Shown here: positions 1-36,466 of the stretch, in pieces
How the letters are laid out: the number at the start of each line of letters is the position of its first letter
Position numbering within the stretch: position 1 is the stretch's first letter
Origin: an uncultured Bacteroidia bacterium
Lineage (GTDB): Bacteria; Bacteroidota; Bacteroidia; Bacteroidales; F082
Reading direction: 5' to 3'
Assembly: GCA_902783365.1 (NCBI GenBank)
Contig: CACZQL010000064.1
Coordinates: forward strand, 1-36,466
Length of the DNA: 36,466 bases
The notes under the pieces: generated by a model
Database searches by the model: none
The model's input: only the letters and a program-made list of their open reading frames with translations
Told to the model about the DNA's origin: nothing
Made by a program: the position numbers and the translations under genes

Positions 1-126
1 CTCCGTTTCTGCGCCTTTGCCAAACAACCCTCCACCCGTTTGGGCGTTCAGGTTGCCCGCTGTCAGCCCCATGGCCGCCAGCCCAAGGGCAAACGCGACA
101 GTTTTCAAAGATTTGGTTGTTTTCAT
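1..126 (-). CDS. Small secreted protein, N-terminal part only (runs off the left edge)
   Basis: The visible 42 codons start at ATG 126-124 and stay open to the window edge. They encode a clear Sec signal peptide: basic MKTTKSLKT, then a hydrophobic stretch AFALGLAAMGLTAG, then a likely signal peptidase I site near NLNAQ|T. The mature protein begins with a Gly-rich segment, GGGLFGKGAETE. This resembles a group of short Bacteroidales secreted proteins that carry a GGLFxxG motif after the signal peptide and a small hydrophobic C-terminus; that is from memory, and the rest of this protein is not visible. A hairpin with a U-tract lies in the leader upstream (188-225). Function is unknown. Confidence 0.6.
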   Translation of the reverse strand, partial: MKTTKSLKTVAFALGLAAMGLTAGNLNAQTGGGLFGKGAETE

Positions 127-187
127 TTAGTTGAGATTTAAGGGTTTAGTATTATTTAAAGATTTGAGGGGTTTGCCCGCCAGGTAC

Positions 188-225
188 AAAAAAATCCAAG
201 ACAAGCCATTCCAGCCTGTCTTGGA
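188..225 (-). terminator. Intrinsic terminator or attenuator in the leader of the left-edge gene
   Basis: Perfect 9-bp inverted repeat TCCAAGACA (195-203) / TGTCTTGGA (217-225) with a 13-nt loop. Read on the minus strand it is followed at once by seven U residues (A-tract 188-194 on the plus strand), so it acts on leftward transcripts only. It lies 62 nt before the start of the left-edge gene. Just before it on the same strand a 16-codon ATG ORF (276-226) ends with its TAG touching the first stem base. This arrangement fits a leader attenuator, or the end of a short leftward RNA. Confidence 0.6.
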
Positions 226-383
226 CTAAGGGTATGCCGCATCATGGAAAGGAGATTTACCCCCATTAATCCACATAATTCATTTATATTCAACAAGTTA
301 CATCTGTTTTTCGTTATTTTTCAACCATTTTAAGGCCGCAAAAATACGAAAAAAAAAACCAAATCGGAATGAAAAAACAGGAA

Positions 384-431
384 ATTTCGCAATAAAGCAA
401 CCTATTTCGCAAAGAAATTGTAATTTTGCAA
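384..431. repeat. Three phased direct repeats ATTTYGCAA in the intergenic region
   Basis: ATTTCGCAA occurs at 384-392 and 404-412 and ATTTTGCAA at 423-431, so the starts are 20 and 19 bp apart, about two helical turns. They lie in the 483-bp AT-rich region between the divergent left-edge gene and gap. The third copy overlaps a TAATTTTG box (421-428). They could be binding sites for a regulator or decayed promoter boxes. Apart from these repeats, the hairpin at 188-225 and the box at 545-552, I see no gene in 127-609; the ORF there is AT-rich noise. Confidence 0.35.
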
Positions 432-544
432 AAAATAATCCAATGGAAGTCATCAGATACATAAAAACAGGTTTGTATTTGCAAAGTCCGGCCTACATTT
501 ATACCTTTTTGATAGAAGAAATACACGGACAACTCAAAAATGAC

Positions 545-552
545 TAACTTTG
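545..552 (+). promoter_or_regulatory. Candidate -7 box for gap
   Basis: TAACTTTG matches the Bacteroidetes -7 consensus TAnnTTTG exactly and is 57 nt before the gap start codon. No good TTTG -33 element is present at the usual 19-20 nt spacing, so the call rests on the -7 box alone. Confidence 0.4.
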
Positions 553-609
553 CATGTTTTTTTATAACTAAATTGAACGTAATTAATTAGAAATCATAAA
601 TTTACAAAG

Positions 610-1617
610 ATGGAAAAGATTAGAGTAGGTATCAATGGTTTCGGCCGTATTGGCCGCAACGTGTTCCGCATCATTTGCGAACGTCCGAACTTAGAGATTG
701 TGGGTGTCAACGACTTGACGAGCACCAAGGTGCTGGCCCACCTGTTGAAATACGACTCCACCCAGGGCAAGTTCCCCGGCACAGTGGAATATGACGAGAC
801 GGCTTTGATCGTCAACGGCGTGCGTGTCCCTGTCACGGCTGAGCGTTCACCGCTGAACATCAAGTGGGGCAAGACTCCCGACGTGGTGGTTGAGTCCACC
901 GGCGTGTTCCGTTCCAAGGAAAGCAGCAAAGGCGGCTACGGCGACCACCTGAAGAACGGTGCCAAGAAAGTCATCCTCTCCGCTCCCTCGAAGGACGCCA
1001 TTGATGCCACCATCGTGGTCGGCGTGAACAACAACGAGCTGACCGATGATATCGAGTGCGTGAGCAACGCCTCCTGCACCACCAACTGCCTGGCTCCCGT
1101 CGCCAAGGTGTTGAACGACCGCTTCGGCATCGAGCAGGGTTACATCACCACCATCCACAGCTACACCAACGACCAGGTGATCCTCGACGGTCCCCACAGC
1201 GACCTTCGCCGTGCCCGTTCCGCCTGCATGTCGCAAATCCCGACCACCACTGGCGCCGCCAAGGCTGTGGGCATCGTGATTCCCGACCTGAACGGCAAAC
1301 TCGACGGCATCGCCGTCCGCGTCCCTACCCCGACCGGCTCGCTGGTTGACCTCGTCTGCACCCTCAAGACCGAAGCCACCAAAGAGGAAATCAACGCCGC
1401 CATGAAAGAGGCCGCCGAAGGCCCCATGAAAGGCATCCTCGAATACACCGAAGATCCCATCGTGAGCTGCGACATCATCCATAACCCCCACAGCTCCATC
1501 TTCGATGCCCAAAGCACCATGGTGATGGGCAAGATGGTCAAGATCATGTCGTGGTACGACAACGAATGGGGCTACTCCAACCGCATGGTGGACCTCATCG
1601 AGATGATGAAATATTAA
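610..1617 (+). CDS. gap: Glyceraldehyde-3-phosphate dehydrogenase, type I
   Basis: Cytosolic glycolytic enzyme that converts glyceraldehyde 3-phosphate, NAD+ and phosphate to 1,3-bisphosphoglycerate. The 335 residues are full length for the family. The Rossmann motif GINGFGRIGR is at residues 7-16, followed by the Asp at about 35 in VGVNDLT that favours NAD over NADP. The catalytic signature SNASCTTNCLAP holds the nucleophile Cys156, and the activating His183 is in TTIHSYTND. The C-terminal SWYDNEWGYSNR signature is present. The ATG at 610 directly precedes the Rossmann strand, so the start is secure. The gene stands alone, with a candidate -7 box at 545-552 upstream and an inverted heptamer repeat array directly downstream. 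Confidence 0.98.
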   Translation: MEKIRVGINGFGRIGRNVFRIICERPNLEIVGVNDLTSTKVLAHLLKYDSTQGKFPGTVEYDETALIVNGVRVPVTAERSPLNIKWGKTPDVVVESTGVFRSKESSKGGYGDHLKNGAKKVILSAPSKDAIDATIVVGVNNNELTDDIECVSNASCTTNCLAPVAKVLNDRFGIEQGYITTIHSYTNDQVILDGPHSDLRRARSACMSQIPTTTGAAKAVGIVIPDLNGKLDGIAVRVPTPTGSLVDLVCTLKTEATKEEINAAMKEAAEGPMKGILEYTEDPIVSCDIIHNPHSSIFDAQSTMVMGKMVKIMSWYDNEWGYSNRMVDLIEMMKY

Positions 1618-1623
1618 TTTAAT

Positions 1624-1725
1624 GCGGAATTAGGAATGCGGAATGCGGAATACCTTATTAGAAAAAAATATTCCGCATTCCTAATTCCGCATTCCTAATT
1701 CCGCATTCCGCATTCCTAATTCCGA
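1624..1725. repeat. Inverted array of 7-bp repeats between convergent genes
   Basis: The left arm (1624-1651) is four head-to-tail heptamers of GCGGAAT or TAGGAAT. The right arm (1670-1725) is eight heptamers in the opposite sense: ATTCCGC, ATTCCTA or ATTCCGA. An 18-nt spacer with an A-tract separates them. The arms can fold into a long hairpin and could terminate transcription from gap on the left and the convergent surface-protein gene on the right. The right arm overlaps the 3' end of that gene and supplies its stop codon. The same ATTnnnn periodicity occurs at 8360-8387. Confidence 0.85.
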
Positions 1726-4262
1726 ATTATCATAATGACTCCCTGTAGGCGCTGGGTAACCGGTCCTTCAGGGGTTTTTATTGTCACCTCGCAGACATAG
1801 AAATAAGTGCCGGAGGGGCACTCGAGTTTGGTGCCAGAGGCGCGTCCATCCCAGTTGATGTAAGGGTCGGTAGTGTCAAATACTGTGCGTCCCCAGCGGT
1901 TGAAGATGTGCATCTTCACCTGTTCGACCGCCACCTTGGAGACATGAATGGGGACAAACACATCGTTGATGCCGTCGCCGTTGGGCGTGAAGGCATTGGG
2001 TAACTCATACACCGGACAGGCATCCAAGTCAATGCACACAGTGTCGGATGGCAGGGAATGGTTCCCCTTGTCGTCGAACACCACCATATAGTAACACCCC
2101 ATCGTGCTCATCAAACCCTCATGGCGGTACGAGGTGTCCATGGGATTAGTCAAAGTCTCCACCAAAGTGAATTCATCGGTGGAGGAAGCGGTGTAATAAA
2201 TCTTGAATCCCGCAAAGTCGTCAGGCACAAGGCCTCGCCAGATAAGCACATTCTCCACCTCATCGCAGTCGGGTTCCACCGTGAGGATCAACGGCTCGGG
2301 CGGCTCGTTGTCAGTAGGCGTCACCTCAAGGATGGCCGAATAGTTCACCAGTGGCTTCTGCACGCCCTCCACCGCATAATGGCCGAAGGTGCGCACATAG
2401 TAACGGTAGGGTTGCTCATTCTCCAAGCCATGATCCACATAGCTCATGGCCGTGGTGGTAGCGATACGCAAAAAACGGTTGTTTATTTCTCTGAATACCT
2501 GCGTACTGTCGATCAACCAAGGCACCGACTCCGTCCACGACAGGGAGGCCGTGGCGTCGCCACCCACCCCGGTGAGTTTCAGATACGTGGCGGGACTGCT
2601 CATCCCCACCACCTGCTGGTTGGCGTCTCTCATCTCCACCTGATAGCGGAGCGACTGCAACGCATAGAGATTCACCTGCCGGTCGGGAAACACCGTGTCG
2701 GTCCCTTGATAGACCGTGGTCTCCACGCCGTCGAGGTTACGAATCAGCCGGAAAGAGAAAGGCGCGGTGAACCAAGGCTCCATCTCACGGGGCTTCGCCC
2801 AACTTGTCAGCACCTGTCCCGCCGACAAGTCGGCAGGGTCGTTGGAGACTTGGGTCATCAACGGGAGGTCGTTTTTCTGCCTCACGCAGACCTCCTCGGA
2901 GGGAACCCCCTCATTGTTGCCGTGAAACACCGCCACCAAGCGATAGCAATAGTCCACCCCTTGCTCGAAGCCAGCACCTTGGTTGGCATCGACAAACGAA
3001 GTGGCTTGGAGGTCGGAGAGTTCGGCCAGCAGCTGATATCCGGGTCTCACCCCTGTCTCACAGACCTCTGGTTGATAAGGGGTTCCACCCGTTTTGCGAT
3101 AGATGCGGATACTTTCCGCGTTGGGGCAGGAATAGGGCTGCCAGGCGAGGGCGACGCCGTTGGGACCCATCTCAGCGGTTAAGCCTTCGACGGGAGGACC
3201 GATGACACTGATATTAATATTGTGGACATTGGTCAGCGGGATGGGGAACGAGTTGTCTTTGGCATGAATCACCACCTGATAAGGAGCTTTTCTGATATGG
3301 CCGCACTCGGTGTCCCATTGGAACGTGAAGGAAGGATGCAAGGCCGTCACCGTGGCGGGATTCATTGCGGCGGGGTTGGAAGCCATCTCGAAAGGCGCGC
3401 CAGAGGCGGTGAGCGTCACCACGTCGTTATCGGGGTCGGAGCCCGACACCGTGAAGCACAAGGAGGTGCCGGCCACCACACAGGTGTCGGTGAGGCTGGA
3501 GATCGAAGGCACGTTGTTGTTACAGGCGTTGATGAGGATCTGCATGTCGCGGGTGATAGCCCCGATTTTCTGTCCGTGCCGCCATTCCTCGATGAGGATG
3601 GCCACGTTGAACTCCCCTTGCAGCACGGGGTTCTCCCATTGCAGCTCGCCGGTGACCGGGTCGATGTCGAAGAGACTGGAGGCTTGGGGGAAGGAATAGC
3701 CGGGGATGTCCTCGCCGTTGAGGCCTTTGCATGGCACCAGGCGATAGCTCAGCGAATCGCCGTCGGGGTCGTAGGCGGAGGGGTTGTGATAGAAAGGCTT
3801 CCCCACGCAGCCTTTATCGACCGGGGCGTTGAGCAGCTGGGGGGAGTTGTTATAGCCGAGGAAGGGGTTGATGACCAGTTCCGACTCGATATACATCGGC
3901 ACATTGACCGAGTTGGGCACGTTGACCACGCCGAAGTTACGGTCGGGGTCCTCCATGCTGATGAAGTAGGTGCCAGTAGCCGCATAGCTGTGGGTGGTGC
4001 GATACACGTTGAGGGTATAGTCGTCGCCCAGGTCTTGAAAGACCACACGAGGCACATACTCCGCGAAGCCATCGCCCCACTGCATCAGCAGGGAGTCGCG
4101 CTGGACGCCCGCGAGACTCGGGGAATAGGTGTAACAGGTCAAGGTGAACTCGTAGGTGTTGCCCCCTTTCCAAGTGTAGGTAATCTCCGCCGCGCGCTGA
4201 TGCGTCGCCCACAAAGGCAACGCGAGCGCGAAGAGAAGGCACAAACAGAGTATTTTCCGCAT
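1716..4262 (-). CDS. T9SS type B sorted surface protein with fibronectin-III-like domains
   Basis: An 848-residue secreted protein. A signal peptide covers residues 1-19 (MRKILCLCLLFALALPLWA). Residues 20-350 are beta-rich, with a start (RAAEITYTW...YEFTLTCYT) typical of Bacteroidetes gliding-motility-associated surface proteins and two cadherin/Ig-like signatures, DPDGDSLSYRL (about 165) and DPDNDVVTLTASG (about 276). Residues 355-750 look like four fibronectin-III domains. The last 95 residues are a T9SS type B (CHU_C) sorting domain: NAFTPNGDGINDVF, then FNRWGRTVFD, WDGRASG and CPSGTYFYV, ending in GVIMIIRN. It should be exported through the outer membrane by T9SS and attached to the surface or released. 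No catalytic motif was seen. The gene is convergent with gap, and its stop codon lies inside a repeat unit. Confidence 0.9.
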   Translation of the reverse strand: MRKILCLCLLFALALPLWATHQRAAEITYTWKGGNTYEFTLTCYTYSPSLAGVQRDSLLMQWGDGFAEYVPRVVFQDLGDDYTLNVYRTTHSYAATGTYFISMEDPDRNFGVVNVPNSVNVPMYIESELVINPFLGYNNSPQLLNAPVDKGCVGKPFYHNPSAYDPDGDSLSYRLVPCKGLNGEDIPGYSFPQASSLFDIDPVTGELQWENPVLQGEFNVAILIEEWRHGQKIGAITRDMQILINACNNNVPSISSLTDTCVVAGTSLCFTVSGSDPDNDVVTLTASGAPFEMASNPAAMNPATVTALHPSFTFQWDTECGHIRKAPYQVVIHAKDNSFPIPLTNVHNINISVIGPPVEGLTAEMGPNGVALAWQPYSCPNAESIRIYRKTGGTPYQPEVCETGVRPGYQLLAELSDLQATSFVDANQGAGFEQGVDYCYRLVAVFHGNNEGVPSEEVCVRQKNDLPLMTQVSNDPADLSAGQVLTSWAKPREMEPWFTAPFSFRLIRNLDGVETTVYQGTDTVFPDRQVNLYALQSLRYQVEMRDANQQVVGMSSPATYLKLTGVGGDATASLSWTESVPWLIDSTQVFREINNRFLRIATTTAMSYVDHGLENEQPYRYYVRTFGHYAVEGVQKPLVNYSAILEVTPTDNEPPEPLILTVEPDCDEVENVLIWRGLVPDDFAGFKIYYTASSTDEFTLVETLTNPMDTSYRHEGLMSTMGCYYMVVFDDKGNHSLPSDTVCIDLDACPVYELPNAFTPNGDGINDVFVPIHVSKVAVEQVKMHIFNRWGRTVFDTTDPYINWDGRASGTKLECPSGTYFYVCEVTIKTPEGPVTQRLQGVIMIIRN

Positions 4263-4282
4263 GATCCGATCGATTTGAAGCG

Positions 4283-4290
4283 CAAAATTA
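4283..4290 (-). promoter_or_regulatory. Candidate -7 box for the type B surface protein gene
   Basis: Read leftward the site is TAATTTTG, an exact TAnnTTTG match 20 nt before the start codon at 4262. The -33 position is not convincing. It lies in the 107-bp divergent region shared with the rel gene. Confidence 0.3.
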
Positions 4291-4332
4291 AGAAAAAGTG
4301 AAAAACTCGACCCACGAAAAAAAAATTATCAG

Positions 4333-4340
4333 TATTTTTG
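4333..4340 (+). promoter_or_regulatory. Candidate -7 box for the rel-fur-purA block
   Basis: TATTTTTG matches TAnnTTTG and lies 29 nt before the rel start codon at 4370. No clear -33 TTTG is seen at 19-20 nt spacing. Confidence 0.4.
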
Positions 4341-4369
4341 CGGTATTCTATTTCTAAAAAAATAACAAC

Positions 4370-6556
4370 ATGGAACATACGCTACCCGATGATTATACAA
4401 GCGAAGAGAAGGAAGAGATTCTCCGACGATATGAGGGGTTGCTGGCGGCTTGGCATACCCGTAAGGAAGCTTCTGACTTAGAGATGGTTGAGAAAGCCTT
4501 CTACTTTGCCGCCAACGCCCACCGCAAGCAAAGACGCCGCTCGGGGGAGCCTTACATCTACCACCCCATCGCGGTAGCCACCATCGCCGCGCAGGACATC
4601 GGTCTGGGAAGGACCTCCCTCACCTGTGCCTTGCTGCACGACGTGGTGGAGGACACCGACTACACCTTGCAGGACATCACCGACCTGTTCGGCGAGAAGG
4701 TCTCCCACATCATCGACGGGCTGACCAAACTCGACAAGGTCGATGACGCCCAAAGCATGCAGGCCGAGAACTTCAAGAAAATCATCAGCTCGCTCTCCTA
4801 CGACATCCGCGTGGTGCTCATCAAGCTGGCCGACCGTCTGCACAACATGCGCACCCTCAACTCGATGCCGCCCCACAAGCAGCTGAAAATCGCCTCCGAG
4901 ACCTCCTACGTGTATGCCCCTCTGGCCTACCGCCTAGGCCTCCACGCCATCAAAACCGAGCTGGAAGACCTCTCCCTGAAATACACCGACCCCGCCATCT
5001 ACAACAGCATCAAGAAGCGGATGGACGACCAACGGCAACCCAAGACCGAACAGCTCAACCAATTCCTGGTTCCCGTGATGGAAGCCTTCAAGAAAAGAGG
5101 CCTGGAGGTTTCAGCAAAGATCGTGGAACGCTCCACCTGCTCCATCTGGAAAAGAATGAGATCCAAGCAGCTGACATTCAACGAGCTGTATGGAACCTAT
5201 TATCTGCGGTTTCTCATCGACTGCCCCGAAGAGGACGAGAAAATCGAGTGCTGGAAGATCTATGCCATCCTCACCGATGTCTATACCCCCAACAACTCAA
5301 GGCTGAAAGACTGGATCTCGACGCCCAAAATCAACGGGTACGAGTCCATCCACGCCCTGTTTATGGGCAAGGACGGCAATTGGGTGGAGATACAGATCCG
5401 CACCAAGCGCATGGACGAAATCGCCGAGAAGGGTTTCACCGCCTATTGGCAGCATCGCACCGACAACCAGTTGGAGAGCGGCTTCGACGAATGGCTGAAA
5501 CGCGTCAACGAGCTGATCAGCTCCGACAACGAGTCGTCCATCGAATTTGTGGACACTTTCACCAACGACCTCTTCTCCGACGAGATCAAGGTGTTCACCC
5601 CGCAAGGCAAGGCCATCACCCTGCCCAAGAACTCCACCGTTTTGGACTTTGCCTATAACATCCACTCTGAGATCGGCAACCACAGCATCGCCGCCAACAT
5701 CAACAACCGGCTGGCGCATCTCGACCAGAAGCTCAAGACCGGCGACCAAGTGGAAATCATCACTTCCGAGTCGCAGCACCCGCAGGAGAAATGGTTCGAG
5801 TTCCTGCACACCGCCTTTGCCAAGTCGAAGCTGAAAGCTGGTATCAAGGAATACCGAAGGACCTTCCGCGAGCAGGGCGAGGAGAAATACAACGCCATCC
5901 TGAAAAAACTCAACCTGGAGCCCTCGAAGCCCAACCTGGCCAAGGTGATGGAGGAAGCCAAGATCTCGAGCGTGGTCGATTTCTTCTACCAAGTGGCGGA
6001 GGGCAAAATCAACGAGCAGCTGATTCAGGGTGCGTTGAAGCCCCAAGGCGGCAACGGCGGCATCTGGCGCAGGCTGACCTTCGGACTCTTGGGCAACGAC
6101 ACCAAACCCAAAGAAGCCGTCATCGAGTCGTCGGGCGACTTCGACTTCAACGTGGCCACCTGCTGCAACCCCATCCCGGGCGACGAGGTGGTGGCGTTCA
6201 ACTTCCCCGGCGAACCCCTGCAAATCCACCGCTCCGACTGCAGCAAAGCCACCAAGCTGATGTCGCGCTACGGCAACAACATCGTGAAAGCCAAATGGCA
6301 ACCCAAAGGCGACATCACCTTCCTCGCCGGACTGAAAATCGTCGCCCTCGACAGCGTGGGACTGCTCAGCAAGATGACCGACCTCTTCTATAACGAATTG
6401 AAACTCAACCTCCACGCATTGCAGATGGAGTCGAAACAAGACCTGGTGGAAGCCAACCTCTCGGTCTATGTTCACACCATCAACGAACTCAACCTCCTCA
6501 TCGAGAAGCTCAACAAGCTGAAAGATGTGAAGAAAGTGACCCGCATTGTAAAGTGA
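4370..6556 (+). CDS. rel: RelA/SpoT-family (p)ppGpp enzyme, hydrolase intact, synthetase site degenerate
   Basis: Full-length 728-residue long-form Rel protein of the stringent response. The N-terminal HD hydrolase domain (about 40-200) is intact: His51 in HRKQRRRSGEPYIYHP, HDVVED (His90, Asp91, Glu94, Asp95) and ADRLHNMRT (Asp155). The synthetase domain (about 245-365) keeps STPKINGYESIH (Tyr324) and VEIQIRT (Glu340). However, the Mg-binding Asp of the family I-Y/F-D-L motif (Asp264 in S. equisimilis Rel) is Gly275 in NELYGTYYLR, and the usual GRPK..YSI segment is altered to AKIVERSTCSI. A TGS domain (about 402-466), a conserved Cys pair (ATCCNPIPGD) and a C-terminal ACT domain (about 660-728) follow. 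Known family roles are making and degrading (p)ppGpp; from the sequence I infer mainly hydrolysis. The next gene starts 9 nt downstream. Confidence 0.93.
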   Translation: MEHTLPDDYTSEEKEEILRRYEGLLAAWHTRKEASDLEMVEKAFYFAANAHRKQRRRSGEPYIYHPIAVATIAAQDIGLGRTSLTCALLHDVVEDTDYTLQDITDLFGEKVSHIIDGLTKLDKVDDAQSMQAENFKKIISSLSYDIRVVLIKLADRLHNMRTLNSMPPHKQLKIASETSYVYAPLAYRLGLHAIKTELEDLSLKYTDPAIYNSIKKRMDDQRQPKTEQLNQFLVPVMEAFKKRGLEVSAKIVERSTCSIWKRMRSKQLTFNELYGTYYLRFLIDCPEEDEKIECWKIYAILTDVYTPNNSRLKDWISTPKINGYESIHALFMGKDGNWVEIQIRTKRMDEIAEKGFTAYWQHRTDNQLESGFDEWLKRVNELISSDNESSIEFVDTFTNDLFSDEIKVFTPQGKAITLPKNSTVLDFAYNIHSEIGNHSIAANINNRLAHLDQKLKTGDQVEIITSESQHPQEKWFEFLHTAFAKSKLKAGIKEYRRTFREQGEEKYNAILKKLNLEPSKPNLAKVMEEAKISSVVDFFYQVAEGKINEQLIQGALKPQGGNGGIWRRLTFGLLGNDTKPKEAVIESSGDFDFNVATCCNPIPGDEVVAFNFPGEPLQIHRSDCSKATKLMSRYGNNIVKAKWQPKGDITFLAGLKIVALDSVGLLSKMTDLFYNELKLNLHALQMESKQDLVEANLSVYVHTINELNLLIEKLNKLKDVKKVTRIVK

Positions 6557-6565
6557 TACGGAATC

Positions 6566-7015
6566 ATGAAGGACACTAACGAAAGCATCGCCATCACAGT
6601 CAACAAGATATTCACCGAATATCTCCAACAACACAACCTACGCAAAACCCCGGAACGTTTTGCGATTTTGGAAGAAATATATTCAACAAACGGACATTTC
6701 GACATCGAGTCGCTGTACAACCGGATGAAAAACCACAAGTACCGCGTGAGCCGCGCCACCTTGTACAACACCATCGAGCTGCTGCTGGACTGCGAGCTGG
6801 TGATCAAACACCAGTTCGGCAACAACTGCGCCCAGTACGAACGCTCCTACAAGTTCCGCCAACACGACCATTTTGTGGATCTGGACACCGGCGAGGTGCT
6901 GGAATACTGCGACCCGAGGCTCTTGGAGATTCAAAAAACCATCGAGGAGACGTTGGGGGTGGAAGTGACCCACCACTCGCTCATCTTTTATGGACACAAG
7001 AAAAAGGAAAACTGA
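6566..7015 (+). CDS. Fur-family transcriptional regulator lacking the structural CxxC
   Basis: A 149-residue winged-helix regulator of the Fur/PerR/Zur family. The DNA-binding part covers about 15-90, with [26 protein letters not shown] and the recognition helix region [15 protein letters not shown]. The dimerisation part has the metal-site HDH (His100-Asp101-His102) and a C-terminal [10 protein letters not shown]. The position that in classical Fur reads C-x-x-C-G here reads D105-L-D-T108-G, so the structural zinc site is missing, and no second CxxC is present near the end. It lies 9 nt after rel and 13 nt before purA, so all three are probably co-transcribed. The sensed metal or signal cannot be told from the sequence. 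Confidence 0.9.
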
Positions 7016-7028
7016 AAACTGATTTATC

Positions 7029-8348
<1,320 letters not shown>

Positions 8349-8359
8349 GCTCTCTCAAA

Positions 8360-8387
8360 ATTCCTAATTATCAATTATTAATTCCAA
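8360..8387. repeat. Short ATTnnnn heptamer array upstream of the ATP-grasp gene
   Basis: Four head-to-tail 7-bp units: ATTCCTA, ATTATCA, ATTATTA and ATTCCAA. ATTCCTA and ATTATCA also occur at the right end of the array near 1712-1732, so the two sites appear to belong to one repeat family. The array fills most of the 44-bp gap between purA and the next gene and ends 5 nt before its GTG start. Confidence 0.6.
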
Positions 8388-8392
8388 TCGAA

Positions 8393-9544
8393 GTGATTAT
8401 TTTAGAAAAACCATACGTGTCAGCCCCGTTGGTGGCTTACCTTGAAGAACAACAGATTCCCGTTTTGCATAACGACATGGCCGAAGTGCTGAAAGCGCAA
8501 GGCCATTCCCTGAATTTATTGGACGACCAGGCTTTTGTGGAGGAATACCAAAACAGTGGCAAGCTCTACGCCGTGTCGGAAAACGCCTTGGTGTGGCTCT
8601 ATGCGCAGCTGCCCGAGTCGGAGTTGGTGAAGAAAGTCAAAATTCTGAAAGACAAGGCCGAGTTCCGCAGGATTTGCCAGCAGATTTATCCCGACTTCTA
8701 TTATAAAGAGGTGGAGATGAAAGCCTTGCGCAGCCTCAATCCCGAAACGTTGCCCTTGCCCTTGGTGTTGAAACCCGCCGTGGGATTCCTGAGTGTGGGC
8801 GTGTATATCGTCAGAAACAAGGAAGAATGGCAGGCCGCCTTGGACGACATCGACCAGAACTTCGCCAGGCAGTGCGCCGTGTTTCCCGAGACCGTGGTGC
8901 GGAGCGAAAAGTTCGTGCTGGAGCAGTTCATCGAAGGCGAGGAGTACGCCGTGGACGCCTATTACGACGCCGAAGGCCGGCCCAACATCATCAACATCTT
9001 CCACCACATCTTCAAGAGCGAGACCGACGTGAGCGACCGTCTCTATTGCATGAGCAAGCAGATCTTCGAAGCCAACTATCCGGCTTTCAACCAGTTCTGC
9101 ATTGACTTGAACGGGGTGTTGCAGCTCAAGAACTTCCCGATGCATGTGGAGTTCCGTGTCGATAAACACACGGGTCGCGCCATTCCCATCGAGGTGAACC
9201 CCTTGCGTTTCGCCGGCATGTGTCTCAACGACCTCACCCGCCACACCTGCGGCTTGTTGCCCGTGCGTGCCTTCTTCGAGGGCACCCATCCCGACTACGC
9301 CACGATGTGGAACGGTATCGAGGAGGACGTGTTCAGCTTTGTGGTGCTCGACAAGCCCTACGACACCAACCGCGCCCTGGACTTCGAGCGCATCCGCCGT
9401 CATTTCCACGGGGTGCTGGAGACCCGCGACATCATGAACCCCGCCATGAGCATCTGGGGATTCCTCTTCACCAAGACCCCCAAAGAACACCGCGAGGAGT
9501 TACAGGAAATCCTCCATTCCACGTTGGAGGAGTTTATGATGTAA
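8393..9544 (+). CDS. ATP-grasp domain protein, substrate unknown
   Basis: A 383-residue soluble protein with a GTG start (MIILEKPYVSAPLV). The ATP-grasp fold is supported by a nucleotide-binding strand and loop LVLKPAVGFLSVGVYIV (about 120-136), the FIEGEEYAVDAYYD segment (about 182) and the metal-binding HVEFRVDKHTGRAIPIEVNP (about 243-262), whose Glu and Asn are the usual Mg ligands. The family couples ATP hydrolysis to joining a carboxylate to an amine or other nucleophile through an acyl phosphate, as in amino-acid ligases and carboxylases. Nothing here fixes the substrate. It lies 44 nt downstream of purA on the same strand, with heptamer repeats between, so co-transcription is possible but uncertain. 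The following gene is convergent. Confidence 0.85.
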   Translation: MIILEKPYVSAPLVAYLEEQQIPVLHNDMAEVLKAQGHSLNLLDDQAFVEEYQNSGKLYAVSENALVWLYAQLPESELVKKVKILKDKAEFRRICQQIYPDFYYKEVEMKALRSLNPETLPLPLVLKPAVGFLSVGVYIVRNKEEWQAALDDIDQNFARQCAVFPETVVRSEKFVLEQFIEGEEYAVDAYYDAEGRPNIINIFHHIFKSETDVSDRLYCMSKQIFEANYPAFNQFCIDLNGVLQLKNFPMHVEFRVDKHTGRAIPIEVNPLRFAGMCLNDLTRHTCGLLPVRAFFEGTHPDYATMWNGIEEDVFSFVVLDKPYDTNRALDFERIRRHFHGVLETRDIMNPAMSIWGFLFTKTPKEHREELQEILHSTLEEFMM

Positions 9545-9575
9545 CCCAGCCTTCTTTTTTTTCAACCTTACAAAC

Positions 9576-9604
9576 CAAGGCCTTGTCAGAAAGACAGGGC
9601 CTTG
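9576..9604. terminator. Inverted repeat between convergent genes, possible weak terminator
   Basis: CAAGGCCTTGTC (9576-9587) pairs with GACAGGGCCTTG (9593-9604) as a 12-bp stem with one G-T wobble and a 5-nt loop. It overlaps the last codons of the minus-strand giant gene. Neither side has a directly adjoining T-tract (a T8 run lies before it on the plus strand), so it is not a classical intrinsic terminator. Confidence 0.4.
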
Positions 9605-12600
9605 ATTTGATTGTCATGGGAGACATAGATGTATCCGTGGCCGCGCACAAGTGTGGTGAGGGTGCCGCTCCAATCGTTGGTAAAGGTGGCGGTATCACCA
9701 TTCTCTGCAATAATCACGTCGCCTTCGACAGGTGTGAAACTACCAAAAGCTTCGGAGAGGGTAAGGTCGTTGCCACCATAATAGCCGAACCAGTTGTAAC
9801 CATACTCAATGTCGAGCGTAGTCGCAGGAAGTGGTGTGCTCCTGAGGGTAAAGGTACAAGCGTCGGAAGTATGAATCTTGTACATTTGTCCTGGAAGGAT
9901 TTCGGTCAGTGTGCCGCTCCAGACGTTGTCCTCGTAGCGGGCGAAGCCGCCATCCTGCGAGTTGATGAGCAAGCCATTCGACCCAAGGGCCGTTTCAAGG
10001 GTGGCGAGGTCTGTCGCCACAGTGGGAGTCCACCAGTTCCAACCCTGATTCAAGGCAACAGTTTGGACACTGGCGAAATGAGCGACATAGTGTTCCGGCT
10101 CAATTACCTCAAAAGTATAATAGGGTTCATAAGAAACCACCTCTCCATCTTTGGTCCAATACTCAAAAACGAAACCCTCGTTGGGAGTCACATCCAAATA
10201 GCAGGTAGAGGTTTTTCCCCAGTTTTCTGAATAATAGGAACCGGACCCATTAATGGAACCCCCACCCCAAGGATCCGTCTCCGCAGTAATGACGACATAG
10301 AAATATGCTGTGTAGGTACAGCTTTGGGTCACCTCAAAGTCCACCACGGGTGAATAGGAAAACGCATAACCTTCATCCCTCCAGAAGCCGAAGCTATAAC
10401 CCTCATTCGCGACGGCCTCCAAATGGCATACGGATCCAACTTCGTAAGTGCCTCCTCCGGACACCACTCCTGCCTCGGGAGGGTTCGCTACAACAACCAC
10501 CTCAGGCGTCTCTGGCAGCGCCGAATTGCAATTCGCCTTAAACGTCCTTGGGAAAGAAATGTTGACAAGGTTTTGATTACAAATCCCGTCACCGTCCTCA
10601 CAATAGACATTCAAATACATATCTAACAAATTCCCGCCTTGATTCAGTGTCATCGTCACGTTGCTTCGGGCAGTGATGTTACGGACAAAACAATGTGAAG
10701 ATTCCGTTTCCAAGGTCATCTGTTCCACAAATCCAATATCCTCATAACTCACGGTCAGAACATTACCGCCCCAGCCTTGGTAATAATAGGGGTAACCATT
10801 TATCAGTTCAAACCTGTATTCGCAGACCATGTCTTGAGATACGAAATGCGCCACCAAATCGAGATCCTCTGTGGCAACGAACGAATAGTTTTGCTCTCGT
10901 GAAAATGCCACTCCGTTTCTGCTCCAATAGAGGAAGGCATAGCCTTCTTCGGGGATGGCCGACACGCAACATTGCGTACCATAGTTGAATACTCCACCTC
11001 CTGTCACACTGCCCTTCTCCGCATCTTCAGAAGCTGCGGTAACATGCACGAGTCCCGCACCCACCGATGCGCAATCTGTCTCAAGAGGTAGAGGTATCTC
11101 CATGAAATTGAGCTCCGTCAACGGATACAATGGTGTCCCATTCTCATAGACGATTTCCAAGGAGCACTGGCCACTATAAGAGCCCCAATTCCTATAGCTC
11201 ACCACAGCGTGTTCCGATTCTGACACCTTTCGATGGATCTCGCCCTCGGAGCCAGTATTCAGCGTAATAATCTCTGAATAAGGAATGTCGGGATAATGTA
11301 CCTTCAAGGAATTGCCTTGCCATCCATTCTCACCTGAGTCATACATTTTAAACACGATGCCGCACAAGGTCTCTGCAGGAACGAAATGAGCCACGAAGGA
11401 GCTCTCTTCCGTCACCTGGAAAGAATACTCCTCATCCAATGAGACAACCTCCCCTTTCTCAGTCCAATAGCGAAAGGCATATCCTGAATTGGGCACCGCT
11501 GTCAGTTGGCACGTCGAGCCATTCGTATAATCTCCCGCGCCCAACACGATTCCGGCATCTTGAGGATCCGCGACTGCTTCGATGTGGAGAAGTGCCATCG
11601 CCCCCTCACAGTCCGCCTCAAACTCGCACTGGAATTCCGGGTAAAGGGTGGGTTGATCACATATCACCGCCCCGCTTTCATACCCGACAACCACTCCGTG
11701 GCTTCCAAAATCGGATGCCCAACTCGTTTCAACCACTCCAACAACAACAGGAGCGCCACTCTCCATATATCTTACATAATGGCCATTCCTATCCAATTGC
11801 TCCACAAAACCATAATCCACATAAGTGATGGTAAGCGCCACGCCATACCATTGAGGATAGGAATGCGACAAATCGAAAGTGATGCCGCACATCCCCTCCT
11901 CCTCTACAAAATTGGCAATGAGATTCTTGTCTTCATAGACCTCAAAGGTGTAAATGGGAGACCAGGAGAGCACGTGACCGTCAAAATCAGTCCAGTTTTT
12001 GAACACGTAACCCTCGTTGGCCACCGCTGTCAAAGTGCATTGCGTGCCGTATGAAAAGCCTCCCGAGCCTGTGACATATCCATAGTTCCCATTGTTGGGG
12101 AACGGGAGCACATAATAGAGCTTGAAGGCATCCGTGCAGTCCACATCAAACTCATGATGGAAGAAGCAGTCTATGTCAGAATTCTCGTATTCGACAATAC
12201 CATTATCATAGCTGATGGAGAAGGTGCAACGACTGACATCCGGGCCGCAAATCCAATCCAATACCACATGACTGCCCTCCATGACCCGCCTTGCAAAGCT
12301 CTTTTCACTATCTGGATGCTCCACTGTACAATACTCGGTAAAGTCAATGTCCTCGTAATGGACGATTAAATTGTTGCCCTGCCACCCCAACCAAGTAGGA
12401 ATGGAAAGGTGGTAATTCAAGTTGCAAAGCGCTGATTCCTCCATGAAACATGCCACCAAATTCCTGTTCCTTGTGACCGGGAAATGATACTCCGCGTCCA
12501 TGGAAACCACTTCCCCGTTCTCTGCCCAGTAATAGAAAGCATAGCCGGTATTGGGAGACGCGGTCAGTGTACACTCCTCTCCCATGCCAAAGGCACCAGC

Positions 12601-15600
12601 GCCCGAGACCGAGCCTTTCATCTCGTCATTGGAAGCCGCCGACACAGCAAGCTGATAGCCCTCGTAGGGGATGAGGATAAGCGTGAAGGTCTTGGACTCG
12701 CCCACATTGCAGACTGTTCCATCGAAAACCAGAGAAGGTGTCACCGTAAGATGCGCCTCATGAATCTGTTCATCTTGCAACGCCACATCAAACGAGATGT
12801 CGCCATCGCCCTCGGCACCCAAGCCAATGGTGGGGTCATCGTTGGTCCAATGGTAACAAACGCCATGAGGATTAGGAGAGGTAAAGGAGACATGCACATG
12901 CTCCCCATGGTAAGTGGTGATATCTTCGATGTCGTTCATCACCACTTCAGGATTCACCACAAGGTTGAGGGTGAGAATGCTATCACAACCGAAATGGTTG
13001 GTAAGATGTTGCGTATAGGTGCCGGATTCCGAATAAGTCACTCCGTTCAATTCGTAAGAGTCACACACCACTTCGTAAATGGTGTTGAGGGAGGCAGGCT
13101 TCACCGTCAATTCCAGGGTTTGCAGCACATTGCAGTCGGAGATTCGCTCAAAAGTCCAAACACCCGCTTCCTGGGCTGGAATATCGAAACCGTTTTCCTG
13201 ATAAGGCACTCCTTCGCACCAATCATCGGTGATGACGACGGTTTGCATGGCTCCAAACTCGTAAGCACCCATGTCAATGGCGCAGTCCTTGACACGGACT
13301 TCGCCGCCGAGGTCCTGTCCCAAGGGGTCTTGATCAGTGAGCACTCCCGCATTGATGCAAGGAGATCCTTCCGACAACCTAAAATCGGCATCCAAGGCGC
13401 AGAGGTTCGGGTCAACGCCCAACACGGTAGTGGGGGCCACGAACATGGGGTTCACGTCGTTCAGCACCGTGTGGTCAAAAGTAAGCACGGGTTGTACCTC
13501 CAACCATTCGCCATTGAGATCTGTTAATCCGCTCACGTAGGTCAATTCCTCATATCCTGAGATGATGCAGTTGGTGAAATCCATCCAACTTTGTTCAGAT
13601 GAACCCGAATTGAACAAGAAGGCTTGAGCCGTATTGTTCACAAAAGTGGTGTTCTCGAAATAGCACCTGGCATTTTCACGATTCACAAGTGCGCTGGTGT
13701 TATTATTGGCGAACAAGGAATTCCGCACCGTCAAGGTGGAGCCCATCATTACCGCGACGGCTCCCTGGGAGGAACCCATGGTTTGATTTCCCTCCACGAC
13801 CTTGCAACGGTCCATGGTTAAGGAGGCGCCCATATCAAGCGCGATGGTATTCCCCGTATAGCCTTCATTGCCTTTAAACACGCAGTTGGTCACCCGAGCG
13901 ACGCCTCCCACAAACAGCGCGCCGCCGTCAGGAAACGCATCAATTACATTGACACCTATTGTGATACCTCCAGAGCCAGGGTCGTTGGGGTCGGGCGGCG
14001 TATGCCACGAGGCGATTCCTTTGTTCCCAACAAACAAGCAATCCTCCACATCTCCCTCTCGCAGCACAGAGAGTGCCCCGCCTTTGCAGGTGCCGGCGTT
14101 GTTCTCGACAAACGAGCAACCCACCACACGACAATAGCCGCCAGCACTGACACCTGATGTCCTGTAACCAGCAAAAATGGCTGAACCCGAACCACCAGAG
14201 ACATTAGGAGAATTATGAGCCGTATAATAATTGGAGTAGTTGTTATTCAAGGAACAGTTGACCATCTCCAACGAATCCCAAGCATCTAAGACAGCGATTT
14301 GGTTCTCAGCGCGGTTGGATTCAAAGGTCGTATTGAACACTTTTATTTTTCCAGGGCTGAAAATCGTACCCCACCGATTTGCGGTGTTATTCTCAAAAAC
14401 TGACCCTTCAATACGCATAAGTCCTTGATTGCAAATCGCACCGTTTTGAATACTATAGTTGGACTGGAAAACGCAATCCTCAATGTCAACCACGCCTGTC
14501 CCCGTGTTTCTGATCGCTCCAGCATCGTAATAGTAAACGGGGGGATAGGGTTGGGTAGCGAAAGCCTCATCCATGTTCACGTTTTCCGATATATCGGACT
14601 GGCTGATGCGCAGTAAACCTTCGTTATAAACACATCCCTCTGAATTGTCTGTAAAAGTGCATTGGTTCACAGAAACAGACGTGTTGAACAACACCCGAAG
14701 CGCCACACCTTGATGGTGGGTACCATATCCTTTCGTCAGTGTGACGCCATCCAATACCGTTGGCACGCTCCATGGGGTTTCTCCTTGGGTGGTCACGAAG
14801 AGGCATTCCGTATTGTTGGAGTCATCATCATCCCCTTGAATCTCACCGGAAAAGATGGCAGGCGCATTTGCCGGGTCACGGTCGGCAGGTGAAGCCTCTG
14901 TGCCAGCGAAGCCACCATAAACAGCGACACCCTCCTTCAAGGCGAAGCACTTCGAGGCGTCCGAGTCGTCACATGTCAAATACGTGCCGCTGGCCAACCA
15001 GAATTGGGTATAAGGCGCAGCGGAAGACATCGCCTCAGCCAGTTTGCTATAGTGGCTCGATTGGAAAGTATTGCCATCCAAGGCGTTGTCCCAAGAAGAG
15101 CCGTCTTTGGCTCCGGCACCAAGTTCACTCACATAAACCACCTCAGCCACGTGGAGGCGAAGCATCACCAAGCTGTCGCAGGATTCCACTGTCCATCGAT
15201 GCTCATACTCACCCGGGGTAGTCAACATTGTTCCGTAGAAATCATAACTCTCATCGGATCTGATACAAACCTCACGCAGGTCCATCAGCAAACAATCCGC
15301 ACCGAACATGCTTTCAAAGACCCCCATATCAACCTGGCCATTTTGAATACGAACTGATGTGGCAGAAAGATCATTTTGGGGGATTTCCGCCCAAGCCACG
15401 GAGTTGGCTCCGGCATCGACACAGGGAGAGCCCTCGGTTAAATGCCAGTTGCCAGAGGTCGAAGTGAGTCCGACGTTGGCGGAAGGACAGGCAAAGTGGG
15501 GGCCGAAATCGTCCATGTTATCCGAAACCAAAGGAATATTGCCATTATTCAAGCCAATCTCATCCTCCACCGCACAATGGATCATGAAGGTGTTGGCCTG

Positions 15601-18600
15601 AAGGATGGTGGAAGCGTAGGATAAGTTCTCCCCTTCATTGCCCCAAATGATGCAATTGGCCAAACGCGACACCGCGTTTCCATTGTCCGAATGGACATAA
15701 ACGCCACCGCCCGAATTCCTCACGACATCGCACTGCAAGAGATCCGAATTGTCGAGATAGACACCGCCACCAAGCTCGCTCGCTTCGTTGTTGGCGATTA
15801 AACACTGGACGAGGCTGCAATTGATGGCATAAACGCCCCCACCATTTTGGCCAGTGTTGTTCTCCACCACACAGTTACGGATGGTAGCATTCTCCGCAAA
15901 AACGCCAACGCCGATGTTATGCTCGACACGACAATTCGCGAGGGTGGTGTTGGCCTGCAAATAAGCACCCGCTCCATCAGAGGGACCGGAACCATGAATC
16001 AGGGTGAAACCATCAATCCAAGCGGCGTTCTCCTCGGCCAATGGAGCATTTTGATACCACAGGCGCATGGTGTGATGCCCCTCCAACACCGAGGCATGAT
16101 GCTCAAAGTCCCTCAAGTTCAAATCATAATCCGCAGGCTCGACCCCTTCAAAACCGCCAAATATCCGTAAGTTTTTCTTGACGGGAAAAGCGTAATAATC
16201 AGTAACGTAATAGCCTTGATTACCATTGAAATAAGTCTTGTCGGTAGGATGACTCGACTGATAGAGGCCTTCCGCCACCCAAATCGTCGGAGGCGTTTCA
16301 TACAGATTCACGATCTGGATGGCCTCCCACAGGTCTCCGGCAGCTTGCTCCCAAGAAGAGCCATCGCCCTGCCCGTCTTGTTTCACATAAATGATGTTAG
16401 CGGCGTCGGGCCGGATGGGGAGTTGACAGTCCCTGTTGTAGGAAGATTCGATAGCACCGAGATCAATTCTGCCTGTCTGAACACGTTGATTGCCTATCAA
16501 ATCAGATTCAAGGGCGACATCGAGGGCAAACTCGGGATCACCAAAGTTGACACAGGCAGAAGTGGGTGTCAACGACCAATCGCCTCCAGAGTAATCCATA
16601 CCAGCACCTTGGGTTGGATTCACGAAACCCGGCTGTATGCCAGTGGTAGCCCCTTGAGGCGCCAAGCGCATCACCGTCTCAACCCCCATCTCACGAATAT
16701 CTTGAACAGCAGAATAATAAAAATAGGCTCCATAACGAAAGCACTTATCACTCAATTGGATCTCGTTGCCCCATACGATACTATTGAAAACACTCACTGC
16801 GTCCCATGTGGGTAATTCAGTAATACCAGTGTTGTTATTAACTATCGTCGAGTTATAGATGCCATTGTAATTAGTTCCAATGCCATTGTTTGCGACAAGA
16901 CAATTGACTAATCGGCCAAAGTGTTCCCCCTGGGTAATGTTGCCCAAAGCCGGAACAACATTACGGTCAACAACCAACGCGCCTGTACCATTGTTGCAAA
17001 TACGGCAACGCACCAGTTGTCCATTGGCATAGACACCCACCTGGGCGTTATTGGAAATTTCGCAATCATATAAGACCAGGTCGCAGAACGAGTTTTGCTT
17101 GACACCATGTTGGGCATTACCGGCGATGGAGCAATGGTAAAGTCGCACAGCCTCATCGGTGGAAGCCTCCAGCAGCAAGCCATCGACCGATCCGTCCAGA
17201 ATCTTGCAGTTTCTCAACGTGGCGCCGCCTTCGCCGATGGTGAGGTTGCTCGCATCGCCATGTTGGAACACACAGCCATCCCACACACTCCCTTGGGTGG
17301 CACTGACCATGCACACCGTGTTATCTCCATCCAAGATTGTCGCATGATTGTCAAAATCGCGTAATGTCAGGTCATAACCGGGCGATTCGTCGCCGTTGAA
17401 GCCGCCATAGACATGGATGCCTTGAGAGTTGATGGTGTTCCTGACGGGGAAGGTCCCTTGGGCGAGCCAAAGCACGGGTTTCTCACCTTCGACCGACAAG
17501 GCCACATTGATGGCGGCCTGGATGTCGGAGGCGGCGTTGGCCCATGACGAGCCGTCCTTGATGCCAGCGCCAGTGGGGGTCAAATAGATGATTTGGTCCT
17601 CCCCCACGTTAATAGTATTATAGGTGGAGAACGACCACACCGGTCCTTGGGTGAGACCTTGGCTGTTACGCTCCTCCACACGCCAATAATAGGTCTTGTT
17701 GCTCTCGGTCACCACCGCGCAGGTTCCGGACAAATTGTCCGTCCAGTCCACCAAGGTCTGGGTGGGTGGATTTGTCTCGCCGAACAGCAGCCGGTACTCT
17801 ATGGTATATTCACCCAAGTACCAAGAGACGGAAGTGGGAGGGGTATCGTAGCAATTGGAGCCGTCCAAGGGGAAAACCGCGGTGGCGGCCAAAGGCAAAG
17901 GATTGTTTTCCAACTCTACTTCCACCTCGAATTCGGGGCTTGTGGCAGAGGCAACAAGATAATAGGTGCCTGCCGTCAAGAACTCATGATCAATCAAGAC
18001 GGGATGTTCAATGGCTATGTCACAGAAAACAATGTCATCCACATAGAAGCAATCGTCATAAGCGTTGTCCGCACAGTCTTTCTGGTAACTCCACTGAAAC
18101 GTATGCGAGCCTGCCGTCACCGGATAGCTATACAGCATCCAATCGCCATTGCCGCTAATACCGTCGATTTTTACCTGGCCGTCCAAATAGAAATAACCTT
18201 TGTCGAAGCCGCTTTCTGAGGAGATCTTGGCGTAAAACGACATTGTGCCATCCACCGGTACCTCGACGGTATAAAAGACCGAACTGTAAGCGCAATTTTG
18301 ACCTTCATTGCTCGACTTCATACAATAGTTCCCAGTATGGGCATTCGCATCAGTAAGCACCCAATTGTAATAGTACTGATGAGTCCTTTCAAAGCGTCCG
18401 AAAGTGCCATCCTCAAAATCACATTCAAAATCCATAGGCATCTCGCCATATTGCATATAATTGTCGGTCTTGGGACCGTCCTCGCCTTCAAAGTCCTCTT
18501 GATAAACAGCCATCTTTCCCCGTTTTCCGTCTGACACACGGGCAGTGAGGTTCCCATCCGAGGCAAGAACCAATTTGTAAACCACGTCCTTGCCATCGGA

Positions 18601-19716
18601 CAACTGCCCGGGGAGACGATAGTCGTTATGCAAGGTCGAAGCTTGAATCGTCTCTGTAAAAGAGCCATCCTCCACCTGTGCCACCTCCCATACATCAGGA
18701 GTCTGGGGCTCGTAAGACTCTGCGGTGATAGGCACCGAGAAAGTGTTTCCATTCCCCATCGTAAAGATGACATTGCCGGATTGGGTCCCGACACCACTGC
18801 CTGAAGACACGCTGTAAGGAACACTATCGAATGTTCCCAATGTTAGAGGAACTTGGAATGCACCTGGCACGAAGAAATTGTTGTCGGTGGCCATGGAAAT
18901 GACAGTGCCTGACATCCCCACATTCTTCAACAAGGCATTGAAGCCTTCTGTCCAGCATCCATTGGGGCGGAATCCCATATCTATGGTTTCAGGAATACTC
19001 GTCAGACTCATCCCCATGACAGCAGTCAACTTAATATTTGGACGCAAATCGGATAAAACTCCCTGGGTTTCAGCATCGGGAGGATAAGTGAATGATTCAT
19101 ACCACCAACCACCCTTGACGCTGAGGGTACCATTGGGGGATTCTGAACAAGCAATCTTCATGGGAGAATAATCGTTCCCATCTTTGTCATAACCTTTATC
19201 CCCAATGGCCAAATAGCCACAAACAGCGACCCCCAGCACCAGATTGCCCCCTTCAAAACTATAGGGTTGGTTCAGTTCAAAAGTAATCCAGCCATTGCTA
19301 TCAGGACCTATCATCGTCCCGTATGGATAATCGCAGTAAATCTGCAAATCAGCTGACGGTGTCCAATCAGCGGTTGATGCATAGTTGGACCGTGTTGTAG
19401 TTCCCATGAACAATGTTAACTTATCTGTATCATAGGGAAACGGACCTCCATATTGCATCGCCGATTCAGGACACGCAAATGAAACTGAATAAATCAGACA
19501 GGGGCCACCGATGACTTCAACTGGATAGATGCTCTCCGTGTAAGCCCAACCTCCTGTACATGCATTAAACGGTATCTCACAAGACCGAATATCACCATCC
19601 CCGATCAAAATGTCGGTCAACCCGCTGCCAGGTTGTTGAGCCATCACCATCATGGAGGACAGCAACATTGATATCAGCAAGATCGCCAATAATCGTTTAT
19701 AACAACTCTTTTTCAT
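9586..19716 (-). CDS. Giant secreted repeat protein (about 3,376 residues) with beta-helices and InlB-like repeats
   Basis: The ATG at 19716 is chosen because it opens a normal signal peptide (MKKSCYKRLLAILLISMLLSS...AQQ); the frame extends 11 codons upstream to 19749 without signal-like features. Approximate order: jelly-roll adhesin-like module (30-230), a second beta-sandwich region with FDKGYFYLDG (to about 600), FN3-like domain (610-700), and three right-handed parallel beta-helix regions (710-1090, 1107-1467, 1525-2150). Each helix region opens with K/GDGSSW and closes with an I/V-D-L/M-G-A/V-x-E motif. A region with CDSILTLNLVV follows, then six InlB-type repeats (GYxFxYW...VAHF) alternating with four GWQGN-type modules (2355-3215), and a C-terminal double GWNW module of 160 residues. 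No catalytic site or T9SS sorting domain was found. It is probably a surface adhesin or glycan-contacting protein. A TAATTTTG box at 19829-19822 is a weak promoter candidate. Confidence 0.9.
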   Translation of the reverse strand: MKKSCYKRLLAILLISMLLSSMMVMAQQPGSGLTDILIGDGDIRSCEIPFNACTGGWAYTESIYPVEVIGGPCLIYSVSFACPESAMQYGGPFPYDTDKLTLFMGTTTRSNYASTADWTPSADLQIYCDYPYGTMIGPDSNGWITFELNQPYSFEGGNLVLGVAVCGYLAIGDKGYDKDGNDYSPMKIACSESPNGTLSVKGGWWYESFTYPPDAETQGVLSDLRPNIKLTAVMGMSLTSIPETIDMGFRPNGCWTEGFNALLKNVGMSGTVISMATDNNFFVPGAFQVPLTLGTFDSVPYSVSSGSGVGTQSGNVIFTMGNGNTFSVPITAESYEPQTPDVWEVAQVEDGSFTETIQASTLHNDYRLPGQLSDGKDVVYKLVLASDGNLTARVSDGKRGKMAVYQEDFEGEDGPKTDNYMQYGEMPMDFECDFEDGTFGRFERTHQYYYNWVLTDANAHTGNYCMKSSNEGQNCAYSSVFYTVEVPVDGTMSFYAKISSESGFDKGYFYLDGQVKIDGISGNGDWMLYSYPVTAGSHTFQWSYQKDCADNAYDDCFYVDDIVFCDIAIEHPVLIDHEFLTAGTYYLVASATSPEFEVEVELENNPLPLAATAVFPLDGSNCYDTPPTSVSWYLGEYTIEYRLLFGETNPPTQTLVDWTDNLSGTCAVVTESNKTYYWRVEERNSQGLTQGPVWSFSTYNTINVGEDQIIYLTPTGAGIKDGSSWANAASDIQAAINVALSVEGEKPVLWLAQGTFPVRNTINSQGIHVYGGFNGDESPGYDLTLRDFDNHATILDGDNTVCMVSATQGSVWDGCVFQHGDASNLTIGEGGATLRNCKILDGSVDGLLLEASTDEAVRLYHCSIAGNAQHGVKQNSFCDLVLYDCEISNNAQVGVYANGQLVRCRICNNGTGALVVDRNVVPALGNITQGEHFGRLVNCLVANNGIGTNYNGIYNSTIVNNNTGITELPTWDAVSVFNSIVWGNEIQLSDKCFRYGAYFYYSAVQDIREMGVETVMRLAPQGATTGIQPGFVNPTQGAGMDYSGGDWSLTPTSACVNFGDPEFALDVALESDLIGNQRVQTGRIDLGAIESSYNRDCQLPIRPDAANIIYVKQDGQGDGSSWEQAAGDLWEAIQIVNLYETPPTIWVAEGLYQSSHPTDKTYFNGNQGYYVTDYYAFPVKKNLRIFGGFEGVEPADYDLNLRDFEHHASVLEGHHTMRLWYQNAPLAEENAAWIDGFTLIHGSGPSDGAGAYLQANTTLANCRVEHNIGVGVFAENATIRNCVVENNTGQNGGGVYAINCSLVQCLIANNEASELGGGVYLDNSDLLQCDVVRNSGGGVYVHSDNGNAVSRLANCIIWGNEGENLSYASTILQANTFMIHCAVEDEIGLNNGNIPLVSDNMDDFGPHFACPSANVGLTSTSGNWHLTEGSPCVDAGANSVAWAEIPQNDLSATSVRIQNGQVDMGVFESMFGADCLLMDLREVCIRSDESYDFYGTMLTTPGEYEHRWTVESCDSLVMLRLHVAEVVYVSELGAGAKDGSSWDNALDGNTFQSSHYSKLAEAMSSAAPYTQFWLASGTYLTCDDSDASKCFALKEGVAVYGGFAGTEASPADRDPANAPAIFSGEIQGDDDDSNNTECLFVTTQGETPWSVPTVLDGVTLTKGYGTHHQGVALRVLFNTSVSVNQCTFTDNSEGCVYNEGLLRISQSDISENVNMDEAFATQPYPPVYYYDAGAIRNTGTGVVDIEDCVFQSNYSIQNGAICNQGLMRIEGSVFENNTANRWGTIFSPGKIKVFNTTFESNRAENQIAVLDAWDSLEMVNCSLNNNYSNYYTAHNSPNVSGGSGSAIFAGYRTSGVSAGGYCRVVGCSFVENNAGTCKGGALSVLREGDVEDCLFVGNKGIASWHTPPDPNDPGSGGITIGVNVIDAFPDGGALFVGGVARVTNCVFKGNEGYTGNTIALDMGASLTMDRCKVVEGNQTMGSSQGAVAVMMGSTLTVRNSLFANNNTSALVNRENARCYFENTTFVNNTAQAFLFNSGSSEQSWMDFTNCIISGYEELTYVSGLTDLNGEWLEVQPVLTFDHTVLNDVNPMFVAPTTVLGVDPNLCALDADFRLSEGSPCINAGVLTDQDPLGQDLGGEVRVKDCAIDMGAYEFGAMQTVVITDDWCEGVPYQENGFDIPAQEAGVWTFERISDCNVLQTLELTVKPASLNTIYEVVCDSYELNGVTYSESGTYTQHLTNHFGCDSILTLNLVVNPEVVMNDIEDITTYHGEHVHVSFTSPNPHGVCYHWTNDDPTIGLGAEGDGDISFDVALQDEQIHEAHLTVTPSLVFDGTVCNVGESKTFTLILIPYEGYQLAVSAASNDEMKGSVSGAGAFGMGEECTLTASPNTGYAFYYWAENGEVVSMDAEYHFPVTRNRNLVACFMEESALCNLNYHLSIPTWLGWQGNNLIVHYEDIDFTEYCTVEHPDSEKSFARRVMEGSHVVLDWICGPDVSRCTFSISYDNGIVEYENSDIDCFFHHEFDVDCTDAFKLYYVLPFPNNGNYGYVTGSGGFSYGTQCTLTAVANEGYVFKNWTDFDGHVLSWSPIYTFEVYEDKNLIANFVEEEGMCGITFDLSHSYPQWYGVALTITYVDYGFVEQLDRNGHYVRYMESGAPVVVGVVETSWASDFGSHGVVVGYESGAVICDQPTLYPEFQCEFEADCEGAMALLHIEAVADPQDAGIVLGAGDYTNGSTCQLTAVPNSGYAFRYWTEKGEVVSLDEEYSFQVTEESSFVAHFVPAETLCGIVFKMYDSGENGWQGNSLKVHYPDIPYSEIITLNTGSEGEIHRKVSESEHAVVSYRNWGSYSGQCSLEIVYENGTPLYPLTELNFMEIPLPLETDCASVGAGLVHVTAASEDAEKGSVTGGGVFNYGTQCCVSAIPEEGYAFLYWSRNGVAFSREQNYSFVATEDLDLVAHFVSQDMVCEYRFELINGYPYYYQGWGGNVLTVSYEDIGFVEQMTLETESSHCFVRNITARSNVTMTLNQGGNLLDMYLNVYCEDGDGICNQNLVNISFPRTFKANCNSALPETPEVVVVANPPEAGVVSGGGTYEVGSVCHLEAVANEGYSFGFWRDEGYAFSYSPVVDFEVTQSCTYTAYFYVVITAETDPWGGGSINGSGSYYSENWGKTSTCYLDVTPNEGFVFEYWTKDGEVVSYEPYYTFEVIEPEHYVAHFASVQTVALNQGWNWWTPTVATDLATLETALGSNGLLINSQDGGFARYEDNVWSGTLTEILPGQMYKIHTSDACTFTLRSTPLPATTLDIEYGYNWFGYYGGNDLTLSEAFGSFTPVEGDVIIAENGDTATFTNDWSGTLTTLVRGHGYIYVSHDNQIKALSF

Positions 19717-19789
19717 CTTAATACGATTAATTTGTCTGCAAAGAAACAAAAAAAGAAATCAATTTCAAAGCTTCTTTTCAAATAATCAC

Positions 19790-19797
19790 TATTTTTG
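19790..19797 (+). promoter_or_regulatory. Candidate -7 box for the transglutaminase-like lipoprotein gene
   Basis: TATTTTTG matches TAnnTTTG and lies 51 nt before the start codon at 19849, in the AT-rich divergent region shared with the giant gene. No clear -33 element. Confidence 0.35.
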
Positions 19798-19848
19798 TTG
19801 TCAGAATACAAGAAAGGTTTTCAAAATTAATATCAATATTTATATTGT

Positions 19849-22401
19849 ATGAAAAAAAATATTTTTATTTTTATTATTATTTCATTAATAATAACAACAT
19901 CTTGTCAGAAACAAGAAAAACAGCTCTTCACTGAAAAAGAAGCCCTCGAATTCCTATACCAATACATGCCCTTAGGCGACAAGGTGGATTACACCGAGGA
20001 CTATTACCAGGAATGTGTGTCTTATGCTTTCCGGGCGAGGGAGGAGATGCCTTGGGGCAAGCGTGTCCCCGAGCGGGAGTTCAAGCATTTTGTGGTACCG
20101 GTGAGGGTGAACAACGAGAACCTCGACCGGTTCAGGGCCACCTATTATGAAGAACTCAAGGGACGGGTGAAGGACCTGAGTCTTTACGACGCCGTGCTCG
20201 AAGTGAACCACTGGTGCCATGAGCATGTGAACTACAAGGGCAGCGACAGCCGCACCTCCGCGCCGATGGCCACGATAAAAACCTCCTGGGGCCGTTGCGG
20301 TGAGGAATCGACCCTGCTGGTCACCGCCCTGCGCACCGTGGGCATCCCGGCAAGGCAAGTCTATACCCCACGCTGGGCCCATTGCGACGACAACCACGCC
20401 TGGGTAGAAGCTTGGGTGGACGGCCAATGGCACTTCCTCGGCGCCTGCGAGCCAGAACCCGTGCTCGACCTCGGATGGTTCAACGAACCCGCCTCGCGCA
20501 CCCTCCTTCTCCACACCCGCGTGTTCGGCGACTACGACGGCCCCGAAGAAGTCATCAGCCGCAACGACAACTTCACGGAAATCAACGTGGTGCAACAATA
20601 CGGCAAGACCGCCAAGACGACCTTCACCGTGGTGGACAAAGACGGGAAGCCACAAGCTAACCTCCCTGTGGAATTCAAAATCTATAACTACGCCGAGTTC
20701 TGCACCGTGGTCACCAAAACCACCGACGAGAACGGACAGACCTGGCTCACCTCCGGCTTGGGTTACATGATGGCCTACGCCGCCAAAGACGGACACTTCG
20801 GCTTCCAAGTCTTCAAAGGAGGGGAAAACGAAAACGTCACCATCACGCTCGACCACAAGGAAGGCTCCCTCGATGCCTTTGAATACGACATGGTACCGCC
20901 ATCGCCTTCCGCCCTCGCCCCGGAAGTCACCCCGGAAATGCGCGCCAACAACGACCGCCGCGTCGCCTACGAGGACTCGCTCCGCAACGCCTATATCGCC
21001 AACTGCAAAAAGGCCCAACAGGAACTCATCATGAACACCGGCAACAAGACCCTCTGCCGCCTCTACGAAAAAAGCTGGGGCAACTACCAAACCATCGCCG
21101 ATTTCATGCGATACGCCCAAGACCAACACCAGGAAATCAAAGCCGTGAACCTGTTGCAGAACGTCTCCGACAAGGACCTCCGCGACATCAGCCTGGAGGT
21201 ACTCAAAGACCATCTCGACCATACCCCCGACCTCACCTCGTCCATCATCTCCATGCCGCCCGACCTCTACGAGTCCTACATTCTCAACCCCCGCGTGAGC
21301 AATGAGATGATTGTGCCGTGGAGAAAAGACCTCAGCGAGTTCTTCCCCGAAGCCGAAAGACAACCATACCACGATAATCCCGCCTTGTTGGCGGATTGGA
21401 TCAGGGAAAACATCCAAGTGGATGACGACCTGAATCCCCAGCGCATCCCCATCTCGCCCTTGGGCGTGCTGAAAAGCCGCAAGGCCGACCGTCACTCGCG
21501 CGACATCCTTTTCGTGGCCATGGCCCGCAGCTTGGGAGTCGCCGCCCAAATCCACCCCGTCACCGGAAAGGTGCAATATTTCGCCAAAGAATGGACCTCG
21601 GTGGATTTTGAAGGAGCGCAACCCAGTGTCGCCGCCCTCGGCTACCTCGATCTGAGCTACAAGCCCACCACCGCCGTCGCAGACCCGAAGTATTACACGC
21701 ATTTCAGTATCAAGAAGTTCGACGGCAACAGCTTCCGTCTCCTGGCCTACGACGCCCAGGATCCCGGCATCGACGACGGCATGACCCTCTCCTCATTCGA
21801 GCATCCCACCCCCTTGGAGGCTGGCTATTACATCCTGACCTCAGGCACCCGCCTCGACGACGGCACCGCCTTGACACACAGCCAGTTCTTCACTATCAAA
21901 CCTGGAGAGACCCTCCCCATGGAACTGATTCTTAGAACCCCTGACAACAAGGTAGAACCCATTGGTGAATTCAATGCCGAGCAACGTTTCCTCGACCTCC
22001 AAACCCAACAGGAAGTCCAGTTGAAAGAAAGCGTGGGACAAGGCTACTACATCCTCGGCCTCCTCGACCAAGGCAGCGAGCCCACCACCCACGCCATGCA
22101 AGACATCTCCGCCTTCCGCAACGATTTTGAGCAACAACAAATCCCCCTGCTTCTCCTCTTCCCTTCCGATGAGGAATACCAGAAATTTATATTAAAGAAT
22201 TTTAACAATTTACCAAATCAAACACGCTACGGGCTGCATGGGGATGCCTTAAAAGATGCGCTTGTCACCAACCTCCGACTCAACCCGAACAGTCTGCCGA
22301 TTTTCATCATGGCCAACACCGATGGCGAGGTGGTGTTCGTCAAACAAGGATACACCATCGGATTGGGAGCACAGCTGCTGAAAACCCACTCCGAGCTGTA
22401 G
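19849..22401 (+). CDS. Transglutaminase-like domain lipoprotein
   Basis: An 850-residue protein with a lipoprotein signal peptide: MKKNIFIFIIISLIITTSC, lipidated Cys19 expected. The transglutaminase-like core is at about 115-205: SWGRCGEEST (nucleophile Cys150), then DDNHAWVEAW (His183). The segment that usually supplies the third triad residue (…DPT) reads FLGACEPEP, so the Asp is absent and Glu201 or another residue may substitute. A carboxypeptidase-regulatory-like beta-sandwich (about 255-340) and helical and beta regions follow. The end (LPIFIMANTDGEVVFVKQGY) looks like a thioredoxin-fold strand pair without a CxxC. Such proteins may be cysteine peptidases or amidases; the substrate is unknown. 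The first 30 or so codons are very AT-rich compared with the GC-rich body. It lies upstream of the peptidase operon on the same strand, but a 101-nt gap with its own promoter box separates them. Confidence 0.85.
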   Translation: MKKNIFIFIIISLIITTSCQKQEKQLFTEKEALEFLYQYMPLGDKVDYTEDYYQECVSYAFRAREEMPWGKRVPEREFKHFVVPVRVNNENLDRFRATYYEELKGRVKDLSLYDAVLEVNHWCHEHVNYKGSDSRTSAPMATIKTSWGRCGEESTLLVTALRTVGIPARQVYTPRWAHCDDNHAWVEAWVDGQWHFLGACEPEPVLDLGWFNEPASRTLLLHTRVFGDYDGPEEVISRNDNFTEINVVQQYGKTAKTTFTVVDKDGKPQANLPVEFKIYNYAEFCTVVTKTTDENGQTWLTSGLGYMMAYAAKDGHFGFQVFKGGENENVTITLDHKEGSLDAFEYDMVPPSPSALAPEVTPEMRANNDRRVAYEDSLRNAYIANCKKAQQELIMNTGNKTLCRLYEKSWGNYQTIADFMRYAQDQHQEIKAVNLLQNVSDKDLRDISLEVLKDHLDHTPDLTSSIISMPPDLYESYILNPRVSNEMIVPWRKDLSEFFPEAERQPYHDNPALLADWIRENIQVDDDLNPQRIPISPLGVLKSRKADRHSRDILFVAMARSLGVAAQIHPVTGKVQYFAKEWTSVDFEGAQPSVAALGYLDLSYKPTTAVADPKYYTHFSIKKFDGNSFRLLAYDAQDPGIDDGMTLSSFEHPTPLEAGYYILTSGTRLDDGTALTHSQFFTIKPGETLPMELILRTPDNKVEPIGEFNAEQRFLDLQTQQEVQLKESVGQGYYILGLLDQGSEPTTHAMQDISAFRNDFEQQQIPLLLLFPSDEEYQKFILKNFNNLPNQTRYGLHGDALKDALVTNLRLNPNSLPIFIMANTDGEVVFVKQGYTIGLGAQLLKTHSEL

Positions 22402-22470
22402 CGTGTCTTCGAGGTGCCCGATTCTTAATTAGTTTAACACCACATCTTATCAACAGAAACCAAAAAACAC

Positions 22471-22478
22471 TATCTTTG
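22471..22478 (+). promoter_or_regulatory. Candidate -7 box for the peptidase operon
   Basis: TATCTTTG matches TAnnTTTG exactly, 24 nt before the start codon of the carboxypeptidase gene. No good TTTG is seen 19-20 nt upstream. Together with the terminator at 34939-34972 it would define one transcript of about 12.5 kb. Confidence 0.45.
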
Positions 22479-22502
22479 CGCATTTAAAAAAATAATAAAA
22501 AA

Positions 22503-24452
22503 ATGCGCACGGCATACATTCACAAAAATAAGATCCAAACCCTCCTGTTGCTGTGGCTGTTGACAGGCATAGGAGCTTCGCTCTATGGCCAAGACTTGAG
22601 CTTGTCAGGACAAGATTTGGACGCCTTGATGCGGATGCGCGAAGAATACTACTTCAGCGTAAAGGTAAGCGATTTCCATGAAATTCAAGAACTCAATCAT
22701 TTGGTTTCCGTTGACCAAGTGAGGGATTCCGAGGTGGTATGCTACGCCGATCCGGAACAATATCAGCTGCTTCTCAGCAAGGGATACTCCCCTACCCTGC
22801 TGACCCCGCCTTCGATGTTGGAAGAGGCCAGCATGTACGACGGTCGCAGCCGGGCCGGCTATGAATGGGACGCCTATCCCACCTATGAAGCTTACGAAAG
22901 CATGATGGAAGAATATGCCAGTACCCATCCCGACCGATGCACCCTGATGACCCTTGGCACTTTGGAGAGCGGGCGCAAGATCATGCTGGTGCGGCTCAAC
23001 AACGGTGTCACCGAAGGCAAACCCAAGTTCCTCTACACCTCCACCATGCACGGCGACGAGACCACGGGCTACATCCTCATGCTCCGCCTCATCGACCACC
23101 TGCTGACTTCCACCAGCTCCGAGGTGCAGTGCCTGATGGACAGTCTCGACATCTTCATCTGTCCCAACGCCAACCCCGATGGCACCTACTACGGCGGCAA
23201 CCACACCGTCAATGGGGCCAGGAGATACAACGCCAACAGGGTCGATTTGAACCGCAACTACAAGGACTTCGACGATGGTGACCATCCCGATGGCAAAGCC
23301 TACGCCCTTGAAACCCAGTGGTTCATGCAGTTGGCCTACGACTATCCCTTCACCATGGGCGCCAACTACCATGGAGGCGCCGAGGTGGCCAACTATCCTT
23401 GGGACACTTACCAGCCCGTCCATCCCGATGACGCCTGGTGGCGGTATGTCAGCCAACAATACGCGACGACGGTCAAGCAGCACAACAGCAGCTATTTCTG
23501 CAATCCCTCCTCCAGCGGCATCACCAACGGCTACGCCTGGTACACCATCACCGGCAGCCGTCAGGACTTCATGAACTATTTTGCCGAATGCCGTGAGCTC
23601 ACCATCGAGTGTTCCAACACCAAATGTCCCAATGCCAGCAACCTCCCCACCTACTGGACCTACAATAAGGAAGCCCTGTTGCAGTATATGCGCGAGGCCC
23701 TTCGGGGGCTTCATGGCGTGGTAAGAGACGCCTTTACGGGAGAAACGGTCCCCGGTGCCTCCATCGTCATCGAGAACCACGATGCTTTTGGCTCCTCCGT
23801 AAGCAGCCACAATGCCGGCGACTTCCACCGGCCCATCAAGGGAGGTACCTATACCCTGACCGTCAGCAAGGAAGGCTATCAGCCTTACACCCAATCTGTC
23901 ACCATTGCCGACGGGCAACGTCTCGACCTCGACATCGAGCTTATGCCCAGCAACCTTCAGCAGGCCACCTACCATCTCACCAATGGTTGGAACTGGTGGG
24001 TCCCCTCCCTTGACTTGGGTGAGGACCATGCGCTTCAAACTTTGGAACAAGCCTTGGGAAACCGAGCCAGCGTCATCAAATCGCAAAACGACGGCGTCGC
24101 CTATTACACCGAAGCCACCGGCTGGGTAGGCTCCTTGCAAAACCTTCACCTCAACCAGATGTACATGATTGAGACCAACCAGAACCTCGACCTCACCCTC
24201 ACCGGACTTCCCTTCGATCCTGAGACCTTAGACATCACCCTCCTTCCCGGGTGGAACTGGATGGTCTCGCCCGTCAGCCAAAACACCAGCATCAATGAGG
24301 CATTAACCCCATTTGAGCCACAGCCAGGAGACATCATCAAGTCGTACCGACGCTTCGCCATCTATATTGAAGGTTACGGCTGGTTCGGAACCCTTACGAC
24401 CCTGAAACCCGGGGAAGGCTATATGTATCACTCCAACACCGACGACAAATAA
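22503..24452 (+). CDS. Secreted M14 zinc carboxypeptidase, CPD/CPG70-like
   Basis: A 649-residue secreted metallocarboxypeptidase. A signal peptide covers about 1-30. The catalytic domain (about 125-400) has zinc ligands His183 and Glu186 in TMHGDE and His290 in ANYHGGAEVANYPWD, the substrate-carboxylate site NANRVDLNRNY (about 243-253), and the catalytic Glu369 in ECRELTIEC after GSRQDFMNYF. The HGGxxVANYPxD and ITGSRQD patterns match the carboxypeptidase N/E/D subfamily, which removes C-terminal Lys or Arg, as reported for P. gingivalis CPG70. A transthyretin-like regulatory domain (401-482) follows, as in that subfamily, then the double GWNW module (489-649) at the very end. No T9SS sorting domain is present, unlike CPG70. 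The next gene starts 16 nt downstream, so it is the first gene of an apparent operon with two gingipain-like proteases. Confidence 0.93.
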   Translation: MRTAYIHKNKIQTLLLLWLLTGIGASLYGQDLSLSGQDLDALMRMREEYYFSVKVSDFHEIQELNHLVSVDQVRDSEVVCYADPEQYQLLLSKGYSPTLLTPPSMLEEASMYDGRSRAGYEWDAYPTYEAYESMMEEYASTHPDRCTLMTLGTLESGRKIMLVRLNNGVTEGKPKFLYTSTMHGDETTGYILMLRLIDHLLTSTSSEVQCLMDSLDIFICPNANPDGTYYGGNHTVNGARRYNANRVDLNRNYKDFDDGDHPDGKAYALETQWFMQLAYDYPFTMGANYHGGAEVANYPWDTYQPVHPDDAWWRYVSQQYATTVKQHNSSYFCNPSSSGITNGYAWYTITGSRQDFMNYFAECRELTIECSNTKCPNASNLPTYWTYNKEALLQYMREALRGLHGVVRDAFTGETVPGASIVIENHDAFGSSVSSHNAGDFHRPIKGGTYTLTVSKEGYQPYTQSVTIADGQRLDLDIELMPSNLQQATYHLTNGWNWWVPSLDLGEDHALQTLEQALGNRASVIKSQNDGVAYYTEATGWVGSLQNLHLNQMYMIETNQNLDLTLTGLPFDPETLDITLLPGWNWMVSPVSQNTSINEALTPFEPQPGDIIKSYRRFAIYIEGYGWFGTLTTLKPGEGYMYHSNTDDK

Positions 24453-24468
24453 CACATATCATAAAACT

Positions 24469-27400
24469 ATGAAGAAAACACTTTTACTATTCGCATCCTT
24501 GTTCATGAGCCTTGCGGCAATCGCCCAGCTCGCAGGAAGTCCCACTTGGACCCGACTCCTCGACGAACAACCCTCGAAAGCCAGCGTTGAGCTGCTCAGC
24601 GCTTCAGACAGCAAGCTTCAGGTGCATCTTCAAGTGCCGGGGTTCTACGCCACCACCGTCGCCACCGACCGTGGCGAGGCACAGGTCATCACCCTCCCGA
24701 AAGCTCCGAACTGCTACCTCAGCGGAGAGCCCGACCTGCCCTTTGTGGTCATCCCCGCCATCATCGACGACCAGGCACAAATGGAAGTGCAGGTCGTGGA
24801 CGTCAAATACCAAGACTTCGAAGGCATGGAAATCGCCCCGTCGAAAGGCGACATCAGCCGCCAGCTGGACCCTGCCACAGTGCCTTACACTTACGGCACC
24901 AGCTACTATCAAGACGCCTTCACCCCCGCCCAGCAGGCCGACCTGTACGAACCGTACATCCTGCGTGACTTCAGGGGACAGAACATCGTGGTAAAACCTT
25001 TCGCCTACAACCCCGTCACCAAGGTACTTAGAGTCTATTACGACCTTGTTGTGGAGATGAAATCCACCGGCAAGGGTGGTGTGAACACCCTGAATCGAAA
25101 AAGCGGTTCCCTCAAGATGGATTCCGAGTTCAATGAGGTTTACAGCCGTCAGTTCATCAATTATCAGGAAGTCAAAAACCGTTACACCCCCATAGGCGAG
25201 AACGGAGCATTGCTCATCATCTGCCCCAGCTCCTACATGAGCACCATGCAGCCTTTCGTCACTTGGAAAATCACCATCGGACGACCCACCGAGATGGTAA
25301 GCACCAGCGTGACCGGCACCAGCGCTTCCAGCATCCAGAGTTACATCACCTCTTATTATAATAGCCATCCCAACCTGACCCACGTGCTGCTAGTGGGAGA
25401 CTACAACAGCATTCCGGGTGTGAGCATGAACAGTTTCGGCGACTACAGCGGCTATTCAGACCAGCGTTACGGACAGATTGTCGGCAACGACTATTACAAT
25501 GACATCTTCATCGGTCGTTTCTCCGCCAACAGCGCGGCGCAAGTCACCACCCAGGTAAACCGCACCATCACCTACGAACGCGACTTAAACACTTCCGCCA
25601 CATGGCTCAAGAAAGGCTTGGGAGTCTCCGCACAGGAGAACGGCAGCGGCCATAACGGCGAGGATGACTATGAACATATCGACCTCATCCGCAACGATTT
25701 GTTGGGTTACACCTACAGCACCGTCTTTCGTGAGTACTACGGCGTGAGCGGCATCACCTCCACCACGACCACCATCAGCAACGACATCAACGGCGGCGTA
25801 GGCATCATCAACTACTGCAACCACGGCAGCGAGACCTCGTGGCAGTCGCACAACTACTCCAACTCCCACGTCAACGCCCTGACCAACAGCAACAAGCTTC
25901 CCTTCATCATCTCCACCGCCTGCCTCAACGGCAAATACGACTACAGCGGTGGCGACTGCTTTGCCGAGACATGGATGCACGCCACCAACGGCTCCACCAC
26001 CACGCCCACCGGCGCCATCGGAGGCATCTTCTCCTATATCAGCCAACCTTGGATTCCGCCCATGGAAGGACAGGACGAGATGAACGACATCCTGGTGGAG
26101 AGCTACAACAACAACATCAAGCGCACCTTGGCCGGTGTGCTCACCAACGGCAACATGGCCGTCCTCGACTACAGCACCTCCAGTGCCGCCAGAGGCACCT
26201 ATTGCACCTGGAACATCTTCGGCGACCCCACCTTGACCCTTCGCACCAACACGCCTGCCGCCATGAGCGTCAACCATCCCGGCGTCATCAACCTCGGGCA
26301 GAACACCTATACCGTTCAGGTGCCCAACGGCAATGGTGCTTTGGCCACCATCAGCTATGAAAACGCCATCATGGGTTCCGCCACGGTGACCAACGGCGTG
26401 GCCAACATCACCCTCGACGAAGCCCCCGATGAGATTGGCGACCTCACCCTCTGCGTGTTCGGCTACAACAAAGTCACCTACCTTGGCACCATCAGCGTGG
26501 TGGGAGGCGCACAATACGGCATCACCTTAGGAAGCTGCGAGCACGGCACCTTCGACGCGACACCCAATCCCGCCTATGTCGGACAGACCGTCACCCTCAC
26601 CGCCCATCCCGACCCAGGCTATTGCCTCTTGGAATGGCAGGTTGCCACCAACGCCAAGAGCCAGAACATCCCCGTCACTAACAACCAGTTTGTGATGCCC
26701 GAAGGTGAAGTCACGGTGACCGCCACCTTCGTGGTGGGACATACTGTTACCCTCGCCGAGGTGGAACACGGCAGCATCACTGCCAATCCGACTACCGCTT
26801 TGGGAGGCACCACCATCACCCTGACCGCCAGCCCCACCACGGGTTACACCCTCGGCGACTGGCTCGTCTATAAGACCGGTGACCTCAGCAGCACCCTCAC
26901 CGTCACCGACAACCAGTTTGTGATGCCCGACTACGACGTCACCGTGACGGCTTTCTTCGTCCTTCCCGCCAGCGGCAACACCACCATCGGCTCGGGTTCA
27001 GGAACCACCAACGGAAACTACTTGCCCACCAGCGATTTTTACAACTATTCGCTCACGCAACAGATCTACACCCCCGCCGAGATGGGCTCGGCTGGAACCA
27101 TCACCGCCATCAGCTTCTATTACAACTCGACGACGGCATCCAAGCCCAGGAATCTCACCATCTATATGACGAACACCAACAGTTCCACCCTCAGCGCTTG
27201 GGTCGCACAATCGTCCAGCAACATTGTCTATTCCGGCAGCGTGACCTTTACCAATGGTTGGAACGCCATTACGCTAACCACCCCCTTCGAGTATAACGGC
27301 ACGAGCAAAGTCTTACTGACCGTTGACGACAACACGGGTAGTTGGGGTACCAACAGCTACTTCCGCACCTATTCCACCAGTGCCAACAGAGCACTTTATT

Positions 27401-29820
27401 ATAGAGACGACAACAACAATCCCTCAGCCACCGGCAGCAATTCGGTTTCTCCCACCCAGTCGCAGTACAACAGCCAGATCATCATCACCAAGATGACGGC
27501 TAGCGCTGCCAGTCTGGCGGTCACGGAGGAATCCCTCAGCGGTTTCAGTTATGGGGAAGGACAAGGTCCGTCAGCAGCCCAGTCGTTTGACCTCATGGGA
27601 TATGTCGCCGAAAACATCGTGGTGACGGCCCCTGCCGACTACGAAGTCAGCACCACGGCGACCGGCACTTACAGCAACACCCTCACCCTTCCCGCACCAG
27701 GCGGCAACGGTGGCTTGGTCACCGCCAGCGTCTATGTCCGCTTAAAAGCCGACCTGGCCATGGGTGACTACAACGGGGAGATTTTGACCGTCAGTTGCGG
27801 CGAGGTCAGCAAGAGCGTGACCCTCAACGGCACCGTGCTCAACAGTTCCCATTGGACCTTGGTGCCGGGACTTTACGCCGACAACATGACTTTGTTGGGC
27901 GTCATCTATCTCGACGGCGAGGAGCAGCGCAGCACCGAGCTGGAAGTCGGGGCTTTCTGTGGCGACGAGATCCGCGGTACCGGCAAGGCCACTTACTGCC
28001 CGCCCGTTGACCGCTACATCCTGCCTTTGATCGTCTATGGCAACGTCAATGACGCCATCACCTTCAAGCTTTACGACCCGAGTGTGGAGGAAGAATACGA
28101 TTCCGACCCCGGCCTGGTCCTGTCGTTCACCACCGACGGTTACGGCAGCATCACCCAGCCCGAGGTACTCAGCTTCTTCACCACCGCTCCCTCGACGGAA
28201 CCTTTGATGGTGACCGTCACCGCCGACCCGACCACGGTTTGTGCCGAGGAGAGCGTTAGCTTGACCGCCATCGCCACAGAGGGCACGGGGAACTACACCT
28301 ATACCTGGAGTCCCGCCGACCTTATCGCCGAGGGACAAGGTACCGCCAACGCCACAACCGCCGCACTTACCTCGAACGCCGAGTTCACCTGCACCGTCAG
28401 CGACGGCATTGAGACCGTTGAAGCCACGGTGCAAGTGACCGTGAAAGCCTTGCCCATCACGGGTGCGGGACAAGACCAAACAATCAGCTACGGCGCCACG
28501 GCCCACCTTGGGGCCTACAACGCCGGGGTGGGCGCCGTCTATTCCTGGGAGCCCGCCGAACTCATCCAAGGCAACGCCCAGCAACGCTTTGTCACCACCG
28601 TGAACCTCTATGCCACCCAGACCTTCACCCTCACGGTGACCCGCAACGGGTGCGAGGTCGTTGACGAAATGACGGTGTTCGTGACTCCTCCCACGCAAAC
28701 CATCGCCCTCGAAAACGGATGGAAGTGGATGTCCGTCTATATGGAATGCGACGAGACCACCCTTAACAGCCTCAAAAACAGCATCAGCACCTCCAACGCC
28801 AGCCAAGCCCTCATCAAGTCGCAGACCGGCTCCTTGATATTTGAGAACGGCAACTGGTTCGGCAACAGCCTGACCGCCCTTGAAAACGAGAATATGTATA
28901 TGGTACAGCTTGACCAGAACCTCAACGTCACCCTCAACGGTAGCGTCGCCAACCCCGAAGCGCACCCCATCACACTCAACATGGGATGGAAGTGGATCAG
29001 CTTCCTCTCCATGACCCCCATGAGCCTCGGCGACGCCCTGTCGGGCATCACGCCCAATGCCGATGACGTCATCAAGGGACAAGACGGATTCTCCTCCTAC
29101 GACGGCGCCTCATGGGTAGGCAGTCTGACGAACCTGGAGCCTGGCAAAGGCTACATGTACCAGAACAACGGCGATGCCAACCTCACCCTTGTCTATCCTA
29201 CCGCGGGGAAGGGCGTCGTCGAAGAGAGCAGCGCCGAGCTTCATTGGAAGAACGATCCCTATCAGTTCGCCCACAACCTGAGCATGATGGTGAGCCTCGA
29301 AGGCGTCACCCTCAGCGAGGGCAGCCACGAAATCGGCGCCTTTGTCAACGGCGAATGTCGCGGCAGCGCCCTGGTGCAGCAGGTGAACAACCAATTCATG
29401 GCCTTCCTCACCGTCACTGGAGAACCTGGTGACATGGTGAGCTTCAAGGTGTATGACGTGAACACCCACGAGGAGTGGGAAGGCATCGAAGAGCGCCTCA
29501 GCTTCAGCAGCGACGACGTCCTTGGCAGCCTGCGTCAACCGTTCATGTTGCATCTCGACGCCAACGGCCTCTCCGCCCTGCACGGACAAGTCTCCATCTT
29601 CCCCAACCCGACCCAAGCCGGCACGGAGCTCCACCTCGTGGTTCCCAGCCATGACCAGACCCTCACCGTGGAAGTCTTCGACCTGTTAGGGGCCAGCGTC
29701 TATACCGGCACCACCCACGACGGCATCCTGCGCGGCATGAGGAAGAGCGGCATCTACACCCTCAAGGCCACCGACCTCGAAGGCAACACTTATTATGGCA
29801 AACTCATCATCAACGACTGA
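24469..29820 (+). CDS. Arg-gingipain-like C25 cysteine protease, T9SS type A sorted
   Basis: A 1,783-residue secreted protease. Signal peptide 1-20; C25 propeptide 21-238; mature start predicted at Arg238|Tyr239 (KNR|YTPIGENG), matching the RgpB mature N-terminus YTPVEEKENG. The catalytic domain (239-595) has His452 in NHGSETSW and Cys485 in STACLNGKYD. Asp400 in NGEDDYEH aligns with RgpB Asp163, the Arg-specificity residue, and PMEGQDEMN is conserved. Then come an Ig domain (596-680), two InlB-like repeats (681-832), a jelly-roll module (836-1010), a BACON-like region (to 1122), a GAFCGDEIRG module (1125-1240), two PKD-like domains (1245-1406), the double GWNW module (1410-1575), a GAFVNGECRGSA module (1585-1700) and a T9SS type A sorting domain (1705-1783, IFPNPTQAG to end). 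It follows the carboxypeptidase by 16 nt. Role: extracellular cleavage after Arg, inferred. Confidence 0.93.
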   Translation: MKKTLLLFASLFMSLAAIAQLAGSPTWTRLLDEQPSKASVELLSASDSKLQVHLQVPGFYATTVATDRGEAQVITLPKAPNCYLSGEPDLPFVVIPAIIDDQAQMEVQVVDVKYQDFEGMEIAPSKGDISRQLDPATVPYTYGTSYYQDAFTPAQQADLYEPYILRDFRGQNIVVKPFAYNPVTKVLRVYYDLVVEMKSTGKGGVNTLNRKSGSLKMDSEFNEVYSRQFINYQEVKNRYTPIGENGALLIICPSSYMSTMQPFVTWKITIGRPTEMVSTSVTGTSASSIQSYITSYYNSHPNLTHVLLVGDYNSIPGVSMNSFGDYSGYSDQRYGQIVGNDYYNDIFIGRFSANSAAQVTTQVNRTITYERDLNTSATWLKKGLGVSAQENGSGHNGEDDYEHIDLIRNDLLGYTYSTVFREYYGVSGITSTTTTISNDINGGVGIINYCNHGSETSWQSHNYSNSHVNALTNSNKLPFIISTACLNGKYDYSGGDCFAETWMHATNGSTTTPTGAIGGIFSYISQPWIPPMEGQDEMNDILVESYNNNIKRTLAGVLTNGNMAVLDYSTSSAARGTYCTWNIFGDPTLTLRTNTPAAMSVNHPGVINLGQNTYTVQVPNGNGALATISYENAIMGSATVTNGVANITLDEAPDEIGDLTLCVFGYNKVTYLGTISVVGGAQYGITLGSCEHGTFDATPNPAYVGQTVTLTAHPDPGYCLLEWQVATNAKSQNIPVTNNQFVMPEGEVTVTATFVVGHTVTLAEVEHGSITANPTTALGGTTITLTASPTTGYTLGDWLVYKTGDLSSTLTVTDNQFVMPDYDVTVTAFFVLPASGNTTIGSGSGTTNGNYLPTSDFYNYSLTQQIYTPAEMGSAGTITAISFYYNSTTASKPRNLTIYMTNTNSSTLSAWVAQSSSNIVYSGSVTFTNGWNAITLTTPFEYNGTSKVLLTVDDNTGSWGTNSYFRTYSTSANRALYYRDDNNNPSATGSNSVSPTQSQYNSQIIITKMTASAASLAVTEESLSGFSYGEGQGPSAAQSFDLMGYVAENIVVTAPADYEVSTTATGTYSNTLTLPAPGGNGGLVTASVYVRLKADLAMGDYNGEILTVSCGEVSKSVTLNGTVLNSSHWTLVPGLYADNMTLLGVIYLDGEEQRSTELEVGAFCGDEIRGTGKATYCPPVDRYILPLIVYGNVNDAITFKLYDPSVEEEYDSDPGLVLSFTTDGYGSITQPEVLSFFTTAPSTEPLMVTVTADPTTVCAEESVSLTAIATEGTGNYTYTWSPADLIAEGQGTANATTAALTSNAEFTCTVSDGIETVEATVQVTVKALPITGAGQDQTISYGATAHLGAYNAGVGAVYSWEPAELIQGNAQQRFVTTVNLYATQTFTLTVTRNGCEVVDEMTVFVTPPTQTIALENGWKWMSVYMECDETTLNSLKNSISTSNASQALIKSQTGSLIFENGNWFGNSLTALENENMYMVQLDQNLNVTLNGSVANPEAHPITLNMGWKWISFLSMTPMSLGDALSGITPNADDVIKGQDGFSSYDGASWVGSLTNLEPGKGYMYQNNGDANLTLVYPTAGKGVVEESSAELHWKNDPYQFAHNLSMMVSLEGVTLSEGSHEIGAFVNGECRGSALVQQVNNQFMAFLTVTGEPGDMVSFKVYDVNTHEEWEGIEERLSFSSDDVLGSLRQPFMLHLDANGLSALHGQVSIFPNPTQAGTELHLVVPSHDQTLTVEVFDLLGASVYTGTTHDGILRGMRKSGIYTLKATDLEGNTYYGKLIIND

Positions 29821-29841
29821 AAACAATAAAAACACCATATC

Positions 29842-32800
29842 ATGAAAAAAACCTTTGTATTATTCCTTCTCCTGACCCTCTGCGCCGCCACCTTCGCGCA
29901 GGGCAAGATTCAGCTTCGTTCCATTGACAAAGCCGAGTGTGTCAAGAGCGACTATCAAAGTTTGAAAGCGACCTTCTCTTTCTCTGGCCTTGAAGCCAAT
30001 GAGAGAATGACGCCCCGCGGCGCTTTCTCGGCGCTTGCCATGTCCAACACCGTCATCGGCGGTAACGAGGGCGACCCCGAAATCCCCGTCGTGAACGAGC
30101 TCATCGCCATTCCTTTCGGGGCCACGCCAAGCATCCGTGTGACCCATTTTAGCGTCACCGACTACTCGCTCGACGAATACGGTATCCACACCCTGGTGCC
30201 ACGCCAGCCTTCTCTGAGGAAGGACCAGAAGCCCGAAGAGGCACCCTTTGTGTATAACGCAGCCGCCTACCAAACCCGTGTACTGGCCAACGAGCCCAAA
30301 GCTGTGGTCAGCGTCGAAGGCGTGATGCGCGGCGTGCAGCTCGGCAAGATGACCATCGAACCGGTCAGCTACAACCCTGCAAGCAACACCTTGCGTGTGT
30401 TCAACGACATTGAGGTGGAGGTCCGCTTTGAAGGCGCCGATGCCCAAGCCACCGAAAAGAGGCTGATTGACACCTACAGTCCCTACTTCGATGTCATCTA
30501 TAAGCAATTGTTCAACGGCAGGGCCGTGTTAGACGCTTACACCGATCATCCCGACCTCTACACCACACCGGTAAAGATGATGGTCATCACCACTTCAACC
30601 TACGCCAACAGCGAGGCCTTCCAGAGCTGGTTGACTTGGAAGAAGCAGAAAGGCATCTATGTGGAGGTCTTCACCACCGCCCAAACCGGAACGACGTCGT
30701 CCAGCATCAAGTCGTTCATCCAGACCCAATACAACCAGAACCACCCGACGTTCCTGGTCATCGTGGGCGACACCGACGCCATCACTTACAGCTTGAGCAG
30801 CTCAACCACCAGCAAGGTCACCGACTTGTATTATTCCTCCGTCGATGGCGACATCTTCCCCGACCTTTTCCTCAGCCGTATGCCTGTCTCCTCCACCACG
30901 GAACTTGGCAACCTCCTGAGCAAGATCCTGACCTACGAACAATACACCATGGCCGACCCCTCCTACCTCGACAATGTTCTGTTGATTGCTGGCTCCGATG
31001 CCACTTGGAATCCGAAAGTGGGACAGCCCACCATCAACTATGCCGCCGACAACTATTTCAACACCGCCCACGGTTTCAACCATGTGTATAAATACCTCAG
31101 CTCCTACACCAACTGCTACAGCAACATGAACACAGGCATCGGTTTTGCCAACTACACCGCCCACGGCGGCGAGACTGGCTGGTCGGGGCCTTCGTTCTCA
31201 GTGAGCGACGCCAACAGCTTGACCAACAACGACAAATATTTCTGGGCCATGGGCAACTGCTGTTTGGCTGCCAACTGGGGCTACAATGGCACTTGCTTGG
31301 CCGAGGCGTTGTTGAGATCCGCCAACAAAGGTGCCTTCGGCTACATCGGTTCCTGCCCTGAGACCTATTGGTGGGAGGATTATTATTTTGGTGTGGGTGC
31401 CACCACGGTCATCAACACCACCCCCGCCATGTCGGCCACTCAGACTGGTGCCTACGACGGCATGTTCATGGACGACATGTACAACACCTTGAACTCCGTG
31501 CCTTTCCTGGGCAACGTAGCCGTGACCTACGCCCATGCCAACAACTTCACTGGCAGCGTCTCCGACACCTATTATTGGGAAGCCTACCACTGCCTGGGCG
31601 ATGGTTCCGTGATGCCCTACCACGTCAATCCCACGACCAACACGGTGAGCCATGCCTCCACCTTGGGTTTCGGGTTGTCCTCCTTCACTGTCAGTGCCGA
31701 CCCAGGTTCCTACGTGGCCCTTACCAAAGACAACGAGATCCTTGGTGTGGCCCAAGTAGGCTCCACGGGTATTGTGGACGTGCCGATCACCCCCGTCAAC
31801 ACCCTTGGCGAGGTGTTGGTGGTCGTCACCCGCAACCAGCGCCAGCCGTACATGCAGACGATCCAATGCGTCTCCCTCGATGGAGCCTTTGTCAGCGTGG
31901 ACAGCTTCACTCCCACTTCCGCCCATGTCGGCGACAACACCGACCTGAGCATCACCTTTAAGAATTTGGGCACCCAGGCCACCACAGGCACCACCACCGT
32001 CACTTTGACCCCTGGCAGCACCAATGTCACGGTCGTCGCCGGCACCAAGACCTTCGGCGCCTTGGCCTCCAACGCCACTACTACGGTAAGCGGTTTCCGT
32101 TTCCGCATCAACGAAGGTGTGGCCGATGGCACGCCCGTCACCCTGCACTACACGGCGGTCAATGGCAGCGACACCTGGGAAGGCAACCTCATCATCACCG
32201 CCCAGGAAGCCGTCCTCGAATACCAAGGCATGACCTGGAACGGCAGTTTCACTCCAGGCGAGACGTTGACGCTTTCCGCCACGTTTAAGAACACGGGCCA
32301 TTACCAAGCCACCAACAGCGCCATCACCTTGAGCACGACCAGCAGCTATGTCACCATCAACACCCCGTCGGTGACCGCTGGCACCCTTGAGGTGGGACAA
32401 GTAGTCACTTACGACTTCAGCGTCACCATCGACGCCAACTGTCCAGAAACCGCCCAGCTGCCCGTCACCTTCACGATGACCGCCAATGGCGGCCTCAGCG
32501 CGCAAGGTACCGAGACCCTGAAAAACAGCTGCTTGCTTTACTTCAATTTGTCCGACTCTTACGGCGATGGCTGGAACGGCGCCACGCTGACGGTGTCGTT
32601 CAGCGACGGTTCACCCTCGCAGGGGCTTACCATAGCATCGGGAAGCTCCGCCAACTATACGCTTGAGGTCGGCAACGGTGTCCACGTCACTTTGACTTGG
32701 GGCCAAGGCAGCTACGACAGCGAATGTTCCTTCACCGTGAGCTACGAAGGCGACTTCATCATCTACCAGTCGAGTGGCACTCCCAGCGCTGGTGTCCTGT

Positions 32801-34917
32801 ATCAGTTCGACTGCAACTGCGCCATTCTCTCGCAGAGCTTTATCATCACTGCCACCTCAAGCAACCCGAGCCTTGGCACCGTAAGCGGTGGCGGCGAATT
32901 CAGTTTCGGACAGACCTGCACCCTCACCGCAACGCCCGCCGAGGGTTATCACTTCACCGGCTGGACCCAAAACGGCCAGCTGGTGTCTTCCGACAACCCC
33001 TACTCCTTCATCGTGAACAGCGACATGGACCTGACAGGCAACTTCGCCCAAGGTCTGGTGATTGGCAGCGGCACCGCCACCAACTCCAATCTGCCCAGCT
33101 ACAACTACTACAATTACTCCTTGACGGAGCAGATTTACACCGCCTCGGAACTTGGCGCAGCCGGAAACATCACCGCCATCTCCTTCTATAACGCCGGGGC
33201 CGAAAAGACCCGCAGTTATGACATTTACCTGAAAGCCACCACCAAAAGCACCTTCTCGGGCAGCACCGACTGGATTGCCGTCAATTCCTCCAACAAGGTA
33301 TTCAGCGGCTCCGTCACCATGACCCCCAACACCTGGACGCTCATCAGTTTCGACACACCGTTTGAATACGACGGCAACACCAACCTCGTCCTGGTCGTTG
33401 ACGACAACACGGGAGCATACACCAGTTCTCCCCACATGACTTGCCGGGTCTTCGATGCCGCCAGCCAGGCCATCCGCATTTATGACGACAACACCAACTT
33501 TAACCCGAGCAGTCCTTCCTCCTACAACGGCACGGTGCTTGGTGTAAAGAACCAGCTGACCATCAGCAAAGAGGCCGCAACGCCCCATTACATCATCAAC
33601 GTCTCCATGTCACCCGCCGGCGCTGGCACCGTGACGGGCGGCGGCACCTATAACGAGGGCGCTACCGTCACCCTGACCGCCACCCCCGCCACCGACTTTG
33701 AGTTCACCGGTTGGGAGGAAAACGGCAATATCGTCAGCAACAGTCCTACCTACACCTTCACCGCCCAAGTCAACAGGAACATCGTGGCCACCTTCGTCCA
33801 GATCTTCCACCAGACACAAACCCTGCCTGAAGGCTGGGAGTGGTTCTCAAGTTACCTTGAGATTGGCGGCCACGAAGGCTTGCTCCAGCTGGAACAGGCG
33901 TTGACGGGCAACGGCTCCTCCATCGTCTCGCAGGCCAATGGCTTCGCGATTTTCAACGGCACGCAATGGTCTGGCTCACTCCAAAGCCTCAGCCTTGAGC
34001 AGATGTACCAGATCAACAATCAAGGCGGTGGAGGTCTCAGCCTCTCGGGAACCTTGGCACAACCGGAGAATCACCCCATCACCTTGCATCCAGGCTGGAA
34101 CTGGATCGGTTATCCCATGAATGAGAACATGAGCGTCAACACCGCTTTGGCCAACTACACGCCTCACGACAACGACATCATCAAGTCGCGCGAGCTCTTC
34201 AGCACCTACATCTCCGGCTACGGATGGTGGGGCGGCTTGAATGTCCTCCATGCAGGTGAAGGTTTCATGTATCGTTCCACCGCCACCGACAACACCACTT
34301 TGGTCTATCACGCCGGTGCCAGGATCCCTGCCGAAAACGAATCCGCCGACCTCCATTGGACACCCGTTTCGTCCCCGTTTGTCAACAACGCCACTTTGAT
34401 GCTCACCCTTGATGAGACCGTCCTTTCCCTCTCCGAAGACATCGAGATCGGTGCGTTTGTCGGAGGTGAATGCCGTGGCAGCGCCAAGATGTTGTATGTG
34501 GAGCCAGCGGGCAGATACATGGCCTTCCTCACGGTATATGGCGAGCTCACCGACGAGCTTAGCTTCATGGTCCGCCAAGGCGAGAACACCTACCTAGCCA
34601 ACGAGCGGGTGCAATATGCCGACAACCTGGTGTTGGGCAGCGTCAAGACGCCCTTCACGCTCAGCATCAATCCTATTAAACAGCTGACGGTCTATCCCAA
34701 CCCTGTGTCTGTGAACACAGCTTTCCGTATGGAGCTACCTTCCGACATCGACCTTAGCGACTGCCGTCTTGAGGTTTACAACGCCTTGGGCGTCATGGTC
34801 CGTGCGGAGCGTTACAACGCCTCCGGTATCCAAGGTCTCAGCAAGGCTGGCGTCTATACTTTGAAAGTTACCGACATCAACGGCAACACCGTCATCGGAC
34901 GGTTGATAGTCCAATAA
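29842..34917 (+). CDS. Lys-gingipain-like C25 cysteine protease, T9SS type A sorted
   Basis: A 1,691-residue secreted protease, the closest match in my memory being P. gingivalis Kgp. Signal peptide 1-20; propeptide to about 227-230, followed by DAYTDHPDLYTTPV, matching the Kgp mature start DVYTDHGDLYNTPV. The catalytic triad aligns as Asp386 (Kgp 388, AGSDATWN), His441 (Kgp 444, NYTAHGGE) and Cys474 (Kgp 477, GNCC). Lys-pocket residues Thr439, Asn472 and Asp513 (Kgp Thr442, Asn475, Asp516, in WEDYY) are kept. After the Ig domain (601-685) come two CARDB-like domains (686-897), a DSYGDGWNG module (898-995), an InlB-like repeat, a jelly-roll module (1072-1245), a second InlB-like repeat, the double GWNW module (1325-1490), a GAFVGGECRGSA module (1500-1610) and a T9SS type A sorting domain (1613-1691). 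It starts 21 nt after the Rgp-like gene. Confidence 0.93.
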   Translation: MKKTFVLFLLLTLCAATFAQGKIQLRSIDKAECVKSDYQSLKATFSFSGLEANERMTPRGAFSALAMSNTVIGGNEGDPEIPVVNELIAIPFGATPSIRVTHFSVTDYSLDEYGIHTLVPRQPSLRKDQKPEEAPFVYNAAAYQTRVLANEPKAVVSVEGVMRGVQLGKMTIEPVSYNPASNTLRVFNDIEVEVRFEGADAQATEKRLIDTYSPYFDVIYKQLFNGRAVLDAYTDHPDLYTTPVKMMVITTSTYANSEAFQSWLTWKKQKGIYVEVFTTAQTGTTSSSIKSFIQTQYNQNHPTFLVIVGDTDAITYSLSSSTTSKVTDLYYSSVDGDIFPDLFLSRMPVSSTTELGNLLSKILTYEQYTMADPSYLDNVLLIAGSDATWNPKVGQPTINYAADNYFNTAHGFNHVYKYLSSYTNCYSNMNTGIGFANYTAHGGETGWSGPSFSVSDANSLTNNDKYFWAMGNCCLAANWGYNGTCLAEALLRSANKGAFGYIGSCPETYWWEDYYFGVGATTVINTTPAMSATQTGAYDGMFMDDMYNTLNSVPFLGNVAVTYAHANNFTGSVSDTYYWEAYHCLGDGSVMPYHVNPTTNTVSHASTLGFGLSSFTVSADPGSYVALTKDNEILGVAQVGSTGIVDVPITPVNTLGEVLVVVTRNQRQPYMQTIQCVSLDGAFVSVDSFTPTSAHVGDNTDLSITFKNLGTQATTGTTTVTLTPGSTNVTVVAGTKTFGALASNATTTVSGFRFRINEGVADGTPVTLHYTAVNGSDTWEGNLIITAQEAVLEYQGMTWNGSFTPGETLTLSATFKNTGHYQATNSAITLSTTSSYVTINTPSVTAGTLEVGQVVTYDFSVTIDANCPETAQLPVTFTMTANGGLSAQGTETLKNSCLLYFNLSDSYGDGWNGATLTVSFSDGSPSQGLTIASGSSANYTLEVGNGVHVTLTWGQGSYDSECSFTVSYEGDFIIYQSSGTPSAGVLYQFDCNCAILSQSFIITATSSNPSLGTVSGGGEFSFGQTCTLTATPAEGYHFTGWTQNGQLVSSDNPYSFIVNSDMDLTGNFAQGLVIGSGTATNSNLPSYNYYNYSLTEQIYTASELGAAGNITAISFYNAGAEKTRSYDIYLKATTKSTFSGSTDWIAVNSSNKVFSGSVTMTPNTWTLISFDTPFEYDGNTNLVLVVDDNTGAYTSSPHMTCRVFDAASQAIRIYDDNTNFNPSSPSSYNGTVLGVKNQLTISKEAATPHYIINVSMSPAGAGTVTGGGTYNEGATVTLTATPATDFEFTGWEENGNIVSNSPTYTFTAQVNRNIVATFVQIFHQTQTLPEGWEWFSSYLEIGGHEGLLQLEQALTGNGSSIVSQANGFAIFNGTQWSGSLQSLSLEQMYQINNQGGGGLSLSGTLAQPENHPITLHPGWNWIGYPMNENMSVNTALANYTPHDNDIIKSRELFSTYISGYGWWGGLNVLHAGEGFMYRSTATDNTTLVYHAGARIPAENESADLHWTPVSSPFVNNATLMLTLDETVLSLSEDIEIGAFVGGECRGSAKMLYVEPAGRYMAFLTVYGELTDELSFMVRQGENTYLANERVQYADNLVLGSVKTPFTLSINPIKQLTVYPNPVSVNTAFRMELPSDIDLSDCRLEVYNALGVMVRAERYNASGIQGLSKAGVYTLKVTDINGNTVIGRLIVQ

Positions 34918-34938
34918 TCCTACACATCTGTATTATTG

Positions 34939-34972
34939 AAAAAAGTGGTCCATCATTGGGCCACTTTTTTTT
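34939..34972 (+). terminator. Intrinsic terminator of the peptidase operon
   Basis: AAAAAAGTGGTCC (34939-34951) pairs with GGGCCACTTTTTT (34958-34970) across a 6-nt loop, with one G-U wobble, and continues into a run of eight T (34965-34972). It starts 21 nt after the stop codon of the Lys-gingipain-like gene. The A-tract on the other side would let it work in both directions, but only rightward genes are present here. Confidence 0.85.
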
Positions 34973-34983
34973 ATGCCTTAGGA

Positions 34984-35014
34984 CTTGACAAATGAAAAAA
35001 CTTATGTAATTTTG
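34984..35014 (+). promoter_or_regulatory. Promoter of the DUF5618-like gene cluster
   Basis: A Bacteroidetes-type promoter: CTTG at 34984-34987 as the -33 element, a 19-nt spacer, and TAATTTTG at 35007-35014 as the -7 element. It is 48 nt before the first start codon and directly after the terminator of the previous operon. This is the only promoter in the window where both elements and the spacing fit. Confidence 0.6.
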
Positions 35015-35062
35015 CAGTGATATCGATTCATTTTTCAATAACCAATTAAAACATTTATATTT

Positions 35063-35479
35063 ATGACAAGATCCAAAACAGAATCCATAGCGAATCCTGT
35101 GGCTGAAGCCCGGCGCTATGTGCAGAACGCGAAAGAGTTATTAGAAGAAAAAGCTCGTCTCGATGTCGAGACGCAGGCTTATCAAGACCGGAAGTACATC
35201 CGCATGGCCGGCAACACGTTGTGGAACGGGGTGTTGCTCATCCTCGACGCAACGTTTCAACTTGAAAACAAGAAAGGCCGGCTCAGCATCTACGATTACA
35301 GAAACGTTGTCGGACAACGCGACAAGAAGCTACTCGACATGATCAACCGAGGCTACGACACCATGCATCTGGCCATGGGGTATGACGGCAACCAAAGCAA
35401 AGTCACTTGCCTTGACGGCCTCAAGCTCGCCAACGACATTATCGACCGCTGTGAGGTCATGCTGACCAAGGCAGCGTAA
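35063..35479 (+). CDS. DUF5618-like small helical protein, copy 1
   Basis: A 138-residue cytosolic protein without a signal peptide or membrane segment, mostly alpha-helical. Features: AEARRYVQNAKELL (14-27), the core LWNGVLLILDATFQLENKKG (53-72), DYRNVVGQRDKKLLDMINRGYDTMHLAMGYDGN (78-110) and a last helix with DIIDRCEVML. I recognise the pattern as the DUF5618 family of Bacteroidales from memory; function is unknown. An R-x5-H string (Arg96-His102, RGYDTMH) resembles the HEPN RNase motif, but this may be chance. It is the first of three tandem copies, 45 nt before copy 2, and is almost identical to copy 2 at the DNA level over roughly codons 39-110. Confidence 0.8.
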   Translation: MTRSKTESIANPVAEARRYVQNAKELLEEKARLDVETQAYQDRKYIRMAGNTLWNGVLLILDATFQLENKKGRLSIYDYRNVVGQRDKKLLDMINRGYDTMHLAMGYDGNQSKVTCLDGLKLANDIIDRCEVMLTKAA

Positions 35480-35524
35480 TAGCAGTTTCCATAGAATCCA
35501 AATCATCAATTTAACGAATCAACC

Positions 35525-35941
35525 ATGTCCATTTTCAAGAAAGAACCCATAGCGGATCCTGTGGCAGAAGCCCGGCGCTATGTGCAGAACGCAAAAGAGC
35601 TGTTAGATGGAAAAGCTCGTCTCGACACCGAGACGCAGGCTTATCAAGACCGGAAGTACATCCGTATGGCCGGCAACACGTTGTGGAACGGGGTGTTGCT
35701 CATCCTCGACACAACGTTTCAACTTGAAAACAAGAAAGGTCGGCTCAGCATCTACGATTACAGAAACGTTGTCGGACAACGCGACAAGAAGCTACTCGAC
35801 ATGGTCAACCGGGGCTACGACACCATGCATCTGGCCATGGGGTATGACGGCAACCTTGAGAAAGCCATCAGCAGTGCCGGCATACGCATTGCCAACGACA
35901 TCATCGACCGCTGTGAGGTCATGCTGGTCAAAGCAGCGTAA
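35525..35941 (+). CDS. DUF5618-like small helical protein, copy 2
   Basis: 138 residues. The central part (about 39-110) is nearly identical in DNA and protein to copy 1, while the first 25 codons (MSIFKKEPIADPVAEARRYV) are nearly identical to copy 3. It therefore looks like a mosaic of its neighbours, made by recent duplication plus recombination or gene conversion. The R-x5-H string RGYDTMH is kept. The intergenic sequences after copies 1 and 2 also resemble each other (AGCAGTTYCCATAGAA), which supports duplication of a unit that included the spacer. The gap to copy 3 is 35 nt. Function is unknown. Confidence 0.8.
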   Translation: MSIFKKEPIADPVAEARRYVQNAKELLDGKARLDTETQAYQDRKYIRMAGNTLWNGVLLILDTTFQLENKKGRLSIYDYRNVVGQRDKKLLDMVNRGYDTMHLAMGYDGNLEKAISSAGIRIANDIIDRCEVMLVKAA

Positions 35942-35976
35942 AAGCAGTTCCCATAGAACAGTAAAACGAAACAACC

Positions 35977-36396
35977 ATGTCCATTTTCAAGAAAGAACCC
36001 ATAGCGGATCCTGTGGCTGAAGCCCGGCGCTATGTGCAGAACGCAAAAGACACCTTATTTAAAAACGGGAAGTACAACCCTGAGACCGACTGTTATGAGG
36101 ATTCCAACTATGTGAAATCAGCAGGCCATTTCCTATGGAGTGCCGTATTGATCATCCTCGATGCGGTATTCGAGGTGAAAACCAAGCAACGCCCCTACCC
36201 TGACATCAAAGACTACCGTAATGAAATTATCAAACGCGACCGGAAACTGCTAACCCTTGTGAATGCCGCTTACGAAACGATGCACATCTCCATGGGGTAC
36301 GACGGGAACCAAAGAAAAGCCACCTGCCACGACGGCATCGACCTCGCCAACGGCATCATCGACCGATGCGTCATGATGCTCGCCAACGCCGCCTAA
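35977..36396 (+). CDS. DUF5618-like small helical protein, copy 3
   Basis: 139 residues, the most divergent copy after its first 24 codons, which match copy 2 almost base for base. The family core is kept (LWSAVLIILDAVFEVKTK, DYRNEIIKRDRKLL, TMHISMGYDGN), but the Arg of the R-x5-H string in copies 1 and 2 is Ala here (NAAYETMH, Ala97/His103). This argues either against a nuclease role for that string or for a diverged function of this copy. A perfect 10-bp palindrome lies 27 nt past the stop codon. Function is unknown. Confidence 0.78.
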   Translation: MSIFKKEPIADPVAEARRYVQNAKDTLFKNGKYNPETDCYEDSNYVKSAGHFLWSAVLIILDAVFEVKTKQRPYPDIKDYRNEIIKRDRKLLTLVNAAYETMHISMGYDGNQRKATCHDGIDLANGIIDRCVMMLANAA

Positions 36397-36422
36397 TGTC
36401 CATCCCTTCCAGCGTGGGACTC

Positions 36423-36447
36423 CCCCCTCTCCACCATGGAGAGGGGG
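36423..36447. repeat. Perfect palindrome within a GGGGAGAGG-type intergenic repeat
   Basis: CCCCCTCTCC (36423-36432), loop ACCAT, GGAGAGGGGG (36438-36447), followed by CAGGGGGTGAGGTC. The 10-bp GC-rich stem closely resembles a REP-like intergenic repeat that I recall from many Bacteroidetes genomes. It could stop transcription from the small-gene cluster, but it has no T-tract. The repeat may continue past the window edge. Confidence 0.65.
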
Positions 36448-36466
36448 CAGGGGGTGAGGTCTCCAA

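What the first reader, a model, noticed from the sequence alone, without database searches (positions are those of the whole stretch)
22503..34917. An operon pairing Arg- and Lys-gingipain-like proteases with a basic-residue carboxypeptidase
Three secreted peptidases lie head to tail with gaps of 16 and 21 nt, a -7 box in front (22471) and a strong terminator behind (34939-34972). In P. gingivalis the known equivalents (rgpA/rgpB, kgp, cpg70) are, as I recall, at separate loci. Here the genes for cutting after Arg, cutting after Lys and trimming the exposed C-terminal Lys/Arg appear to be one unit. That would give co-regulated, stepwise release of peptides and free basic amino acids at the cell surface. 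The proteins share accessory modules with each other and with the giant protein nearby.
Basis: partly seen in the sequence, partly recalled or inferred. Interest (0 to 1): 0.8.

Follow-up and report, generated by a model that had tools for sequence, protein, structure and literature searches.

The report
Gingipain–carboxypeptidase operon in gut Bacteroidales
An uncultured gut-type bacterium carries, in one gene cluster, two protein-cutting enzymes like those of the gum pathogen Porphyromonas gingivalis (one for arginine, one for lysine) and a third that should trim the ends they leave, and the same trio recurs in relatives from animal guts.

Summary
22503-34917 holds three head-to-tail genes: an M14 carboxypeptidase, an RgpB-like and a Kgp-like C25 protease, gaps 16 and 21 nt, a -7 box in front, a strong terminator behind. 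Catalytic and pocket residues fit Arg, Lys and C-terminal Lys/Arg specificity. The propeptide inhibitory loop gives a further test: at the position I equate with RgpB Arg126, 62 of 62 Rgp-type proteins carry Arg and 111 of 111 Kgp-type carry Lys. The genome belongs to the genus of 'bacterium F082' (gut MAGs). The trio recurs: 10 loci strictly adjacent, 2 with one extra ORF, order varied. In 74 genomes of other families with both genes listed, none lay within 50 kb on one contig. Beyond the finding: the propeptide/enzyme junction holds Arg in 103 of 108 Kgp-type zymogens but Lys in 36 of 60 Rgp-type ones, suggesting cross-activation; and 50 of 57 module-bearing C25/M14 proteins end in an unnamed 'GWNW' module without the type IX signal. 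Not shown: co-transcription, activity, surface location. The carboxypeptidase lacks a recognised type IX signal. A new variant of a known kind.

The parts
22471..22479 (+). Bacteroidota-type -7 box TATCTTTGC, start of the putative operon
   Evidence: same kind of box in the TG-M14 gap of 6 relatives
22503..24452 (+). P0001: M14 N/E-type carboxypeptidase, predicted C-terminal Lys/Arg specific; M14 22896-23672, CarboxypepD_reg 23709-23942, GWNW module 23958-24449; no type IX sorting domain found
24469..29820 (+). P0002: Rgp-type (Arg-specific) C25 protease zymogen; propeptide to 25182, catalytic 25183-26241, Ig 26254-26493, YN module 26974-27498, GWNW module 28693-29205, type A sorting domain 29596-29814
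29842..34917 (+). P0003: Kgp-type (Lys-specific) C25 protease zymogen; propeptide to 30531, catalytic 30532-31614, Ig 31630-31866, YN module 33052-33570, GWNW module 33808-34314, type A sorting domain 34690-34914
34936..34974 (+). intrinsic terminator hairpin with U tract
   Evidence: -20.5 kcal/mol, z -6.66
19849..22401 (+). P0004: transglutaminase-core, lipoprotein-like gene, conserved neighbour upstream; separated by a promoter-like box that recurs in relatives
9586..19749 (-). P0005: giant surface-type protein (InlB-like repeats, beta helix) ending in the GWNW module; linked to the finding by the module only

Best explanation
This is an operon for extracellular breakdown of protein at basic residues in a gut-type Bacteroidales bacterium. 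P0002 and P0003 are made as zymogens. In each, a propeptide loop offers the residue the enzyme itself prefers (Arg in P0002, Lys in P0003). In this window both propeptide/enzyme junctions hold Arg (R238 before Y239 in P0002; R227, four residues before D231, in P0003). So the Arg protease can free itself and then free the Lys protease. In most relatives the Arg-protease junction is Lys, so the two would need each other. The M14 enzyme removes the C-terminal Lys or Arg that both proteases leave, on dietary or host peptides and on the proteases' own processed chains. Shown by sequence: gene order, recurrence, catalytic and pocket residues, loop and junction residues. Inferred: activity, activation order, co-expression, place of action.
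For: PDB matches: P0002 to RgpB 5.4e-98 with RgpB prodomain 2.6e-36; P0003 to Kgp 2.3e-135 with Kgp prodomain 5.7e-49; P0001 to carboxypeptidase gp180 residues 503-882 (duck CPD domain II), 6.6e-51. Kgp residues D388, T442, H444, C477, W513, D516 in 112 of 112 Kgp-type domains; RgpB D163, H211, C244, W284, M288 all in 56 of 64 Rgp-type domains, the window's included. M14 zinc, catalytic and basic-pocket residues in 25 of 25 distinct domains. Inhibitory-loop residue Arg in 62 of 62 Rgp-type and Lys in 111 of 111 Kgp-type. Junction of Kgp-type: Arg within 7 aa in 103 of 108, Lys in 6 of 108; one per 70% cluster, Arg 20 and Lys 0 of 21, against Arg 2 and Lys 13 of 21 in the seven residues before. 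Recurrent trio. dN/dS 0.06-0.10 for the Kgp domain against three relatives, with synonymous sites near saturation. Type IX translocon SprA present.
Against: No transcript or activity data. The carboxypeptidase carries no known type IX signal. Rgp-type junction is Arg in 19 of 60 and neither in 5 of 60, so cross-activation is not universal, and in this window only the Rgp-to-Kgp direction applies. 8 of 64 Rgp-type domains depart from the pocket pattern. Only 15 of 74 same-genus genomes show M14 near a C25 gene, read by eye from listings that the tool had cut; contig ends hide some. A second gingipain cluster in the same genome (C95) showed no carboxypeptidase in the 20 kb read, so the three are not obligate partners. 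Types were assigned by similarity to the window's two domains, so pattern counts are not fully independent.
Confidence: 0.75

Rival explanations
1. The carboxypeptidase is mainly a maturation factor: it trims Lys/Arg left on the gingipain chains after self-processing, and feeding on peptides is incidental. (This overlaps with the best explanation, which allows both.)
For: CPG70 of P. gingivalis removes C-terminal Arg and Lys during gingipain processing (PMC5445135 section 15; PMC10319874 passages). The genes sit side by side in recurrent units. Lysine 5,6-aminomutase was not found in the window's genome.
Against: I recall no report that trimming is needed for gingipain activity. The genome keeps two more M14 genes elsewhere (C32, C71), so a similar enzyme is available without the operon.
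Confidence: 0.35
2. Chance clustering: a recombination-prone region of surface-protein genes with shared modules, with no joint function.
For: Order differs between relatives (M14-Rgp-Kgp, Kgp-M14-Rgp, M14-Kgp-Rgp). Shared modules and a swapped Kgp core show recombination. Most same-genus genomes examined did not show the linkage (15 of 74 did).
Against: In the ten strictly adjacent cases M14, Kgp-type and Rgp-type stay on one strand with gaps of 6-87 nt while order changes; low dN/dS; a promoter-like box before M14 in 7 of 7 TG-M14 gaps; no linkage within 50 kb in 74 genomes of other families with both genes listed.
Confidence: 0.15
3. One or both C25 enzymes cut after other residues.
For: C25 is broad: 14 hits in this genome, several lacking the gingipain pocket pattern.
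Against: The window's two domains keep the full pocket patterns, and the inhibitory-loop residue agrees with the type in 173 of 173 proteins.
Confidence: 0.05
4. Assembly chimera of a metagenome-assembled genome.
For: 154 contigs, 84.4% complete.
Against: The same trio is in separate assemblies of relatives.
Confidence: 0.02

Closest known systems
RgpB / RgpA gingipains of Porphyromonas gingivalis (MEROPS C25)
   Same: Propeptide, C25 and Ig domains; D163, H211, C244, W284, M288; Arg in the inhibitory loop; Arg at the junction in this window
   Different: Next to a Kgp-type gene and an M14 gene; other accessory modules; in 36 of 60 Rgp-type relatives Lys at the junction
Kgp (Lys-gingipain)
   Same: Kgp propeptide and catalytic domain; all six key residues; Arg shortly before the mature start
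   Different: Operon partner of an Rgp-type gene; GWNW module; 22 of 28 module-bearing Kgp-type relatives end in the module, with no type IX sorting match
CPG70 and metazoan carboxypeptidases D, M, N (M14 N/E type)
   Same: Zinc site, catalytic residues, basic pocket Asp and Gln, CarboxypepD_reg domain
   Different: In the operon; ends in the GWNW module; no sorting domain, whereas CPG70 is a type IX cargo (PMC5445135 section 15). CPG70 itself was not aligned here
Gingipain-like peptidase activity of Prevotella ruminicola B(1)4 (Madeira, Peng and Morrison 1997)
   Same: Rumen Bacteroidota; gingipain-like activity and ammonia production (title only, seen in the reference list of PMC5911377)
Type IX sorting domains A, B and C (PMC10202324 passages)
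   Same: P0002 and P0003 carry type A
   Different: The GWNW module matched none of them in 50 of 50 members scanned, yet takes the C-terminal place in 50 of 57 module-bearing C25/M14 proteins

Membership tests
Arg-gingipain (C25, RgpB type) | C25 propeptide, catalytic and C-terminal Ig domains | tested here: met
Arg-gingipain (C25, RgpB type) | Asp163, His211, Cys244, Trp284, Met288 | tested here: met
   roles of Asp163 and Trp284 in PMC4357240 passages, which print the histidine as 221 where I count 211; Met288 recalled
Arg-gingipain (C25, RgpB type) | Arg in propeptide inhibitory loop (Arg126; position equated by counting in the alignment) | tested here: met
Arg-gingipain (C25, RgpB type) | cuts only after Arg | not testable with these tools
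   needs an assay
Lys-gingipain (Kgp type) | Kgp-type propeptide and catalytic domain | tested here: met
Lys-gingipain (Kgp type) | D388, T442, H444, C477, W513, D516 (labels recalled, positions counted) | tested here: met
Lys-gingipain (Kgp type) | cuts only after Lys | not testable with these tools
   needs an assay
M14 N/E-type basic carboxypeptidase (CPG70-like) | zinc ligands, Arg145, Glu270, basic-pocket Asp and Gln (CPD-2 Asp192 and Gln257; labels recalled) | tested here: met
M14 N/E-type basic carboxypeptidase (CPG70-like) | type IX cargo with C-terminal sorting domain, as CPG70 | tested here: not met
   so it should act like CPG70 but is not filed as CPG70
Type IX secretion cargo, type A | TIGR04183 domain at the C-terminus of P0002 and P0003 | tested here: met
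   32.6 and 34.4 bits against cut-off 23; translocon SprA in the genome
Operon | co-transcription across both junctions | not testable with these tools
   no RNA data

The most novel reading that the evidence does not exclude
In this genus the GWNW module is itself a C-terminal sorting or anchoring signal that has taken over from the type IX type A domain. It carries gingipains, carboxypeptidases and giant adhesin-like proteins out of the cell. Of 180 distinct complete C25/M14 proteins, 50 end within 25 residues of the module and 0 of 50 match TIGR04183 at E 0.1; 7 have the module plus a tail and 7 of 7 match; 123 lack the module and 115 of 123 match. In the window's genome 14 of 21 uncut module proteins end with it. 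Against: in the 28 module proteins of other families for which loci were given (best matches only), the module is followed by 159-396 residues, with a sorting-domain match in 22 of 28, so the terminal place is derived, and mere loss of the signal is possible.
Probability: 0.25. Interest if true: 0.75.

Novelty: new variant of a known kind. Interest (0 to 1): 0.58.

Why it matters
Gingipains are known above all as virulence factors of one oral pathogen; a genus comparison found them only in P. gingivalis and P. gulae among Porphyromonas (PMC4700951 passages). Here Arg and Lys gingipain types look like general equipment of a genus of gut Bacteroidales: Kgp-type hits in 74 of 75 genomes, Rgp-type in 72 of 74. 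Linked to a basic carboxypeptidase, they are a candidate route for protein breakdown in the gut of ruminants, where it feeds ammonia loss. The loop and junction residues make a clear, testable model for how paired zymogens switch each other on.

Tried and rejected
Whether the window's carboxypeptidase was recruited separately from the housekeeping-type M14 gene: a tree without outgroup suggested it, but one search found the operon-type rows, window included, already on one side of a branch (88/83), and with an outgroup the window row is the deepest branch of that group with weak support 80/64; grouping it with the housekeeping-type genes is not rejected either (p-AU 0.116). Left open.

Whether the GWNW module is tied to type IX secretion: 43 of 43 module-positive genomes have SprA and 0 of 15 SprA-negative genomes have the module, but 242 of 257 genomes have SprA, so the test is weak.

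Lysine fermentation as the purpose: lysine 5,6-aminomutase found in 6 of 13 same-genus genomes examined, not in the window's own, G142 or G144. Inconclusive, since several are incomplete.

A named Pfam or NCBIfam identity for the GWNW module: none convincing among 50 members scanned (best Pfam match NfeD, 2.3e-4, in 3 of 50). Its fold could not be predicted.

Linkage in other genera of the same family was not tested: the listing was cut before their rows.

Literature: searches listed no paper whose title or shown abstract describes such an operon; I read passages of a few and one section, and most subscription journals are not held.

Full report
What is there. The window is contig C64 of a 2.75 Mb, 84.4% complete genome in 154 contigs. 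Three genes run head to tail: P0001 (22503-24452), P0002 (24469-29820) and P0003 (29842-34917), with gaps of 16 and 21 nt. A TATCTTTGC box starts at 22471, and a hairpin of -20.5 kcal/mol with a U tract follows at 34936-34974. Upstream lies a transglutaminase-core gene, P0004 (19849-22401), on the same strand, 101 nt before P0001.

Gene identities. P0001 has M14 and CarboxypepD_reg domains; its best solved relative is carboxypeptidase gp180 (CPD) domain II, 6.6e-51. P0002 is nearest RgpB, mature domain 5.4e-98 and prodomain 2.6e-36, and much less like Kgp, 1.3e-16. P0003 is nearest Kgp, mature 2.3e-135 and prodomain 5.7e-49, and less like RgpB, 1.4e-23 at best. P0002 and P0003 carry type A type IX sorting domains, 32.6 and 34.4 bits against a cut-off of 23; P0001 has none at E 0.01 or, for its last 180 residues, at E 0.1.

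Specificity. Key columns were read from alignments. P0002 has D163, H211, C244, W284, M288 in RgpB numbering; P0003 has D388, T442, H444, C477, W513, D516 in Kgp numbering. I counted positions in the alignments. The roles of Asp163 and Trp284 are in PMC4357240 (passages; it prints His221 where I count 211); Met288, the Kgp labels and the CPD-2 labels are recalled. Across distinct domains, 112 of 112 Kgp-type and 56 of 64 Rgp-type keep the full pattern; the other 8 Rgp-type keep His and Cys but change Met288, and in 2 of them also Asp163. All 25 distinct M14 domains, the window's included, keep zinc, catalytic and basic-pocket residues. The types were assigned by similarity to the window's two domains, so these counts are not fully independent of the sorting.

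A second line on specificity is the propeptide loop. In RgpB the prodomain has autoprocessing sites at Arg126 and Arg229 (PMC4357240). At the position I equate with Arg126, 62 of 62 Rgp-type proteins have Arg and 111 of 111 Kgp-type proteins have Lys; the Kgp prodomain of P. gingivalis also shows Lys there in the alignment.

Activation. The solved mature chains begin at the Tyr matching P0002 Y239 and the Asp matching P0003 D231. In Kgp-type zymogens, the last seven residues before that Asp hold Arg in 103 of 108 and Lys in 6 of 108. In Rgp-type zymogens, the residue before the Tyr is Lys in 36, Arg in 19 and other in 5 of 60. With one member per 70% cluster: Kgp-type Arg 20 and Lys 0 of 21, while the seven residues before hold Arg in 2 and Lys in 13 of 21; Rgp-type Lys 12, Arg 4, other 1 of 17. 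So the Lys enzyme should be released by an Arg cut, and the Arg enzyme in most relatives by a Lys cut. In this window the Arg enzyme has Arg and can free itself. In P. gingivalis RgpB both sites are Arg.

Relatives. The window's genome shares its genus code with G142, whose contig C1 matches 'bacterium F082' LPNG01000001.1 in length and position of the hit. Among the 80 named Kgp-type loci, the titles that name a source give rumen, other stomachs and hindgut of sheep, goat, yak, buffalo, deer and cattle, and horse faeces. Strictly adjacent M14, Kgp-type and Rgp-type genes on one strand occur in the window, G083, G104, G109, G112, G113, G114, G118, G142 and L146, with gaps of 6-87 nt; G135 and L108 have one extra ORF inside. 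The G genomes are of the window's genus by code; the genus of L146 and L108 was not looked up. Orders vary: M14-Rgp-Kgp, Kgp-M14-Rgp, M14-Kgp-Rgp, M14-Kgp-Kgp-Kgp-Rgp. From the listings, read by eye, 15 of 74 same-genus genomes have M14 within about 12 kb of a C25 gene on the same strand; the listings were cut and contigs end near several M14 genes, so this is a lower bound. In other families, 74 genomes had both genes among the listed rows and none had them within 50 kb on one contig; the closest was 52.9 kb, and many pairs lay on separate contigs, where distance is unknown. Other genera of the same family were not tested. In 7 of 7 transglutaminase-M14 gaps there is a TAnnTTTGC box, so the unit probably starts at M14.

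Other gingipain settings: a cluster Kgp-Rgp-Rgp without carboxypeptidase (L140, L160 and others; C95 in this genome) and Kgp-type genes without C25 neighbours.

C-terminal ends. Of 180 distinct complete C25/M14 proteins of at least 500 aa, 50 end with the GWNW module and 0 of 50 match TIGR04183; 123 lack the module and 115 match; 7 have module plus tail and 7 match. Incomplete ORFs and ones with identical last 150 residues were dropped before counting. In the window's genome, of 21 uncut module proteins 14 end with it, 4 continue into a sorting domain and 3 have other tails; 2 cut rows were dropped. In 28 module proteins of other families (the best matches, for which loci were given) the module is followed by a tail, with a sorting-domain match in 22 of 28. 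The terminal position is therefore probably derived in this genus.

Recombination. G104 and G083 operons are 92-95% identical in DNA, except codons about 238-1127 of the Kgp-type gene, where identity falls to 64-71%. The propeptide and C-terminal end are kept and the enzyme core is replaced. Both cores keep the Kgp pattern.

Known and new. In P. gingivalis the genes are apart (PG2024, PG0506, PG1844, PG0232; PMC5445135 passages), and CPG70 trims C-terminal Arg and Lys during gingipain processing (section 15). A gingipain-like activity of Prevotella ruminicola with a role in ammonia production was reported in 1997 (title in the reference list of PMC5911377). What I found no report of, in searches, is the linked trio; the junction residues and the module-for-signal exchange were not searched for by name.

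Verdict. The finding is real, recurrent and functionally coherent. It is a new arrangement of known enzyme families rather than a new kind of system.

Noticed in passing
L106:10026-12693 against L179: Core of the Kgp-type gene swapped between two otherwise 92-95% identical operons, propeptide and C-terminal end kept.
   Followed up: partly
window 9586-19749: Giant 3387-aa protein with six InlB-like repeat matches and beta-helix stretches, ending in the GWNW module with no sorting domain found.
   Followed up: partly
window 35063-36396: Three similar-sized ORFs in a row (138, 138, 139 aa) with a 462-base tandem repeat, 90% matches, over 35080-36050; the first matches DUF5618.
   Followed up: no
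window 19849-22401: Transglutaminase-core gene upstream of the M14 gene in the window and six relatives.
   Followed up: partly
window 8182-8250 and 1670-1728: Seven-base tandem repeats, the first inside the ORF at 7029-8348.
   Followed up: no
own genome C95:6518-19446 (L044): Second gingipain cluster Kgp-Rgp-Rgp without carboxypeptidase in the 20 kb read; 14 C25 hits in the genome in all.
   Followed up: partly
43 of 257 Bacteroidales genomes: GWNW module, no convincing Pfam match, present in genomes from many families of the order.
   Followed up: partly
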